Source: Actinoplanes xinjiangensis (GTDB lineage: Bacteria; Actinomycetota; Actinomycetes; Mycobacteriales; Micromonosporaceae). From it: a stretch of 64,000 nucleotides of DNA. The stretch is from the NCBI RefSeq assembly GCF_003148685.1, contig NZ_QGGR01000005.1, positions 186,001 to 250,000 on the forward strand, given 5' to 3'. The notes under the pieces are model-generated. The model was not told the DNA's origin. It did not search any database and saw nothing but the letters and a program-made list of their open reading frames with translations. The position numbers and the translations under genes are program-made. Positions 1 to 64,000 of the stretch are shown piece by piece. Position 1 is the stretch's first letter, and every line of letters starts with the position of its first letter.

Positions 1-21
1 GACCCCGTTCACCCCCGAGCC

Positions 22-326
22 GGCTGGCTCCCACCGCTGTCTCAAGCCCGCCGAAACAACGGTGAGAGCCAGCCGGATCTCCGCGGCTGGCTCCCACCGC
101 TGCCTCAAGGCACTTGAGACAACGGTCCGGACCAGCCAGACCTCCGCGGCTGGCTCCCACCGCTGTCTCAAGGCACTTGAGACAACGGTCCGGACCAGCC
201 GGATCTCCGCGGCTGGCTCCCAGCGCTGTCTCAAGGCACTTGAGACAGCGGTCGGGACCAGCCGGGCGTTCGGGGCTGGCTCTCACCGCTGTCTCGGAGG
301 GCTTGAGGCAGCGGTGGGGACCAGCC
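22..326. repeat. Array of five 63-bp palindromic repeat units
   Basis: Five copies start at 22, 85, 148, 211 and 274, so the period is exactly 63 bp. Each has a 53-bp inverted-repeat core opening with GGCTGGCTC and closing with CCAGCC, plus a 10-bp spacer similar to ATCTCCGC. The centre reads CTCAAG-GCA-CTTGAG in several units. Right arms vary: GGTGAGAGCCAGCC in unit 1, GGTCCGGACCAGCC in units 2 and 3. The spacers are short and conserved, which excludes CRISPR. The same element recurs at 18835, 39829, 55850 and 56000. No gene is supported in 1-460. Confidence 0.9.
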
Positions 327-462
327 GGAGGGGTGGGCGGGAGTGGGCAGCAGGCCGGCGGGCGCGCTGGGCGGCGAGGGTCGGGGGTGCGTCGCGGGAT
401 AGCGGAGGGGGCGGGTGGGGTGCGGTTGTGGGAGGTGTGGCCCGTACCGCTGAAATCGCCTT

Positions 463-482
463 GACCTCAACCCCGGGTGAGG
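463..482. promoter_or_regulatory. Candidate MerR-type operator/promoter of the ABC exporter
   Basis: An imperfect inverted repeat, ACCTCAACC then GGGTGAGGT, overlaps a -35-like TTGACC at 461-466. This resembles the long-spacer promoters used by MerR/SoxR-family activators. It argues against using the GTG at 477 as the start of the downstream gene. No MerR gene is in the window, so the regulator is unknown. Confidence 0.35.
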
Positions 483-497
483 TGGCACGTTCGGGCT

Positions 498-2387
498 ATG
501 AGTATGGAAGTCGCGGCCTGGAATTCGATGTGGCATGCCATGAACCGGCAGGACGACAAGCGGCCGTTCTCCCGGGCGACGTTACGCCGCATCCTCGCGC
601 TGGCCCGGCCACAACGCCGGGTGCTGGCAGCGTTCCTGCTGCTCAGCGTGGTGACGGCGTTCCTCGCGGTGGCGACACCGGTGCTGGCCGGACAGGTCGT
701 GAACGCGATCGTCGAGGCCCGCGACGCCCGCCTGGTGATCACCCTGGCGGTCGGGATCGCGGTGATCGCGCTGACCGAGTCGGGGCTGGGGCTGGTGCAG
801 CGGTGGCTGTCGGCGCGGATCGGTGAGGGACTGATCCTGGAACTGCGGACCCGGGTCTTCGATCATGTGCAGCGGATGCCGGTGGCGTTCTTCACCCGGA
901 CCCGGACGGGTGCGCTGGTCAGCCGGCTCAACAACGACGTGATCGGGGCGCAGCGGGCGTTCAGCGACACGCTGTCCGGTGTGGTCGGCAACGTCGTGGC
1001 GCTGGTGCTGACGCTGATCGTGATGATCGGCATCTCCTGGCAGATCACCGTGCTGGCGTTGCTGCTGCTACCGGTCTTCGTGCTGCCGGCCCGGCGGATG
1101 GGCGGCCGGCTGGCGGGGATGCAGCGGGAGGCGGCCGAGCACGACGCCGCGATGAACACGCAGATGACCGAGCGTTTCTCCGCGCCGGGCGCGACGCTTG
1201 TCAAGTTGTACGGCGATCCGGCCACCGAGTCGACCGAGTTCGCGGCCCGGGCCCGCCGGGTGCGGGACATCGGGGTACGCACCGCGATGGCACAGTGGGC
1301 CTTCCTGACCGCGCTGACCAGTGTGTCGGCGGTGGCGATCGCGCTGGTCTACGGGCTGGGCGGGTTCTACGCACTGCAGGGGCGGCTCGACCCGGGAGCG
1401 GTGGTGGCGCTGGCGATCCTGCTGACCCGGCTGTACGCGCCGCTGACCAGCCTCGCCAGCGCCCGCGTCGAGGTGATGAGCGCGCTGGTCAGCTTCGAGC
1501 GGGTGTTCGAGGTGCTCGACCTGAAGCCGCTGATCGAGGAGAAGCCGGACGCATCACCGGTTCCGGACGGGCCGGTGTCGGTGGAGTTCGACGACGTGCG
1601 GTTCGCCTATCCGGCCGCCGACAAGGTGTCGCTGGCGTCGCTGGAGGAGGTCGCGACGCTGGACACCCGGGGTGGCGAGGAGGTGCTGCACGGCGTGTCG
1701 TTCACGGCCGAGCCGGGGCAGATGGTGGCCCTGGTCGGGTCGTCGGGTGCGGGCAAGTCGACGATGGCGAGCCTGCTGCCCCGGCTGTACGACGCGGGCG
1801 AGGGTGCGGTGCGGCTCGGCGGGGTCGACGTGCGTGACCTGAGTGCGGCCTCGCTGCGGCAGACGCTCGGCATGGTGACCCAGGACGGGCATCTGTTCCA
1901 CGAGTCGGTCCGGGCGAACCTGCTGCTGGCCCGGCCGGACGCGAGCGAGGACGACCTGTGGGACGCACTGCGCCGCGCTCACGTCGCCGATCTGATCGAG
2001 TCGCTGCCGGACGGGCTGGACACGGTCGTCGGGGAACGCGGCTACCGGCTGTCCGGCGGGGAACGGCAGCGGCTCACCATCGCCCGGCTGCTGCTCGCCC
2101 GGCCGCGGGTGGTGGTGCTCGACGAGGCGACCGCCCATCTGGACTCGACGTCGGAGCAGGCGGTGCAGGCGGCCCTCGGTGAGGCGCTGGCCGGGCGTAC
2201 CGCGGTGGTGATCGCGCACCGGCTGTCGACGGTCCGGGCGGCCGATCAGATCCTGGTCGTCGAGGACGGGCGGGTCGTCGAACGCGGCACCCATCCCGAG
2301 TTGCTCGCCGTCGGCGGACGGTACGAACAGTTGTACCGGACGCAGTTCAGTGAGGCAGTGCCCCCGACGCCCGCCGGACGGCGGTGA
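498..2387 (+). CDS. ABC exporter, fused permease and ATPase
   Basis: A 629-residue half-transporter of the MsbA/multidrug exporter type, expected to act in the cytoplasmic membrane as a dimer. An N-terminal membrane domain of about six helices (residues 45-330) is followed by a nucleotide-binding domain. Walker A GSSGAGKST is near residue 414, the ABC signature LSGGE near 518, Walker B VVVLDEATA near 540, and the H-loop AHRLST follows. I chose the ATG at 498. The GTG at 477 falls inside a candidate operator, and ATGs at 504 and 540 remain possible. The substrate cannot be told. The 3' end overlaps the convergent downstream gene by 41 bp. Confidence 0.9.
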   Translation: MSMEVAAWNSMWHAMNRQDDKRPFSRATLRRILALARPQRRVLAAFLLLSVVTAFLAVATPVLAGQVVNAIVEARDARLVITLAVGIAVIALTESGLGLVQRWLSARIGEGLILELRTRVFDHVQRMPVAFFTRTRTGALVSRLNNDVIGAQRAFSDTLSGVVGNVVALVLTLIVMIGISWQITVLALLLLPVFVLPARRMGGRLAGMQREAAEHDAAMNTQMTERFSAPGATLVKLYGDPATESTEFAARARRVRDIGVRTAMAQWAFLTALTSVSAVAIALVYGLGGFYALQGRLDPGAVVALAILLTRLYAPLTSLASARVEVMSALVSFERVFEVLDLKPLIEEKPDASPVPDGPVSVEFDDVRFAYPAADKVSLASLEEVATLDTRGGEEVLHGVSFTAEPGQMVALVGSSGAGKSTMASLLPRLYDAGEGAVRLGGVDVRDLSAASLRQTLGMVTQDGHLFHESVRANLLLARPDASEDDLWDALRRAHVADLIESLPDGLDTVVGERGYRLSGGERQRLTIARLLLARPRVVVLDEATAHLDSTSEQAVQAALGEALAGRTAVVIAHRLSTVRAADQILVVEDGRVVERGTHPELLAVGGRYEQLYRTQFSEAVPPTPAGRR

Positions 2388-2919
2388 CCAGGAGGCGTTC
2401 GGCGACGGCCCGGTCGCCGTCGGAGGTCTCCCAGCCGGAGTCGGCGACCACGACGACGGCCCGGCCGGTACGGGCGACCGCGACGTACGTGTGATGGGTG
2501 ATCTCGTCCTCGACGTGTTCCCACCGCTGGGTCCAGCGCAGGGTCAGCCCGTCCGCCCGGCTCTGCTCGATCCGCCAGTCGGGGCAGTTGCGCAGCGCCT
2601 TGCGTAGTTTGCGCAGGTACCGGTCGGGGTCCCGGTGGACCGCGACATACTCCATGATCGACTCGGGTGCCCCGTCGACGTCGATGACCGCGGCGACGGC
2701 GCGGTCGGTGACCGGGACGGGCACGGCGGCGCCGCACGGCCGGGGCGGGCGCAGTTGCGGCCAGTCGTCGCCGTCGGCCGCGCGTAGGGCGACACCGCCC
2801 AGGTCAGCCGGCCGCAGGAGAGCCTCGTCGGGAATACCGGCGGCCTGGGCGGCCGGCGCGGCGGTCGCACCGACGATCACCACCATCGCCGCGGCGACGA
2901 GTCCGCGGAGAACGAACAT
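2347..2919 (-). CDS. Small secreted protein of unknown function
   Basis: A 190-residue protein with a signal peptide (MFVLRGLVAAAMVVIV, cleavage near AAQAAG around residue 27) and no later membrane segment, so it is predicted to be exported. I do not recognise a catalytic motif. Its organisation (short N-terminal leader, a conserved Leu-rich LLRPADLGG segment, two Cys residues) resembles the 190-residue secreted protein at 28686-29258, and the two may be distant paralogues. It is convergent with the ABC exporter and overlaps its 3' end by 41 bp, so transcription of the two could interfere. Confidence 0.75.
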   Translation of the reverse strand: MFVLRGLVAAAMVVIVGATAAPAAQAAGIPDEALLRPADLGGVALRAADGDDWPQLRPPRPCGAAVPVPVTDRAVAAVIDVDGAPESIMEYVAVHRDPDRYLRKLRKALRNCPDWRIEQSRADGLTLRWTQRWEHVEDEITHHTYVAVARTGRAVVVVADSGWETSDGDRAVAERLLVTAVRRASGALPH

Positions 2920-3041
2920 GCCACCTCCAACAACTGACGGACCGGAATTCGACCCTACTCCGCGGTGGGCGCTTCACCCGGTAGTTCCCCGATTCGTGTG
3001 TTAGGTTGGGCGTGTTGCGGTTTTGATTTCCAAAAGTTTTT

Positions 3042-3089
3042 CTTGAAGCCCAAGATTTCTTGAAGCCCAAGACTTTCTTGAAGCAGACG
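3042..3089. repeat. Three short direct repeats in the csp leader
   Basis: The unit CTTGAAGCCCAAGATTT occurs at 3042, again at 3059 with one extra base, and as a truncated CTTGAAGC at 3077. Each full unit contains CTTG-AAGCC-CAAG, able to form a tiny hairpin. They lie about 135-180 bp upstream of the cold-shock start. In the rest of 2920-3222 I see no gene and no promoter I can place with confidence. Confidence 0.7.
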
Positions 3090-3222
3090 AATTCAAAGCA
3101 TCCGGCGGGTTAACGATTCCCAGGGATGTTTCGTCTGTGCCCGGTTTCCGGGGGGTCATCAATGCGGCGGCGCGGAGTGCCGCACGGTGTGGCGCTCCTC
3201 ATGGTCGGCAAGGAGAATTTTT

Positions 3223-3426
3223 ATGGCCACCGGTGTCGTGAAGTGGTTCAACAGCGACAAGGGCTTCGGCTTCATCACCCAGGACGGCGGCGGACCCGAC
3301 GTGTTCGCCCACTTCTCCGCGATCGCGACGAGTGGATTCCGGTCCCTGGAGGAAAACCAGCGGGTGGAATTCGAGGTCTCGCAGGGCGCGAAGGGCCCGC
3401 AGGCGGAGAATATCCGTACGATCTGA
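3223..3426 (+). CDS. cspA: Cold-shock protein (CspA family)
   Basis: A 67-residue single OB-fold cold-shock domain, cytoplasmic, acting as a nucleic-acid chaperone. Both RNA-binding motifs are present: KGFGFI near residues 14-19 and VFAHF near 29-33. The family start [10 protein letters not shown] is matched exactly by the ATG at 3223, preceded by a strong AAGGAG at 3210-3215. The long upstream leader is usual for cold-shock genes, whose mRNA structure changes with temperature. A strong hairpin terminator follows at 3472, so it is monocistronic. Confidence 0.95.
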
Positions 3427-3447
3427 TCTTCCACGGACGGCGGAATT

Positions 3448-3468
3448 TTTTCCGCTGCCGGCGGAAAA
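3448..3468. other. Short hairpin after cspA
   Basis: TTTTCCGC at 3448-3455 pairs with GCGGAAAA at 3461-3468 around a 5-nt loop. It lies between the cspA stop and the larger terminator and may stabilise the mRNA 3' end or be part of a double terminator. Confidence 0.5.
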
Positions 3469-3471
3469 GCG

Positions 3472-3518
3472 AGAGCGTGTGACAGTCCGGTTCGGGCTAT
3501 CACACGCTCTTTCTCGTT
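3472..3518 (+). terminator. Intrinsic terminator of cspA
   Basis: AGAGCGTGTGA at 3472-3482 pairs perfectly with TCACACGCTCT at 3500-3510. A T-rich stretch (TTCTCGTT) follows, the clearest U-tract-like tail in the window. Confidence 0.85.
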
Positions 3519-3571
3519 CCGGCCCGGATTTCCGGGTGGCGCCGGTGGTGGCGGCGCCGGTGATGGGCTAC

Positions 3572-3591
3572 TTTAAACTCGCTAGTTGAAA
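3572..3591. promoter_or_regulatory. AT-rich palindrome upstream of the TIGR03086 gene
   Basis: TTTAAACT and AGTTGAAA flank a CGCT centre, an imperfect 20-bp palindrome in otherwise very GC-rich DNA and about 30 bp before the next start. It could be the operator of an unidentified regulator. Confidence 0.35.
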
Positions 3592-3619
3592 CTGACCGCC
3601 GCTGGGAAGGATGCCGCCG

Positions 3620-4192
3620 ATGTCGCTGACCGAGCTGTCCGCCGCCGAACGTCACCGTCAGATCGCCGCCGGGTTCACCGACCGGGTCGAGGGCACCAAG
3701 GACTGGGACGCGCCCGCGCCGGTCGCCGGCTGGGCCGCCCGGGACGTGGTCCGTCATCTGGTCGAGTGGCTGCCGGGCCTGCTGTCCTCGGGGGCCGGAG
3801 TGACCCTGCCGGCCGGCCCCGGTGCCGACGCCGACCCGGCCGGCGCCTGGCGGGTGCACGTCACCGCCGTCCAGGCGCTGCTCGACGATCCGGGCACCGC
3901 CGGCCGCACGCTCAGCAACCCGCACCTCGGAGAGATCCCGCTCGACCAGGCGATCGACCGGTTCTACACCACCGACGTGTTCATGCACACCTGGGATCTG
4001 GCCCGGGCCACCGGCCAGGACGAGACCCTCGAGACCGAGATGTGCGCGACGTTGGTGTCCGGCATGGAGCCGATGGACGAGATGCTACGGGCCTCCGGGC
4101 AGTACGGTCCGGCGGTCCCGGTGCCCGCGGGCGCCGACCCGCAGACCCGCCTGATCGGTTTCATCGGCCGCGATCCGAACTGGACGCCCTGA
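3620..4192 (+). CDS. TIGR03086/maleylpyruvate isomerase N-terminal family protein
   Basis: A 190-residue DinB/MDMPI-fold protein of the TIGR03086 type, common in actinomycetes. Members carry a conserved His triad and often bind a divalent metal; some are thiol-dependent transferases, but most have no known reaction. The family motifs are visible: VVRHLVEWLPG near residues 48-58 and FMHTWDLARATG near 122-133. The ATG at 3620 is preferred because GGAAGG lies at 3605-3610, directly against the alternative ATG at 3611. It is convergent with the flavin oxidoreductase and has no obvious partner. Confidence 0.75.
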   Translation: MSLTELSAAERHRQIAAGFTDRVEGTKDWDAPAPVAGWAARDVVRHLVEWLPGLLSSGAGVTLPAGPGADADPAGAWRVHVTAVQALLDDPGTAGRTLSNPHLGEIPLDQAIDRFYTTDVFMHTWDLARATGQDETLETEMCATLVSGMEPMDEMLRASGQYGPAVPVPAGADPQTRLIGFIGRDPNWTP

Positions 4193-4214
4193 CCCTCGGG
4201 CATCCGGCGGGTCA

Positions 4215-5300
4215 CTACCGGAGCTTGTGGATCCTGGTCAGGGTCTCGTCAGCTTCGGTGACCAGATCGGACAGGACCTCGGCGACCGGGCGGACCTCGT
4301 TCATCCGGCCGACGATCTGACCCACCGGCATCGGGACCACCGTCGGGTCGTCGGAGGCCATCAGGCGGTCGTGGGCTTCGGAGACCAGCAGGTTCTGCAA
4401 CGGCATCGGCAGCGCCGCCGGGGCGCCCTCGACGGACCAGGCCTCGGTCCAGCGGTTGCGCAGCAGGCGGGCCGGTTTGCCGGAGTAGATGCGGCTGCGG
4501 ACGGTGTCGCTGGACGTGGCCCGCAGGAGCGCCTCGCGCAGACCGGGACTGCTGCGGTATTCGCTGGTGCCGAGCCACACCGACCCCATCCAGACGCCGC
4601 GGGCGCCGAGGGCGAGGGCGGCGGCGATCTGCCGGCCGCTGCCGATGCCACCGGCCGCCAGGACCGGTACGTCGACGGCATCGACGATCTCCGGGATGAG
4701 GACCAGGCCGCCGATCTCCCCGGTGTGGCCGCCGGCCTCGTAGCCCTGGGCGACCACGATGTCGACTCCACCGGCGACGTGACTGCGGGCGTGGTCGGCC
4801 CGCCCGGCGAGGGCGGCGACGAGCAGACCGCGCTCGTGGGCCTGGGCGATCACGTCGGCCGGTGGCGGGCCGAGCGCGTTGGCGATCAGCCGGACCGGGT
4901 GCCGGAGGGCGACCTCGACGTGGCTGCGGGCGACCGAGTGCAGCCAGCCGAGGACACCGGGCCGGTTCGACGCGGCCTCCAGCGGCGGCACGCCGAGCCG
5001 GAGCAGGGTCTGTTCGACGAAGTCGCGGTGCCCGGACGGGATCAGCCGGGTGAGGTCGGTGACGGCACCCTCGGTGGGCTGGTGACCCGGCATGACCACG
5101 TCGACGCCGTACGGCCGGCCGCCGGTGGCCTCGTCGAGCCAGGTCAGGACGGTGTCCAGTTCGGTCGCGTCGTTGAACCGCACGCAGCCGAGCACACCGA
5201 GCCCGCCGGCCCGGCTGATCGCCGCCACGACGTGTTCGGACGGGCTGAACCCGACGATCGGATGCTCGATTCCGAGGACGTCGCAGAGGTCAGTCCGCAT
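4215..5300 (-). CDS. Nitronate monooxygenase-like FMN oxidoreductase (IpdC-like)
   Basis: A 361-residue TIM-barrel flavoprotein of the nitronate monooxygenase/2-nitropropane dioxygenase family. It has the FMN-phosphate motif AAGGIGSGRQ and the segment GYEAGGHTGEIG. Its overall length and the C-terminal SGKPARLLRNRWTEAW region resemble, from memory, IpdC (Rv3553), the flavoenzyme of steroid C/D-ring breakdown. That identity is inferred. Its ATG lies 11 bp inside the 3' end of fadD19, so the two are translationally coupled and share the KstR-like site at 6884. A true nitronate monooxygenase remains possible. Confidence 0.75.
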   Translation of the reverse strand: MRTDLCDVLGIEHPIVGFSPSEHVVAAISRAGGLGVLGCVRFNDATELDTVLTWLDEATGGRPYGVDVVMPGHQPTEGAVTDLTRLIPSGHRDFVEQTLLRLGVPPLEAASNRPGVLGWLHSVARSHVEVALRHPVRLIANALGPPPADVIAQAHERGLLVAALAGRADHARSHVAGGVDIVVAQGYEAGGHTGEIGGLVLIPEIVDAVDVPVLAAGGIGSGRQIAAALALGARGVWMGSVWLGTSEYRSSPGLREALLRATSSDTVRSRIYSGKPARLLRNRWTEAWSVEGAPAALPMPLQNLLVSEAHDRLMASDDPTVVPMPVGQIVGRMNEVRPVAEVLSDLVTEADETLTRIHKLR

Positions 5301-6873
5301 CGTGCTCCTTCACATAGGAGTGGGCCCAGCGGTAGTCGGCCTTGCCGCTGATGGTCCGGCTGATCCGGTCGACGAGCCAGACGCCGCGGGGCGCCTTGTA
5401 ACCGGCGATCCGCTGGCGTACGTGGGTGTCGAGTTCCCCGAGGTCGAGGGCCGCCTCGGGGCGCGGCTGGACGAGGGCGACGACCCGCTGGCCGAGCCGG
5501 TCGTCGGCGGCACCGATGACGAGGGCGTCGAACACGTCGGGATGGGCCTTGAGGGCGCCTTCGACCTCTTCGGGGAAGACCTTCTCGCCGCCGGTGTTGA
5601 TGCACGTGTTGCCCCGGCCGAGCAGCGTGATCGTGCCGTCGTCCTCCAGCCGGGCCAGGTCGCCGGGTATCGCGTAGCGGACCCCGTCGACCTCGGTGAG
5701 CAGGGCGGCCGTCTTGACCGGGTCCTTGTAGTAACCGAGGGGCACGTGCCCGCCGCGGGCCAGCCGGCCGATCACGCCGGGCCCGGCGCGGCGACCGTGA
5801 TCGTCGATGACGATGGTGCCGGGGCCGGGCATCACCCGGGGGCCGTCGACCGCGCCGCCGTCGACGTCGGCGACGATCCCGATGCCGGCGAACCCGGTCT
5901 CCGACGATCCGACCGCGTCGGTGACCATCACGTCCGGCAGCGCCTGAAGGTACTGCCGTTTCACCGACGGGGAGAACAGCGCGGCACTCGACGAGATCGC
6001 CACCAGCGACGATCCGTCGTAGTCGCCGGCCAGGTAGGCCTCGATGATGGGCCGGGCCATCGCGTCGCCGATCAGGACGACCACGTTGACCTTGCGGCGT
6101 TCGACCGTGCGCCACACCTCGCCGGCGTCGAAGTGCGGCAGGAAGACGACCGTGTCGCCGGCGAAGAGGGCGGCCAGGGCGGCCCACTGGGCGTTGCCGT
6201 GGATGAGCGGGGCCAGGCAGAACCGGGTCATCGGCGGCATCTCCCGGCCGCGGCGGCTCTGGGCCCACTCGTCGTCGAGCGGGATGCCGGACATGAAGTC
6301 GATGCCACCGCCGAGGACCCGCCAGACGTCCTCGTGCCGCCAGATCACACCCTTCGGGTAGCCGGTGGTGCCGCCGGTGTAGAGCAGGTAGACGTCGTCG
6401 CCGGACCGGGGCCCGAAGTCGCGCCCGGACGATCCGGCGGCCAGCGCCGCCTCGTAGGAGACGTCCGGGAAGTCGGCTCCGGTACCGTCCGGGAGCGCCA
6501 CGATGGCCCGCATGCCGGAGGCCACCGCCTTCACCCGCGACGAGAATCCGCGGTCGTGGATCAGCGCGACCAGGCCGGCATCATCGAACAGATACTGCAA
6601 CTCGTTCTCGACGTAGCGATAGTTGACGTTGACGACCACGGCGCGGAGCTTGTAGACGGCGATCATGGCCACCACGGCCTCGATCGAGTTACCCGCGTAC
6701 AGCCCGACGTGGGCGCCCTTGCCCACTCCTCGATCTTGCAGGAAGTGGGCCAGCCGGTTGGCGGTCTCCTCCAGCTCCGCGTAGGTGATCTCACGCTCGC
6801 CGCAGGCCACCGCGACGCGATCGCCGAAGGCGTCGACCGCGTGCTCGAACAGGTCCGCAATATTGGCCGCCAT
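5290..6873 (-). CDS. fadD19: Steroid side-chain acyl-CoA ligase FadD19
   Basis: A 527-residue acyl-adenylating enzyme expected to activate C26/C24-branched cholesterol side-chain acids with ATP and CoA in the cytoplasm. The AMP-binding motif [12 protein letters not shown] and the lid-hinge region [13 protein letters not shown] are present. It resembles mycobacterial FadD19 (Rv3515c) along its length and, as there, is divergent from echA19. I start it at the ATG at 6873 ([10 protein letters not shown]). An upstream TTG at 6909 would place the KstR-like operator inside the gene. No Shine-Dalgarno is evident, so the mRNA may be leaderless. Confidence 0.9.
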
Positions 6874-6883
6874 CAACGCAAAG

Positions 6884-6897
6884 TAGAACCTGTTATC
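6884..6897. promoter_or_regulatory. KstR-type operator, fadD19/echA19
   Basis: TAGAACCTGTTATC matches the published KstR consensus TnnAACnnGTTnnA at seven of eight fixed positions (the last base is C). It lies in the 62-bp gap between the divergent fadD19 and echA19 starts. Confidence 0.75.
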
Positions 6898-6935
6898 GTT
6901 CCGGGGCAAGGGCTGTACAGAAGAAGGAGAACCGG

Positions 6936-7715
6936 GTGGACGCTCTCGTCGAACAGCGCGGACCGATCCTGATCGTCACGATGAACCGGCCCCGGGTCCG
7001 CAACGCCCTCTCCGCCGAGATGATGGCCGTGATGCGCGACGCCTGGGACCGGGTCGACGCCGACCCCGGCATCCGGGTCGCGATCCTCACCGGAGCCGGC
7101 GGCGCCTTCTGTGCCGGCGCCGATCTGCGCGCCATGACCGGCGATCATCCGGGTGACGGTTTCCGCAACGGCGGCACCGACCTGTCCCGCATCGACGCCC
7201 TGCTCAAGGGCCGCCGTCTGACGAAACCGCTGATCGCCGCGGTCGAGGGGCCGGCCGTCGCCGGTGGCACCGAGATCCTCCAGGCCACCGACGTGCGCAT
7301 CGCCGGCGAGAGCGCCCGGTTCGGCGTCTCCGAGGCGCGCTGGGGCCTGTTCCCGCTGGGTGGCTCAGCGGTCCGGCTGCCGCGCCAACTGCCCTACACG
7401 ATCGCCGCGGAACTGCTGCTCACCGGCCGCCATCTGACGGCCGCGGAGGCTCTCGCGGTAGGCCTCATCGGCCACGTCGTCCCCGACGGACAGGCCCTCG
7501 TGAAAGCGCTGGAGATCGCCGGCACCATCGCCGGCAACGGCCCTCTCGCCGTCCAGGCCATCCTGCGCACGATCCGCGAGACCGAGGGGCTCGCCGAGAA
7601 CGACGCCTTCGCCGTCGAAAGCCGCATCGGCATGCGGGTCTTCACGTCCGACGACGCCAAGGAGGGCCCGCGGGCGTTCATCGAGAAGAGAGAACCCCGG
7701 TTCAAAGGCGTCTGA
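6936..7715 (+). CDS. echA19: Enoyl-CoA hydratase EchA19
   Basis: A 259-residue crotonase-fold hydratase. EchA19 hydrates steroid side-chain enoyl-CoAs during cholesterol beta-oxidation. Crotonase oxyanion-hole segments are visible: [10 protein letters not shown] near residues 56-65 and [14 protein letters not shown] near 100-113. Resemblance to Rv3516 extends over its whole length, including [13 protein letters not shown] and the C-terminal [14 protein letters not shown]. The GTG at 6936 follows AAGGAGAA at 6924-6931. It is divergent from fadD19 and probably repressed with it through the site at 6884. Confidence 0.92.
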
Positions 7716-7730
7716 GGGTACGGCCGGAGC

Positions 7731-7760
7731 CCCGTGCGCCGGTCGACGCCGGCGCACGGG
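7731..7760. terminator. Bidirectional hairpin between echA19 and the M23 lipoprotein
   Basis: CCCGTGCGCCGG at 7731-7742 pairs with CCGGCGCACGGG at 7749-7760. It sits between convergent genes and has no T-tract. Confidence 0.75.
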
Positions 7761-7772
7761 ATCACGGTCGGA

Positions 7773-8450
7773 TCAGGCCTTGCACCGGTGCTTGGCGTTC
7801 CACGACTTCACCGCGGCGGCCGGGCTCTTCTGACCGCCCTTGCGCCACGAGGTGAGGTAGGACGCGGGCCACACGACGCCACGGCGGACCTTCCAGTCGC
7901 CGGCCTTCTTGCACGCCGGGGAGATGCCGTAGTGCACGTGGCAGACACCGCTGGAGTTGCCGGTCTTACCCACCTTGCCGACCTGCTGGCCGGCCTTGAC
8001 GCGGACACCCTTCTTGATGCCCGCGCCGACCACGCTCAGGTGCGAGCCGTAGTAGCGGACGCCGTCGTCGCCCAGAATGGAGACGAACCTGCCACCGTTG
8101 TTCGGCCCGGCCGGCTTGCCCTTCTTGTACTTGTCGACCCGACTGACCTCCACCACGACCCCGCTGGTGGTGGCCAGGAACGGCTTGCCGCAGGCGGCGA
8201 AGATATCGGTCGCCGGGTAGCCGGAGTGTGTCTTGTGGTACGAGACGTTCTTCGCCTTGACCGGGAACACGTACCTGGACCTGGTCGCCGCGACCAGCTC
8301 CACGTCCCCCGCCGTCTGCTCAGCCGGCGCGGTCACCACGGTGGCCGGCGACTGTGGCTGAGCCGCGGGCGCCCCGGCCTGCTCACCGGCGGTACAGCCG
8401 GCCAAGCAGGCCAGGGCGGTCAGCCCAGCCAGATAGGGATGGATTTTCAT
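7773..8450 (-). CDS. Lipoprotein with M23-type peptidase domain
   Basis: A 225-residue exported lipoprotein with a LytM/M23 metallopeptidase fold, probably a cell-wall endopeptidase or a non-catalytic regulator. The start at 8450 gives MKIHPYLAGLTALACLAGC, with lipobox LAGC (Cys 19). Metal-ligand motifs are present: HSGYPATDI near residues 80-88 and CHVHYG near 174-179. An ATG 24 bp upstream (8474) is less likely because it dilutes the signal peptide. It precedes three other predicted wall-active secreted proteins on the same strand, although each appears to be its own unit. Confidence 0.85.
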   Translation of the reverse strand: MKIHPYLAGLTALACLAGCTAGEQAGAPAAQPQSPATVVTAPAEQTAGDVELVAATRSRYVFPVKAKNVSYHKTHSGYPATDIFAACGKPFLATTSGVVVEVSRVDKYKKGKPAGPNNGGRFVSILGDDGVRYYGSHLSVVGAGIKKGVRVKAGQQVGKVGKTGNSSGVCHVHYGISPACKKAGDWKVRRGVVWPASYLTSWRKGGQKSPAAAVKSWNAKHRCKA

Positions 8451-8502
8451 TCGCGCCACCATAGTCGACGTCACGGTTCCGGGCCGTCCCGTCGCTCACC
8501 GG

Positions 8503-10086
8503 TCAGGCGAAGTAGAGGCGGCCCAGCCCGTCGGCGATCTGCATGCCGTGGAACCGGCCCCAGCCCGACGTCACCGTGCGACCACCGTCGAACCCGCCAC
8601 CCACGTTGAGGCGCACACTCACGGCACTGCCGTCGTGCACGATCATGTCGTCGAGCTGGTCACCGTCGTAGTCGGCGAAGTGCAGACGCCCGAGACCGTT
8701 CGGCGCGTCCAGACCGTGGTAGCGACCCCAGCCGGAGGTGACCGTACGCCCGCCGTCGAAGCCCTCGCCGACGTTGTAGCGCACCGAGATGTCACTGCCG
8801 TGGTGCACGATCATGTCGGCCCGGCCGTCGGAGTCGGCATCGGCGAAGAACAACCGGCCCAGGCCATCGGGCACCTGGAGACCGTGGTAGCGGCCCCAGC
8901 CCGAGGTGACCGTACGCCCATCGTCGAACGCACCGTCGCCGTTGTTGTAGCGCACCGACACGTCACTGCCGTGATGCACGATCATGTCGGCCCGGCCGTC
9001 GGCGTTGAAGTCGGTGAAATAGAGCCGCCCGAGACCGTTCGGCACGTCCAGACCGTGATAGCGGCCCCAGCCCGACGTGACCGTACGGCCGCCGTCGAAC
9101 GCACCGTTGCCGTTGTTGTAGCGCACCGACACGTCACTGCCGTGATGCACGATCATGTCGGTGTAGTGGTCGTTGTTGAAGTCGGCGAAATGCAGCCGGC
9201 CCAGACCGTCGGTCACCTGCATACCGTGATAGCGGCCCCAGCCCGAGGTCACCACCGCGCCACCGTCGAACCCACCGCCACCGGCCCCCTTGCGGACCGA
9301 CACCTCGGTACCGGCGTGCACGATCATGTCGGCCCGCGCGTCACCGTTGAAACTGTCGAAGGTCTTCCGGCCCCGCCACTGCGCCAGGGTCTCGCCGCGG
9401 AGCACGCTGAGCAGAGCCTGTTTGTTCTCGTAGCTCTCGACCTTGTTCCGGTCCTCGCTGAGGTGGATGTGCCACAGGTGCGAGTCGTCGGACGTCGAGG
9501 TGCGGTCGTCGCGGAAGTCGTAGCCCTCCACATTGTTGTCGTTGTCGGCCTGGCCGAAGAACTCCTTCCAGCCGTCCAGCCGGTCGTCGGCGGAGTCCTG
9601 GCCGGAGGCGAGAAGCCGTTTCGAATACTTGGCGATGGTGCTGTAGTCGGCGCTCGCGGCCTGGAAGTCGGCGGCGTTCACCGGGCCGGCGTAGTCGGAC
9701 GCGGCCAGACCGGCGATGTTCACCGAGGCACTCTGTGCGTCCGGGAAGGTCCAGTCGTACGCGGCCGCCTTGTCCGAGGGTCCGCCCTTGTCCTCGGTGT
9801 CCCGCACCGAGTAGTTGCCGGGGTCGTTCCCGGCGCGGCTGTTGTGATAGCCCGGCTTGTTCGCGTAGATGCCGCCGTTGCGGGTGCCCGGCTCCAGGTC
9901 GAGGAGCTGCTCCATCAGCCACCAGGACGCCTCGGTCTGGCGGGACGGGTTCGGATTGGCGGCGGCGGCCGCGGCCGTCGGCTGGGTCACCGCGATGCCG
10001 ACCAGAACCGTCGTCGAAGCCGCGATGGCGGTCAGCCTGCCCAGCCATGCGGAAACACGCCCGCGCGTGGAGATGTACACGTTCAT
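8503..10086 (-). CDS. Secreted protein: peptidase-like N-terminus plus five FG-GAP repeats
   Basis: A 527-residue exported protein. A signal peptide ends near AAAAAANP (about residue 43). Residues 45-245 form a domain containing SHLWHIHLSED, a His-rich segment like the zinc ligands of D-Ala-D-Ala peptidases; the reaction is inferred only. Residues 250-527 hold five FG-GAP/VCBS repeats of about 57 residues, each with a DMIVHxG core and a TSGWGRYHG segment, likely a beta-propeller that binds wall or partner. The C-terminal module is nearly the same in the two following genes, so these are paralogues with exchanged N-termini. Confidence 0.82.
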   Translation of the reverse strand: MNVYISTRGRVSAWLGRLTAIAASTTVLVGIAVTQPTAAAAAANPNPSRQTEASWWLMEQLLDLEPGTRNGGIYANKPGYHNSRAGNDPGNYSVRDTEDKGGPSDKAAAYDWTFPDAQSASVNIAGLAASDYAGPVNAADFQAASADYSTIAKYSKRLLASGQDSADDRLDGWKEFFGQADNDNNVEGYDFRDDRTSTSDDSHLWHIHLSEDRNKVESYENKQALLSVLRGETLAQWRGRKTFDSFNGDARADMIVHAGTEVSVRKGAGGGGFDGGAVVTSGWGRYHGMQVTDGLGRLHFADFNNDHYTDMIVHHGSDVSVRYNNGNGAFDGGRTVTSGWGRYHGLDVPNGLGRLYFTDFNADGRADMIVHHGSDVSVRYNNGDGAFDDGRTVTSGWGRYHGLQVPDGLGRLFFADADSDGRADMIVHHGSDISVRYNVGEGFDGGRTVTSGWGRYHGLDAPNGLGRLHFADYDGDQLDDMIVHDGSAVSVRLNVGGGFDGGRTVTSGWGRFHGMQIADGLGRLYFA

Positions 10087-10128
10087 TCCCTCATTAATTG
10101 ATGCTTATCGATGTATTGGTTTTCAGAG

Positions 10129-10170
10129 GGCCGGCTCTCAACGCCCGTGGGACCGCGGTGAGAGCCGGCC
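10129..10170 (-). terminator. Hairpin downstream of the second FG-GAP gene
   Basis: GGCCGGCTCTCA at 10129-10140 pairs perfectly with TGAGAGCCGGCC at 10159-10170. Its arms (GCCGGCTCTCA...GGTGAGAGCCGGC) resemble the ends of the 53-bp palindromic family but with a shortened 42-bp span, so it may be a decayed copy reused as a terminator. Confidence 0.7.
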
Positions 10171-10177
10171 GTCCGGG

Positions 10178-11641
10178 TCAGGAGAAGTAGAGGCGGCCCA
10201 GGCCGTCGGTGATCTGCATGCCGTGGAACCGGCCCCAGCCCGACGTCACCGTGCGACCACCGTCGAACCCGCCACCCACGTTGAGGCGCACACTCACGTC
10301 ACTGCCGTCGTGCACGATCATGTCGTCCAACTGGTCACCGTCGTAGTCGGCGAAGTGCAGCCGGCCCAGCCCGTTCGGCGCGTCCAGACCGTGGTAACGG
10401 CCCCAGCCCGAGCTGATGATCCGCCCGCCGTCGAAGCCGCCGCTGGTGTTGTAGCGCACCGACACGTCACTGCCGTCGTGGACGACCATGTCGGCCTTGT
10501 CGTCGGAGTTGAGGTCGGCGAAGAACAGCCGGCCGAGACCGTTGGCGGCCTGAACCCCGTGGTAGCGGCCCCAGCCCGAGGTGACCGCGTGGCCACCGTC
10601 GAATCCCTCACCGACGTTGTGGCGCACCGACACGTCACTGCCGTGGTGCACGATCATGTCGGCCCGGCCGTCACCGGTGAAGTCCGCGAAGTGCAGGCGC
10701 CCGAGACCGTTCGCCACGTCCAGCCCGTGATAACGACCCCACCCGGTGCTGACCGTACGGCCGCCGTCGAAGACGCCCTTGCCGTTGTTGTAACGCACCG
10801 ACACGTCACTGCCGTGGTGCACGATCATGTCGGTGAAGTGGTCGTTGTTGAAGTCCGCGAAATGCAGCCGGCCCAGACCGTCGGTCACCTGCATACCGTG
10901 ATAGCGACCCCAGCCCGAGGTCACCACCGCGCCACCGTCGAACCCACCGCCGGAGCCGCCCTTACGGACCGACACCTCGGTACCGGCGTGCACGATCATG
11001 TCGGCTCGCGCGTCCCCGTTGAAACTGTCGTAGGTACGGCCGAAGGCGTGATCCCACAGCTCGTCCACGATCTTGCCGGCGTCGGAGACCTGGGGCGCAT
11101 AGCGGTCGCCGAAACCCGATTCCTGGACCTCCTGACAGACCGTGCCGATCGCCACGTTCTGCCAGGAATCGTTCGGATACTCGCGCTCCATGGCGTTGAG
11201 GAATGCGTTGGCGGCCCGGATCGGGTCGAGCCGCTGTGCCTCGGTGCCCCACCAGTCCTGCTGCTGGAACAACCCGACGCTGGTGTGGTCGAGCTTCTCG
11301 ACGATGTTCCGTATCTCGGTCTCGACGATCACGGTGGTGATCGCGATGACAGCCGCCCGGCGGGGCATTCCCCGCTCACGGACCGCTCTGATGACCTCGC
11401 GGGCACAGGACACCCGGTAGGCGTCCAGGTCACCGGCGACCTTGCCGTTGAGCATGCCGTTCAGCCGGGCGGCCGAGGCCGCGTCGGTGGCGGTCGTGCC
11501 GTCGGGGTCGCAGGCCGCGAGCGTGATGGCCAGGGTGCCGGCCGCCGGTTCCTCGGCTCGCGCGACCGACGGCAGCGTCACCAGCATGCCGCCGGCCAGA
11601 ACCACGGTCACCGCCCGCTTGATCGAATTGCTGAATCTCAT
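10178..11641 (-). CDS. Secreted protein: lysozyme-like N-terminus plus five FG-GAP repeats
   Basis: A 487-residue exported protein. After a signal peptide (MRFSNSIKRAVTVVLAGGML..., cleavage near ARAEE), residues 60-190 contain a helical domain with ETEIRNIVEKLDHTSVGLFQ, reminiscent of lysozyme/transglycosylase-fold proteins that read peptidoglycan (E for catalysis, then S-x-G-LFQ). Residues 195-487 are five FG-GAP repeats nearly identical to those of the neighbouring paralogues. Hairpins occur on both sides (10129, 11667), so it is likely monocistronic. Binding to its own wall or to a foreign wall cannot be distinguished. Confidence 0.82.
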   Translation of the reverse strand: MRFSNSIKRAVTVVLAGGMLVTLPSVARAEEPAAGTLAITLAACDPDGTTATDAASAARLNGMLNGKVAGDLDAYRVSCAREVIRAVRERGMPRRAAVIAITTVIVETEIRNIVEKLDHTSVGLFQQQDWWGTEAQRLDPIRAANAFLNAMEREYPNDSWQNVAIGTVCQEVQESGFGDRYAPQVSDAGKIVDELWDHAFGRTYDSFNGDARADMIVHAGTEVSVRKGGSGGGFDGGAVVTSGWGRYHGMQVTDGLGRLHFADFNNDHFTDMIVHHGSDVSVRYNNGKGVFDGGRTVSTGWGRYHGLDVANGLGRLHFADFTGDGRADMIVHHGSDVSVRHNVGEGFDGGHAVTSGWGRYHGVQAANGLGRLFFADLNSDDKADMVVHDGSDVSVRYNTSGGFDGGRIISSGWGRYHGLDAPNGLGRLHFADYDGDQLDDMIVHDGSDVSVRLNVGGGFDGGRTVTSGWGRFHGMQITDGLGRLYFS

Positions 11642-11666
11642 GACGTCTCCAGGGGTGGTAGAGGTA

Positions 11667-11703
11667 CCGGGCCCGCTGAGCGGGGGTTGCTCAGCGGGCC
11701 CGG
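11667..11703 (-). terminator. Strong hairpin terminator of the NlpC/FG-GAP gene
   Basis: CCGGGCCCGCTGAGC at 11667-11681 pairs perfectly with GCTCAGCGGGCCCGG at 11689-11703 around GGGGGTT. The 15-bp stem has no T-tract, as is common in actinomycetes. Confidence 0.8.
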
Positions 11704-11731
11704 ACGGTTGCCGATCGACGGTGTCGGCCGG

Positions 11732-13243
11732 TCAGCTGAAGTAGAGGCGGCCCAGGCCGTCGGCGATCTGGATGCCGTGGAACCGGCCCCAGCCCGAGGT
11801 CACGGTGCGGCCGCTGTCGAACGCGCCACCCACGTTGAGGCGCACACTCACGGCACTGCCGTCGTGCACGATCATGTCGTCCAACTGGTCACCGTCGTAG
11901 TCGGCGAAGTGCAGGCGACCCAGCCCGTTCGGAGCGTCCAGACCGTGGTAACGGCCCCAGCCGGAGGTGATGGTCCGCCCGCCGTCGAAGCCGCCGCTGG
12001 TGTTGTAGCGCACCGAGACGTCACTGCCGTCGTGGACGACCATGTCGGCCTTGTCGTCGCGGTTGATGTCGGCGAAGAACACCCGACCCAGACCGTCGGG
12101 CACCTGAACACCGTGGTAGCGGCCCCAGCCGGAGGTGACCGCGTGGCCACCGTCGAAGGCCTCGCCGACGTTGTGGCGCACCGAGATGTCACTGCCGTGG
12201 TGCACGATCATGTCGGCGCGGCCGTCACCGGTGAAGTCCGCGAAGTACAGCCGGCCCAGACCGCCGGAGACCTGGAGACCGTGATAGCGGCCCCAGCCGG
12301 TGCTCACCGTACGGCCGCCGTCGAAGGCGCCCTGGCCGTTGTTGTAACGCACCGACACGTCACTGCCGTGATGCACGATCATGTCGGTGAAGTGGTCGTC
12401 GTTGAAGTCCGCGAAGAACACCCGGCCCAGGCCGTCGGGTACCTGCATACCGTGGTAGCGGCCCCACCCGGTCGTGGCCACCGTGCCGCCGCCGAAACCA
12501 CCGCCGGAGCCGCCCTTGCGGACCGACACCTCGGTACCGGCGTGCACGATCATGTCGGTCCGCGCGTCACCGTCGAAGCTGTCGAAGTTGCCGTTGATGA
12601 TGTTGTCGTACCGGACGGGCGTGTAGGAACTCGCGTAGGAGCTGCTCCAGGCGCGCTCGATGGTGGAGTCGATGTCACCGCCGGTCTGTTCGATGACGAC
12701 CGGCCGGGTGTGGTCGGCGTCGGCCCACTTGACGAACAGCGCCACGTGGTTCTCGTCCGGGTCACCGGTGTGGCGCAGCAGCGCGTCACCCGCCTGCAGC
12801 GACGACCGTGCGATCGGGAACGACCTGTTGTCCAGGTTGCCGGTCCAGAACTCGTCGCCCCGCCCGCCCAGGCCCCAGGCCATCGCGACGAAGCCGGAAC
12901 AGTCGGTGCGGTAGTCGCCGTTGGCGTTGCGGTAGCACCGTTCCTGGCTGTACGGGACACCGCCGACGCTCAGCCAGCTGCGTGCCCGGCTGATCACCTC
13001 GTCCCGGGTCAGGTCCTGGTCGGACCCGTTGTCGTCGCACCGGAGCGGGGTGGTGCCGACCGCGGCGAGGGCCGAGGCGGACGTGCCGGGCACCGCGCCG
13101 GTGTAGTACGCCGACACCGGCAGTTCCGGGTCACCGGGCGCGGCCGGCCCGGCCGCCGCGGACGACACCGCCAGCGGCCCGGCGAGCAACGCCATCGGAA
13201 CGGCCAGCGACAGGGCCACTCGACGCAACAATCGCACGTTCAT
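11732..13243 (-). CDS. Secreted NlpC/P60-like hydrolase with five FG-GAP repeats
   Basis: A 503-residue exported protein. The signal peptide starts at the ATG at 13243 (MNVRLLRRVALSLAVPMALL), preceded by GGAGGACAGAGAG. Residues 90-205 show a papain-like NlpC/P60 amidase: a catalytic Cys in TDCSGFVAMAWGL and a His in ENHVALFVKW, suggesting cleavage of peptidoglycan stem peptides. Five FG-GAP repeats fill residues 210-503, matching the two neighbours. It is divergent from the SARP regulator, and the shared gap has 11-bp-spaced heptamers, so that regulator may control it. Confidence 0.87.
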   Translation of the reverse strand: MNVRLLRRVALSLAVPMALLAGPLAVSSAAAGPAAPGDPELPVSAYYTGAVPGTSASALAAVGTTPLRCDDNGSDQDLTRDEVISRARSWLSVGGVPYSQERCYRNANGDYRTDCSGFVAMAWGLGGRGDEFWTGNLDNRSFPIARSSLQAGDALLRHTGDPDENHVALFVKWADADHTRPVVIEQTGGDIDSTIERAWSSSYASSYTPVRYDNIINGNFDSFDGDARTDMIVHAGTEVSVRKGGSGGGFGGGTVATTGWGRYHGMQVPDGLGRVFFADFNDDHFTDMIVHHGSDVSVRYNNGQGAFDGGRTVSTGWGRYHGLQVSGGLGRLYFADFTGDGRADMIVHHGSDISVRHNVGEAFDGGHAVTSGWGRYHGVQVPDGLGRVFFADINRDDKADMVVHDGSDVSVRYNTSGGFDGGRTITSGWGRYHGLDAPNGLGRLHFADYDGDQLDDMIVHDGSAVSVRLNVGGAFDSGRTVTSGWGRFHGIQIADGLGRLYFS

Positions 13244-13333
13244 CTCTCTGTCCTCCCCCATCGGCCGGGCTGTCCGCCGGCCGCTGAGGAAGAGTCTGCG
13301 ATCGATGACTCCACTGTGGCTGGAGGGTCGAAA

Positions 13334-13351
13334 CCCGTACTCGGCCCGTAC
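13334..13351. promoter_or_regulatory. Heptamer direct repeat, candidate SARP binding site
   Basis: CCCGTAC occurs at 13334 and 13345, exactly 11 bp apart, followed by a TACGCT -10-like hexamer at 13355. SARP regulators are known to bind heptamer repeats spaced by one helical turn next to the -10 box. The site lies between the XRE-SARP gene and the NlpC/FG-GAP gene. Confidence 0.5.
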
Positions 13352-13399
13352 CCTTACGCTGCATCACCGCATGATCACGCAACCGGGGGGAAGCAGGAG

Positions 13400-16300
13400 A
13401 TGGACGGTGTGGACGGCCTTGGCCGGATGATCCGCAAGTGGCGCCAGGAGCGTGGCCTCAGCCAGCGTGAGCTGGCTGTTCGTGCCGGAATCAGCCTGGG
13501 CGCGGTGCGGGATCTGGAGCAGGAACGCAGCAGTCGCCCACGGCTGCGCTCCGGCAAGGCACTCGCCGACGCGCTGGAACTGAGCCCCGCCGAGCGCGAG
13601 CAACTCCAGCGGCTGACCGCCCCGTCCCGTACCGGGCCCGCTGTACCGCCCGGACCCGTACACGTCTCCGTCCTCGGGCCCCTCACCGTGACCACCCCGG
13701 CCGGGCCGGTCACGATCGGCTTCGGCAAGCACCGGGCGGTCCTGGCCCGGCTGGCCATGACACCCCACCATCCGGTCAGCCGCGAGGAGCTGATCGAGGT
13801 GCTGTGGCCGGACGGCGCCCCGGCGTCCGCGGCGAACGTGCTCCAGACGTACGTGAGCCGCCTGCGCCGCATCCTGGAGCCGGTCCCGGCCGACGGCGCG
13901 GCGGCGCCGCTGTCCTGGACACCGGGCGGCTACCGGCTCTGGCTGCCTCCCGAGCGGCTGGACCTCCTCACCTACCGGGCCCGCGTGGCCGAGAGCGAGC
14001 GCTGGGCGGCGTCCGACCCCCAGCGTGGTTTCGACCTGCTCATCGCGGCCCTGGACCTGTGGCGTGGCGAGTGGGCCGCCGAGGACATCCCGGAGTTGCG
14101 GGAACACCACCTGGTCACCGCACTGACCGAGGAGCTGATCGAGACGACGATCCGGCTCGCCCGTCTCGGCCTGGTGGTGCAACGGCTGCCGGAGGCGCTG
14201 CCCCGGCTGCGGCGGCTGACTGCCCGGCACCTGTGGCACGAACCTCTGCACGCCCGGCTGGTGATCACTCTGGCCGCCGCCGGACAGCAGGCGGCGGCGC
14301 TGGAGGCGTACGACCAGATCCGGTACCGGCTGGCCGAGGAGCTGGCGATCGACCCCGGTGCGGACCTGGTCGCCGCACGTCAGGCGGTGCTGGCCGGCCG
14401 TTGGGAGGCCCCGGTGAACCCGCGGGCGGAACGGCTGCCGACACCGTGGCAGGCCCCGGCGGCGCCGGGGAACTTCACCGGGCGGGCCGAGCAGCTGAAC
14501 ACCATTCAGCGGCTGTTCCGCGGCGAACCGGGCCGGCAGGTCACCTGTGTGGTCTCCGGGATGGCCGGCGTCGGCAAGACCAGTCTGGCGCTGCGGGCCG
14601 CCGAGTTGCTGCGCGACGACTTCCCGGACGGGCAGCTGTACGTGGACCTGCGCGGCGCCGACGACGAGCCGGTGAGCACCCTCGCGGTCCTGTCGCGACT
14701 GCTGCGCGGCCTCGGCACCCCGGCACGGGCGATCCCGATCGAGGCGGACGAGGCCGGTGCCCTCTACCGCAGCGTGCTGGCCGGGCGGCGGGTGCTGGTG
14801 ATCCTGGACAACGCCCGTAACAGCGCGCAGATCCAGCCGCTGCTGCCCGGCGGCGGCAGCAGCGGGGTCCTGATCACCAGCCGGCACGCCTGCCCCGACC
14901 TGTTCGGCGCCACCCACGTCGACCTACCGGTGCTGTCCCGCGAGGAGGCCGTCGTGATGCTGCACGGGCGGACCCGTACCGCCTGGAGCACCGCCGACCG
15001 GCAGGCCGCCGCCACGCTCGCCGAGGCGTGCGGCCGGCTGCCGGTGGCACTGCGGATGGTGATGAGCCGGCTCACCCGGCGGACCCCGGCCGAGCTGCTC
15101 CGGCTGATGTCGGGGACGGGCTCCTCGGAGGACGACGCGGCCCTGCAGGACACGTTCGCGCTGAGCTACCGGGAGTTGCGGCCGGACACCGCGCGGCTGT
15201 TCCGGGTGGCGGCGCACTTCCCCGGCACGTCGTTCTCGCTGGCGGCCGCGGCCGCGCTGGCCGGGTGGGACGCCGAAGTGACCGGGCGGGCCCTGGACCG
15301 CCTGGTGGAGGCGAACATGATCGAGGCGGCCGGCACCGACCGGTACCGCTATCACGACCTGCTGCGTCAGTACGCGGTCGAACTCCAGCCCGCGGACGGC
15401 GCACCGGAGGCCCTGTACCGGCTCGCCGACTGGTACCTCACCCGGACCGCGGCGGCGGTACGGCTGTTCTATCCCGCGATGGTCCGGCTGCCCACCGACG
15501 CCGATCCGGCCGAGATGTACTTCGCCGACGTCAGTGCCGCCGCGGCCTGGCTGGACGAGGAGATCGGCAACCTGGTGGCACTGATCGAGACGGCGGCACT
15601 CGGCGGGCACCCGGAACGGGCCTGGCAGCTCGCCGATCAGCTGCGCAGTTACTTCTTCGTACGGCGCGACGCGGTGTCCTGGCTGGCGACCGGGCAGGCC
15701 GGGCTGACCGCGGCGGAGACCACCGGTGACCCGACGGCGCAGGCGGCGATGCACCAGACCGTCGGGCAGGCGCACTGGTCGGTCGGCCGACATCGGGACG
15801 CGCTGCGGTCGTACGAGCACGGGGTGGCCGCGGCCCGGGAGGGCGGCTGGCTGATCGGTGAGGCGTACCTGCTGCACAATCTCGGTCTCGTGCATGCCGA
15901 GCTGGGCATGACCGACGAGGCTCACGACCTGTATCAGCACGTCCTGCGGGTGGGCGCCGGACCGGAGTTCACCCACATCCGGGCCGTCACGCTGAACGAT
16001 CTCGGGGTGATGTGCACCGAGCAGGGGCGGCTGCACGAGGCGGTCCGGCACTTCCGGGCGGCGCTGGCCCTCAACAGTGACGAGGGCCGGCTCCCGTCGG
16101 CGACGGCGAACCGCTCCAACCTGGGCATGGTGCTGCGGCAGCTGGAGGAGTTCGAGGCGGCGCACGAATGTCTCACCCAGGCGCTCACCTACTACCAGGA
16201 GACCGCCAACCAGAACGGCCAGATGGCGAGTATGGACGAGCTCAGCCAGCTCTACCAGCAGCGTTCCGAGTGGAGTGCCGGCGTCGGTGCGGCGGTCGAG

Positions 16301-16759
16301 GCGCTGCGGATCGCCGGGCAGCTGGCCAACCCGAAGGCCACCGCCGGGGTGCTCAACACGCTGGGCGGCGCGCTGCTCGGGGCGCGGGCGGTCACCGAGG
16401 CGCAGGCCCGGTTCCGGGAGGCGCTGGAGCTGAGCCGCCGCAACGGCTACCTGTACAGCGAGGCACAGGCCGCGGTCGGGCTCGCCGACACCCTGCTGGC
16501 CCTCGGCGAGACCGACGAGGCCCGGGCCGTCGCGACACGGGCGCTGGAGGTCGCCGGGCTTCACGACTACCGCATCCTGGCCGGTGACGCGCTGACCACG
16601 CTGGCCCGCGCCGCGCTGGCGGACGGCGACCCGGCCGGGGTGCGCGAGCACTGCGCGGCCGCGCGGAGTCACTACCGGACGACCGGGACACCGTCTCGTC
16701 TGCGCGAGCTGGACCGGCTCGCCCGGCACGCCGCCCCCGAGAGGCTGGTGGACTCCTGA
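13400..16759 (+). CDS. AfsR-type SARP regulator with N-terminal XRE helix-turn-helix
   Basis: A 1119-residue multidomain regulator. Residues 8-65 are an XRE-type HTH (LSQRELAVRAGISLGAVRDLE). Residues 85-330 are a SARP winged helix plus bacterial transcriptional-activation domain. An NB-ARC ATPase follows, with P-loop GMAGVGKTSL near residue 388. Several TPR-like helical repeats fill residues 770-1100. An extra XRE domain ahead of the SARP module gives two DNA-binding domains in one chain. The ATG at 13400 has GGGGGAAGCAGGAG upstream. The frame stays open far upstream (from 9869), but only as antisense to FG-GAP genes. It ends 4 nt before the convergent acyl-CoA ligase. Confidence 0.9.
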   Translation: MDGVDGLGRMIRKWRQERGLSQRELAVRAGISLGAVRDLEQERSSRPRLRSGKALADALELSPAEREQLQRLTAPSRTGPAVPPGPVHVSVLGPLTVTTPAGPVTIGFGKHRAVLARLAMTPHHPVSREELIEVLWPDGAPASAANVLQTYVSRLRRILEPVPADGAAAPLSWTPGGYRLWLPPERLDLLTYRARVAESERWAASDPQRGFDLLIAALDLWRGEWAAEDIPELREHHLVTALTEELIETTIRLARLGLVVQRLPEALPRLRRLTARHLWHEPLHARLVITLAAAGQQAAALEAYDQIRYRLAEELAIDPGADLVAARQAVLAGRWEAPVNPRAERLPTPWQAPAAPGNFTGRAEQLNTIQRLFRGEPGRQVTCVVSGMAGVGKTSLALRAAELLRDDFPDGQLYVDLRGADDEPVSTLAVLSRLLRGLGTPARAIPIEADEAGALYRSVLAGRRVLVILDNARNSAQIQPLLPGGGSSGVLITSRHACPDLFGATHVDLPVLSREEAVVMLHGRTRTAWSTADRQAAATLAEACGRLPVALRMVMSRLTRRTPAELLRLMSGTGSSEDDAALQDTFALSYRELRPDTARLFRVAAHFPGTSFSLAAAAALAGWDAEVTGRALDRLVEANMIEAAGTDRYRYHDLLRQYAVELQPADGAPEALYRLADWYLTRTAAAVRLFYPAMVRLPTDADPAEMYFADVSAAAAWLDEEIGNLVALIETAALGGHPERAWQLADQLRSYFFVRRDAVSWLATGQAGLTAAETTGDPTAQAAMHQTVGQAHWSVGRHRDALRSYEHGVAAAREGGWLIGEAYLLHNLGLVHAELGMTDEAHDLYQHVLRVGAGPEFTHIRAVTLNDLGVMCTEQGRLHEAVRHFRAALALNSDEGRLPSATANRSNLGMVLRQLEEFEAAHECLTQALTYYQETANQNGQMASMDELSQLYQQRSEWSAGVGAAVEALRIAGQLANPKATAGVLNTLGGALLGARAVTEAQARFREALELSRRNGYLYSEAQAAVGLADTLLALGETDEARAVATRALEVAGLHDYRILAGDALTTLARAALADGDPAGVREHCAAARSHYRTTGTPSRLRELDRLARHAAPERLVDS

Positions 16760-16763
16760 CCGG

Positions 16764-18311
16764 TCAGATCGCGCGGTCGCGGCCGGACCAGTACGGGTCG
16801 CGCAGGTGCCGCTTGTAGAGCTTGCCGTTGGGGTCGCGGGGCAGCGCGTCGGCGTAGTCGATGGTGCGGGGCAGCTTGAACCGGGCCAGCCGGCCGGACA
16901 GGAACGCCTGCAACTCGGTGGTCAGGGCGGGGCCGGGGGTGACGCCGGGCGCGGGCTGGACGACGGCCTTGATCTCCTCACCCCATTCGTCGTGCGGGAT
17001 GCCGAAGACCGCCGCGTCGGCGACCGCCGGATGCACGCTGAGCTCGTTCTCGATCTCGGCGGGGTAGACGTTCACCCCACCGGTGATGATCACATCGCTC
17101 GCCCGGTCGCACAGGTAGAGGTAGCCGTCGCCGTCGAGGTAGCCGATGTCGCCGACGGTGAACATGCGGTCCCGCCAGGAGGCGCGGGTCTTCTCCGCGT
17201 CGCCGTGATATTCGAAGGTGGCGTCGCCCATCTGGAGGTAGACGGTGCCGGGCTCGCCGGGGGCGCGGTCCTTGCCGTCGTCGTCGAGCACCCGGATGCG
17301 GGAGCCGGGCCAGGGGCGGCCCACCGAGCCGGGGCGCTCGAGCCACTCGGCCGCGGTGATCAGGGCGCCGCCGCCCTCGGAGGCCGCGTAATACTCCACG
17401 ACCACCGGGCCGAACCAGTCGAGCATCTCCCGTTTCACCGGCTGCGGGCAGGGCGCGGCGCCGTGGATCATGGCGCGCATCGAGGACACGTCGAAGCTGG
17501 TGCGGACCGAGGCCGGCAGGGCGAGCAGGCGGCGGAACTGGGTGGGCACCATGTGGCTGTGGGTGACCCGGTGCTGCTGGACGAGCCGCAGGAAGGAGCC
17601 GGCGTCCCAGTGGTCCATCACGACGACCGTGTGCCCGAACTGGATCGAGATGACCGCGAAGTTCATGACGGCCGTGTGATAGAGCGGTGAGCAGCACAGA
17701 TGGACGTGGTCGTCGAACGGGCGCAGGCCGAACAGGCCGAAGAACCACAGCGACACCGGTGGCACCTGGTCCGGGTCGAGGCCGAGCAGCGGGCGGCGTA
17801 CCCCCTTGGGGCGACCGGAGGTGCCTGAGGTGTAGACCATGAGCGCGCCGGTCGTACGGCCGCCGGGTCTTCCGGAGCCGCCGGAACCGAGAGCATCGAG
17901 CGGGCGGAAACCCGGCAGCCGCCCGGGCGCCCAGCGGCAGTCGGCCGGAAGGCCGGCATCGTCGGCGGCGGCACGGGCCGCGTCGGCGAAGCGGGGGTGG
18001 GCGATGAAGGCGGCGGCACCGCTGTCGCGCAGGATGTAGCCGAGTTCGGCGGCGGTGAGATGCCAGTTCATCGGCACCACGTGCAGTCCGATCTGGACCG
18101 CCGCGAAGTAGGCGACGAGGATGTCGGCCCCGTTCGGCAGCAGCAGGGCGATGGTGTCGCCGGCGCTGAGCCCCGCCTCGCGCAGCCCGCGGGCGATCCG
18201 GTCGGACTCGGCGGCCAGCTCGCCGTAGGTGAGGATGCGGCCGCCCGGCTCCACGACGGCCGTGTGCTGCGGGCGCTCTGCCGCGATGGTCCACGTCCCG
18301 ATCCCGGTCAT
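16764..18311 (-). CDS. Acyl-CoA synthetase (FadD4-like), steroid cluster
   Basis: A 515-residue adenylating ligase with the AMP-binding motif MVYTSGTSGRPKGV near residues 156-169 and the C-terminal lid region DRASDVIITGGVNVYPAEIE. It should activate a carboxylic acid as an acyl-CoA, presumably a steroid side-chain or degradation intermediate. The subfamily cannot be fixed by eye; it looks more like FadD4 than FadD19 or FadD3. The ATG at 18311 (MTGIGTW) lies only 12 nt from a perfect KstR consensus site at 18323. A longer open frame to 18431 would run through both KstR sites and is rejected. Confidence 0.85.
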   Translation of the reverse strand: MTGIGTWTIAAERPQHTAVVEPGGRILTYGELAAESDRIARGLREAGLSAGDTIALLLPNGADILVAYFAAVQIGLHVVPMNWHLTAAELGYILRDSGAAAFIAHPRFADAARAAADDAGLPADCRWAPGRLPGFRPLDALGSGGSGRPGGRTTGALMVYTSGTSGRPKGVRRPLLGLDPDQVPPVSLWFFGLFGLRPFDDHVHLCCSPLYHTAVMNFAVISIQFGHTVVVMDHWDAGSFLRLVQQHRVTHSHMVPTQFRRLLALPASVRTSFDVSSMRAMIHGAAPCPQPVKREMLDWFGPVVVEYYAASEGGGALITAAEWLERPGSVGRPWPGSRIRVLDDDGKDRAPGEPGTVYLQMGDATFEYHGDAEKTRASWRDRMFTVGDIGYLDGDGYLYLCDRASDVIITGGVNVYPAEIENELSVHPAVADAAVFGIPHDEWGEEIKAVVQPAPGVTPGPALTTELQAFLSGRLARFKLPRTIDYADALPRDPNGKLYKRHLRDPYWSGRDRAI

Positions 18312-18322
18312 GCCCGTGACTC

Positions 18323-18336
18323 TATAACTCGTTCCA
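18323..18336. promoter_or_regulatory. KstR-type operator, fadD4-like side
   Basis: TATAACTCGTTCCA matches TnnAACnnGTTnnA at all eight fixed positions and lies 12 nt upstream of the minus-strand ligase start, overlapping its likely promoter. Confidence 0.85.
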
Positions 18337-18379
18337 TCAATGCAAAAGCCGCTGCCACCGCGTTCTTGCCCGGCAAAGT

Positions 18380-18393
18380 TGTAACGTGTTTCA
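18380..18393. promoter_or_regulatory. KstR-type operator, DUF35-ltp4-ltp3-choD operon
   Basis: TGTAACGTGTTTCA is a perfect consensus match ending 9 nt before the GTG of the DUF35 gene. The closeness and lack of a ribosome-binding site suggest a leaderless transcript. Confidence 0.85.
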
Positions 18394-18402
18394 CTCAGTC
18401 TC

Positions 18403-19404
18403 GTGGATACGCTGTCGGCGCCGCTGACCATCGCCTTCGACTACACCCGCTCCCTGGGGCCGGTGCTGGGCCGGTTCATGGCGGGGCTGCGCGAGCGGCG
18501 GGTGCTGGGCGGGCGCACCTCGGACGGGCGGGTGCGGGTGCCGCCGCTCGAGTACGACCCGGACACCCACGAGCCGGTCACCGACTTCGTCGAGGTCTCC
18601 CCCACCGGCACCGTGCTCAGCTGGACCTGGACCGACCGGCTGCTGGAGGGACAGCCGCTGGACCGTCCGTTCGGGTGGGCGCTGATCCGCCTCGACGGGG
18701 CGGACACGCCGCTGCTGCACGCGGTCGACGCGGGCACCGCGGAGGCGATGAACACCGGCATGCGGGTACGGATCCGCTGGGCCGCGTCGCCGGTCGGCCA
18801 CATCCGTGACATCGCGTGCTTCGAGCCGGAACCCGTGGGGCTCCCACCGCTGTCTCACGGGCGCTGTGACAGCGGTGGGAGCCCCACCGGGACTTCGGAC
18901 GGCGACGGCGGTGCGGCGGCGGCCCCGCCGGTGACGATCATGACGACGCCGATCCGGCTGCACTACCGGCACAGCACGTCGGTGGAGGAGAGCGGGTATC
19001 TGCGTGCGCTCGCCGAGGGACGGATCACGGGGCGGCGGTGCCCGGTCTGCCGGAAGGTGTACGTGCCGCCGCGGGTGTGCCCCGCCTGCGGGGTGGCCAC
19101 CGACGAGGAGGTCGAGGTGGCCGACCGCGGGACGGTCACCACCTTCTGCGTGGTCAACGTGCCGTTCGCGGGGCAGCGGCTGACCCCGCCCTACGTGGTC
19201 GCCCAGGTGCTGCTCGACGGGGCGGACATCCCGATCCCCCACCTCGTCCTCGGCGTGCCGGCGGCGGAGGTGCGGATGGGACTGCGGGTGACGGCGGTGT
19301 GGCGGGACCGGGCCGACTGGTCGACGACGCCGGAGAACATCGACCACTTCGAGCCGAGCGGGGAAGCGGACGCACCCTACGAGACCTTTGCGGAGCACCT
19401 GTGA
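18403..19404 (+). CDS. Double DUF35 (Zn-ribbon/OB-fold) protein, Rv3521-like
   Basis: A 333-residue protein with two MaoC/OB-type DUF35 halves. The second (residues 175-333) has a rubredoxin-like zinc ribbon, CPVCRKVYVPPRVCPACG near residue 212. DUF35 proteins partner thiolases and hydratases acting on acyl-CoAs. The order DUF35-ltp4-ltp3 matches Rv3521-Rv3523 in the mycobacterial KstR regulon. A 53-bp palindromic element (18835-18887) is inserted in frame between the halves and adds about 18 residues (GLPPLSHGRCDSGGSP). It starts with GTG just after a KstR site and overlaps ltp4 by GTGA. Confidence 0.85.
   Translation: MDTLSAPLTIAFDYTRSLGPVLGRFMAGLRERRVLGGRTSDGRVRVPPLEYDPDTHEPVTDFVEVSPTGTVLSWTWTDRLLEGQPLDRPFGWALIRLDGADTPLLHAVDAGTAEAMNTGMRVRIRWAASPVGHIRDIACFEPEPVGLPPLSHGRCDSGGSPTGTSDGDGGAAAAPPVTIMTTPIRLHYRHSTSVEESGYLRALAEGRITGRRCPVCRKVYVPPRVCPACGVATDEEVEVADRGTVTTFCVVNVPFAGQRLTPPYVVAQVLLDGADIPIPHLVLGVPAAEVRMGLRVTAVWRDRADWSTTPENIDHFEPSGEADAPYETFAEHL
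18835..18887. repeat. 53-bp palindromic element inside the DUF35 gene
   Basis: GTGGGGCTCCCACCGCTGTC at 18835-18854 pairs perfectly (20 bp) with the complement at 18868-18887 around a 13-nt loop. It shares the CTCCCACCGCTGTC core and the 53-bp length of the family but has GTGGGG/CCCCAC ends. It lies at the junction of the two protein domains. Confidence 0.9.
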
Positions 19405-20393
19405 ACGACGTCGCGGTCATCGGGTTCGCCAGTTCCGCCACCAGTGTCACCACCAGCGGGGTGGAGACCCTCGTGCCGGTCTTCGAGGCGGCCCTCGGGC
19501 AGGCGGGCCTCGAACGGCGCGACGTCGACTTCTGGTGCTCCGGGTCGTCGGACTATCTGGCGGGGCGGGCGTTCTCGTTCGTCAACGCGGTCGACGCCAT
19601 CGGGGCGGTGCCGCCGATCGCCGAGTCGCACGTGGAGATGGACGCGGCGTGGGCGCTCTACGAGGCGTACATCAAGATCCTTGCCGGGGAGGCGTCGACG
19701 GCGCTCGTCTACGGGTTCGGCAAGGGCACCGCCGGTGAGCTGAACCGGGTGCTCGCCCTGCAACTCGACCCGTACACGGTGGCGCCGCTGTGGCCGGACG
19801 CGATCAGTGTGGCGGCCCTCCAGGCACGGCTCGGACTCGACGCGGGGCTGTTCAGTGAGCGGGACATGGCCGCGGTGGCGGTGGCGCGCGAGGACGCCTC
19901 TTCCGTGGAGGCGTTGCTCGATCGGCCGTACCTCCGGGTGCCTCTCCGGGAGCACGACGTCGCGAGAGTCGCGGACGGGGCCGCGGCCGTCGTCCTCGCC
20001 GCGGGTGACCGGGTGGGCGGCAGGCGCGCCGCGTGGATCTCCGGCATCGGGCATCGCGTCGATCCGCAGGGCTTCGGGGAGCGGGACCTGACCGCCGTGC
20101 CGTCCGCGTCGGCCGCCGCCGCGGACGCCGGTGGACTCGACGACGTGCAGGTGGCGGCGCTGCATGCCCCGTTCACCCATCAGGATCTGCTGCTGCGCCG
20201 GGCTCTCGGGCTGTCGCCGGAGGTGCGGGGCGTGGCGTTCGGCAGCGATCCGATGTTCTCGGCCGGCCTGTCGCGGATCGGTGCGGCGGCCGGGGAGGTC
20301 ATGTCCGGGCGGGCGTCGGTGGCGGTCGCGCACGCGACGGCCGGGCCGCTGCTGCAACAGAACCTCGTCTGCAAGCTGAGGAGTGTGGCATGA
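19401..20393 (+). CDS. ltp4: Thiolase-like lipid-transfer protein Ltp4
   Basis: A 330-residue thiolase-superfamily protein of the SCP-x/lipid-transfer type. FWCSGSSDYLAGRAFSF near residues 41-57, SHVEMDAAWALYEAYIKIL and DPYTVAPLWPD match mycobacterial Ltp4 (Rv3522) strongly. These proteins act with DUF35 partners as thiolases or retro-aldolases on steroid-CoA thioesters; the exact substrate of Ltp4 is not established. Its GTG overlaps the DUF35 stop (GTGA) and its stop overlaps ltp3 (ATGA), so the four-gene operon is translationally coupled. Confidence 0.88.
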   Translation: MNDVAVIGFASSATSVTTSGVETLVPVFEAALGQAGLERRDVDFWCSGSSDYLAGRAFSFVNAVDAIGAVPPIAESHVEMDAAWALYEAYIKILAGEASTALVYGFGKGTAGELNRVLALQLDPYTVAPLWPDAISVAALQARLGLDAGLFSERDMAAVAVAREDASSVEALLDRPYLRVPLREHDVARVADGAAAVVLAAGDRVGGRRAAWISGIGHRVDPQGFGERDLTAVPSASAAAADAGGLDDVQVAALHAPFTHQDLLLRRALGLSPEVRGVAFGSDPMFSAGLSRIGAAAGEVMSGRASVAVAHATAGPLLQQNLVCKLRSVA

Positions 20394-21544
20394 GACGGGC
20401 CGCGGTGCTCGGGACCGGGCAGACGCATCACCGGACGCGGCGCACCGACGTGTCGATGGCCGGGCTGTGCCGGGAGGCGATCGACCGGGCGCTGGCCGAC
20501 GCGGGGCTCGGCTGGGAGCAGATCGACGCGGTGGTGCTGGGCAAGGCGCCCGACCTGTTCGAGGGTGTGATGATGCCGGAGCTGTTCCTGGCGTCGTCCA
20601 TCGGGGCGGCCGGGAAGCCGCTGCTGCGGGTGCACACCGCCGGGTCGGTCGGTGGGGCCACGGCGATCGTGGCCACCAGCCTGGTACGGGCCGGGGTGCA
20701 CCGGCGGGTGCTGGCGGTGGCGTTCGAGAAGCAGTCGGAGTCGAACGCGATGTGGGCGCTGTCGATCCAGCCGCCGTTCTCGGCCCCGATCACGGCCGGG
20801 GCCGGCGGGTATTTCGCCCCGCACATCCGGTCGTACATCAAGAGATCGGGCGCACCGGATCACATCGGGGCTCTGGTGGCGGTCAAGGATCGACGTAACG
20901 GGGCCCTGAATCCCTACGCCCACCTGCGGCAACCGGAGATCACCCGGGAGTCGGTGCAGGCGTCCACGATGCTGTGGGACCCGGTCCGCTACGACGAGAC
21001 GTGCCCCTCGTCGGACGGGGCCTGCGCGGTGGTCATCGGCGATCAGCGGGCCGCGGAGTCCTCGGTCGGTCAGGTCGCATGGATCCGGGCGACGTCCATG
21101 CGCACCGAGCCGACCTTCTATGCGGGCAAGGATCACGTCAACCCGCGGGCGGGCGCCACCGCGGCAGCGGCCCTCTGGGCGGCGGCCGGCATCAAGGACC
21201 CGCTCGACGAGGTCGACGTCGCGGAGCTGTACGTTCCTTTTTCCTGGTTCGAGCCGATGTGGCTCGAGAACGTCGGATTTGTTGGACAAGGGCAAGGTTG
21301 GAAACTTGTTGAATCGGGTGAAACCGCACTCGGCGGCGCTCTGCCCATCAACCCCAGCGGGGGCGTCCTCTGCTCGAACCCGATCGGCGCCTCCGGGCTG
21401 CTGAGGTTCGCCGAGGCCGCCATGCAGGTGATGGGCCGGGCCGGGGAGCACCAGGTGGCGGGGGCGTCGACGGCGCTCGGCCACGCCTACGGGGGCGGAT
21501 CTCAGTTCTTCTCCATGTGGGTGGTCGGGAGGAATCCTCAATGA
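20390..21544 (+). CDS. ltp3: Thiolase-like lipid-transfer protein Ltp3
   Basis: A 384-residue thiolase-superfamily protein, partner of Ltp4 in the Rv3521-Rv3523-like set. The C-terminal half has the thiolase-type segment INPSGGVLCSNPIGASGLLRF and a C-terminal GHAYGGGSQFFSMWV. It may form a heteromer with Ltp4 and the DUF35 protein; this is an inference from synteny and coupling. The ATG at 20390 overlaps the ltp4 stop and its own stop overlaps the cholesterol oxidase start. A stretch near 21255-21315 is noticeably less GC-rich than its surroundings. Confidence 0.88.
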   Translation: MRRAAVLGTGQTHHRTRRTDVSMAGLCREAIDRALADAGLGWEQIDAVVLGKAPDLFEGVMMPELFLASSIGAAGKPLLRVHTAGSVGGATAIVATSLVRAGVHRRVLAVAFEKQSESNAMWALSIQPPFSAPITAGAGGYFAPHIRSYIKRSGAPDHIGALVAVKDRRNGALNPYAHLRQPEITRESVQASTMLWDPVRYDETCPSSDGACAVVIGDQRAAESSVGQVAWIRATSMRTEPTFYAGKDHVNPRAGATAAAALWAAAGIKDPLDEVDVAELYVPFSWFEPMWLENVGFVGQGQGWKLVESGETALGGALPINPSGGVLCSNPIGASGLLRFAEAAMQVMGRAGEHQVAGASTALGHAYGGGSQFFSMWVVGRNPQ

Positions 21545-23118
21545 AACGTCGAACCCTGTTGCAGGCCGGAGCCGCGGTAACCGTCGCACCGGCCCTGAAC
21601 GTCCCGGCTCTGCGGGGCCGGACCGCCATCGTCATCGGCAGCGGGTTCGGTGGCGCGGTCGCCGCCTACCGTCTCGCTCAGGCCGGCCTGACCGTGACCG
21701 TCATCGAACGCGGGCGCCGCTGGGACCTGAACGCGAACGGCACCACGTTCTGCACGATCGGCGACCCGGACTGGCGCTGTGCCTGGTTCGCCGACAACCC
21801 ACCGCTCGGGCTGGACGTCAGCAAGCGCATCACCCGCGGCGCCGGGCTCATCCAGAAGCACGTCGGCGACGGCATCCAGGTGATGTGCGGGTCCGGGGTG
21901 GGCGGCGGCTCGCTGGTCATCGGCATGTTCATGCCCCAGCCGCGGCGCGCCGACTGGGAGTCGGTCTACCCCGCGCAGCTGTCGTACACCGAGTTCGAGA
22001 ACACCTACTGGCCGCGCGCCCGGCAGAACATCGGCGCCGCGACGATCCCGCCGGACATCCAGAACCATGCGGCGTACGTGGGAGCGCGCTCCTGGTTGCA
22101 GTACATCAGCGAGTTCGGCAAGACACCGGTGCCGGTGCACTTCGGAGTGGACTGGGACGTCATCCGGGACGAGCTGGCCGGCCGGGTGCCGGCCTGCCAC
22201 ACCATCGGCGAGGGGCCGTTCGGCAGTAACTCCGGCGCCAAGAACAGTGTCGACAAGTCGTACCTGAAGTGGGCGGTGGCCACCGGCAACGCCCGGATCC
22301 TGCCGTTGCACGAGGTCACCGAGATCCGCGAGGTGTCCGGGTCGACGACCTTCGAGGTGGCCTGCCGGCAGATCGACGACACCGGCAGCGTGCTGTCGAA
22401 CCCGGTGTTCGCGGCCGACTACGTGTTCCTGGCGGCCGGATCGCTGGGCAGCACGTCGCTGCTGCTCAGGTCGCGGGCGCAGGGCAGGCTGCCCCGCCTG
22501 ACCGGCACGGAGGTGGGCAAGGGCTGGGGCAACAACGGGGACTTCCTGGTGGCGCGGCTCAACCTGCGCAAGCGCGTCGGGACGGCGCAGGGCGGGCCGG
22601 GCAACGTGCGGTTCTACGACGACTCGAACCCGTACGCCAAGGCGGCGATGGCCTGGGAGGCGGCACCGATCCCGTCGTGGCTGCCGGGCACCTCGGCGCA
22701 CCTGATCACCAGCCTGGCGCCCGAACGCGGGGAGATCCGGTACGACGCGGCCACCGGGACCGGGAAGGTGCACTGGCCGTACGGGGAGATGGAGACCTCG
22801 TCGGACCGGGCCGGGCGGGACCTGGCGACCCGGCTGTGGTGGGCGACCGAGGGTTCGAAGGGCTCGCTGCTGACCGGCCTGCCGTCCTACGACCGGAACA
22901 CCGGGATGGGACTGGGCTCCCGCAACACGTATCACCCCCTGGGTGGCCTGGTGATGGGGAGGGCCACAGACTTCAGCGGAAAAGTCGCGGGATATCAGAA
23001 TCTGTTCTGCGTGGACGGTGCCCTGCTGCCCGGGACCGCGTGCCTGGCCAACCCGGCTCTGACCATCACCGCGAACGCCGAGCGCTGTCTGGACCTGTTC
23101 CTCGCGTCATCGGCGTGA
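21541..23118 (+). CDS. choD: Secreted cholesterol oxidase (GMC family)
   Basis: A 525-residue FAD enzyme oxidising and isomerising cholesterol to cholest-4-en-3-one with O2. The N-terminus MKRRTLLQAGAAV is a twin-arginine signal, so export is predicted. The FAD motif IGSGFGGAVAAYRLAQAG lies near residues 36-53, GSGVGGGSLVIG follows, and the C-terminal NTYHPLGGLVMG and LANPALTITANAER supply the active-site His and Asn known in Streptomyces cholesterol oxidase. Its ATG overlaps the ltp3 stop, placing it under the KstR site at 18380. 3-beta-hydroxysteroid dehydrogenase does this step in many relatives; none is seen here. Confidence 0.9.
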   Translation: MKRRTLLQAGAAVTVAPALNVPALRGRTAIVIGSGFGGAVAAYRLAQAGLTVTVIERGRRWDLNANGTTFCTIGDPDWRCAWFADNPPLGLDVSKRITRGAGLIQKHVGDGIQVMCGSGVGGGSLVIGMFMPQPRRADWESVYPAQLSYTEFENTYWPRARQNIGAATIPPDIQNHAAYVGARSWLQYISEFGKTPVPVHFGVDWDVIRDELAGRVPACHTIGEGPFGSNSGAKNSVDKSYLKWAVATGNARILPLHEVTEIREVSGSTTFEVACRQIDDTGSVLSNPVFAADYVFLAAGSLGSTSLLLRSRAQGRLPRLTGTEVGKGWGNNGDFLVARLNLRKRVGTAQGGPGNVRFYDDSNPYAKAAMAWEAAPIPSWLPGTSAHLITSLAPERGEIRYDAATGTGKVHWPYGEMETSSDRAGRDLATRLWWATEGSKGSLLTGLPSYDRNTGMGLGSRNTYHPLGGLVMGRATDFSGKVAGYQNLFCVDGALLPGTACLANPALTITANAERCLDLFLASSA

Positions 23119-23316
23119 CCCATTCCTGCAACAAACCTGCAAATGGATTCCGTTGACTCGCATATATGTCCGGTGGCAGATTTCACCTCGGAACACATTC
23201 CCTTGGCAGTCCGCCGGACCATCCCCAACGCTGCATTGTGCCGCGGTTCGTAAATGCGATCCGCGGTCGGTGCGGCGTGTCCGGCGGATCCCTTTGCGAC
23301 AAGGAGTCCATCCCCC

Positions 23317-25128
23317 ATGTCAGCAACATTCCGGGGCCGTAAGCTGCGCCGATCCCTCGGCGCCGCCGGCCTCTCCGGCCTGGTGGCAGCCGGCCTCTTC
23401 CTCTCCATCGGTACGGCCGAAGCAGCCACGCTGTTCGGTGCCGACTTCGAATCCGGCAGCACGACCGGATGGTCGAAATCGGGCGGCACATGGTCGGTCG
23501 TGAGTGATGGCACGGCGGTTCTGGCGCAGTCGGACACCGGTAGTGAGCGGGCCCGCCAGTTCGCCGGAACCACCTCCTGGACCGACTACTCGGTGCAGGC
23601 CCGGGTCAAGGCGACCGCCTTCGGATCCGGCGCCGGTGTGGTCGCGCTGACCGGCCGGGCCGCCGGCTCCACGAAGATGTACCGGCTGTCGCTGACCGGC
23701 GCCGACAAGGTGCAACTGGAGGCCATGAACGGCAGCGCCGTGACGGTTCTCGGCAGCCTGAGCCAGACCATCTCCACCGGCACGTACTACACGTTGAAGC
23801 TGTCGTTCAGCGGGACCACGATCAGCGGCTCGGTGAACGGGACCAGCGTCGGGTCGGCCACCGACAGCACCATCGCGGCCGGGCGGATCGGGCTGCTCAC
23901 CGAGCGCGCGGCCGGCCGTTTCGACGACATCGTGGTCGCCGACGGTGGGACGGCTCCGCCGTCGCCGTCGACGTCGACTTCGACCAGCCCCTCGACGTCG
24001 ACCAGCCCGTCGACGAGTCCGTCCACCTCCGTGCCGCCGTCGTCCGACACTCTCTACGTGGCGCCCGGCGGCACCGACAGCGCGGCCGGCACCATCGCCG
24101 CGCCGACCACCCTGACCTCGGCGATCACCCGGATCGCGGCGGGCGGCACCATATACCTGCGCGGCGGCACCTACGCGCACGCGGCGACGGTGACCATCCC
24201 GGCCGGCAACAACGGGTCGTCCGGTGCGCTGAAGACGATCTCGGCGTACCCCGGTGAGAAGCCGGTGCTGAACTTCTCGGCGCAGGCCGAGGACCCGGCC
24301 AACCGCGGTCTGGCCGTCAACGGCAACTACTGGAAGATCTACGGCCTGACCGTCGAGCGGGCCGGCGACAACGGCATCTTCGTCGGTGGCAGCAACAACA
24401 TCCTGGAGCGGACGATCACCCGCTACAACCGGGACACCGGTTTCCAGCTGTCCCGGATGCTCTCGACCACCCCGAACTCGCAGTGGCCGGCGAACAACCT
24501 GATACTCAGCGCCGAATCGCACGACAACGCCGACTCCGACGGTGAGGACGCCGACGGTTTCGCCGCCAAGCTGACGGTCGGCTCCGGCAACGTGTTCCGG
24601 TACGCGGTGGCGCACCACAACATCGACGACGGCTGGGACCTCTACACCAAGACCGACACCGGTGCGATCGGTGTGGTGACGATCGAGGACTCGCTCGCCT
24701 ACAGCAACGGCACCCTCAGCGACGGCTCGCAGGCCGGCAACGGCGACCGCAACGGTTTCAAGCTCGGCGGCGAGGACATCGCGGTCAACCACATCGTGCG
24801 GCGGACCATCGCCTACCGGAACGGCAAGCACGGGTTCACCTACAACAGCAACCCGGGCTCGCTGGCCATCTCCAACAACCTGAGCATCGACAACACCGAA
24901 CGCAACTTCAACTTCGACGCCGGTACGTCGGTCTTCCGCACCAACACGTCGTGCCGGTACTCCAGTGGCACCAACGACCGGATCATCGGCAACTCGGACG
25001 CCACCAACCAGTTCTGGTCGGGGACGAACGGGTCGCGCTGCTCCTCGTACAGCGGGGCTCTGGCCTGGTCGTTCGCCGGTGACGGCCGGCTGGCCGTCAC
25101 CATCGGCGGGGTCGCCGTCTCGCTCTGA
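23317..25128 (+). CDS. Secreted parallel beta-helix protein, pectate-lyase-like
   Basis: A 603-residue exported protein. A signal peptide ends near AEAATL (about residue 40). Residues 42-215 form a concanavalin-like/LamG-type beta-sandwich, probably carbohydrate-binding. A Pro-Thr-Ser linker (PSPSTSTSTS) spans about residues 222-245. Residues 250-603 are a right-handed beta-helix opening with LYVAPGGTDSAAGT, as in PL9-like pectate lyases, with repeated SHDNADSDGEDADGF segments that could bind calcium. The ATG at 23317 follows AAGGAG. Polygalacturonate is the likely substrate class but is not proven. A hairpin follows at 25145. Confidence 0.82.
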   Translation: MSATFRGRKLRRSLGAAGLSGLVAAGLFLSIGTAEAATLFGADFESGSTTGWSKSGGTWSVVSDGTAVLAQSDTGSERARQFAGTTSWTDYSVQARVKATAFGSGAGVVALTGRAAGSTKMYRLSLTGADKVQLEAMNGSAVTVLGSLSQTISTGTYYTLKLSFSGTTISGSVNGTSVGSATDSTIAAGRIGLLTERAAGRFDDIVVADGGTAPPSPSTSTSTSPSTSTSPSTSPSTSVPPSSDTLYVAPGGTDSAAGTIAAPTTLTSAITRIAAGGTIYLRGGTYAHAATVTIPAGNNGSSGALKTISAYPGEKPVLNFSAQAEDPANRGLAVNGNYWKIYGLTVERAGDNGIFVGGSNNILERTITRYNRDTGFQLSRMLSTTPNSQWPANNLILSAESHDNADSDGEDADGFAAKLTVGSGNVFRYAVAHHNIDDGWDLYTKTDTGAIGVVTIEDSLAYSNGTLSDGSQAGNGDRNGFKLGGEDIAVNHIVRRTIAYRNGKHGFTYNSNPGSLAISNNLSIDNTERNFNFDAGTSVFRTNTSCRYSSGTNDRIIGNSDATNQFWSGTNGSRCSSYSGALAWSFAGDGRLAVTIGGVAVSL

Positions 25129-25144
25129 CCCGCCCGCGTCACGC

Positions 25145-25175
25145 CGCCCGCCCGCCGTTCACCGGCGGGCGGGCG
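25145..25175. terminator. Hairpin between the beta-helix gene and the ECF partner gene
   Basis: CGCCCGCCCGCCG at 25145-25157 pairs perfectly with CGGCGGGCGGGCG at 25163-25175. It serves convergent genes; there is no T-tract. Confidence 0.75.
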
Positions 25176-25182
25176 CGTGCTG

Positions 25183-25812
25183 TCACTCCGGGAACGTGAA
25201 GTCCACCGGGTAGAGCCGGCACGGCTGCGGGTCGCCGTCCTGAAGGCTCATGTGCACCGACCGCTGAACGGTGCCGTCGATGCGGTTCGTCATCTCGAAG
25301 ATGATGAAGTGCAGGACGGATCCGGCCGGCATCAGGTCGCGGCGGACGGCGTAGGTGTTCTCGTCGGGTTTCGCGGGAGTGTTGCTGTGCGGCATGACGT
25401 CGTAGAGCTCCGGCATGCCGTCCTGGCCGTTCTCGCAGCCGGCGACCTTCTGCTCCACGGGGACCTTGATGAACTCGACCAGAGCGGGGACTCCGGCCTT
25501 CTTCAGGGCGGCGCTCAGCTCGTCGGCGTCGGCCAGCTGCCGGATGGCGAAGACGACCGTGTCCTCCTGACGGGAGTCGACGGTCCAGGCCGCCACCTGC
25601 GTCAGCCCGTGCTCCGGTTCGGCCGGGCGGGTCACGGTGAGCCCGGCGGTGACCCCGGCGGCCAGCACCACGACGCCGAGAGCGGTGGCCAGGTGGCGAC
25701 GGCGGCGCAGGCCCCGGCCGCGGCCGGTGATGTCGTCGAGGCTGTTCTGGAGGTGCACCTGGTCGAACTCGGTACGGACCCGGGCGTACAGGTCGTCGTC
25801 GTTGTCGATCAC
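25183..25812 (-). CDS. Single-pass membrane protein partnered with an ECF sigma factor
   Basis: A 209-residue protein with a cytoplasmic N-terminus of about 38 residues, one membrane helix (LATALGVVVLAAGVTAGLTV near residues 41-60) and an extracytoplasmic domain. The GTG at 25812 overlaps the sigma-factor stop (GTGA). Position and topology suit an anti-sigma factor, but the N-terminal part lacks an obvious zinc anti-sigma HxxxCxxC motif, so this role is inferred from context only. Confidence 0.7.
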   Translation of the reverse strand: MIDNDDDLYARVRTEFDQVHLQNSLDDITGRGRGLRRRRHLATALGVVVLAAGVTAGLTVTRPAEPEHGLTQVAAWTVDSRQEDTVVFAIRQLADADELSAALKKAGVPALVEFIKVPVEQKVAGCENGQDGMPELYDVMPHSNTPAKPDENTYAVRRDLMPAGSVLHFIIFEMTNRIDGTVQRSVHMSLQDGDPQPCRLYPVDFTFPE

Positions 25813-26336
25813 AGCTTCTGCTCCTGTTCGGTGACGGGCGTCAGGTGTGCCCGGAGGGCTCGGGTGGCGCGGGCCAGGTGGGTGGTGACCGTCCCGGCGG
25901 CGATGCCGAGAGTCCGCGCGGTGGTGTCGCTGTCGAGGTCGAGGAAGACGCGCAGCACGAAGACCTCGCGCTGGCGGGTGGGCAACGACCGCAGCGCCGC
26001 CATCACCCGCGGATCGGGCAGGTGGTCGCCGGAGTCGTCGCGGCCGGTGTCGGGCGCGGCCGGTTCGGGCACCTCCCGGCGCCGGCGTCGCCACCAGGAG
26101 ATGTGTGTGTTCAGTGCGGTACGGACCACCCAGGCCCGCGGGGAGGGGTGGCGGGCGACCGTGGACCAGGAGGCCCAGGCCCGGGCGAACGCCTCCGCGA
26201 CCGCGTCCTCGGCGACCTGACGGTTGCCGACGGACGCCATCACCGCCCGTAAGCAGTCGTCCCTGGCGCTCTCGTAGAAGGCGGCGAACTCCGCCCGTTG
26301 TTGTCCCACGCTGGTATTACGCCAGAGCGGCGCCAT
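25809..26336 (-). CDS. ECF RNA polymerase sigma factor (SigE-like)
   Basis: A 175-residue group 4 sigma factor. Region 2 spans about residues 15-85 (RQVAEDAVAEAFARAWASW, then PRAWVVRTALN). Region 4 spans about 108-165 (LPTRQREVFVLRVFLDLDSDTTARTLGIAAGTVTTHLARA), with its helix-turn-helix. There is no C-terminal extension. It is followed by the coupled membrane protein and faces a MarR gene 65 bp away. The signal it responds to is unknown. Confidence 0.88.
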   Translation of the reverse strand: MAPLWRNTSVGQQRAEFAAFYESARDDCLRAVMASVGNRQVAEDAVAEAFARAWASWSTVARHPSPRAWVVRTALNTHISWWRRRRREVPEPAAPDTGRDDSGDHLPDPRVMAALRSLPTRQREVFVLRVFLDLDSDTTARTLGIAAGTVTTHLARATRALRAHLTPVTEQEQKL

Positions 26337-26366
26337 TCACTTACCGGATCGGCGGACCAATAAAGC

Positions 26367-26390
26367 AACAGTGCTTATATAAGTGCTGTT
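26367..26390. promoter_or_regulatory. 24-bp palindrome, likely MarR operator
   Basis: AACAGTGCTTA and TAAGTGCTGTT flank a central TA, with one mismatch per half-site. It lies 12 nt upstream of the MarR start in the gap to the sigma factor gene. It is AT-rich against the local background and typical of MarR autoregulatory sites. Confidence 0.75.
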
Positions 26391-26401
26391 ACAGTCGCCC
26401 G

Positions 26402-26902
26402 GTGACCGATGACTGGCTTGCCGACCCGACCGAGGAGAGCGTGTGGCGGCCGTGGCGGCTGCTGCAGGCGGCGATGGATGCGGAGATCGCGCGGGTCTAC
26501 GCCGACGCGCGGATCGAAGGGCTCCGACCGACCTGGGTGATGGAGCTGCTCCGGCTGCACCACCGTGGACCGATGACGATCACCGAGCTGGCCGAGTCGG
26601 TGCAGATCACCCACTCCGGGATGAGCCAGAAGGTGTCGGCGATGCGGGCCGCCGGCTGGGTCCGTACCGCCGCCGGGGTCGACGCCCGCACCAGAAAGGT
26701 GGAGCTGACCGGGAAGGCCGTGGCGGTGGTGCGGCGACTGGCCGCCGAATGGCGGGCCACCGAGGCCGCGATCGCCGAGATCGAGGCGGAGATCCCCTAT
26801 CCGCTGAGCCGGGTGGTCCGCGACATCGAGGCGGCACTGGAGCGCCGGAGCCTGCACGCGCGGATCACCGAACGGCTGGCCGGAGACCCGGCGTGGGACT
26901 GA
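26402..26902 (+). CDS. MarR-family transcriptional regulator
   Basis: A 166-residue winged-helix regulator. The recognition region MTITELAESVQITHSGMSQK lies near residues 59-78, followed by the wing (AGVDARTRKVELT). It starts at the GTG at 26402 (VTDDWLADP), just after a 24-bp palindrome. The downstream MFS exporter starts 10 bp inside its 3' end. This is the classic repressor-exporter arrangement, so it probably represses itself and the transporter until a ligand is bound. Confidence 0.9.
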   Translation: MTDDWLADPTEESVWRPWRLLQAAMDAEIARVYADARIEGLRPTWVMELLRLHHRGPMTITELAESVQITHSGMSQKVSAMRAAGWVRTAAGVDARTRKVELTGKAVAVVRRLAAEWRATEAAIAEIEAEIPYPLSRVVRDIEAALERRSLHARITERLAGDPAWD

Positions 26903-28107
26903 GCCGTGCGCTGCTCGACGTCACCCCGCTGCGGACGTCGCCGGACTACCGTCGTCTGTGGATCGGCGGCCTGCTCTCCGGCCTGGGCGGGCAGATGGCC
27001 GTCGTGGCCGTCCTCTACCAGGTGTGGGAGTCGACCCGGAGCCCGATCTGGACCGGTGCGGCCGGCCTCGCCCAGGCGCTGCCGATCATCACCTTCGGAC
27101 TGTTCGCCGGGGCGCTCGTCGACCGGGTCGACCGGCGCCGCTTCTACCTGATCACCAAGATCGGGCAGGCGGTCTGCGCGGCGCTGCTGACCGTCCAGGC
27201 GTTCACCGGCGGTTCCGCGCCGCTGGTGCTGTGCCTGGTGGCGGTGCAGTCGCTCTTCGTCGCCGGGGGCGGGCCGGCCTCACGCACGTTCCTGTCCCGG
27301 CTGCTGCCGGCCGAGCAGCTCGGTGCGGGGCTGGCACTGAACCGGATCTCGTTCCAGACCGCGATGCTGATCGGGCCCGCGCTCGGCGGCCTGGTCATCA
27401 GCGGGGTGGGCGTCGCCGGCTGCTTCCTGATCCACACGCTCACGTTCGCGGTGGCGCTGTGGACGGCGATCCTGCTGCCACCGATGCCCCCGTCCTCCTC
27501 CCCCGGGCTCACCGGCGTGCTCGCCGGGCTGCGGTTCCTCGGCGCCAACCGGGCGGTCCGGGGTGCGCTGCTCACCGACCTGGCCGCCACCGTGCTGGCC
27601 ATGCCGATCAGCCTGTTCCCGGTGATCAACGCGGACCGGTTCGGCGGCGACCCGCGCACCCTGGGGCTGTTCCTCACCGCGATCGCCGTCGGCGGGGTGG
27701 TCGCGTCGGCACTGTCCGGCACGTTCACCGGTGCGCAGCGTCCCGGCGCGGTCATGCTCGGTGGCGCCCTGACCTGGGGCGTCGCGCTCGCCCTGTTCGG
27801 CGTGGCCCCGACCGCGTGGGCCGGGCTGGCGCTGCTCGCGGTGGCCGGCGCCGCCGACACGGTCTCGGTGGTGGCCCGCAGCACGGTCGTGCAGCGGCAC
27901 ACCCCCGACGCGTTCCTGGGCCGGGCGGCGGCCGCCGAGCAGATCGTCGGGCAGGCCGGCCCGGACGTCGGCAACCTGCGCGGCGGCCTGGTCGCGGCCG
28001 GCAGTTCGGCCGCGGTCGCGCTGGTCAGCGGCGGTCTGCTGTGCGTCGCGGCGGTGGCGGTGATCGCGGCCCGCACACCGGAACTGCGCCGACCCGATAT
28101 ACGGTAG
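26893..28107 (+). CDS. Major facilitator superfamily exporter
   Basis: A 404-residue transporter with about twelve membrane helices, of the EntS/multidrug DHA-type clade. The loop 2-3 motif appears as GALVDRVDRRRFYL near residues 73-86. The GTG at 26893 overlaps the marR stop region, so the two are translationally coupled. The substrate is unknown. The C-terminal half (AAAAEQIVGQAGPDVGNLRGG) resembles EntS-type exporters more than classic TetA. It may export a small hydrophobic compound sensed by the MarR protein. Confidence 0.88.
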   Translation: MGLSRALLDVTPLRTSPDYRRLWIGGLLSGLGGQMAVVAVLYQVWESTRSPIWTGAAGLAQALPIITFGLFAGALVDRVDRRRFYLITKIGQAVCAALLTVQAFTGGSAPLVLCLVAVQSLFVAGGGPASRTFLSRLLPAEQLGAGLALNRISFQTAMLIGPALGGLVISGVGVAGCFLIHTLTFAVALWTAILLPPMPPSSSPGLTGVLAGLRFLGANRAVRGALLTDLAATVLAMPISLFPVINADRFGGDPRTLGLFLTAIAVGGVVASALSGTFTGAQRPGAVMLGGALTWGVALALFGVAPTAWAGLALLAVAGAADTVSVVARSTVVQRHTPDAFLGRAAAAEQIVGQAGPDVGNLRGGLVAAGSSAAVALVSGGLLCVAAVAVIAARTPELRRPDIR

Positions 28108-28112
28108 GACCG

Positions 28113-28685
28113 ATGCGTATTCCGACCGACTCCGAGATCCGGGCGCTGCACGAGCGGTTCGCCCCCACGCCGGAGGCCTTCGCGCTGGTGTGGACGCACT
28201 GCCGGATCGTCTGCCGGATCGCCGAGCAGGCCACCGGCACCGACGGCCTCGACATGGACCTGGTGCGGGCCGGTTGCCTGCTGCACGACATCGGTGTGTA
28301 CCGGCTCCACCCCGCCGACCACTACGTGCGGCACGGGCTGCTCGGCTACGAGTTGCTCGGTGAGGCCGGGCTGCCGGAGACGCTGCGCCGGTTCTGCTCG
28401 CATCACACCGGGGTCGGCATGACCCGCGACGACGTGCTCACGCAGCAGCTTCCGCTGCCGGACTGCGACTTCCTCGCCGAGACAGCCGAGGAGGACCTCG
28501 TGATGTACGCGGACAAGTTCCACAGCAAGAGCACGCCACCCCGTTTCCTGACGGCGGCCACGTTCTCGGCGCGCGTGAGCCGGTTCGGTGACGACAAGGT
28601 CAAGCGGTTCGCGTCGCTGGTGGAGCGTTTCGGTGAGCCCGATCTGGGCCCGTTGGCCGCCGAGTTCGGCCACCCGGTCACCTGA
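28113..28685 (+). CDS. HD-domain phosphohydrolase-like protein
   Basis: A 190-residue HD-fold protein. Metal ligands are visible: H near residue 29 (WTHCRIVCRIAE), the HD pair in CLLHDIGVY near residue 53, and later His residues in FCSHHTGVG near 95-98. HD proteins hydrolyse phosphate esters of nucleotides; the substrate is unknown. It starts 5 nt after the MFS stop and may be co-transcribed. It ends directly at the stop of a convergent secreted-protein gene. Confidence 0.8.
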   Translation: MRIPTDSEIRALHERFAPTPEAFALVWTHCRIVCRIAEQATGTDGLDMDLVRAGCLLHDIGVYRLHPADHYVRHGLLGYELLGEAGLPETLRRFCSHHTGVGMTRDDVLTQQLPLPDCDFLAETAEEDLVMYADKFHSKSTPPRFLTAATFSARVSRFGDDKVKRFASLVERFGEPDLGPLAAEFGHPVT

Positions 28686-29258
28686 TCAGCTGCTCGGGAA
28701 GTGCTTCGCCAGTTTCCGCGCCGACGCTTCGGCGAGCGCCGCGAACCCGGCGTCGTCGATGCCTCGGGTCGAGAAGTACAGCAGCACGTCGCCCTGAGCG
28801 ATGATGGCCGTGTGCCCGAAGACCAGTGACGCGTCACCGAGCCGCGGGTGCACCCACTGCGTCACCGGCAGGTCCTCCGGGTCCGTGCTGGGACACCGCC
28901 GGGCCCCGTCGAGTTTCGCCGCCACGATCGCCAGAGCCTCCTCGGCACCGGGCGCGCCCAGGAACATCCCGACGTGGCGGTCGCCCTTCCGGTAGCCCAC
29001 GGAGATCATCCGGACGTTGTCGGCGGCCTTCGACGACTCGTTGTCGCAGCGATCCCAGGCGGCGAAGTCGCTGTCGCCACCTCTCGCCTGATCATCTCCG
29101 ACCAGCCTCATCCCGCCGGGAAGCTCCTCGGCCGTCAGCAGTGCCTCGCGCAACTGCTTGAACGACGGCCCGTCGATCGATGAGGCAGCCGCCGGGGCGC
29201 TCAGGCCGCAGGCCACGGCGAGGACGCCGGTCAACACGCTTCGAAGAATGGTCCGCAC
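28686..29258 (-). CDS. Small secreted protein of unknown function
   Basis: A 190-residue exported protein with a signal peptide ending near PAAASS (about residue 26). It carries one C in WDRCDNESS and another in ARRCPSTD, possibly a disulfide. I recognise no enzyme motif. The architecture resembles sensor-like PknH extracytoplasmic domains, but that is a loose likeness only. It is similar in size and layout to the product of 2347-2919. The GTG at 29258 is the start; no clear promoter is seen. Confidence 0.72.
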   Translation of the reverse strand: MRTILRSVLTGVLAVACGLSAPAAASSIDGPSFKQLREALLTAEELPGGMRLVGDDQARGGDSDFAAWDRCDNESSKAADNVRMISVGYRKGDRHVGMFLGAPGAEEALAIVAAKLDGARRCPSTDPEDLPVTQWVHPRLGDASLVFGHTAIIAQGDVLLYFSTRGIDDAGFAALAEASARKLAKHFPSS

Positions 29259-29307
29259 CGGTTCACGGTAGGCGGCGCCAACGCACGGAACAGCGGAAAC
29301 AGCCGGA

Positions 29308-30531
29308 TCAGCGATACCGTACCGGGAGGTGTTTTATCCCGTTGATCCACCCGGAGCGCAACCGCTGCACCGGACCGGCGAGGGTGATGTCCGGCAGGTG
29401 GTCGGCGATGGCGTTGAAGATCAGGTCGATCTCCAGGCGGGCCAGGTTGGCGCCGAGACAGAAGTGGGCGCCACTGCCGCCGAACCCGAGGTGCGGGTTG
29501 GGGCTGCGGGTGATGTCGAAGGTGTGCGGATCGGTGAAGACGGTCTCGTCGTAGTTGGCCGAGCCGTAGAACATTGCGACCCGCTGGCCCTTGGGGAGCG
29601 GCACGCCGGCCAGGACGGTGTCCTCGGTGGTGGTGCGCTGGAAGACGTTGATCGGGCTGCCCCAGCGGACGAACTCGTCGACGGCGGTACGCGGCCGGGT
29701 GGCCTTGAACAGCTCCCACTGCTCCGGGTTCGACAGCAGTGCGTGCATGCCGTGCGAGATGGCGTTGCGGGTGGTCTCGTTGCCGGCGACGGCGAGCATC
29801 AGCACGAAGAAGCCGAACTCGTCGACGGACAGGTGCTCGCCGTCGATCTCGGCCTTGACCAGCGTGGTGACGATGTCGTCGCGAGGGCAGGTCTGCCGTT
29901 CGTCGGCCATCTGCATGGCGTAGCCGAGCAGGCCCATCGCGGATTCCATCGGGTCGGCGCCACTGAACTCGGGGTCGTCGTACCCGATCATCGAGTTGGA
30001 CCATTCGAAGACGTTGCGGCGGTCGTCCTGCGGGACGCCGAGCAGCTCGGCGATGGCCTGCAACGGCAGTTCACAGGCGACGTCGGTGACGAAGTCGCCG
30101 TCCGGGTTGGCCGACGCCCCGGCCACGATCCGTTCGGCGCGGGCCTGGAGCGCGGTGCGCAGGCTGTTGATGGCCCGCGGGGTGAACCCGCGGGACACGA
30201 TGGCCCGCTGCGCCGTGTGCTGCGGAGGGTCCATGTTGAGCAGGATGGCCTGCTGCATCTCGATGCCCTCGCGGGTCATGTCCGGCTGGAACCGGGCGAT
30301 CGCGGTGTTCTCCCGGCTGGAGAAGGTGTCGCTGTTGCGGGACACGGCCATCACGTCGGCGTGCCGGGTCACCGCCCAGTAGCCCTCGTCGTCGAATCCG
30401 GCGCTGCCCCGGGCCTGCGGGATCCAGCAGACCGGGTCGTCGCGGCGCATCTCGGCGAAGTCGGCATGCGGTATGCCGTTCACGTAGATGTCCGGATCGG
30501 TGGGGTCGATGCGGGTGCGCGGCTCGGCCAC
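29308..30531 (-). CDS. cyp125: Cytochrome P450 CYP125, steroid C26-hydroxylase
   Basis: A 407-residue P450 that oxidises C26 of cholesterol or cholestenone to the acid, the first step of side-chain removal. The I-helix AVAGNETTRNAI lies near residues 245-256. The heme-Cys loop FGGSGAHFCLGANLAR is near 345-360, with Cys as axial ligand. Similarity to Rv3545c includes NMDPPQHT, RGFTPRAI and GWINGIKH. The GTG at 30531 follows TAGGAGGA, which decides the start; the open frame to 30759 would cover the operators. It is divergent from fadA5, as in Mycobacterium. Confidence 0.95.
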   Translation of the reverse strand: MAEPRTRIDPTDPDIYVNGIPHADFAEMRRDDPVCWIPQARGSAGFDDEGYWAVTRHADVMAVSRNSDTFSSRENTAIARFQPDMTREGIEMQQAILLNMDPPQHTAQRAIVSRGFTPRAINSLRTALQARAERIVAGASANPDGDFVTDVACELPLQAIAELLGVPQDDRRNVFEWSNSMIGYDDPEFSGADPMESAMGLLGYAMQMADERQTCPRDDIVTTLVKAEIDGEHLSVDEFGFFVLMLAVAGNETTRNAISHGMHALLSNPEQWELFKATRPRTAVDEFVRWGSPINVFQRTTTEDTVLAGVPLPKGQRVAMFYGSANYDETVFTDPHTFDITRSPNPHLGFGGSGAHFCLGANLARLEIDLIFNAIADHLPDITLAGPVQRLRSGWINGIKHLPVRYR

Positions 30532-30543
30532 AGCTCCTCCTAC

Positions 30544-30557
30544 AGCAACAAGTTCTA
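30544..30557. promoter_or_regulatory. KstR-like site, cyp125 side
   Basis: AGCAACAAGTTCTA matches TnnAACnnGTTnnA except for the first T. It begins 13 nt upstream of the cyp125 start. Confidence 0.55.
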
Positions 30558-30574
30558 CCGATTCAAGCACGTGA

Positions 30575-31765
<1,191 letters not shown>

Positions 31766-31776
31766 AGGAGCCGATT

Positions 31777-31944
31777 GTGGTCCCGTTCAGATTCCTGCTG
31801 CTCAGCGCGGTCGCTGCGGCCGTCCTGGCGGCCATCGGCGTCACCGCCGTGATGACGGCGCTCAACCCCAGCGCCAGCGAGGTCGCCGGCAGCGTCAGCG
31901 GCAACGACCCGCTCACCCCGCCCGAATTCTACGGACAGCGATAG
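31777..31944 (+). CDS. DUF2613-family small membrane protein
   Basis: A 55-residue peptide with one membrane helix (LLLSAVAAAVLAAIGVTAVM) and a short polar tail ending in PPEFYGQR, matching actinobacterial DUF2613 proteins of unknown function. The GTG at 31777 follows GAGGAG at 31766-31771, 11 nt after the fadA5 stop, so it is probably the last gene of that transcript. It ends just before a very strong terminator hairpin. Confidence 0.8.
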   Translation: MVPFRFLLLSAVAAAVLAAIGVTAVMTALNPSASEVAGSVSGNDPLTPPEFYGQR

Positions 31945-31951
31945 TCACCGA

Positions 31952-31991
31952 AAGGAACGTCTCTCCCGCTTCTGCGGGAGAGACGTTCCTT
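31952..31991. terminator. Strong bidirectional hairpin terminator
   Basis: An 18-bp perfect stem (31952-31969 with 31974-31991, ends AAGGAACG/CGTTCCTT) closes a TTCT loop. It separates the fadA5/DUF2613 unit from the convergent DUF3068 gene. Confidence 0.9.
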
Positions 31992-32047
31992 CATCATGTA
32001 CGGCCACACACTGACGACCGAAGCGGACGACGGCAGTGGCCATCGCC

Positions 32048-33067
32048 CTACGGAACAGGGCTGGGCAACGGGCGGGTCGTGTCGGCCACCCGGTGCCCAC
32101 CGCGCGGGGTGGCGCGGCCGGCGGCCAGCAGGAGCCCGGCCAGGATCAGCAGCAGACCGAGGACGGCGAGCCCGACCGGAACCCAGAACCCGAGGAGGTT
32201 GAGCTGGTTGCGCCCGTTCGCCGCCTGCTCACCGACGGCGTCCAGGGTGGCCTGGTCGTACTGGAGGTCGGCGTCGAAGATGACGACCCGCGCGCCGGCG
32301 TCCGGCACCAGCTCCCGGTGCTGCTGCTCGCGGTATCCGACGATGGCACCGGTCTGCGGCTCGATCCACAGGGTCCGGGTGGCCCGGTAGGAGATGGTGC
32401 CGCTGGTGGCGCCGGGTGCCAGGAAGGCGAGCAGCGCACTGAGGCTGTCCGGGTTCATCTCGGTCGGCTGCTCCGGCACGACCTGCTGGAAGCGGTACGT
32501 GGGCAGGTCGTTGTACTCCTCCTCGGCCTGGTACTCCAGCGGCAGCGCCCGGCCCAGCGTGGAGTCCCAGTACTGGTACGTCTTCTTCTCGGTGCCGAAC
32601 GGGAACAGGTAGAGGTGACCGGAGAACGCCACGTTGCCCGCGGGGCAGGGCACCGGCTCCTCGACGTGGCACTGCCCCTCCCAGGGGACCGCCTCACCGG
32701 TGGCGCGGTCGAGCGCGACCCGGCTCTCGGCACTGTTGATCGTCTCGCCGGTGTCGATCCGGCTGGTCGAGTGGTACACGTTCCAGACCAGGGTCTCGCC
32801 GTCGAGTCCGGCGGCCGCCGCGAAGTCGGGTTTGATGCCGGTCATCGAGCGCAGGCCGGCGTTCTCCACGACCACCTGCGGCGTCCCGTTCGGCAGTGTC
32901 TTGGCCTGCACGAACGACGCGTTCGCGGTTTCCACGGCGACATCGGGGGGCACCAGATCGAGGGGGACCTTCCGCTGGGACGGCACGATGACCCAGGCCA
33001 GGGCCATCGCGAAGAGCAGACAGAGTATGCCGAGTCCGAACAGTGCCGTGCCGGTGATCCGCCGCAT
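32048..33067 (-). CDS. DUF3068 membrane protein
   Basis: A 339-residue protein with a membrane helix at each end (TALFGLGILCLLFAMALAWV near residues 6-25; LGFWVPVGLAVLGLLLILAG near 292-311) and a large extracytoplasmic domain between. This is the DUF3068 layout, annotated in places as a porin-like (PorA) family without firm proof. The ATG at 33067 follows AGGAGGAC. A perfect KstR consensus site lies 32 nt upstream, so it is probably induced with cholesterol genes. A role in steroid uptake or envelope adaptation is inference only. Confidence 0.82.
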   Translation of the reverse strand: MRRITGTALFGLGILCLLFAMALAWVIVPSQRKVPLDLVPPDVAVETANASFVQAKTLPNGTPQVVVENAGLRSMTGIKPDFAAAAGLDGETLVWNVYHSTSRIDTGETINSAESRVALDRATGEAVPWEGQCHVEEPVPCPAGNVAFSGHLYLFPFGTEKKTYQYWDSTLGRALPLEYQAEEEYNDLPTYRFQQVVPEQPTEMNPDSLSALLAFLAPGATSGTISYRATRTLWIEPQTGAIVGYREQQHRELVPDAGARVVIFDADLQYDQATLDAVGEQAANGRNQLNLLGFWVPVGLAVLGLLLILAGLLLAAGRATPRGGHRVADTTRPLPSPVP

Positions 33068-33098
33068 CGCGTCCTCCTGGTGAGCCCCTCCCAGAAAC

Positions 33099-33112
33099 TA
33101 GAACGCGTTACA
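33099..33112. promoter_or_regulatory. KstR-type operator upstream of the DUF3068 gene
   Basis: TAGAACGCGTTACA matches all eight fixed positions of the KstR consensus. It lies between the DUF3068 start and the ipdF stop, so only the DUF3068 gene can use it. Confidence 0.85.
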
Positions 33113-33143
33113 ATCTACTGCTCCGTAACATCGGAGGGAAGAG

Positions 33144-33944
33144 TCACGGGTGCTGACTGCTCACCGAGATGACCTCACCGGTCAGATAGGACGCGTAGTC
33201 ACTGGCGAGGAAGGCCACCACGGTCGCCACCTCCCACGGCTCGGCGGCCCGGCCGAACGCCTCCCGCCGCGCCAGCTCGTCCAGCTCGTCCCGGCTCATC
33301 ACCTTCGCCAGGAACGGATGCGCGGCCAGGCTCGGTGCGACCGCGTTGACCCGGATCCCGTGCGCGGCCACGTCCAGGGCGGTGCACCGGGTGAACGCCA
33401 TCACCCCGGCCTTCGCCGCCGCGTAGTGGGCCTGACCGGGCTGCGCGCGCCAGCCCAGCACCGAGGCGTTGTTGACGATCACCCCTCCCCCACCCTGCGC
33501 GATCATCTGGCGCAGCGCGGCCCGGGTGCAGCGGAACGTACCGGTCAGCGTGACGTCCAGAACCAGGTGCCACTCGTCGTCGTCGAGTTCGGTGACCGGC
33601 CGGTTCCCGCCCAGCCCGGCGTTGTTGACCAGGACGTCGAGACGGCCGTACCGGGTGACGGCGCCGCCGATCAGCCGCCGCACCGCGGCCTCGTCGGTGA
33701 CGTCGCACGGCACCGCCCACACCCGGCCCGGAAAGGCCGCGGCGAGCAGATCACGGGTCTCGCCGAGCCGCCGCTCGTGACTGTCGCCGAGCACCACCCG
33801 GGCGCCCTCGTCCAGACAGCGCCGCGCCACCGCCGACCCGATCCCGGCCCCGGCCGCCGCCGTGACCACGACGACCTTGCCGTCCAGCAGCGCCCGGCCG
33901 GCCGGAGCGGCCGGCGGGAATCCGGGGCCGGCCGGGCCGGTCAT
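33144..33944 (-). CDS. ipdF: Short-chain dehydrogenase IpdF
   Basis: A 266-residue SDR. IpdF oxidises the 5-hydroxyl of HIP-CoA derivatives in steroid C/D-ring breakdown. The NAD(P) motif TAAAGAGIGSAVARR lies near residues 28-42, NNAG near 105, the catalytic Ser in NNASVLGW and the YxxxK pair in HYAAAKAG near 168-175. The ATG at 33944 overlaps the fadE30 stop (ATGA). The gene order fadE30-ipdF divergent from fadD3 copies Rv3560c-Rv3559c/Rv3561 and supports the assignment over a generic SDR. Confidence 0.88.
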   Translation of the reverse strand: MTGPAGPGFPPAAPAGRALLDGKVVVVTAAAGAGIGSAVARRCLDEGARVVLGDSHERRLGETRDLLAAAFPGRVWAVPCDVTDEAAVRRLIGGAVTRYGRLDVLVNNAGLGGNRPVTELDDDEWHLVLDVTLTGTFRCTRAALRQMIAQGGGGVIVNNASVLGWRAQPGQAHYAAAKAGVMAFTRCTALDVAAHGIRVNAVAPSLAAHPFLAKVMSRDELDELARREAFGRAAEPWEVATVVAFLASDYASYLTGEVISVSSQHP

Positions 33945-35083
33945 CCGCGGGCCTGGCGGGGCAGCCCGAGCACCCGTTCGGCGACGATGCCGCGCTGGAT
34001 CTCGTTGGAGCCGCCGTAGATGGTGTCGGCCCGGCTGAACAGGAAATACGTCTGCCAGCGCTGCACCGCGGCCGGGTCGGCGTCCCCGTGGGCCAGCACG
34101 TCCATGGCCAGTTCGCCGAGGCCCTGGCGCCATCGGGTCCAGAGCAGCTTGATCACCGAGGACGCGGCCGGCGGCGGTTCCCGCAGCACCCGAAGCGTGT
34201 GGGTACGCAGCACGGTCAGGTCGAGCCAGGCCCGGGTGAGCCGCTCGCGCAGCACCGGATCGGCCGTCGCGCCGGTGCTGCGGGCCACCGCGACCAGGTC
34301 GTCCAGGTCGCGCTGGAACCCGATCTGCTGGCCGACGGTGGCCGCGCCCCGCTCGTACGCCAGGGTGGCCATCGCGACCCTCCACCCCTGGCCGGGCTCG
34401 CCCACGACCAGCCCCGCCTCGGTGACCGCGTCGTCGAAGAACACCTCGTTGAACTCGCTGTCCCCGGTGAGCTGCCGGATCGGGCGGACCGTGATCCCGG
34501 GCTGCCGCATCGGCACGAGCAGGTAGGACAGCCCCGCCGAGCGGGGTCCGCCGGCCGGTGCCGGTGCGGTCCGGGCCAGGACGAAACACCAGTCGGCCAC
34601 GTGCGCCAGCGACGTCCACACCTTCTGCCCGGTGAGCACCCACCGGTCACCGTCGAGCCGCGCCCGGGTGGTGACGCCGGCCAGGTCGGATCCGGCGCCG
34701 GGCTCCGAGTAGCCCTGGCACCACAGCTCCTCGACCGCGGCGAGCGCCGGCAGGAAGCGGCGCTGCTGCTCGGGCGTGCCCAGGTCGATGAGCGTGGGCC
34801 CGACCATGGTGGTGCCGATGTGGTCCACCCGGCTCGGGGCGCCGGCTCTCGCGTACTCCTCGTGGAAGATCACCTGCTGCGACAGGGACGCGCCGCGCCC
34901 ACCGTGCGCCACCGGCCAGGCCAGCGTGCTCCATCCGGCGGCGGCGAGCCGCCGGGTGAAGGCGAGCCGCTGCCCGAAGGCCTGGTTCTCCCGGCCGACG
35001 CCGCCGGTGCCGCGCACCTCGTCGGTCAGCTCGGCCGCCAGCCAGTCCCTGATCTCCCGCCGGAACGCATCGTCGTCGGTCAC
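33941..35083 (-). CDS. fadE30: Acyl-CoA dehydrogenase FadE30
   Basis: A 380-residue flavoprotein dehydrogenating the HIP-CoA propionyl side chain (C/D rings). The ACAD signature CQGYSEPGAGSDLAG lies near residues 112-126 and SLAHVADWCFVLAR follows. The C-terminal RADTIYGGSNEIQRGIVAERVLG is family-typical. Similarity to Rv3560c covers the whole length. The GTG at 35083 follows GGGAGGTGA; the frame stays open to 35260, but that would run through the operator and into fadD3. It is divergent from fadD3 across the KstR2 site. Confidence 0.92.
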   Translation of the reverse strand: MTDDDAFRREIRDWLAAELTDEVRGTGGVGRENQAFGQRLAFTRRLAAAGWSTLAWPVAHGGRGASLSQQVIFHEEYARAGAPSRVDHIGTTMVGPTLIDLGTPEQQRRFLPALAAVEELWCQGYSEPGAGSDLAGVTTRARLDGDRWVLTGQKVWTSLAHVADWCFVLARTAPAPAGGPRSAGLSYLLVPMRQPGITVRPIRQLTGDSEFNEVFFDDAVTEAGLVVGEPGQGWRVAMATLAYERGAATVGQQIGFQRDLDDLVAVARSTGATADPVLRERLTRAWLDLTVLRTHTLRVLREPPPAASSVIKLLWTRWRQGLGELAMDVLAHGDADPAAVQRWQTYFLFSRADTIYGGSNEIQRGIVAERVLGLPRQARG

Positions 35084-35123
35084 TGGCGTCACCTCCCGGA
35101 TCACGCGTAGGCTCACGCTACCG

Positions 35124-35137
35124 ACCAAGCACTTGCT
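35124..35137. promoter_or_regulatory. KstR2-type operator, fadE30/fadD3
   Basis: ACCAAGCACTTGCT is a full match to the published KstR2 consensus AnCAAGnnCTTGnT, extended to a near-palindrome ending in TTGGT. It sits mid-way in the 72-bp divergent gap. It implies control of both C/D-ring operons by a KstR2 encoded outside the window. Confidence 0.88.
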
Positions 35138-35155
35138 TGGTAAAGGGGAGGTCCG

Positions 35156-36649
35156 ATGGAGACCGTTCCGGCGGTGGTGGCGCACGCGGCCCGCGAGTTC
35201 GGCAGAGAACCCGCGCTCGTCGATCCGTATCGGCGCCGGTGGAACTTCGCCGAACTGCACGACGAGACCCGGGCCGTGTCCCGTGCGCTCATCGCATCCG
35301 GCATCGAACCCGGGGACCGCGTCGCACTCTGGGCACCGAACAGCGCCCGCTGGGTGCTCGCCGCGCTCGGCATCCTCGGCGCGGGCGCCACGCTGGTGCC
35401 GATCAACACCCGGTTCACCGGCCCGGAAGCCGCCGACGTCCTGACCCGCAGCAACGCCGCGGGCCTGATCGTCACCGGGCCGTTCCTCGGCACCGACCGC
35501 CTGGCGTCACTGCCGCCGTCCGCGCTGCCGCCGTTCGTGCTGCCGCTGCCGCACTGGGACGCCTTCCTCGACCGGGCCGGCGAGGTCCCCGCCACAACCG
35601 CTGCGGAAAGAGCCGCGGCGGTACGCCCGGACGACCTCAGTGACATCCTCTTCACCTCCGGCACCACCGGGACCAGCAAAGGCGTGATGAGCGCACACCG
35701 GCAGTCGCTGGGCGTGGCCCGCGCCTGGGCGGAGATCGGTGGTGTCGGCGTCCGCGACCGCTACCTGGTGATCAACCCGTTCTTCCACAGCTTCGGGCTC
35801 AAGGCCGGGCTGCTCGCCTGCCTGACCAGCGGGGCGACCATCGTGCCGCAGGCCGTGTTCGACGTGCCCCGCACACTCCAGCTGATCGACCACGAGCACA
35901 TCACCGTGCTGCCCGGCCCACCGACCCTCTACATCGGGCTGCTCGACCATCCGGCGCGGATCGGCAGGTCCCAGGGATCACTGCGCCTGGCCGTCACCGG
36001 AGCCGCGACCGTGCCGCCCGCGCTGATCGACCGGATCCGGGACGAGCTGGGGGTCACGACCGTGCTGACCGCGTACGGGCTGACCGAGGCCGTGGTCGCG
36101 ACCATGTGCCGGCCCGGTGACGACACCCGGACCGTGGCCGCCACCTGCGGGCGCCCGGCCGCCGGATTCGAGGTGCGGATCGCCGACTCCGACGGTGAAG
36201 TGCTGCTGCGCGGGCCGAACGTGATGCTCGGCTACCTCGACGACCCGGCTGCCACCGCCGCGGCCGTCGACCCGGACGGCTGGCTGCACACCGGTGACGT
36301 CGGACGGCTCGACGACCACGGGAACCTGATGATCACCGACCGGCTCAAGGACATGTACATCTGCGGCGGCTTCAACGTCTACCCGGCCGAGGTGGAACGG
36401 GTGCTCGCCGGACTGCCCGGGGTCGCCGAGGCGGCCGTCGTCGGGGTACCGGACGAGCGGCTCGGCGAGGTCGGGCGGGCGTACCTGGTGACCCGGCCCG
36501 GGCACGAGCTGGACCCGGGCGCGGTGATCGCCTGGTGCCGGGAACGGCTCGCCGGATACAAGGCACCCCGCACCGTCGCGATCCGGGCCGAACTGCCGCA
36601 CAACGCCAGCGGCAAGGTCCTCAAATACCTGCTGCGGGAGGGTGCATGA
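35156..36649 (+). CDS. fadD3: HIP-CoA ligase FadD3
   Basis: A 497-residue acyl-CoA ligase activating HIP, the C/D-ring propionate, with ATP and CoA; it is the entry step of the KstR2 branch. The AMP-binding motif LFTSGTTGTSKGVM lies near residues 165-178, TGDVGRLDDHG near 380 and the lid segment DMYICGGFNVYPAEVERV near 400. The ATG at 35156 follows AAAGGGGAGG. The stop overlaps the next ATG (ATGA), starting a five-gene coupled operon: fadD3, hydratase, fadE31, fadE32, fadE33. Confidence 0.93.
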   Translation: METVPAVVAHAAREFGREPALVDPYRRRWNFAELHDETRAVSRALIASGIEPGDRVALWAPNSARWVLAALGILGAGATLVPINTRFTGPEAADVLTRSNAAGLIVTGPFLGTDRLASLPPSALPPFVLPLPHWDAFLDRAGEVPATTAAERAAAVRPDDLSDILFTSGTTGTSKGVMSAHRQSLGVARAWAEIGGVGVRDRYLVINPFFHSFGLKAGLLACLTSGATIVPQAVFDVPRTLQLIDHEHITVLPGPPTLYIGLLDHPARIGRSQGSLRLAVTGAATVPPALIDRIRDELGVTTVLTAYGLTEAVVATMCRPGDDTRTVAATCGRPAAGFEVRIADSDGEVLLRGPNVMLGYLDDPAATAAAVDPDGWLHTGDVGRLDDHGNLMITDRLKDMYICGGFNVYPAEVERVLAGLPGVAEAAVVGVPDERLGEVGRAYLVTRPGHELDPGAVIAWCRERLAGYKAPRTVAIRAELPHNASGKVLKYLLREGA

Positions 36650-37485
36650 GCGACGACGTCGTGCTCTACGAACGGCGCGGGCCGGTCGCGATCATCACCA
36701 TGAACCGGCCCCGCTACCGCAACGCCCAGAACTCGGCCATGACGTACGCCCTCGACAGCGCCTTCACCCGGGCCGTCGACGACGACGAGGTGGCCGTCAT
36801 CGTGCTCGCCGGAGCCGGGGAGCACTTCTCCGCCGGGCACGACATCGGCACACCGGAACGCGACGCCGACACGTCGTTCCCGCGGCGGGCGGTCACCTGG
36901 TGGGACCACACGTCCAAGGCCGGAGCCGACCGGCGGTACGCCCGGGAGACCGAGGTCTACCTCGGCATGTGCCGGCGCTGGCGGGACATCCCGAAACCGG
37001 CCGTCGCCATGGTGCAGGGCGCCTGCGTGGCCGGTGGGCTGATGCTCGCGTGGGTGTGCGACCTGATCGTCGCCGCCGAGGACGCGTTCTTCGCCGACCC
37101 GGTGCTGCGGATGGGGATCCCCGGCGTCGAATACTTCGCCCACCCCTGGATGCTGGGGCCGCGGTTCGCACGGGAGGTGCTGTTCACCGGCGACCGGTTC
37201 GGGGCGCGCCGGGCGTACGAGATCGGCATGGTCAACCGGATCGTGCCGCGCGCCGCGCTGGAGACCGAGACCCTCGCGCTGGCCGCGCGGATCGCCGGGA
37301 TGCCGCCGTTCGGGCTGGCGCTCGCCAAACGGGCGGTCAACCTGTGCGAGGACCAGATGGGCATGCGCGCCGGGATGGACGGCGTGTTCGGGCTGCATCA
37401 CGTGGCGCACTCGCACAACGCCGAGGTCAGCGCGGACCCGCTGGGCGGGCTCGACGCGCACGCCATGAAGAGGGCCGCCGAATGA
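36646..37485 (+). CDS. Enoyl-CoA hydratase in the C/D-ring operon
   Basis: A 279-residue crotonase. MNRPRYRNAQNSAM, FSAGHDIGTPERD near residues 62-74 and VQGACVAGGLMLAWVCDLIV near 122-141 form the CoA-binding and oxyanion-hole elements. It should hydrate the enoyl-CoA made by FadE30-type dehydrogenases. It resembles EchA13-like hydratases and not EchA20, the ring-D hydrolase, which I do not see here. Its start and stop overlap fadD3 and fadE31 by a few bases. Confidence 0.85.
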   Translation: MSDDVVLYERRGPVAIITMNRPRYRNAQNSAMTYALDSAFTRAVDDDEVAVIVLAGAGEHFSAGHDIGTPERDADTSFPRRAVTWWDHTSKAGADRRYARETEVYLGMCRRWRDIPKPAVAMVQGACVAGGLMLAWVCDLIVAAEDAFFADPVLRMGIPGVEYFAHPWMLGPRFAREVLFTGDRFGARRAYEIGMVNRIVPRAALETETLALAARIAGMPPFGLALAKRAVNLCEDQMGMRAGMDGVFGLHHVAHSHNAEVSADPLGGLDAHAMKRAAE

Positions 37486-38771
37486 ACCTCGACCTGGACC
37501 CGCCGGCGGCCGCGTTCCGGGACACCGTGCGGGAGTGGCTGGCCGCCAACGTTCCGGCCACCGCGCTGCCCGCCCCGGACACCCCGGCCGGAAGCGCCGC
37601 GCACCGGGAGTGGGAGGCACGCCTCGCCGGCGCCGGACTCGCGGCCGTGTCGTGGCCCGTCGAATACGGCGGGCGGGCCGCCCCGCCGCTGCACGCGCTG
37701 CTGTTCGACGAGGAGTACTTCGCGGCCGGAGCACCCGTGCGGATCGGGCAGAACGGGCTGTTCCTGCTGGCACCGACACTGCTCGCACACGGCACGGCGG
37801 AACAGTGCGCGCGGATCCTGCCGCCGATGGCCCGCGGTGAGCAGGTGTGGGCACAGGCCTGGTCGGAACCGTCCGCCGGAAGCGACCTGGCGGCCATCCG
37901 GTCCCGTGCCCGGCCCGTCGACGGTGGATGGCTGCTGTCCGGCCAGAAGACGTGGAGTTCCCGGGCCGTCGTCGCCGACCGGGCGTTCGGGCTGTTCCGC
38001 AGCTCCGCCGGGGAACGCCACCGCGGGCTCACCTACCTCATGTTCGACCTGCGGGCACCCGGGGTGACCGTGCGGCCGATCGAACAGCTGGACGGGACAG
38101 CCGGGTTCGCGGAGATCTTCCTCGACGACGTGTTCGTGCCCGATGCCGACGTGATCGGCGTGCCCGGTGACGGGTGGCGGGTCGCGATGAGTACGGCGGG
38201 GCACGAACGCGGGCTCACGCTGCGCGGACCGGGCCGGTTCACGGCGGCGGCGTCGCGCCTGGTCGCCCTCGCCGCTCCTGTCCCCGGGCCGGATTCCGCC
38301 GACGGTGCCGCTACCGCCGGCGGCGCTGCTCTTCCCGGCGGTGCCGCTCTTCCCCGCGGTGCCGATCTTTCCGGCGGTGCCATTCTTTCCGGCGGTGCCG
38401 CTGCTGCCGGCGGCGCTGCTCCTCCCGGCGGTGCCGATCTTTCCGGCGGTGCCGATCTTTCCGGCGGTGACGATCTTTCCGGCGCGCTCGGCGGGCGGGT
38501 GGTGGACGCCTGGATCGGGGCGCGGGCCTATCGGATGCAGGCGTATGCGTCGCTCGATGAACCGGTCGCGCCGAGCGCCACCAAACTGTTCTGGTCGTCG
38601 CTGGACGTCGCCCTGCACGAGACCGCGCTCGACCTGCTCGGCCCCTATGCGGAGATCGACTCCGGCTGGACCGGAGCCTATCTGTTCTCGCTCGCCGGGC
38701 CGATCTACGCCGGGACCAACGAGATCCAGCGGGACATCCTCGCCCAGCGCGAACTCGGGCTGCCCCGATGA
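37482..38771 (+). CDS. fadE31: Acyl-CoA dehydrogenase FadE31 with hexapeptide insertion
   Basis: A 429-residue ACAD subunit, usually about 370-380 residues, expected to pair with FadE32/FadE33 in C/D-ring beta-oxidation. The signature QAWSEPSAGSDLAAI lies near residues 125-139, and the C-terminal YAGTNEIQRDILAQRELGL is intact. Between the middle and C-terminal domains, residues 274-333 are ten GGAxxx hexapeptides encoded by an 18-bp repeat. They keep the frame and lie where the helical domain begins, probably as a surface loop. The ATG at 37482 overlaps the hydratase stop; the stop overlaps fadE32. Confidence 0.88.
   Translation: MNLDLDPPAAAFRDTVREWLAANVPATALPAPDTPAGSAAHREWEARLAGAGLAAVSWPVEYGGRAAPPLHALLFDEEYFAAGAPVRIGQNGLFLLAPTLLAHGTAEQCARILPPMARGEQVWAQAWSEPSAGSDLAAIRSRARPVDGGWLLSGQKTWSSRAVVADRAFGLFRSSAGERHRGLTYLMFDLRAPGVTVRPIEQLDGTAGFAEIFLDDVFVPDADVIGVPGDGWRVAMSTAGHERGLTLRGPGRFTAAASRLVALAAPVPGPDSADGAATAGGAALPGGAALPRGADLSGGAILSGGAAAAGGAAPPGGADLSGGADLSGGDDLSGALGGRVVDAWIGARAYRMQAYASLDEPVAPSATKLFWSSLDVALHETALDLLGPYAEIDSGWTGAYLFSLAGPIYAGTNEIQRDILAQRELGLPR
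38301..38480. repeat. Ten 18-bp tandem repeats inside fadE31
   Basis: The unit is close to GGCGGTGCCGATCTTTCC, encoding GGADLS-like hexapeptides from DGAATA to GGDDLS. The last three units are almost identical, showing recent expansion. Confidence 0.92.
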
Positions 38772-40111
38772 GGCTCGCGCCGTCGGAGGAGCAGCGGCGG
38801 TTCGCGGACGTCCTCGACATGCTCCTGACCAGGGCCGACCCGGCGGCGGTGTCGGCGGCCTGGGCCGCGGGCGACATCACGCCGGGGCGGCGGCTGTGGG
38901 CGGCACTCGCGGACGCCGGGGTGACCGGGCTCCTCGTGCCGGAACGGTTCGGCGGACTCGGCGCCGGAACCGACGACCTGGTGGTGGCATGTGAGGTGCT
39001 CGGGCGGCACGCCGTTCCCGGGCCGGTCGCCGAGTCCGTCGCGGCAGTGCCCACCCTCCTCGTCTCCGGGCGGTGGCTGCCGGAACTCGCCTCCGGCCGG
39101 ATCCTCGCCTCGATGGCGGCGCCACCCCTGCTGCCGTTCGCCGCCGACGGCGACGTCGCGGACCTTCTCCTGATCATCGACACCCCCGCGGTACGGACGG
39201 GTAGCCCCGGAGCCGTACACCACTCCCTGGACGCGGTCCGGCGTCTCGCGGACGTCATACCGGGCGAGATCGTGGAGACCGGCGCCCCGATTCAGCGGGC
39301 CCTCGATCTGGGGACATTGGCCTGCGCCGCCCAGTTGCTCGGTGCCGGGCACACCCTGCTCTCGATGGCCGTCGAGCACGCGAAGACCCGCACCCAGTTC
39401 GGCCGCCCGATCGGCGCGTTCCAGGCGGTGCGGCACCAGTTGGCGGACGTTGCGGTAGCGCTTGCCTTCGCCCGCCCGCTCCTCTACGCGGCCGCCGTCG
39501 CCCTCGCCGACCCCGCGCCCGGCGCTACCACCCCGGCCCACACCGGGCCACCCCATCCTGCGGCCGGGCCGACCCGGGACCTCTCCCGGGCAGCGGGGAT
39601 GAGCCACGCGGGGCGGGACGTGTCGGCGGCGAAGGTGGCCTGTGGGGAGGCGGCTCTGCTCGCGGCGCGGACGGCGTTGCAGGTGCACGGCGCGATCGGC
39701 TACACGCGTGAGCACGGGCTCGGCCGCTATCTGACCCGGGTGCGGGCTCTGCATCTGTCCTGGGGCACCCCCGACTGGCACCGCCGGCGGATCCTCACCG
39801 AACTCACCGGCACGGCCGTCGAAGATCCGGCTGGCCTCCACCGCTGTCTCAACGGCGTTGAGACAGCGGTGAGAGCCAGCCGGGAACTTGCCGGGACCGG
39901 GACGGGGCCGGTGTGGACGGTGGGCGGGACAGCCGGTGACCCGACGCCTCAGCCCGAAAGTCGCCTCTCGGTCCGGCACGGTGACCCGACGCCTCAGCCC
40001 GAAAGTCGCCTCTCGGTCCGGCACCGGGAGGACGCCGCGGTGTGGCCACGCGACGGGCGGGGTGCGGTCGGGCCGGGTGTGGGCCGTACCGGAGAGAAAG
40101 GGTTCGAATGA
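38768..40111 (+). CDS. fadE32: Acyl-CoA dehydrogenase FadE32 with repeat-derived C-terminal tail
   Basis: A 447-residue ACAD-fold subunit; family members end near residue 345, at HRRRILTEL here. TQFGRPIGAFQAVRHQ near residues 208-223 and LQVHGAIGYTREHG are family-typical. Such short subunits form heteromeric complexes with FadE31, which usually supplies the catalytic base. The remaining ~100 residues come from a 53-bp palindromic element (39829-39881) and two 45-bp repeats (39935-40024), apparently inserted before the original stop without breaking the frame. Its stop overlaps fadE33 (ATGA). Whether the tail is tolerated or trimmed is unknown. Confidence 0.86.
   Translation: MRLAPSEEQRRFADVLDMLLTRADPAAVSAAWAAGDITPGRRLWAALADAGVTGLLVPERFGGLGAGTDDLVVACEVLGRHAVPGPVAESVAAVPTLLVSGRWLPELASGRILASMAAPPLLPFAADGDVADLLLIIDTPAVRTGSPGAVHHSLDAVRRLADVIPGEIVETGAPIQRALDLGTLACAAQLLGAGHTLLSMAVEHAKTRTQFGRPIGAFQAVRHQLADVAVALAFARPLLYAAAVALADPAPGATTPAHTGPPHPAAGPTRDLSRAAGMSHAGRDVSAAKVACGEAALLAARTALQVHGAIGYTREHGLGRYLTRVRALHLSWGTPDWHRRRILTELTGTAVEDPAGLHRCLNGVETAVRASRELAGTGTGPVWTVGGTAGDPTPQPESRLSVRHGDPTPQPESRLSVRHREDAAVWPRDGRGAVGPGVGRTGEKGFE
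39829..39881. repeat. 53-bp palindromic element in the fadE32 3' end
   Basis: GGCTGGCCTCCACCGCTGTC... pairs with ...GACAGCGGTGAGAGCCAGCC. It opens at 39829 and closes at 39881, the same 53-bp span as the other copies. Translated, it reads GLHRCLNGVETAVRAS. Confidence 0.9.
39935..40024. repeat. Two 45-bp direct repeats in the fadE32 tail
   Basis: Identical 45-bp copies start at 39935 and 39980 and encode two copies of GDPTPQPESRLSVRH. The length keeps the frame. Confidence 0.92.
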
Positions 40112-41058
40112 TGTTCGAGGAGCGTGCGGCTCTGCGGGCGGCGGTGCGTGGGCTGCTCGACGGGCAGATCGCCGCGGGTGGCATGTGGGCGCGATTGTGC
40201 AAGGAGATCGGCGTCGCGGGCCTCACCGTGCCGGAGGAGTACGGCGGTTCCGGCGCGACACTCGGTGAGGCGGCCGTCGTGCTCGAGGAACTCGGCCGGG
40301 TGCTGAGCCCGGCGCCGATGCTCGGGACCGTCCTGGCCGTGCACGCGCTGCTCGGATCGGACGATGCGGACGCCCGTGCCCGGCTGCTGCCGGCGATCTG
40401 CGCGGGCGAGCGGACCGTGACCGTCGCCTGGCAGGAGTCCGGCGGCGTGTTCCGGGACGTGTTCGCGGCGGACACCGTCCTCCTCGTGCGCGACGGTGCT
40501 CTCCATGAGATCGACACCGGCATCGAGATCACCGCGTCCCTGGATCTGACCCGGCAGGTGGGGCCCCTGCGGTGGGACGGGGTTCCGGGACGGCGGCTGA
40601 CCGGACCGGTTCCGCCGCTGCGCGACCTCGCCTGCGCCGCCCTCGCCGCCGAGCAACTCGGCACGGCCGAGCGGGCCCTCGAACTGACCGTCATCTACGT
40701 TCAGCAGCGGCATCAGTTCGGGCGGCCGATCGGCTCGTTCCAGGTGCTGCAACATCGGCTCGCCGAGGCGTACGTGCGGGTCCAGGCCGCCCGCTCCGCC
40801 GCCGAAGCGGCCGTGCAGGCCGTCGCCGACGGCACACCTGCCGCCCCGCTGCTCGCCGCCGCGGCGAAGGTGACCTGCTCGGAGACAGTGCGGGCGGTCG
40901 CCGCCGAGATGGTGCAGATGCACGGCGGCATCGCGATCACCTGGGAACACGACGCCCACCGGTACCTGCGGCGGGCGTGGGTGACGGCACAGATGTTCGG
41001 ATCACCCGAATCCCATGTCGCGCGGCTCACCCCCACACTGCTGTCCACTCCCCACTAA
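40108..41058 (+). CDS. fadE33: Acyl-CoA dehydrogenase FadE33
   Basis: A 316-residue ACAD-fold subunit of the short heteromeric type. VPEEYGGSGATLGEAAVVLE lies near residues 35-54, YVQQRHQFGRPIGSFQVLQH near 195-214 and EMVQMHGGIAITWEHD near 270. The order fadE31-32-33 copies Rv3562-Rv3564 and argues for heterotetramers acting on the last steroid rings. The ATG at 40108 overlaps the fadE32 stop; GAGAAAGGG lies upstream. Unlike its two neighbours it carries no repeat insertion. A kinase gene follows 9 nt downstream. Confidence 0.9.
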   Translation: MMFEERAALRAAVRGLLDGQIAAGGMWARLCKEIGVAGLTVPEEYGGSGATLGEAAVVLEELGRVLSPAPMLGTVLAVHALLGSDDADARARLLPAICAGERTVTVAWQESGGVFRDVFAADTVLLVRDGALHEIDTGIEITASLDLTRQVGPLRWDGVPGRRLTGPVPPLRDLACAALAAEQLGTAERALELTVIYVQQRHQFGRPIGSFQVLQHRLAEAYVRVQAARSAAEAAVQAVADGTPAAPLLAAAAKVTCSETVRAVAAEMVQMHGGIAITWEHDAHRYLRRAWVTAQMFGSPESHVARLTPTLLSTPH

Positions 41059-41067
41059 CATGATCCG

Positions 41068-43098
41068 GTGCTATCTCCGGGAGACGTGCTCAACGGCCGC
41101 TATCGTCTGACCCAGCGGATCGCGGCGGGCGGCATGGGCGAGGTGTGGCGCGGCGACGACCTGCTGCTGCACCGCGAGATCGCCGTGAAGGTGCTGCTCC
41201 CGGCACTGATGTCCGACTCGGAATTCATCACCCGCTTCCGTTCCGAGGCCCGGATGATGGCGGCGCTGCGCCACCCCGGGATCGTGCAGGTCTACGACTA
41301 CGGCGAGAACGCCCAGGTCGGCGCGCACCGGCTCGACTACCTGGTGATGGAGTTCATCGACGGCACCCCGCTGTCCCAGAAGATCCAGCAGGCCGGGCGG
41401 CTGTCCGCCGCCGACACGATGGCGGCGGTCGCGCAGATCGCCGACGCCCTCCAGGCCGCCCACGACGCCGGCATCATCCACCGCGACGTCAAACCCAGCA
41501 ACCTTCTGGTACGCCCGGCCGGCGCCATCGTCCTCGTCGACTTCGGAGTCGCCCGGTCCACCGGGGTCACCGGCATCACCAGCACCAACGTCGTTCTGGG
41601 CAGCGCGCACTACATGGCACCGGAGCAGGCGGAGGGCCGCCCGGTCACCGCCGCCACCGACATGTACGCGGTCGGCGCGGTCGCGTTCTGCTGCCTCACC
41701 GGACGGCCGCCGTATGTCGGGGACAACCCGCTCGCCGTCCTCGCCCAGCTGGTGCACGGGCAGCCGCCGGTCCTTCCGCCGGACGTGCCACCCGCCGTGG
41801 CGGCGGTGGTGCTGCGGGCGCTCGCCAAGGATCCGGCACGGCGGTTCCCCAGCGCTTCGGCGCTGGGGGAGGCGGCGCTCGGTGCGGCGGCCGCTGTTGC
41901 GCACGGGCACGGTTCTTCGGGGTCTTTCGGGCCGTCCGGGCACGGTCCTTCGGGGCCTGCCGGGCTGCACGGGCGCGGCGCTCCAAGGCCCGGGAACGCC
42001 CCGACAGGCGGGCACCCTGCCGGGGTCGCGGCCGCTGGCCGACCGGGATTCGCAGCGGGTGCTGCCTCCGTCGGAGGTCCCGGCACCGTGGGAAATTCCG
42101 CCGCCTCCGGAAGTTCCGGATCCTTCGGGAATACGGGCGCCGTCAGAGGCACTGGCGCCGTCGATAACGCAGGCGCCGCCGGAGGATCGGGCAACTTCGG
42201 GGGGTCCGGCGCCGTCGGGCGTGGGGTGGCCTCGGGTTCAGGCGCGTCTCCGCATGGGTTTGCAGCGGGTTCCGCCTCGGTCGGTGCGGGCGGATACGGG
42301 TCCGTGGGACGGCCGGTGACGGGCGGCGCGGCGGGGCACGGGCTCGCGGTGGAGTCCACGATGGGTGGCGCGACCGGGCAGGGGGCGGCGGCGACGGCTT
42401 CGGGGCGGCGGCGCAATGTGACTGTTGCGCTGGCGGCGGCCGCGGTGGTGGCTCTGCTGGCGGGTGTCGGGATCATCCTCGGCAATTGGTCGGACGAGAC
42501 CGACCCGGTGATCGAGGCGCAGGGCTCCGGTGTGCAGGGTGAGCAGCTTCAGGCGGGTTCCGGAAGCGGGAAACCGCGCGGCCAGGTCACCGGCCGCCCC
42601 GGAACGTCGAAGGCGACGCCGAAGGGCGGGGCCGGGAACTCCAAACCCGCCGGCGAGGTCCCCGTCACCGGGCCGGACGCCACCGGTCAGCCGGCTGTCA
42701 CCGAGACGAACGAACCGGACGACTCTGGCGATCCGACCACCACCGAGCCGGCGACGAACCCCCACGACGATCCGGTCGCCCTGTGCGGCAACGGTTACCA
42801 GGTGATCAACTCGAAGAAGTTCGAGACGTCCGCCGGGGTGCTGCGCGGCACGGTCTACCTGTTGTACCGGACTTCGGGCGGTAAGAACTGCGTGGTCACC
42901 ATCAAGGCCGACACCCTCGACGAGAAGACCTCGATGTCCGCCACGCTGGAGGTGCAGGGCAGCGCACCGTTGGCCGACTCGGGCAGCTTCCAGTATTACG
43001 CCGGCCCGGTGACCGCCACGGCCCCGAAGACGTGCGTCAGATGGGGCGGCGCGATCGGGGGCATGTCATACGAGAGTGACTGGTCCCACTGCACGTGA
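41068..43098 (+). CDS. PknB-type serine/threonine protein kinase
   Basis: A 676-residue membrane kinase. Residues 10-270 are the kinase domain: glycine loop IAAGGMGEVWRG, catalytic Lys in IAVKVLLP, catalytic loop HRDVKPSNLL near 138, DFGVAR and APEQAEGRP. A Gly/Ala/Ser/Pro-rich linker spans about residues 280-445. One membrane helix (VTVALAAAAVVALLAGVGII near 449-470) leads to an extracytoplasmic domain with Cys residues but no PASTA repeats. The GTG at 41068 is 9 nt after fadE33, so it may be read through from the steroid operon, although its ligand is unknown. Confidence 0.9.
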   Translation: MLSPGDVLNGRYRLTQRIAAGGMGEVWRGDDLLLHREIAVKVLLPALMSDSEFITRFRSEARMMAALRHPGIVQVYDYGENAQVGAHRLDYLVMEFIDGTPLSQKIQQAGRLSAADTMAAVAQIADALQAAHDAGIIHRDVKPSNLLVRPAGAIVLVDFGVARSTGVTGITSTNVVLGSAHYMAPEQAEGRPVTAATDMYAVGAVAFCCLTGRPPYVGDNPLAVLAQLVHGQPPVLPPDVPPAVAAVVLRALAKDPARRFPSASALGEAALGAAAAVAHGHGSSGSFGPSGHGPSGPAGLHGRGAPRPGNAPTGGHPAGVAAAGRPGFAAGAASVGGPGTVGNSAASGSSGSFGNTGAVRGTGAVDNAGAAGGSGNFGGSGAVGRGVASGSGASPHGFAAGSASVGAGGYGSVGRPVTGGAAGHGLAVESTMGGATGQGAAATASGRRRNVTVALAAAAVVALLAGVGIILGNWSDETDPVIEAQGSGVQGEQLQAGSGSGKPRGQVTGRPGTSKATPKGGAGNSKPAGEVPVTGPDATGQPAVTETNEPDDSGDPTTTEPATNPHDDPVALCGNGYQVINSKKFETSAGVLRGTVYLLYRTSGGKNCVVTIKADTLDEKTSMSATLEVQGSAPLADSGSFQYYAGPVTATAPKTCVRWGGAIGGMSYESDWSHCT

Positions 43099-43101
43099 GG
43101 G

Positions 43102-43683
43102 TCACATCCGCTCGATCTCGGTGAGGTCGATGTCGAGCGGGAACGGCGTCGGCAGTTGCACCCGGTCGCGGAAGATGCCGAGTGCCACGTAAGCCTTGGT
43201 CGCCGGGTCAAGCTCGTAGGCGTAGACGACCGGCTTGCCCTCGGCATTCTCCACCCGCCAGAAGCATGGAATGCCGGCCTCGGCGTAGAGCTGCGGCTTG
43301 CGCACCCGGTCACGGATCTCGGACTCAGGCGACACGACCTCGATCGCGAGGACGACCGCGTCGGCCGGATACCAGCTCGCATCGTCGTCGATCTCCGCGT
43401 TCGCGTGGATCACGATCAGATCGGGTTCCGGCCGCTGTTTCGGACTCAGAACGACTGACATCTCACGGCTGACCAGAAATCGGTCCCGTGGCGCACAGCC
43501 GGACAGGGCATTCTCGAGCAGGCGTAACGCCTTCATGTGAAAACGCTTCTGCGGGCTCACGAGGATAAGGCTCCCGTCGATGAGCTCGGCATGCGACGGG
43601 AGATCAGGGATCTGATCGAGGTCATCGGCGGTGAACCCTTCCGCTGGCGGCCGGTGCCACTGAAACGCTGACTCGGCGCTCAC
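43102..43683 (-). CDS. Uma2 family (DUF820) putative nuclease
   Basis: A 193-residue PD-(D/E)XK-fold protein of the Uma2 family, common in Actinobacteria and cyanobacteria, with uncertain function. ELIDGSLILVSP, EPDLIVIH and AVVLAIEVVSPESEIRDRVRK supply the D...ExV-like core, with the Lys in RKPQLYAEAG. The GTG at 43683 is chosen because GGAGG lies 8 nt upstream (43691-43695); the open frame to 43731 lacks one. It is convergent with the kinase gene (3-nt gap) and unrelated to steroid genes; it may be a recent arrival. Confidence 0.8.
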   Translation of the reverse strand: MSAESAFQWHRPPAEGFTADDLDQIPDLPSHAELIDGSLILVSPQKRFHMKALRLLENALSGCAPRDRFLVSREMSVVLSPKQRPEPDLIVIHANAEIDDDASWYPADAVVLAIEVVSPESEIRDRVRKPQLYAEAGIPCFWRVENAEGKPVVYAYELDPATKAYVALGIFRDRVQLPTPFPLDIDLTEIERM

Positions 43684-43841
43684 GGACCGACCTCCTCTGC
43701 GGATGAATGCTCGTTCCCGCAGCTTACCCATGCGGATACCTCCTCAGCGGCAATCGACCCGACGGGCCTTGCGGACGACTATAGTCGCTGGGTAAGTAGC
43801 AGACAAGCTAGATGTCATGCGACGGGGTGCGCGATGGCCGT

Positions 43842-44414
43842 TCAGATCCAGTCGGTGTGGCGTGGCCAGGACAGGAGGGTGTCGACGACCTCGGGTGGCT
43901 CGTACGGTGAGGTCGGTGTGGTCGTGGTGTAGCGGCTGCGGTGAAAGAGCAGCGGTGTGACGTCACGGCACGGCCCGAGGGTGGTGACCCGCCCGGTGAC
44001 GATCGCGTGATCGCCGCCCGGGTGCACCGCCTCCAGACGGCAGTCGGCCCAGGTCAGGGCGCCGGTCAGAATGGGCGCGCCGGAGGGTGCGGGCGTCCAG
44101 TCGAGGGCGGCGAACCGGTCGGCGCCGCGGGTGCCGAAGAGCCGGGAGACGTCCCGCTGGTCGGAGGCGAGGATGTTGACGCAGAACGTTCCGGTGGCCC
44201 GGATCCGGCGCCAGGTGCCCGAGCCGTTCTGCGGGCAGAAGAGCACCAGTGGCGGGTCGAGGGAGAGCGGCGCGAACGCCTGGCAGGCGAACCCGGCGGG
44301 CCCGTCGGTGTCGGCCGTGGTGATGACGGTGACCCCGGTTCCGAAGTGCCCGAGGACTCTCCGGAACCGGCTGCTGTCTGGTGCGGACACCGGTACGGAC
44401 GGGTGGGTGGTCAA
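43842..44414 (-). CDS. hsaB: Flavin reductase HsaB
   Basis: A 190-residue flavin:NAD(P)H reductase that supplies reduced FMN to the HsaA oxygenase. FGTGVTVITTADTDGPAGFACQAF near residues 19-42 and PLVLFCPQNGSGTWRRIRATGTFCVNIL are characteristic. The start is set as TTG at 44414, overlapping the hsaC stop (TTGA); GTG codons at 44396 or 44390 are also possible. It is the last gene of hsaA-hsaD-hsaC-hsaB, the same order as Rv3570c-Rv3567c. 43684-43841 shows no gene. Confidence 0.9.
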   Translation of the reverse strand: MTTHPSVPVSAPDSSRFRRVLGHFGTGVTVITTADTDGPAGFACQAFAPLSLDPPLVLFCPQNGSGTWRRIRATGTFCVNILASDQRDVSRLFGTRGADRFAALDWTPAPSGAPILTGALTWADCRLEAVHPGGDHAIVTGRVTTLGPCRDVTPLLFHRSRYTTTTPTSPYEPPEVVDTLLSWPRHTDWI

Positions 44415-45319
44415 TGGCCGCCGCCAGCGGAGAAGCGGTGACCCCAGACGCTGTGCGCGGTGGTCTGGCGGGCGATCCAGGTGTCGTCGTCGACGGTGAG
44501 GCCGCCGTAGCCGTACTCGATGTCGAATCCGCTCGGTGTGCGGACGTAGAAGGAGACCATCTCGTCGTTGGCGTGCCGGCCCAGGGTCGAGATCATCGGG
44601 GCCCGGTTGCGGGCGCAGCGGTCGATGGCCCGGCCGACGTCGTCGAGCGTCTCGGTCTCGATCATCAGGTGGACGAGCCCGGTCGGGGCGGGGATCGGGG
44701 CGAGGGCGACGCTGTGGTGGCGGGGGCCGCAGCCGAGGAACCGCATCCACAGTGGCTTGCCGCTCGGCGGCAGCCCGATGTGCTCGGGGACCAGGCGCAT
44801 CGAGTCGCGCAGCCGGAAGCCGAGGACCTCGCTCCAGAATCGTAGGGAGGCGGCATCGTCGCGGGCCGGCAGGACGACGTGGCCCATGCCCTGGCCGCCG
44901 GTGACGAACCGGGTTCCGTAGGTGCTCAGCGACGGCCGGGTGTCGAGGGCGGCACCGCAGAAGAACTCCAGGCGGTTGCCGGCCGGGTCGTCGACGCTGA
45001 TCAGGTGGGAGACGCGGCGGTCGGCGAGTTCGTCGGCGCCGGCCGGTTTGACCGCGATGCCGGCTTCCTCGAGGACGCCGGTGAGCCGGGTGAGGGCGGC
45101 CGGGTCGGCGAGTTCCCAGCCGGAGGCGGCGAGCCGGTCGCGGTCGCCGGGCACCACCACGATGCGGGCCGGCAGTTCGTCCATGCGCAGGTAGACGGCT
45201 TGCGGGTCGGGGCCGCGACCCTCGGTCATGCCGAGCACCTTGACGCCGAAGTCGCGCCAGGCGGGCAGGTCGGTGGCTTCGACGCGCAGGTAGCCGAGGG
45301 ATCGGATGAGGTTGCTCAC
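44411..45319 (-). CDS. hsaC: Extradiol dioxygenase HsaC
   Basis: A 302-residue two-domain iron(II) dioxygenase cleaving the catechol 3,4-DHSA (ring A). Expected iron ligands are in GQGMGHVVLPA (His near residue 145), HHSVALAP (His near 202) and SGFDIEYGYGG (Glu near 263). Similarity to Rv3568c is strong throughout. The GTG at 45319 has GAGGGGAC upstream. The 66-nt gap to hsaD is the largest in this operon. It shares the promoter and KstR site at 47404 with hsaA. Confidence 0.93.
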   Translation of the reverse strand: MSNLIRSLGYLRVEATDLPAWRDFGVKVLGMTEGRGPDPQAVYLRMDELPARIVVVPGDRDRLAASGWELADPAALTRLTGVLEEAGIAVKPAGADELADRRVSHLISVDDPAGNRLEFFCGAALDTRPSLSTYGTRFVTGGQGMGHVVLPARDDAASLRFWSEVLGFRLRDSMRLVPEHIGLPPSGKPLWMRFLGCGPRHHSVALAPIPAPTGLVHLMIETETLDDVGRAIDRCARNRAPMISTLGRHANDEMVSFYVRTPSGFDIEYGYGGLTVDDDTWIARQTTAHSVWGHRFSAGGGH

Positions 45320-45385
45320 GAGCGGTGTCCCCTCTCACAGAACCGGAAGTCGGGGCGGGCGCGATAGCAGAAGTGAAGGTGCGCT

Positions 45386-47357
<1,972 letters not shown>

Positions 47358-47403
47358 GAGAACCCTCCAGGCTGGTTGGCCACGTGTCGAGCGACCCCTA
47401 TAC

Positions 47404-47417
47404 TAGAACACGTTCTA
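47404..47417. promoter_or_regulatory. KstR-type operator, hsaA/kshA
   Basis: TAGAACACGTTCTA matches all eight fixed KstR positions and is a near-perfect palindrome. It lies 47 nt from the hsaA start and 22 nt from the kshA start, so it should control both operons. Confidence 0.9.
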
Positions 47418-47438
47418 CCTATGGACCAGGAGTGGGAC

Positions 47439-48566
47439 ATGAGCATCAGCCAGCAACCGCGCACCATCGATGCCGGGAGGCCACCGGCGAGGTTCGCCCG
47501 TGGGTGGCACTGCCTGGGACTCGCCGACACGTTCCGCGACGGGCAGCCGCACGCGATCGAGGCGTTCGGCACGAAGCTCGTGGTGTTCGCCGATTCCGGT
47601 GGCCGGCTGAACGTGCTGGACGGCTACTGCCGGCACATGGGCGGCGACCTCACGCAGGGCACGATCAAGGGCGACACCATCGCGTGCCCGTTCCACGACT
47701 GGCGGTGGAACGGGGAGGGCCGCTGCGTCGAGGTGCCGTACGCACACCGGATCCCGATGCGGGCGCGCACCAGATCATGGACGACGTGTGAGCAGAACAG
47801 GCAGTTGTTCGTCTGGAACGATCCGCAGGGCAATCCGCCGCCGCCCGAGGTGGCGATCCCCCGCATCGAGGGCGCGTTCTCCGACGAGTGGAGCGACTGG
47901 ACCTGGGATTCGGTGCTCATCGAGGGCGCCAACTGCCGGGAGATCATCGACAACGTCGTCGACATGGCGCACTTCTTCTACATCCACTTCGCCTTCCCGA
48001 CGTTCTTCAAGAACGTGATGGAGGGACATGTGGCGGCCCAGTTCCTCAAGACCCGCCCGCGTCCGGACGTGCCGGCCTCCTCGAGCCAGTCAGGTGACGC
48101 CACGCTGCGGTCGGAGGCGGCCTACTACGGGCCGGCATACATGATCGACTATCTGTACAACGACTGGCACGGCGTCAACATCGAGTCGGTGCTGATCAAC
48201 TGCCACTACCCGGTCAGTCCGGACTCGTTCGTCCTCCAGTGGGGCCTGATCATGAAGCGGCTGCCCGGGCTCAGCACCGAGCAGGCGGCCAAGGCGGCGG
48301 CCAAGTTCGCCAAGGGCATCGGCGTCGGGTTCCTCCAGGACGTGGAGATCTGGAAGAACAAGACGCGCATCGACAATCCGCTGCTCTGTGCCGAGGACGG
48401 GCCGGTCTACCAGCTCCGCCGGTGGTATGAGCAGTTCTACGTCGACGTCGAGGACGTCACCGACGACATGGTCGCGCGCTACGAGTTCGAGGTGGACACG
48501 ACGCGGGCGGTCGAGACGTGGGAGGCCGAGGTCGCCGCCAACCAGGCCCGGGCCGCCGCCTCATGA
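47439..48566 (+). CDS. kshA: 3-ketosteroid 9-alpha-hydroxylase oxygenase KshA
   Basis: A 375-residue Rieske non-heme iron oxygenase that hydroxylates C9, opening ring B when combined with KstD. The Rieske cluster ligands are C64-R-H66 and C83-P-F-H86. The mononuclear iron site is in DNVVDMAHFFYIHF near residues 170-183. The ATG at 47439 has AGGAG 7 nt upstream; an in-frame ATG at 47421 touches the operator region and is less likely. The stop overlaps the next gene (ATGA), leading to kshB. Confidence 0.94.
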   Translation: MSISQQPRTIDAGRPPARFARGWHCLGLADTFRDGQPHAIEAFGTKLVVFADSGGRLNVLDGYCRHMGGDLTQGTIKGDTIACPFHDWRWNGEGRCVEVPYAHRIPMRARTRSWTTCEQNRQLFVWNDPQGNPPPPEVAIPRIEGAFSDEWSDWTWDSVLIEGANCREIIDNVVDMAHFFYIHFAFPTFFKNVMEGHVAAQFLKTRPRPDVPASSSQSGDATLRSEAAYYGPAYMIDYLYNDWHGVNIESVLINCHYPVSPDSFVLQWGLIMKRLPGLSTEQAAKAAAKFAKGIGVGFLQDVEIWKNKTRIDNPLLCAEDGPVYQLRRWYEQFYVDVEDVTDDMVARYEFEVDTTRAVETWEAEVAANQARAAAS

Positions 48567-48901
48567 CCGTCACCGGCAGCGAGATCACCGGGAGCGACCT
48601 CACCGGGAGCGAGGTCACCGGGAGCGACGGGCGGCACAGGAGCCGGACCGACACCGACGAGCGGCAGGAATACCTGGCCGGCGGTCTCACCGAGGTGCGG
48701 TGCGAGGCGTGCGGGCGCCTGGTGCAGGCCGGCAAACGCAGCGTGATGCAGACCAGCGTGCAGTGGTCCGGGCCGGTGTGCGACCGGCTCTCCGACGCGG
48801 CCGCTGCCGCTGGGCGGCCCACCGCGCTCGTCCCCACCTGCCCCGAGCTGCGGGCGAGCATCGACCGGGCGGTTCGCGAGGGTCGTCTGGAGGTGAGCTG
48901 A
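48563..48901 (+). CDS. Small Cys-containing protein between kshA and kshB
   Basis: A 112-residue protein of unknown function. Its N-terminus is four TGSxx pentapeptide repeats (residues 4-23) encoded by a 15-bp repeat. The core has CEACGRLVQAGKRSV (C-x2-C) and a later Cys in SGPVCDRL, which could bind a metal. It starts at an ATG overlapping the kshA stop and its stop overlaps the kshB start (TGATG). Strict coupling suggests a role with the KshAB electron-transfer pair, but this is inference. It has no membrane segment. Confidence 0.75.
   Translation: MTVTGSEITGSDLTGSEVTGSDGRHRSRTDTDERQEYLAGGLTEVRCEACGRLVQAGKRSVMQTSVQWSGPVCDRLSDAAAAAGRPTALVPTCPELRASIDRAVREGRLEVS
48572..48631. repeat. Four 15-bp tandem repeats at the start of the kshA-kshB spacer gene
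   Basis: ACCGGGAGCGACCTC-like units at 48572, 48587, 48602 and 48617 encode TGSEI, TGSDL, TGSEV and TGSDG. Confidence 0.9.
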
Positions 48902-49824
48902 TGCCGGATTTCCGCCCTGTCCGGATCGCCGCGGTGATCCCGGAGACCGCGGACGCGTGCTCGCTGGTGCTCGACACCACCTTCGACTACCTGCCCGGCC
49001 AGTACCTGACGGTGCGGACCCCGGCCGGGGCACGCTGCTATTCGCTGTCCAGCGCGCCGGGTGTCGACAGGTCTCCCACGGTGACGGTGAAACGGGTGCC
49101 GGGCGGCCAGGTGTCGAACTGGATCTGCGACCACGTCCGCGCGGGCGACACCCTCGACATGGCGGGCCCGGCCGGGTCGTTCACGCCGGCATCCCTCGAC
49201 GACGACCTGTTACTGCTGGCCGCGGGCTCGGGCATCACGCCGATCATGGGGATCGTCAAGGTGCTGCGGGGTGACCCCGTCCTCGTCTACGCCAATCGGG
49301 ACGCCGATTCGGTCATCTTCGCCGAACGGCTCGACGGGATGCTGCCGGTCATCCACTGGTATGACAGCGAGCGGGGCATTCCCACCGCTGACGCACTCAG
49401 GGAGCTGCTCACGCCGTACCGCGGGAGGGAGGCCTTCATCTGCGGACCGGAGGCATTCGTCGCCGTCGCCGAGAAGGCGCTGCAATCGGCGGGCGTGCCG
49501 GCCTCCCGCATCCGGGTGGAGCGATTCGAGGTGGAGCCGGTCGACAGCCGGTCGGCCGTCGCCGAGGTGGCGATCGACGGGCAGACACACGTGCTGCCGT
49601 GGGCGCCGGGCAAACGGCTCCTCGACGTGATCATCGACGCGGGACTCAACCCACCCTATTCGTGCCGGCAGGGCCAGTGCGGAGCGTGCGCGGTGCGGCT
49701 CACCAGCGGTGAGGTCACGCTGGTCAACAACGAGATCCTCGAGGAGGAGGACTTTGCGGAGGGTTACATCCTGGCCTGCCAGGCGGTCCCGGTCACCGAG
49801 CACGTCGCGGTCACCTATTACTGA
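48901..49824 (+). CDS. kshB: 3-ketosteroid 9-alpha-hydroxylase reductase KshB
   Basis: A 307-residue ferredoxin reductase passing electrons from NADH to KshA. The FAD-binding motif CYSLSSAP (R-x-Y-S-like) lies near residue 43, the NAD-binding AAGSGITPIMGI near 106 and a C-terminal plant-type 2Fe-2S site SCRQGQCGACAVR plus LACQ near 257-297. Length and order fit KshB (Rv3571). Here it is in the kshA operon, whereas in M. tuberculosis it lies opposite hsaA and away from kshA. Confidence 0.92.
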   Translation: MPDFRPVRIAAVIPETADACSLVLDTTFDYLPGQYLTVRTPAGARCYSLSSAPGVDRSPTVTVKRVPGGQVSNWICDHVRAGDTLDMAGPAGSFTPASLDDDLLLLAAGSGITPIMGIVKVLRGDPVLVYANRDADSVIFAERLDGMLPVIHWYDSERGIPTADALRELLTPYRGREAFICGPEAFVAVAEKALQSAGVPASRIRVERFEVEPVDSRSAVAEVAIDGQTHVLPWAPGKRLLDVIIDAGLNPPYSCRQGQCGACAVRLTSGEVTLVNNEILEEEDFAEGYILACQAVPVTEHVAVTYY

Positions 49825-49849
49825 AACCCCTACGGGTCGGCGCTACGGT

Positions 49850-50995
49850 ATGCCCGTGGAAATCGTGGCGCGCCTGCGAACCGGTTTTGCCGCCGAACGG
49901 CTGCTCTGCCATCCGCGACTGCCGCTGATCGCCGGCTGGGAGCCCGATCGCCCCGCGCTCCGGATCTGGGAATGCGGAGACGGGCAGCTCCACGAACTCG
50001 CGATGATCGGCGACGACACGGTTCCCTATGGCCGCGAGTACGGTTCGGACCGTCTGAGCCGGACCCCCGACGCCGCCTGGCATCCCGAGAAACCGCAGCT
50101 GGTGGTAGCCGGCACCGACATTCTCCTCAGCTGGACCCCGGCCGGGACGGCAGCCGTCACGACCGAACAGCCGACCATCGGGTTCCGGCAGGTGGCGTTC
50201 AGTCCGGACGGCCGCACCCTGTGGCTGTCGCCGGCGCCGCACTGGGAGCACGACTGGCAACGTTCGATCGCCCTGGACCCGGCGACCGGAGCCACCGTCG
50301 TCGCCCCGGGCTGGAACACCGGCGTCGCCGTTCACCCGGCCGGCGGGCTGGTGGTCACGATGACCAGCGACCAGGCCGAGACCGAGGTTTACTTCGCCAC
50401 GATGACCGACGGGACGCCGGCTCGGATGCGGCCGCTGCGCCGGGCCCTGTCGCTGGCGTGTGACGGCTACGAGACGCCGGTGTTCAGCGCGGACGGCCGG
50501 TACTTCGCGATCCGTGGTGGCGCCTACGAGCACTTCGTCGAGGTCTTCGCGTTCCCGTCGCTGCACCGGGTCGCCGGTTTCGGGCTGGGCGAGCCGTACC
50601 CGGATCCCGGCAACACCTGGTCGTTCCGGAACATCACGTTCGGCGCGGCACCCGCGGTGCTGTGGATCGGCACACCCGCCGGCCGCCTGATCGAATACGA
50701 CGTGGACGGTGGCCGGCTCGACGAGCACCCACCTGTCACGTCGCAGATCACCGCGCTGGCCACCACGTCGGCGGGCGTGCTGGCCGTCGCCTCCACCGAC
50801 GGCGACCTGCTCCTGCTGGCGGTGGGTACGGGCCCGGCCCGGGCAGCCCGGGACGGCGTCGCGGCGTTCCTCGACGCCACCGGACCCGTCGCCCCACGAA
50901 GCGACGAGGACGAGGACGATCGCTTCGACTTCGTCGAGAGCCCGCAGGCGCCCTGGATCCACCTCACCCCTGGCGCAGCTCCCGGGCGATCGTGA
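49850..50995 (+). CDS. WD40-like beta-propeller protein of unknown function
   Basis: A 381-residue cytoplasmic protein without a signal peptide. Repeated motifs such as [31 protein letters not shown] and [16 protein letters not shown] recur about every 45-60 residues, typical of beta-propeller blades. The reaction, if any, is unknown. The ATG at 49850 is 25 nt after the kshB stop, so co-transcription is possible. The 3' end overlaps the convergent hsaF by 32 bp, which links the two operons physically. Confidence 0.7.
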
Positions 50996-51977
50996 TCAGC
51001 TGGTCCTCCTGGCCGCCGATCAGTCGCCGCTCCCCCGCCTTCACCAGGATCTCCGCGCCCGACACTTGATAGCGTTCGGCCAGCGCGTACGCGTGCATGA
51101 GGAAGCTGGAGTAGACCCCCGCGTACCCCATGATCAGCGCCATCCGGTCGAGTCGGCACTCGTCGGCCATGGCCGGGCGTACCACGTCCTCCGCCGCGTC
51201 GACGATCTTGAAGAAGTCGACCCCGGTACGGATGCCCAGTTTGTCGCAGACGCCGACGAACGCCTCGACCGGTGTGTTCCCGGCGCCCGCCCCGAACCGC
51301 CGGGTGCTGCCGTCGATCTGCTTCGCCCCCGCCCGGTAGGCAAGCACCGAGTTCGCGACCCCGAGCCCCAGGTTCTCGTGCCCGTGGAACCCGACCTGCA
51401 CGTCCCCACCCAGCTCGGCGACGAGGGCGGCGACCCGGTCACCGACCTGATCGAGGACGAGCGCGCCCGCCGAATCGACCACGTAGACGCACTCGCAGCC
51501 GGCGTCCGCCATGATCCGGGCCTGTTCGGCGAGCCGTTCCGGTGGGCTCGAATGCGCCATCATCAGGAAACCGACCGTCTCCAGCCCCAGGTCACGGGCG
51601 ATCCCGAAATGCTGGACGGCGATGTCGGCCTCGGTGCAGTGGGTGGCGATCCGGCAGACCGTGGCACCGTTCCCGGCCGCCGCCCGGATGTCGTCGAGGA
51701 CCCCGACGCCCGGCAGCATCAGGAAGGCGATCTTCGCGCGGGTGGCCGTCCGTACCGCCGCACTGATCAGGTCCTGCTCCGGGGTGCGGCTGAACCCGTA
51801 GGTGAACGACGACCCGCCCAGCCCGTCACCATGGGTGACCTCGATGACGGGAACACCGGCGTCGTCGAGGGCCGCCACGATGGCGGTCACCTCGCCGACG
51901 GTGAACTGGTGCCGCTTGGCGTGCGACCCGTCCCGCAACGACGAGTCAGTGATCCTGAGGTCGAGCAAGTTCCTCAC
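50964..51977 (-). CDS. hsaF: 4-hydroxy-2-oxoacid aldolase HsaF
   Basis: A 337-residue metal-dependent aldolase. It splits 4-hydroxy-2-oxohexanoate into pyruvate and propanal, the latter channelled to Hsa[15 protein letters not shown] near residues 12-25 and the metal-binding [11 protein letters not shown] near 197-207 are diagnostic. The GTG at 51977 lies 32 bp inside hsaG, unusually deep overlap for this pair. It is the last gene of the FAD dehydrogenase-hsaE-hsaG-hsaF operon. Confidence 0.93.
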
Positions 51978-52824
51978 CCACCCTGGTAGCCGCCGCGGTC
52001 ATGATGTCCAGATTTCCGGCGTACGCCGGCATGAAGTCGCCCGCTCCTTCGACCTCGACGAAGATGCCCACCCGGATCCGGTCGCCGACCGGGTCGAACT
52101 GGGGCTCGTCCAGCAGCCGGTATCCGGGCACATACACCGAAACCGCGGCGACCAGGTCCACGACGGACTTCGTGATGGCCGCCTGGTCGGCGTCCGGCGA
52201 CACCGCGCAGAAGATCGTGTCGCGCATGATCAGCGGCGGCTCCGCCGGGTTCAGCACGATGATCGCCTTGCCCCGCGCGGCACCCCCGATGGTCTCCAGC
52301 CCACGGCTCGTCGTCCGGGTGAACTCGTCGATGTTCGCCCTGGTCCCCGGCCCGGCCGAACGCGACGCCACGGTCGCGACGATCTCCGCGTAGCTGACCG
52401 GCGTCACCCGCGACACCGCGTACACCATCGGGATCGTCGCCTGCCCGCCGCAGGTGATCAGATTGAGATTCGGCGCGTCCCGATGCTCGCCGAGGTTCAC
52501 CTCGGGCACCACCGCCGGCCCGGTCGCCGCCGGCGTCAGATCAATCGCCCGGATCCCCGCCTCCGCGTACCGCGGCGCATGCGCCCGGTGCACCCCCGCC
52601 GACGTCGCCTCGAACACCAGGTCCGGCAGCGGATCCTGGCGCAGCAGCCAGTCCACGCCCGCACTGCCGGCCGCCAGCCCCGCCTCCGCCGCCCGCCGCA
52701 ACCCCGGGCTCTCCGGGTCGATGCCGACCATCCACCGCGGCTCGATGACCGGCGACCGCAGCAATTTGTACATCAGATCCGTCCCGATGTTCCCCGACCC
52801 GACGATCGCCGCGCTGAGCATCAT
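51946..52824 (-). CDS. hsaG: Acylating propanal dehydrogenase HsaG
   Basis: A 292-residue NAD/CoA-dependent enzyme converting propanal (or acetaldehyde) to acyl-CoA and forming a complex with HsaF. The NAD motif [18 protein letters not shown] lies near residues 7-24, and the catalytic Cys in [11 protein letters not shown] near 126. The ATG at 52824 overlaps the hsaE stop and has GGGAGGGATCGGG upstream. An ATG 3 nt on is equivalent. Confidence 0.93.
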
Positions 52825-53621
52825 TCCCGATCCCTCCCTTTCCCATCGGCGAACGCCAATCGCACATCGCCGAGCCCGCTGAACTCGGCCCGGAATTCAT
52901 CACCCGGCCGCGCATCGACGGCCCGCGCGCACGCCCCCGGAAGAATGAGATGCCCAGCCTTCAACCGAACCCCGAATTTCGCCACCGTCCGCGCCAGCCA
53001 GGCAACCGCGGTCACCGGATTCCCGAGCACGGCGTCCGACCGCCCGGCCGCCACCTCTTCGCCCCCACGCCACAGAACCGCGGCGATACCGCGAGGATCA
53101 ACGTCTTTCGGCGGTACGCGCTGAGCACCCACCACGAATCCCGCGGAAGAGGCATTGTCGGCGATCGTGTCGGCAAGGCTGATCCGCCAGTCCGCGATCC
53201 GGCTGTCGATCAGTTCGATCGAAGGAGCAAACGCCGCGGTGGCCGCCAGAACGTCGTCCTCGGTACAGTCCTCCCCCGGCAGGTCGTCCCCCAGCAGGAA
53301 CGCCACCTCGATCTCCACCCGCGGAGAACAGAACCGGGAGGCATCGACCGCCTCGTCCTCGGACAATCGCATGTCGGCGAGCAGATGCCCGTAATCCGGT
53401 TCGTCCACTCCCATCATGTCCTGCATCGCCTTCGACGAGAGCCCCACCTTGTGCCCCACGACAGCGGCACTACGGCGCCGAATGTTGTGCAGTTGAATCG
53501 CATAGGCGTCATCGGCGGTAAGCCCCGGGAATTCCTGAACAAGCGGCGCCACGGGCAGCCGATCCCGTTCCGCATCCCGAAGTCGATCAGCGATGATGCG
53601 CAGCTCAGTCTCGTTGATCAT
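52821..53621 (-). CDS. hsaE: 2-hydroxypentadienoate hydratase HsaE
   Basis: A 266-residue hydratase adding water to the 2-hydroxyhexa-2,4-dienoate made by Hsa[23 protein letters not shown] near residues 56-77 and [13 protein letters not shown] near 100-112 (metal-ligand Glu residues) are typical. The frame continues upstream to 54611 only because it runs antiparallel to the repeat-rich tail of the preceding gene. The ATG at 53621 with GGAAGGAAC upstream fits the family. It overlaps the FAD dehydrogenase stop by 17 bp. Confidence 0.92.
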
Positions 53622-56600
53622 GAGTTCCTTCCGACTCGGAACCGCTTTCAACCCCCGCAGCAGACGCACCCGACTCCGCACCACCAGACGCGGAAACGGC
53701 ATCGACCCCAGGAGACCCCGACGGGCCACCAGACGAAGCGACGTCCGCGGCCGTGGAGGAAGAGTCCGCCGGTGTGCCAGAGCCGCTGAAGACAGAGGCC
53801 GACGACGCCCCGGCAGCGACCCCACCCGACGACGTGGCGGCGTTGACCGACAACGTGGCGGCGTCAGCCGGCGACGTGGCGGTGATCGCCGTCGCGGTGA
53901 CGGCCGACGGCGTGACGGTGGCCGGCGTGACGGCCGGCGTGCCCGGCGTGACGGCGGCAGTCGCGATAGTGGGCGTGGTGGCGGCAGGCGCGGTGGTCGG
54001 CGTGGTGGCGGCAGGCGCGGTGGCGGCAGGCGTGGTGGCGGCAGTCGCGGTGGTCGGCGTGGCGGTGGTGGTGGTCGGCGTGGCCGCCACGGTGGCCGGC
54101 GTGGCTGGCGTAGCCATGGCGCTGGCCGGGGTGGCCGTCGCGGCGGTTGGTGGGGTCGTTGCGGTGGCTGGTGTGGCCGCCTCGGTGGTTGGTGTGGCGG
54201 TGGTGGTGGTCGGCGTGGCCGCCACGGTGGCCGGCGTGGCTGGCGTAGCCATGGCGCTGGCCGGGGTGGCCGTCGCGGCGGTTGGTGGGGTCGTTGCGGT
54301 GGCTGGTGTGGCCGCCTCGGTGGTTGGTGTGGCGGTGGTGGTGGTCGGCGTGGCCGCCACGGTGGCCGGCGTGGCTGGCGTAGCCATGGCGCTGGCCGGG
54401 GTGGCCGTCGCGGCGGTTGGTGGGGTCGTTGCGGTGGCTGGTGTGGCCGCCTCGGTGGTTGGTGTGGCGGCGCTTGTCCGGACTTCAAGGGCCGCGGATG
54501 CGGTTGCGGCATGGCGGCCCGCGCGCCGGCCGGAGAAGACACAGTCGGCCAGTGAGAGACCGCTGACATACGACCCCGAACAGATACCGACTGCGGTCCG
54601 GCCCGCGGCATAGAGTCCGGAGATCGACGCTCCCGAGGGGGTCAGCACCCGGCCGGTCTCCTCATCGACGATCAGGCCACCAAGAGTCAGCATCGGCGCC
54701 GGAACGGCTCGCAGCGAGACGTCGATGAGCGAAAACGGCGCCTTGACCAGCGGCCGGACCAACGCCACCGGTTTACCGACCTCGTCCCGGGCCGGACCAC
54801 CGACGGCCGCGTCAGCGACACCCGCAGCTACGACAACATCGTCCGCCGCCACAACAGAATCGCCCGCAGCCACAGCGCCATCAGTCACAGCCTCGCCACC
54901 CTCGTCTGCGGCCCCAGCATCGTTCGTGGACGCAGCACCACCCTCAGCAGCGGCTTCGCTCGCGGACACACCACCACCCTCGGCAGCGGCTTCGTTCACG
55001 GCCACAGCACCGTCGGCTGCGTTGTCCGCGGCGGCGTTGGTAGCAGCGGCATTCGTAGCAGCGGCGAAGTTGTTCGCGACGGGGTTACCCGCGACAGCGT
55101 TGTTCGCGGCTACGGTGGCGGCGAGAGTCGCCTCGTCGATGCCGGCACGGCGGGCCAATGCCGACAGGGTCGCCGCTGAGGTGCGGCGGGCAGTGAAGAG
55201 CCACCAACTCTGCCACCGCTGGAACCACAACGTCTGCGAGGGAACCTGCCGCCACGCCTCACGGAGCACGTCCGAGTCGACGAGGAGCCAGGCCCTGCCG
55301 TCGGGGGAGGCGCGGATGGCTTCACCGATCGCCGCACCGTAGCGGGACTCGTCGCACACCCGCAGCCCGGCCCGGTCCACGAGAACGCCGCCGAGCAGCG
55401 CCGACGGCGGGGTGAGAAACCGCCATAGCGTGACCCGGTCCAGGTGCCGGGTGCCCGCACCGGCCGCCGTCCCGAGCCGGATGCCAGCCCCGTCGTCGCC
55501 CGGCGTCCCCAGTCGCAACCCGCGATACCCGGGCGCATGCTCCCGCATCATCTCCCGGTCGAAGACGAACCCCCCGGCCGCCAACACCACCGCATCCGCG
55601 TGAATCCGCAGTTCCTGCCCGTAGCACTCCTCGATCCAGGCAACCGCCCGGTGCAGCACCCGCCCGAAACCCGGCACATAGACCCCCGGCTTCACCGACC
55701 ACCGGTGCAGCCACCGGTGCGCGACCCGGGCCCACCCCGGCGCCCCGCGCAGCGTCCGGCAAACCACCCCGACAACCCGCTCCCCCAAACCATCCACTCC
55801 AGATCCTGAGCCTGCCCGGACAGACGACAGCCGGTCGTCATCCGAATCCGGCTGGCTCCCACCGCTGTCTCCAGCCGTTTGAGACAGCGGTGACGACCAG
55901 CCGACGCGATCTGATTGGGGCACTTCGGTATCAGCCACCCCGCGAGGGAACGGCGAAGACCGGGTCGCAGAACTCGCAGCCGGCCCAGCGCCAGGGACGG
56001 GCTGGTTCTCACCGCTGCCTCCGGCACGCTGAGACAGCGGTGACGACCAGCCAACGTGACCCGGCTGGCTCCCACCGCTGCCTCCTGAGCGCTGAGACAG
56101 CGGTGACGACCAGCCGAGGGAATCCGGCTGGCTCTCAGCGCTGCCTCCGGGGCACTGAGGCAGCGGTGACGACCAGCCAACGTGACCCGGCTGGCTCCCA
56201 CCGCTGCCTCCGGGGCGCCGAGACAACGGTGACGACCAGCCGAGGGAATCCGGCTGGCTCCCACCGCTGTCTCCGGGGCGCTGAGACAACGGTGACGACC
56301 AGCCGGAGGGATCCGGCTGGCTCTCAGCGCTGTCTCCGGGGGGCTGGGACGGCGGGGGCGGCCACGTGGGGGTGGAGGGGTGCGGGTGGGGGGCGGTGGG
56401 CGTACTGGTGTGGGGGGTGGGGGACAGCAGGAGGGTGACGGCTCGGGATTGCGGGAGGAAACGGATTCGGCGCGCGAAGGCGGCTGCCGCCAGGCGGGCG
56501 TGGAGGGTGCCGCCGGAGGTTCCGGGGGCGTGGGTTCGATGTCCTCGTGGGGCGGGCGCGGGGTGACCGTGTTCGCTGCCCGACTGGTACAGGTAGTGGC

Positions 56601-56967
56601 GGTTCGTCGGGTAGGACGTCTTGTACGGGCACAGGCGGGCGTCGAACGGGACGCCGTGGTCCTCGAGCCAGGCGAGCATGTCGGCGGATTCGTCGCAGAA
56701 CCGGCGCAGGGTGGCCGGGGTGACCGCGTCGCGGACCTCGTGGCGCAGGTAGTCGTACATCGCCGTGGGGGTGTCGGTGACGCCGGCGGCCCGTTGCTGG
56801 CGGGTGCCGCCGCCGGCGTAGACGATGCCGCCGGAGATGGCGGTGGCGCCGCCGCCGGTGAAGCGGTCGATGATCAGGACGTCGGCGCCGGACTCGGCGG
56901 CCTCGATGGCGGCGCAGGCGCCGGCCGCGCCGAAACCCACCACCACGACGGTGGCCGACTCGTCCAT
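53605..56967 (-). CDS. KstD/fumarate-reductase-like FAD dehydrogenase enlarged by repeats
   Basis: A 1120-residue protein; relatives are about 490-570. An N-terminal FAD domain (VVVVGFGAAGACAAIEAA near residues 6-23, GGGATAISGGIVYAGGG) and a C-terminal SGLYAAGRTAVGICSGSYVS plus GLSLADCVFSGRRAG frame a normal flavoprotein. It may be a steroid dehydrogenase of the Kst4D/TesI type. Three expansions interrupt it: residues 207-373 from the palindromic array, an Ala/Asn-rich stretch near 620-690, and a 280-residue Ala/Thr tail from 135-bp repeats. The frame stays open throughout. The ATG at 56967 follows TTCGGGGGG. Divergent from kstD and coupled to hsaE. Confidence 0.8.
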   Translation of the reverse strand: MDESATVVVVGFGAAGACAAIEAAESGADVLIIDRFTGGGATAISGGIVYAGGGTRQQRAAGVTDTPTAMYDYLRHEVRDAVTPATLRRFCDESADMLAWLEDHGVPFDARLCPYKTSYPTNRHYLYQSGSEHGHPAPAPRGHRTHAPGTSGGTLHARLAAAAFARRIRFLPQSRAVTLLLSPTPHTSTPTAPHPHPSTPTWPPPPSQPPGDSAESQPDPSGWSSPLSQRPGDSGGSQPDSLGWSSPLSRRPGGSGGSQPGHVGWSSPLPQCPGGSAESQPDSLGWSSPLSQRSGGSGGSQPGHVGWSSPLSQRAGGSGENQPVPGAGPAASSATRSSPFPRGVADTEVPQSDRVGWSSPLSQTAGDSGGSQPDSDDDRLSSVRAGSGSGVDGLGERVVGVVCRTLRGAPGWARVAHRWLHRWSVKPGVYVPGFGRVLHRAVAWIEECYGQELRIHADAVVLAAGGFVFDREMMREHAPGYRGLRLGTPGDDGAGIRLGTAAGAGTRHLDRVTLWRFLTPPSALLGGVLVDRAGLRVCDESRYGAAIGEAIRASPDGRAWLLVDSDVLREAWRQVPSQTLWFQRWQSWWLFTARRTSAATLSALARRAGIDEATLAATVAANNAVAGNPVANNFAAATNAAATNAAADNAADGAVAVNEAAAEGGGVSASEAAAEGGAASTNDAGAADEGGEAVTDGAVAAGDSVVAADDVVVAAGVADAAVGGPARDEVGKPVALVRPLVKAPFSLIDVSLRAVPAPMLTLGGLIVDEETGRVLTPSGASISGLYAAGRTAVGICSGSYVSGLSLADCVFSGRRAGRHAATASAALEVRTSAATPTTEAATPATATTPPTAATATPASAMATPATPATVAATPTTTTATPTTEAATPATATTPPTAATATPASAMATPATPATVAATPTTTTATPTTEAATPATATTPPTAATATPASAMATPATPATVAATPTTTTATPTTATAATTPAATAPAATTPTTAPAATTPTIATAAVTPGTPAVTPATVTPSAVTATAITATSPADAATLSVNAATSSGGVAAGASSASVFSGSGTPADSSSTAADVASSGGPSGSPGVDAVSASGGAESGASAAGVESGSESEGTHDQRD
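54061..54465. repeat. Three 135-bp tandem repeats in the FAD dehydrogenase tail
   Basis: Nearly identical units start at 54061, 54196 and 54331. On the minus strand each encodes 45 residues built from Ala/Thr/Pro pentapeptides. Related but diverged short repeats extend to about 53880. Confidence 0.92.
55850..55902. repeat. Single 53-bp palindromic element near the array
   Basis: It opens with GGCTGGCTCCCACCGCTGTC and closes with GACGACCAGCC, spanning exactly 53 bp. It lies 150 bp (50 codons) before the next unit, not on the 63-bp grid. Confidence 0.9.
56000..56345. repeat. Array of five and a half 63-bp palindromic repeats inside a CDS
   Basis: Units start at 56000, 56063, 56126, 56189, 56252 and a decayed one at 56315, an exact 63-bp period. 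Right arms read GGTGACGACCAGCC throughout, unlike the array at 22-326. On the minus strand each unit adds 21 residues (GWSSPLSQRPGDSGGSQPDSL-like). Confidence 0.93.
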
Positions 56968-57005
56968 GCGGGCCCCCCGAAAGATAGCGGCGGCGACCGG
57001 ACAAC

Positions 57006-57019
57006 TATAACCTGTTCTA
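57006..57019. promoter_or_regulatory. KstR-type operator, kstD/FAD dehydrogenase
   Basis: TATAACCTGTTCTA matches all eight fixed positions and ends immediately before the kstD GTG at 57020. The TATAAC also resembles a -10 box. kstD mRNA is therefore probably leaderless, with the operator covering the promoter. Confidence 0.88.
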
Positions 57020-58624
57020 GTGTTGCGCGAAGAGGAATTCGACGTCGTCGTGGTGGGGAGCGGCGCGGCCGGCATGACCGCCGCGCTCGCCGCCGCGCAC
57101 CATGGTCTCAGCGTTATCGTGACCGACGGGGCCGAGGTGTACGGCGGTTCGACCGCCCGCTCCGGCGGAGGCCTGTGGATCCCCGGCCCGGAGGCGACCA
57201 CCTATCTGAAACACGTTGCAGGCGACGAGGTGCCCGCGAACCGGCGGGATTCCCTGCTCGAGCACGGGCCGACGGTGCTGGCGTTCGTGAAGCGGCACAC
57301 GCCGCTGGAGTTCGCCCGGGTGCCGGGCTATCCGGACTATCACCCGGAGGCGCCGGGCGGGCTGGCCGAGGGGCGCACGCTGGAGCCGCGCCCCCTGGAC
57401 GTCCGCCGGGTCGCCGAGGACACCGGCACGCTGGCCCCGCCGTACCGGGCGGCGCCGAACGGCATGGCGGTGACCGCCGTCGACTACCGGTGGCTGTCGC
57501 TCGGGCTGCGGCATCCACGGTCGGCGCTGACCGCGGTGCGACTGGCGGCCGGGCGGCTCCGCGGGCGGCGGCTCACCATGGGGCAGGCGCTGGCCGCGGG
57601 GCTGCGGGCCGGGTTGCGGGCGGCGGGGGTCCCGGTGCGCCTGGGTACGCCGATGACCGCTCTGCACGTGGACGAGGACGGCCGGGTCGCCGGTGTCCGC
57701 ACACCGGACGGGCTGTTGCGGGCGCGACGTGGCGTGGTGCTGGCGTGCGGCGGGTTCGACCACAACGAGCGGATGCGGCGGCGGTACCAGGATCTGGGGA
57801 CCGCGTGGACGGCCGGCGCGACCGGTAACACCGGGCTCGGCATCGAGGAGGGGCAGCGGCTGGGGGCGGCGCTGGATCTGATGGACGAGGCGTGGTGGGG
57901 GCCGTCGCTGCCGTTGACCGGTGGGGCGTACTTCTGCCTGGCCGAGCGCAACCTGCCGGGCAGTCTGATCGTCGACGGGGCGGGGGTGCGGTTCGTGAAC
58001 GAGGCCGCCCCGTACGTCGACGTGGTCCACACCATGCTGGGCCGCACCGGGACCGGCCGGCATCTGCCGGCGTGGCTGGTGACCGACCGCTCCTACCGGG
58101 ACCGGTACCTGTTCGCCGGGCGGGCGCCGCGGGCCCCGTTGCCGCGGCGCTGGTTCGACGCCGGGATCGCGCACCGGGCGGACACCCTCGACGAACTGGC
58201 CGGGCGGATCGGGGTGCCGGCCGACGCCCTGGGGGCGACGGTGGAGCGGTTCAACGGGTTCGCGGCGAGCGGGCGGGACGAGGACTTCGGGCGGGGCGAT
58301 TCGGCGTACGACCGCTACTACGGCGACCCGCGGCAGCGGCCGAATCCGTGCCTGGGCCCGCTGCTGCGGCCGCCGTTCCTGGCGTTCTCGCTGGTGCCGG
58401 GTGACCTGGGGACGAAGGGTGGGTTGCGCACCGACGAGCGGGCCCGGGTGCTGCGCGAGGACGGGACGGCGATTCCGGGCCTGTACGCGGCGGGCAACGC
58501 GAGTGCCTCGGTGATGGGCCGCGGTTACGCGGGCGCGGGCGCGACTCTGGGCCCGGCGATGACGTTCGGCTACCTGGCCGCCCGGGACCTCGCCGCCGGC
58601 GAGCCTGCAGACCCGAAGGGGTGA
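57020..58624 (+). CDS. kstD: 3-ketosteroid delta-1-dehydrogenase KstD
   Basis: A 534-residue FAD enzyme introducing the C1-C2 double bond in ring A, which with KshA leads to ring opening. FAD motif VVVVGSGAAGMTAALAAAHHG near residues 8-28, VYGGSTARSGGGLWIPG near 40-56, and the C-terminal SVMGRGYAGAGATLGPAMTFGYLAA are typical of KstD. It has no repeat insertions, in contrast with the divergent FAD dehydrogenase. The GTG at 57020 is used, without a ribosome-binding site, directly after the KstR site. Confidence 0.92.
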   Translation: MLREEEFDVVVVGSGAAGMTAALAAAHHGLSVIVTDGAEVYGGSTARSGGGLWIPGPEATTYLKHVAGDEVPANRRDSLLEHGPTVLAFVKRHTPLEFARVPGYPDYHPEAPGGLAEGRTLEPRPLDVRRVAEDTGTLAPPYRAAPNGMAVTAVDYRWLSLGLRHPRSALTAVRLAAGRLRGRRLTMGQALAAGLRAGLRAAGVPVRLGTPMTALHVDEDGRVAGVRTPDGLLRARRGVVLACGGFDHNERMRRRYQDLGTAWTAGATGNTGLGIEEGQRLGAALDLMDEAWWGPSLPLTGGAYFCLAERNLPGSLIVDGAGVRFVNEAAPYVDVVHTMLGRTGTGRHLPAWLVTDRSYRDRYLFAGRAPRAPLPRRWFDAGIAHRADTLDELAGRIGVPADALGATVERFNGFAASGRDEDFGRGDSAYDRYYGDPRQRPNPCLGPLLRPPFLAFSLVPGDLGTKGGLRTDERARVLREDGTAIPGLYAAGNASASVMGRGYAGAGATLGPAMTFGYLAARDLAAGEPADPKG

Positions 58625-58805
58625 GCCCACCGCCGACCCGACGAACGCGCGGCCGGCGAGGGAAGCCCACCGCCGGCCCGGCAAGCGCGCCGCCGGTGCG
58701 GGCGCCCCCACGCGCCCGAGCCACCGCCCGCGACGGCCGGGGTTTCGTAGCGGTGTGGACTCGGTTCCCTACCGTGGCGGTGTCGCCGTATCGTGGCCGT
58801 CCCAC

Positions 58806-60131
58806 ATGGATCAATCGGGGGTGTGCGTGCCGACCCAACTCGCGCCTGCAAGACGACCGGCACCACCCGAGAGCGACCGGCTGTCCACGCCGCGGCTCTA
58901 CTGGCTGGTCGCGGTCGGACTGGTGGTGCTGGCACTGGCGGCCGGCGCGGCCGCGGTGGCGGATCTCCGGCAGAGGTCGGCGCTGCTCACCGACGTGTCC
59001 GAGGTGAAGGCGCCGATCAGCGTCGACGCGCAGACGCTGTACCGGTCGCTCGCCGACGCCGACGCCACGGCCGCGACGGCGTTCCTGTCCACCGGCGGCG
59101 AGTCGTCCGGCCTCCGTATCCGGTATCTCGACGACCTCGCGCAGGCCAGCGCGGCGCTGACGATCGCCCTGCGGGACGCCGACGACAGCGAGACGGCCCG
59201 GTTGCAGGTGGTCGCCGAGCAGCTGCCGGTCTACACCGGCCTGGTCGAGACGGCGCGGTCCAACCAGCGTCTCGGGGTGCCGCTGGGCGGGGCCTATCTG
59301 CGGGAGGCGTCGGGGCTGATGCAGCAGACGATCCTGCCGGCCGCCGCGGGGGTCTTCGACAGCACCCATCGGCGGCTGGTCGGTGAGCAGGAGGAGGCCG
59401 ACGGCTTCCCCTGGCTGACGGCGTTCTTCGGGCTGCTGCTCGCCGGCGGGCTGCTCGGGGCACAGGTGCTGCTGGCCGGCCGGAGCCGGCGCACGTTCAA
59501 CCTGGGGCTGGTCGCGGCGAGCGGGATCACGGCGCTGGCCCTGCTCTGGTCGGTGGTCGCGCTCGGCGCCTCGGCCGGCCGGCTGGAGACCGGGCGCGGG
59601 AGCCCGGCGGAGCAGGTGTCGGTGCTCGCCAACGCGGGACGGGCGGCACTCCAGGCGCGGGCCAACGAGTCGCTGACGCTCGTCGCCCGGGGTGGCGGCG
59701 CCGCGTTCGAGACACAGTTCACCGCCCAGATGGACGAGCTGGCCGGCGTGGACGGGCGGGGTGGGTTGCTGGCCACGGCGCTGGCCCAGGCCGGTGCCGG
59801 CGACCGGGTGTTCATCGAGCAGGCCCGTGCCGAGGCCGACGAGTGGCGCACGCTGCACCAGGAGGTACGGGCGGCGGACAACGGCGGCGACTGGAACACG
59901 GCGGTCGAGCTGGCGACGGCGACCGGTGACAAGGCGCTGCCGGCGGTGTTCGCCCGGCTGGACGAGGCGCTGACCAGTGCGCTGACCGCCGGTAACGAGC
60001 AGGTCGACCGCCAGGCCGGTGACGCGGAGGGTGCCCTGACCGGACTGACGGCGGGCTTCGTGCTGCTCACGGCCGGCCTGATGGCCGCCGTTGGACTGGG
60101 TTTCCGCCCGCGGATCGGGGAGTACCGGTGA
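58806..60131 (+). CDS. glnX: GlnX-like membrane sensor
   Basis: A 441-residue membrane protein with helices near residues 33-53, 200-220, 232-252 and 415-435 and two extracytoplasmic four-helix-bundle-like domains (DVSEVKAPISVDAQTLYRSL and later GRAALQARANESL). Size and the overlap with a GlnH-type lipoprotein match mycobacterial GlnX (Rv0412c), which relays amino-acid levels to PknG. The ATG at 58806 is chosen. 58625-58805 shows no gene. pknG is not in this window. Confidence 0.82.
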   Translation: MDQSGVCVPTQLAPARRPAPPESDRLSTPRLYWLVAVGLVVLALAAGAAAVADLRQRSALLTDVSEVKAPISVDAQTLYRSLADADATAATAFLSTGGESSGLRIRYLDDLAQASAALTIALRDADDSETARLQVVAEQLPVYTGLVETARSNQRLGVPLGGAYLREASGLMQQTILPAAAGVFDSTHRRLVGEQEEADGFPWLTAFFGLLLAGGLLGAQVLLAGRSRRTFNLGLVAASGITALALLWSVVALGASAGRLETGRGSPAEQVSVLANAGRAALQARANESLTLVARGGGAAFETQFTAQMDELAGVDGRGGLLATALAQAGAGDRVFIEQARAEADEWRTLHQEVRAADNGGDWNTAVELATATGDKALPAVFARLDEALTSALTAGNEQVDRQAGDAEGALTGLTAGFVLLTAGLMAAVGLGFRPRIGEYR

Positions 60132-61111
60132 AGACGAGGACGAAGGCCACTGCGGCCCTGCTGACGGTCATGATGGGCGCCGCCGGGTGCGGTACGCCCG
60201 ACGAGTCGCCGCGGCCGGTCTCCGCGGACGCCACGGCGGTGGTGCCGCAGCCGCTCAACGTGCAGGATCCGGCGGAGATCCCGAGTGCGGCACCGGCGCC
60301 GACCTGTGAGCCGCGGGCCAGCCTGCGACCGCCGTCGTCGATGCCGAAGCCGGGCGCGATGCCCGGTGGAAGCACGATGGCGGAGATCGCGCAGCGTGGG
60401 CGGCTGGTGGTCGGCATCGACCAGAACGCGTACCTGTTCGGGTTCCGTGATCCGGGCAGCGGTGAGCTGGTCGGCTTCGAGATCGACTTCGGCCGGGAGA
60501 TCGCGCGGGCGATCTTCGGCGATCCGGCCAAGGTGCAGTTCCGGGCGATCACCACGGCCGACCGCATCCCGATGCTGCAGAAGAAGGAGGTCGACGTGGT
60601 CATCCGGACCATGTCGATGACCTGTGAGCGCTGGCAGCAGGTGTCGTTCTCCAGCGAGTACATCCCGTCCCGGCAGCGGCTGCTGGTGCGCAAGACCGAC
60701 CGGATCAAGGACTTCCCCGACCTGGCCGGCAAGAAGGTGTGCGCCACCCGGGGCAGTACCAGCATCGTGACGATCGCGCAGCAGCCGCACCACCTGGTCC
60801 CGGTGAGCACCGACAGCACCCTGGACTGCCTGGTGCTGCTCCAGCAGGGCCAGGTCGACGCGGTCTCGACGATCGACATCCTGCTCGCCGGTCTGGCCGC
60901 GCAGGACCCGACGACCGAGGTGACCGGGCAGCCGGTGTCCGACGAGCCGGCCGGGATCGGCATCCCGAAGGAGCACGACGACATGACACGGTTCGTCAAC
61001 GGGGTTCTGGAGAAGATGCGCGCCGACGGCACCTGGACCCGCATCTACGACAGGTGGCTGAAGGAGCGGCTGGGCCCGGCGACACCCCCGGCACCGGTGT
61101 ACCGGAACTGA
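60128..61111 (+). CDS. glnH: GlnH-like amino-acid-binding lipoprotein
   Basis: A 327-residue periplasmic-binding-protein lipoprotein for Glu/Asp/Asn-type ligands. The lipobox is GAAGC (Cys 21). Domain 1 starts at RGRLVVGIDQNAYLFGFRD near 91, with VGFEIDFGREIARAIFGD and KVCATRGSTS later. Its GTG overlaps the glnX stop (GTGA). The pair resembles Rv0411c-Rv0412c, where GlnH senses amino acids through GlnX. It has no ABC permease or ATPase beside it, supporting a sensor role over transport. Confidence 0.87.
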   Translation: MKTRTKATAALLTVMMGAAGCGTPDESPRPVSADATAVVPQPLNVQDPAEIPSAAPAPTCEPRASLRPPSSMPKPGAMPGGSTMAEIAQRGRLVVGIDQNAYLFGFRDPGSGELVGFEIDFGREIARAIFGDPAKVQFRAITTADRIPMLQKKEVDVVIRTMSMTCERWQQVSFSSEYIPSRQRLLVRKTDRIKDFPDLAGKKVCATRGSTSIVTIAQQPHHLVPVSTDSTLDCLVLLQQGQVDAVSTIDILLAGLAAQDPTTEVTGQPVSDEPAGIGIPKEHDDMTRFVNGVLEKMRADGTWTRIYDRWLKERLGPATPPAPVYRN

Positions 61112-61198
61112 CGGTCGTTCGGCCGACAGTGCAGGTAGTCGGCTTGCACTACCCTGACTCAGCCGGTCGGTGACCGGCCTGAATGCAAAAGGACGGGC

Positions 61199-61723
61199 GT
61201 GCTGACCGCGACTGTGGTGTTCCTGGTGATCGGCGGCGTGGCCGTGGCGGTCCTGGCGCTGGCGCTGCTCGGCGGTGAACTGCTGCACTTCGGCCATCCG
61301 GAGGCGGGTGGGCCGGTGTCGACCGAGGTGGCGGCCGGTTTCCTGGGGGCGTTCGGGTTCGCCGGCGCCGCCGCGGCCGAGCTGCTCGGAGCCCGTACCG
61401 CCGGATCGATCGTCATCGCCGCGGCCGTCGGCGCGCTGGCCGCCGTGCCCGCCGCCTGGCTCGCGTGGCGGCTGTCGCGGGCGGCCCGGAACATGCGCAC
61501 CGACGCCACACCGCAGCGGCAGCATCTGGTCGGCTCCCTCGGCGTGGTCGTCACGCCGGTGCCGGCCGGCACGGGTTACGGCGAGGTGCGGGTCCGGCTG
61601 GGCGGACAGCCGGTGAAACTGAACGCGCGCGCCGACCGGGCCATCCCCGCCGGGGCTCAGATCTTCGTGATCGAGGCACCCAGCGATACCAGTGTCGTAG
61701 TGGAAGAAACGGGGAAGGTCTGA
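61199..61723 (+). CDS. NfeD-like membrane protein
   Basis: A 174-residue protein with three membrane helices in residues 1-95 and a C-terminal OB-like domain (LVGSLGVVVTPVPAGTGYGEVRV near 108-130). This is the short NfeD organisation that partners flotillins. The GTG at 61199 follows AAAAGGAC, and the flotillin ATG comes directly after its stop (61724), so the two form one operon. The 87-bp gap before it has only a small 7-bp hairpin (61162-61178). Confidence 0.82.
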   Translation: MLTATVVFLVIGGVAVAVLALALLGGELLHFGHPEAGGPVSTEVAAGFLGAFGFAGAAAAELLGARTAGSIVIAAAVGALAAVPAAWLAWRLSRAARNMRTDATPQRQHLVGSLGVVVTPVPAGTGYGEVRVRLGGQPVKLNARADRAIPAGAQIFVIEAPSDTSVVVEETGKV

Positions 61724-63232
61724 ATGTCTGGATTGTTGATAGCGATCGGCGGCGCCTTGCTGCTGGTCCTGCTGCTCGTCGTGTTCATCCTGTCCCGGAT
61801 CAAGGTGGCCGGGCCCAACGAGGCGTTCATCATCACCGGCCGCAAGGGCAAGACGACGCAGGGCCTGGACGGCAGCAGCAGCACCGACATGTCGGGGCAG
61901 AAGGTCGTCATGGGCGCGTCGGTGTTCGTGCTGCCGGTCGTGCAGAAACTGCAGTCGCTGGACCTGTCCAGCCGCCGCATCGACGTCAGCATCAAGGGCG
62001 CGGTGTCCAAGCAGGGCATCCGGGCCGAGCTGCACGGTGTGGCGATCGTCAAGGTCGGCGGCAACGAGGGGGCGATCCGGGCGGCCGCCCAGCGGTTCCT
62101 GCACCAGCAGGCCGAGATCGAGGACTTCACCCGTGAGGTGCTGGCCGGTGCGCTGCGGTCGATCGTCGGCCGGCTCACCATCGAGGAGATCATCCGGGAC
62201 CGGGCGGCGTTCGCCAGCGCGGTCGCCGAGGAGGCCGAGCACTCGATGACCAACCAGGGTCTGGTGCTCGACGCGTTCCAGTTGCAGGACATCGTGGCCG
62301 AGGGGTCGTACCTGCAGGATCTGGGTCGTCCGGAGGCGGCGCGCGTGCTCAAGGACGCGGCCATCGCCGAGGCCCGGGCCCGGCAGGCCGCCGAGCAGGA
62401 GCGGCTGCTCGCCGAGGAGGCGATCGCCGAGGCGAACCGGAACCTGTCGCTGAAGCAGGCCGGCATCCAGGCCGAGATCGACGCGGCGAAGGCGCAGTCG
62501 GCGGCGGCCGGCCCGCTGGCCCAGGCCGAGCGGGACCAGAAGATCCTGGCCGAGCAGCAGAAGGTGGCCGAGCAGAACGCCGAGCTCAAGCAGCGTCAGC
62601 TCGACACCGAGGTGCGCAAGCCGGCCGACGCCGCCCGGTACCGGGTGGAGCAGGAGGCCGAGGCGGCCCGCAGCGCCGCGGTGCTGCACGCCGACGCGCA
62701 GCGGCAGGCCACCATCGCGGCCGCGCAGGCGCAGGCCGAGACGGCCCGCCTGACCGGTGAGGGTGAGCGGGCCCGTCGTGCCGCGCTGGCCGAGGCGCAC
62801 GCGATCGAGGGTGCCAAGGAGGGTGAGGCGGAGCAGCGCCGGCGTACCGCGATCGCCGAGGCGATCGAGCGGGAGGGCTCGGCCGAGGCCGCGGCGATCC
62901 TCGCGAAGGGTCAGGCCGAGGCGGAGGCGATGGCGCGCAAGGCCGAGGCGTTCGCGCAGTACGGCGACGCGGCCGTCATCGACCTGCTGGTGAAGGTGCT
63001 GCCGCAGGTCGTCGAGGCGGCCAGCGCCCCGCTCGCCAACGTCGACAAGCTGACCGTCATCTCGACCGACGGCGCGACGTCGCTGACCAAGTCGGTGGCC
63101 GGCAACGTGGCGCAGGGTCTGCAGATCGGCACCGATCTGACCGGCATCGACCTGACCGGGCTGCTGGCCCGGCTCGGCGGCGGCAAGGTGAACGGCGAGC
63201 ACCCGGCGGTCGAGGGCAAGGTCCAGGACTGA
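61724..63232 (+). CDS. floT: Flotillin-family (SPFH) scaffold protein
   Basis: A 502-residue membrane scaffold. An N-terminal helix (LLIAIGGALLLVLLLVVFIL near 4-23) is followed by an SPFH domain (KVAGPNEAFIITGRKG to about residue 200) and a long coiled coil rich in AEA/EAE heptads (residues 205-430, e.g. AEQNAELKQRQLDTEVRKPA). Flotillins organise ordered membrane regions with NfeD partners. Coupling to the NfeD gene supports this. No link to steroid enzymes is shown, although it sits within the cluster. Confidence 0.92.
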   Translation: MSGLLIAIGGALLLVLLLVVFILSRIKVAGPNEAFIITGRKGKTTQGLDGSSSTDMSGQKVVMGASVFVLPVVQKLQSLDLSSRRIDVSIKGAVSKQGIRAELHGVAIVKVGGNEGAIRAAAQRFLHQQAEIEDFTREVLAGALRSIVGRLTIEEIIRDRAAFASAVAEEAEHSMTNQGLVLDAFQLQDIVAEGSYLQDLGRPEAARVLKDAAIAEARARQAAEQERLLAEEAIAEANRNLSLKQAGIQAEIDAAKAQSAAAGPLAQAERDQKILAEQQKVAEQNAELKQRQLDTEVRKPADAARYRVEQEAEAARSAAVLHADAQRQATIAAAQAQAETARLTGEGERARRAALAEAHAIEGAKEGEAEQRRRTAIAEAIEREGSAEAAAILAKGQAEAEAMARKAEAFAQYGDAAVIDLLVKVLPQVVEAASAPLANVDKLTVISTDGATSLTKSVAGNVAQGLQIGTDLTGIDLTGLLARLGGGKVNGEHPAVEGKVQD

Positions 63233-63238
63233 GCGGAC

Positions 63239-63829
63239 TCACCCGGCCGGCAGGCAGCTGCCGGTCGGGTTGTTCTCCAGCCGGAGCTGGGTGAAGTCGG
63301 TGCCGACGAGTTTGAAGGCGAACACCAGCCGGTCCTTGCGGCACGCTTTGCTGTCGGCGCCGACGGCGTGACCGTCGGCCTTGATGATGATCTCCCCGGA
63401 CGTCACCTCCAGTCCGGTCACCCATGGCCGGCGCAACTCGGCGGTGGGACTGCTGAGCAGCGGCTGATCGATCCGCCAGGGGCGCTGGGCCGGGGACGAG
63501 CCGTCGAAGACCTCCACGGTCGAGCTGTCGCACGCGCGGGCGACGAGCGCGTCGGCGATGCCGTCGCCGGTCACGTCGGCGGTCACCACCTGCTGGACGG
63601 TCGGCTCCCGGGTCTTGTCCTCGCACGGCAGGACGAAGGTGTCCCAGTCGGCGTCCTTGCCGGCGCTCGCGAGGTTGCCACCGGGTGCCTCGGCCTCGGG
63701 CAGGTCGGTTGACGTGGACGCCGACGCGGATGCGGTCGCCGAGGGCGACACGGACGGGGTGCTCTCTCCACCGGACGTGCACCCGGCCACCAGCATCAGC
63801 GCCACAAAGGGGACAAACCTCATGATCAC
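63239..63829 (-). CDS. Lipoprotein with FG-GAP-like repeat
   Basis: A 196-residue exported lipoprotein. The signal peptide MRFVPFVALMLVAGC gives lipobox VAGC. A Ser/Thr/Ala-rich linker follows, then VTADVTGDGIADALVARAC, an FG-GAP-like calcium loop, and a Cys near the C-terminus (GSCLPAG). Function unknown. The GTG at 63829 overlaps the ltp2 stop (GTGA); an ATG at 63823 is an alternative. It may be co-transcribed with ltp2. It is convergent with the flotillin gene. Confidence 0.75.
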   Translation of the reverse strand: MIMRFVPFVALMLVAGCTSGGESTPSVSPSATASASASTSTDLPEAEAPGGNLASAGKDADWDTFVLPCEDKTREPTVQQVVTADVTGDGIADALVARACDSSTVEVFDGSSPAQRPWRIDQPLLSSPTAELRRPWVTGLEVTSGEIIIKADGHAVGADSKACRKDRLVFAFKLVGTDFTQLRLENNPTGSCLPAG

Positions 63830-64000
63830 AGACTAGAGGCGAGGACCAGTCCGCTCGTCGGAACTCCGGTTCCCGCGGTGACCAGCACCGGGCCGTCACC
63901 GGGCACCTGGTTGACGGCGGTGCCGCGGATCTGGCGGACCGCTTCGGCGATGCCGTTCATGCCGTGGATGTACGCCTCCCCCAGCTGCCCACCGTGCGGG
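63826..64000 (-). CDS. ltp2: 3' end of a thiolase-like steroid aldolase (Ltp2)
   Basis: Only the last 57 residues lie in the window; the gene continues beyond 64000. They contain PHGGQLGEAYIHGMNGIAEA and VLVTAGTGVPTSGLVLASSL, a C-terminus characteristic of SCP-x/thiolase proteins and closest, from memory, to Ltp2 (Rv3540c). Ltp2 with ChsH2 cleaves 17-hydroxy-pregnene carboxyl-CoA, removing the last part of the cholesterol side chain. Its stop overlaps the lipoprotein GTG. ChsH1/ChsH2 and FadE28/29 would be expected just outside. Confidence 0.8.
   Translation of the reverse strand, partial: PHGGQLGEAYIHGMNGIAEAVRQIRGTAVNQVPGDGPVLVTAGTGVPTSGLVLASSL

Follow-up and report, generated by a model that had tools for sequence, protein, structure and literature searches.

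The window, i.e., the whole 64-kb stretch of Actinoplanes DNA analysed here, carries two arrays of tandem 53-bp palindromes and further copies outside them. The palindromes and the genes around them were located as follows.

Stretch L053, plus strand: polysaccharide deacetylase gene, upstream of array 1, with its stop 87 bp before the array.
22-74, 85-137, 148-200, 211-263 and 274-326, no strand: array 1, five 53-bp palindromes with 10-bp spacers, period 63.
477-2387, plus strand, start at 477 or about 504: ABC transporter gene (membrane and ATPase domains), downstream of array 1.
18835-18887, no strand: single palindrome, outer arm different (GTGGGG...CCCCAC), inner core the same.
39829-39881, no strand: single palindrome, read in frame within an acyl-CoA dehydrogenase ORF (38768-40111), in its C-terminal tail.
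53605-56967, minus strand, start codon chosen by eye from the translation: flavoprotein gene with FAD_binding_2 domain, about 1,120 residues.
55850-55902, no strand: extra palindrome just before array 2, with which it shares an open reading frame.
56000-56367, no strand: array 2, six 53-bp palindromes in 63-bp steps, starting at 56000, 56063, 56126, 56189, 56252 and 56315.

The exact 63-bp grid that the sequence-only reading had described for both arrays was recovered independently by TRF, with period 63 in each. The unit consensus was GGCTGGnnnYCACCGCTGTCTC, nine variable bases and GAGACAGCGGTGRnnnCCAGCC, and the core pattern matched the window four times, where 0.00 matches are expected on average by chance. 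The sixth copy of array 2 (56315-56367) is decayed, i.e., 22 bits versus 43-72 bits for the other window copies. Homogeneous right arms within each array had also been claimed. This is true of array 2, whose five intact copies share GGTGACGACC with the copy at 55850, but not of array 1, where GGTCCGGACC occurs in two of the five copies and the remainder have GGTGAGAGCC, GGTCGGGACC, and GGTGGGGACC. Both of the two distant arrays first noticed are real, but they are not isolated, as single copies lie at 39829 and 18835 and the family extends genome-wide. The copy at 18835-18887 is within a predicted ORF (18403-19404) with ChsH2-type domains. At the gathering threshold, no Rfam family matched in the window. 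A weak, shortened 42-bp hairpin (27-28 bits by the covariance model) was also seen at 10129-10170, and 168-171-bp tandem repeats were detected by TRF across three adjoining minus-strand ORFs at 8506-12558.

The exact inner core was found 179 times in the genome of the window (G000, a 10.8-Mb draft of 86 contigs), 31 times in A. italicus (G028) and twice in A. utahensis (G066), and was absent from the remaining 64 genomes searched. A copy search allowing up to 9 mismatches gave mostly noise (930 rows), and it was tightened to at most 6 mismatches with a 9-nt loop. In 78 sampled stretches and the window, 247 copies in 93 clusters were counted, i.e., 61 multi-copy arrays and 32 single copies. One chance match in L053 was excluded from later counts. 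The geometry is a 22-bp arm, a 9-nt loop, and a 22-bp arm, and the loop is 9 nt in 245 of the 247 copies.

Four units were folded, and all were more stable than their shuffles (z -4.3 to -6.6). In an alignment of 65 copies from three species, in which the rows of the window's genome were 29 single copies, 94.5% of cells were paired and 11 of 22 pairs had changes on both sides. Double-change cells numbered 128 versus 53 in shuffles, and none of 500 shuffles matched any of five covariation measures. When the alignment was slid, pairing dropped to 31-49%. The outer arm carries the covariation, and the seven inner pairs are invariant, which is in part built in, since most loci of G000 and A. italicus had been picked up with the exact inner core. 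The potential of each unit to form a hairpin, first proposed from a single stretch of DNA, is borne out by the covarying outer stem. The hairpin itself appears, from these paired changes, to be under selection.

The placement of clusters relative to genes was uneven. In the window's genome, 51 clusters were convergent, 28 codirectional, and none divergent among the 79 classified, a count in which array 2 is misassigned as codirectional. Palindrome-free gaps of at least 70 bp (266) were 27 convergent, 133 codirectional, and 106 divergent. Eight more clusters overlapped a predicted ORF, and six others, array 1 among them, were at an edge. Genes were called by a simple home-made codon-usage caller, which overlooked the flavoprotein gene around array 2. 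The clusters of A. italicus were 9 convergent, 17 codirectional, and 1 divergent, with 4 overlapping an ORF, and those of A. utahensis were 4 convergent, 1 codirectional, and 2 divergent. Divergent clusters were therefore 3 of 34 classified in the two relatives (1/27 and 2/7, respectively). In another relative, G060, 11 arrays were convergent, 3 codirectional, and 1 at an edge. Where neighbouring genes are codirectional, the three species together had 21 of 46 clusters within 20 bp of a gene 3' end, and only 2 of 46 came that close to the start of the following gene. Array 1, which ends about 150-180 bp ahead of the ABC transporter gene, fits this placement at gene 3' ends.

Base composition and mispairs around the palindromes follow the direction of transcription. 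In convergent gaps, C was 0.437 and G 0.291 before the array, and C was 0.301 and G 0.439 after it, whereas the gradient was much flatter in the 27 palindrome-free convergent gaps. In the mRNA sense, the stretch ahead of the hairpins is C-rich and the stretch behind them G-rich. Instead of a rut signal, this gradient may reflect biased mutation. In 35 convergent arrays, the first-met copies had 2.17 A.C and 0.49 G.T mispairs and the last copies 1.17 and 1.60, a polarity that none of 2000 within-array permutations equalled. In 20 codirectional arrays, among which array 2 is wrongly included, the first copies had 1.70 A.C and 0.70 G.U in the mRNA sense, and the last had 0.60 and 2.35. A U-tract was not found after the hairpins, i.e., the mean was 1.6 T per 9 nt, and at least 5 T occurred in 3 of 130 downstream 9-mers. 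The canonical intrinsic terminator was ruled out for the palindromes by the lack of this U-tract.

Some copies lie inside genes. The flavoprotein around array 2, which we take to resemble the ketosteroid dehydrogenase KstD, has a frame that is open through the whole array, and on the minus strand the array reads as a 21-residue repeat, i.e., GWSSPLSQRPGDSGGSQPDSL and variants. The earlier remark that the period equals 21 codons therefore has a literal meaning at this site. Comparison with 10 relatives placed the array in a variable-length loop of the protein. Every one of the 11 genomes has an interval of 1 modulo 3 at this loop, so that the frame is kept. A single palindrome with its own arms is present there in A. 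italicus, and none was seen by eye in the other nine relatives, including G041, G048, and A. utahensis. Likewise, the copy at 39829 is missing from the same acyl-CoA dehydrogenase tail in G048. Since the 63-bp unit is 21 codons, an array can expand inside a gene without frameshift. Termination would be harmful within these reading frames, and not every copy can be a terminator, as array 2 and the copy at 39829 tell.

Other in-frame repeats were observed near these copies. The flavoprotein gene has several low-complexity expansions in frame, and in its C-terminal tail a 135-bp tandem repeat (54048-54470) has 3.1 copies at 99%. A perfect 45-bp duplication was found at 39934-40024 in the acyl-CoA dehydrogenase tail, just 3' of the palindrome at 39829. 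Elsewhere in the genome, a five-palindrome array (L043, 4975-5279) is placed in one open frame of 1,444 residues (3161-7495), with ABC-transporter-type matches on either side. An in-frame gene fusion through the array is possible there.

The unit length is strict in most arrays. In the sampled stretches of the window's genome, 136 of 154 adjacent copies were exactly 10 bp apart, and all spacers were exactly 10 bp in 49 of the 61 multi-copy arrays. Steps of 61, 62, 64, 68-71, and 73 bp were also seen, with one array in 73-bp steps. Spacer identity was 0.72 within arrays and 0.37 between arrays, and base composition alone predicts 0.39. This agrees with the local amplification and homogenisation proposed in the sequence-only reading. 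Because identity between arrays is no higher than composition predicts, the arrays share the unit length and not the spacer sequence, and the dispersal of a single array is not favoured. A common founder spacer, GGGAAGATCC, was considered and rejected, as a spacer at least 8/10 identical to it was found in just 8 of 54 arrays and identity between arrays is at the composition level. Codon constraint was also ruled out as the cause of the unit, since the majority of the classified arrays lie between genes. A palindrome and one linker, duplicated as a block locus by locus, is the best description of the 63-bp unit. Five loci (L024, L026, L048, L049, and L066) had similar outer flanks: variants of CCGATCTTGCnC precede the dimers or arrays at all of them, and variants of GGGCGTGAGCC follow at four. 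These shared flanks look as if a longer dimer unit had been dispersed.

The family was recognized in relatives by its shape. A covariance model found matches in 22 of 200 genomes of the family, 13 of which belong to Actinoplanes, and the listed matches were full length; these counts are lower bounds, as at most 29 candidates were scored per genome. The relatives have the same 22+9+22 geometry with other sequences, and the arms vary between species yet stay palindromic, e.g., CACGGGTGTCTC in G038 and CAGGGGTGTCTC in G040. The copies of G041 also vary among themselves in the inner arm, which goes against a neat picture of one sequence per species. In G060, a genome on a single contig, the arms are mostly GGCTGAC...GTCAGCC, and arm-to-arm steps were 62 bp (20) or 63 bp (22) in 42 of 49 cases, in regions that had been selected for resembling array 2 and are therefore biased towards its period. 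Loop and spacer have nearly the same length there, and complementary arms alternate about every 31.5 bp. The absence of a conserved period in related strains had been named beforehand as grounds for giving up the grid. The period is conserved, i.e., 10-bp separation was exact for 5 of 6 adjacent copies in A. italicus and 2 of 3 in A. utahensis, and 62/63-bp arrays occur in G060. The copy counts of A. italicus and A. utahensis include three weak rows that are probably chance (L190 4414 and L191 5903 in A. italicus, L178 7616 in A. utahensis).

Site occupancy differs between species. Comparison of one convergent site across 14 relatives showed the palindrome in G000, A. italicus, and A. utahensis, with different hairpins or nothing elsewhere. 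A hairpin that G038 and G014 have at one site, CCGATGAGATGGCAG, was considered as a repeat family and dismissed as local, as it occurs only once in each of the two among 67 genomes searched. In six site pairs, which by construction are sites with palindromes in both species and say nothing on how often sites are shared, the arms differed at the same site between this genome and its partner, and the partner, A. italicus in five pairs and A. utahensis in the sixth, had a single copy where this genome has 3, 2, 3, 1, 7, and 3. A random draw of eight out of 19 eligible sites was followed into four relatives, i.e., 32 site-by-species cells. Four cells had a clear palindrome, one a truncated palindrome (by eye), ten another hairpin, two of which were partly palindrome-like by eye (G048 at L075 and G041 at L065), and 17 none by the criterion used; in 5 of the 32 cells the right flank was not located, and 330 bp were scanned instead. 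With four clear and one truncated palindromes in 32 cells, most followed sites are not shared, and because 17 cells have no strong hairpin, a hairpin is not required at every such site. At L018, this genome, A. italicus, and G041 each have a palindrome with its own arms. At L075, a three-palindrome array is present here, and a different hairpin, GATCTTGTGAGGTT..., is common to A. italicus and A. utahensis (L311 and L314). At L039, the genes abut in three relatives and a copy is present in this genome, which is either a gain here or a set of losses in the relatives. No clean target-site duplication was visible at L039, at 39829, or at the flavoprotein loop when compared with relatives without the palindrome.

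A REP-type transposase (Y1/RAYT) had been proposed as the mobilising enzyme, and this proposal was not supported. The only Y1_Tnp locus found in the window's genome (L052, 5035-6644) is IS605-type, with divergent TnpA and TnpB genes, and no palindrome is near it. Among 16 relatives, Y1_Tnp was found in five. It was present in the carriers G038, G040, G041, and G060, where it may have a role, and it was not found in the carriers A. italicus, A. utahensis, G033, G052, G055, and G047, for which mobilisation by RAYT/Y1 was rejected. A search of seven Y1 loci, two of them overlapping, detected no palindromes. A GTAG or CGTC tag was also looked for in the 20-base flanks of 41 arrays and 29 single copies, and no tetranucleotide stood out at a fixed position. 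In these flank profiles, the palindrome was preceded by C and followed by GG/GGG only; like the spacer profiles, they exclude L053 and the A. italicus locus L054.

The palindromes were compared with known systems. REP and BIME elements are outlined in PMC3733652 as high-copy extragenic palindromes, mainly in convergent or unidirectional gene gaps 3' of coding regions, at times in tandem clusters and with G-T pairing noted in the stem. The words Actinobacteria and Streptomyces are absent from the main text of that paper. Like REPs of the GTAG superfamily, the Actinoplanes palindromes are high-copy, extragenic, and downstream of genes, which speaks for membership. However, neither a GTAG/CGTC tag in the flanks profiled nor a linked Y1 gene at the loci searched was found, and these two features mark the tagged superfamilies. 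Compared with REP and BIME elements as outlined above, the units are 53 bp rather than 20-40 bp, nearly perfect, and of fixed geometry, with a strict 10-bp spacer and species-specific arms.

Hairpins at transcript ends offer a second comparison. In Streptomyces clavuligerus, 353 of 535 structured 3' ends are given as lacking a U-rich tract, and 55 ends as bidirectional (PMC8269248). The palindromes resemble such U-less (I-shaped) or bidirectional terminators of GC-rich actinomycetes in having a strong hairpin without U-tract at 3' ends, and by analogy they would work like them. Unlike those unrelated hairpins, the Actinoplanes palindromes are one sequence family, found genome-wide and in arrays. 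The TRIT terminators of Mycobacterium tuberculosis are a repeated, sequence-conserved actinomycete terminator family, to which the palindromes are likened by description only. Rickettsia palindromic elements are summarised in PMC10969869 as in-frame insertions in protein genes, about 150 bp long and nearly half of them in genes. Going by that summary, the palindromes are like them only in tolerating in-frame insertion (array 2 and the copy at 39829), whereas the classified copies are largely intergenic and an array expands in steps of 21 codons. Among the papers listed on repeats, terminators, Actinoplanes, Micromonosporaceae, and Streptomyces, no account of the family was found in titles or the opening of abstracts, which does not establish its absence from print.

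On balance, though without great assurance, we favour reading the arrays as a REP-like family of U-less terminator or 3'-end hairpins of Actinoplanes, amplified locally in a fixed 63-bp unit. Each RNA copy would form a long stable hairpin. Past stop codons, mostly between converging genes, this hairpin most probably halts or stalls RNA polymerase coming from either side and shields the 3' end so formed. Termination would proceed without a U-tract, and Rho probably acts on the C-rich leader ahead of the hairpins; REPs are reported to aid Rho-dependent termination (PMC2817692). Termination is suggested because no cluster is divergent (0/79) versus 106/266 palindrome-free gaps, and by the 3'-end proximity, the covariation, the C/G flanks, and the mispair polarity. 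Local copying in a fixed unit, palindrome plus 10 bp, would leave spacers alike at each site and unrelated between sites. Sites would be gained and lost, with another hairpin at times in relatives without the palindrome (10/32 cells), and arm sequences would diverge between species even at common sites. Within genes, growth by 21 codons would keep the frame, as array 2 exemplifies. More tentatively, the copying could follow the shape of a hairpin and not its sequence: at each of many loci, independently of the others, a dedicated process would duplicate the 22-9-22 hairpin with one linker in a 62-63-bp unit, and it would rewrite dispersed copies genome-wide, which would give each species its own arms at common sites, i.e., concerted evolution of terminators.

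The palindromes might instead be mainly selfish miniature elements, a possibility that we regard as rather doubtful. A putative enzyme that measures the 22-9-22 hairpin and its 10-nt neighbour would copy them, copies would gather at gene 3' ends as the least harmful places for insertion, and any effect on transcription would be secondary. In favour are the geometry of 53 bp, fixed across species with diverged sequences, the copy at L039 where genes abut in three relatives, the few palindromes in the 32 followed cells, the copies that lie in frame within proteins, in a variable loop and in a tail, and the similar outer flanks of some dimers. However, no target-site duplication was recovered at the compared sites, no transposase is linked and Y1_Tnp was not found in several carriers, and mispairs that are strand-polar relative to transcription suggest action at the RNA level. 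An unlikely explanation is that the arrays are DNA sites which hold a chromosome protein, i.e., gyrase or a nucleoid protein, on one helical face where converging genes pile up positive supercoils. Strict spacing at 63 bp, i.e., 6.0 turns at 10.5 bp per turn, would suit it, as would the near-equal loop and spacer with arms alternating about every 31.5 bp, the convergent placement, and the binding of gyrase to BIME-2 repeats outlined in PMC2817692. Against phasing on the helix, however, G060 uses steps of 62 and 63 bp with nearly the same frequency (20 and 22 of 49), this genome has the other steps listed above, single copies make up 32 of 93 clusters, and the arms vary widely between species. 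That the arrays are an artefact of assembling repeats in a draft of 86 contigs is very improbable, as 62/63-bp arrays occur in the single contig of G060, spacers and loops vary between copies, and single copies are present at the same sites in other assemblies.

Under the favoured reading of 3'-end hairpins amplified in a fixed unit, actinomycetes would gain a REP-like system without tag or evident transposase, tied to transcript ends. Two puzzles come with it, i.e., what fixes the exact 63-bp unit regardless of spacer sequence, and how dispersed hairpins at common sites acquire arms that are species-specific and still self-complementary. Array 2 is a case of a palindrome array expanding in frame within an enzyme gene. 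For this antibiotic-producing genus, the palindromes would supply a collection of candidate bidirectional terminators that is ready for use.
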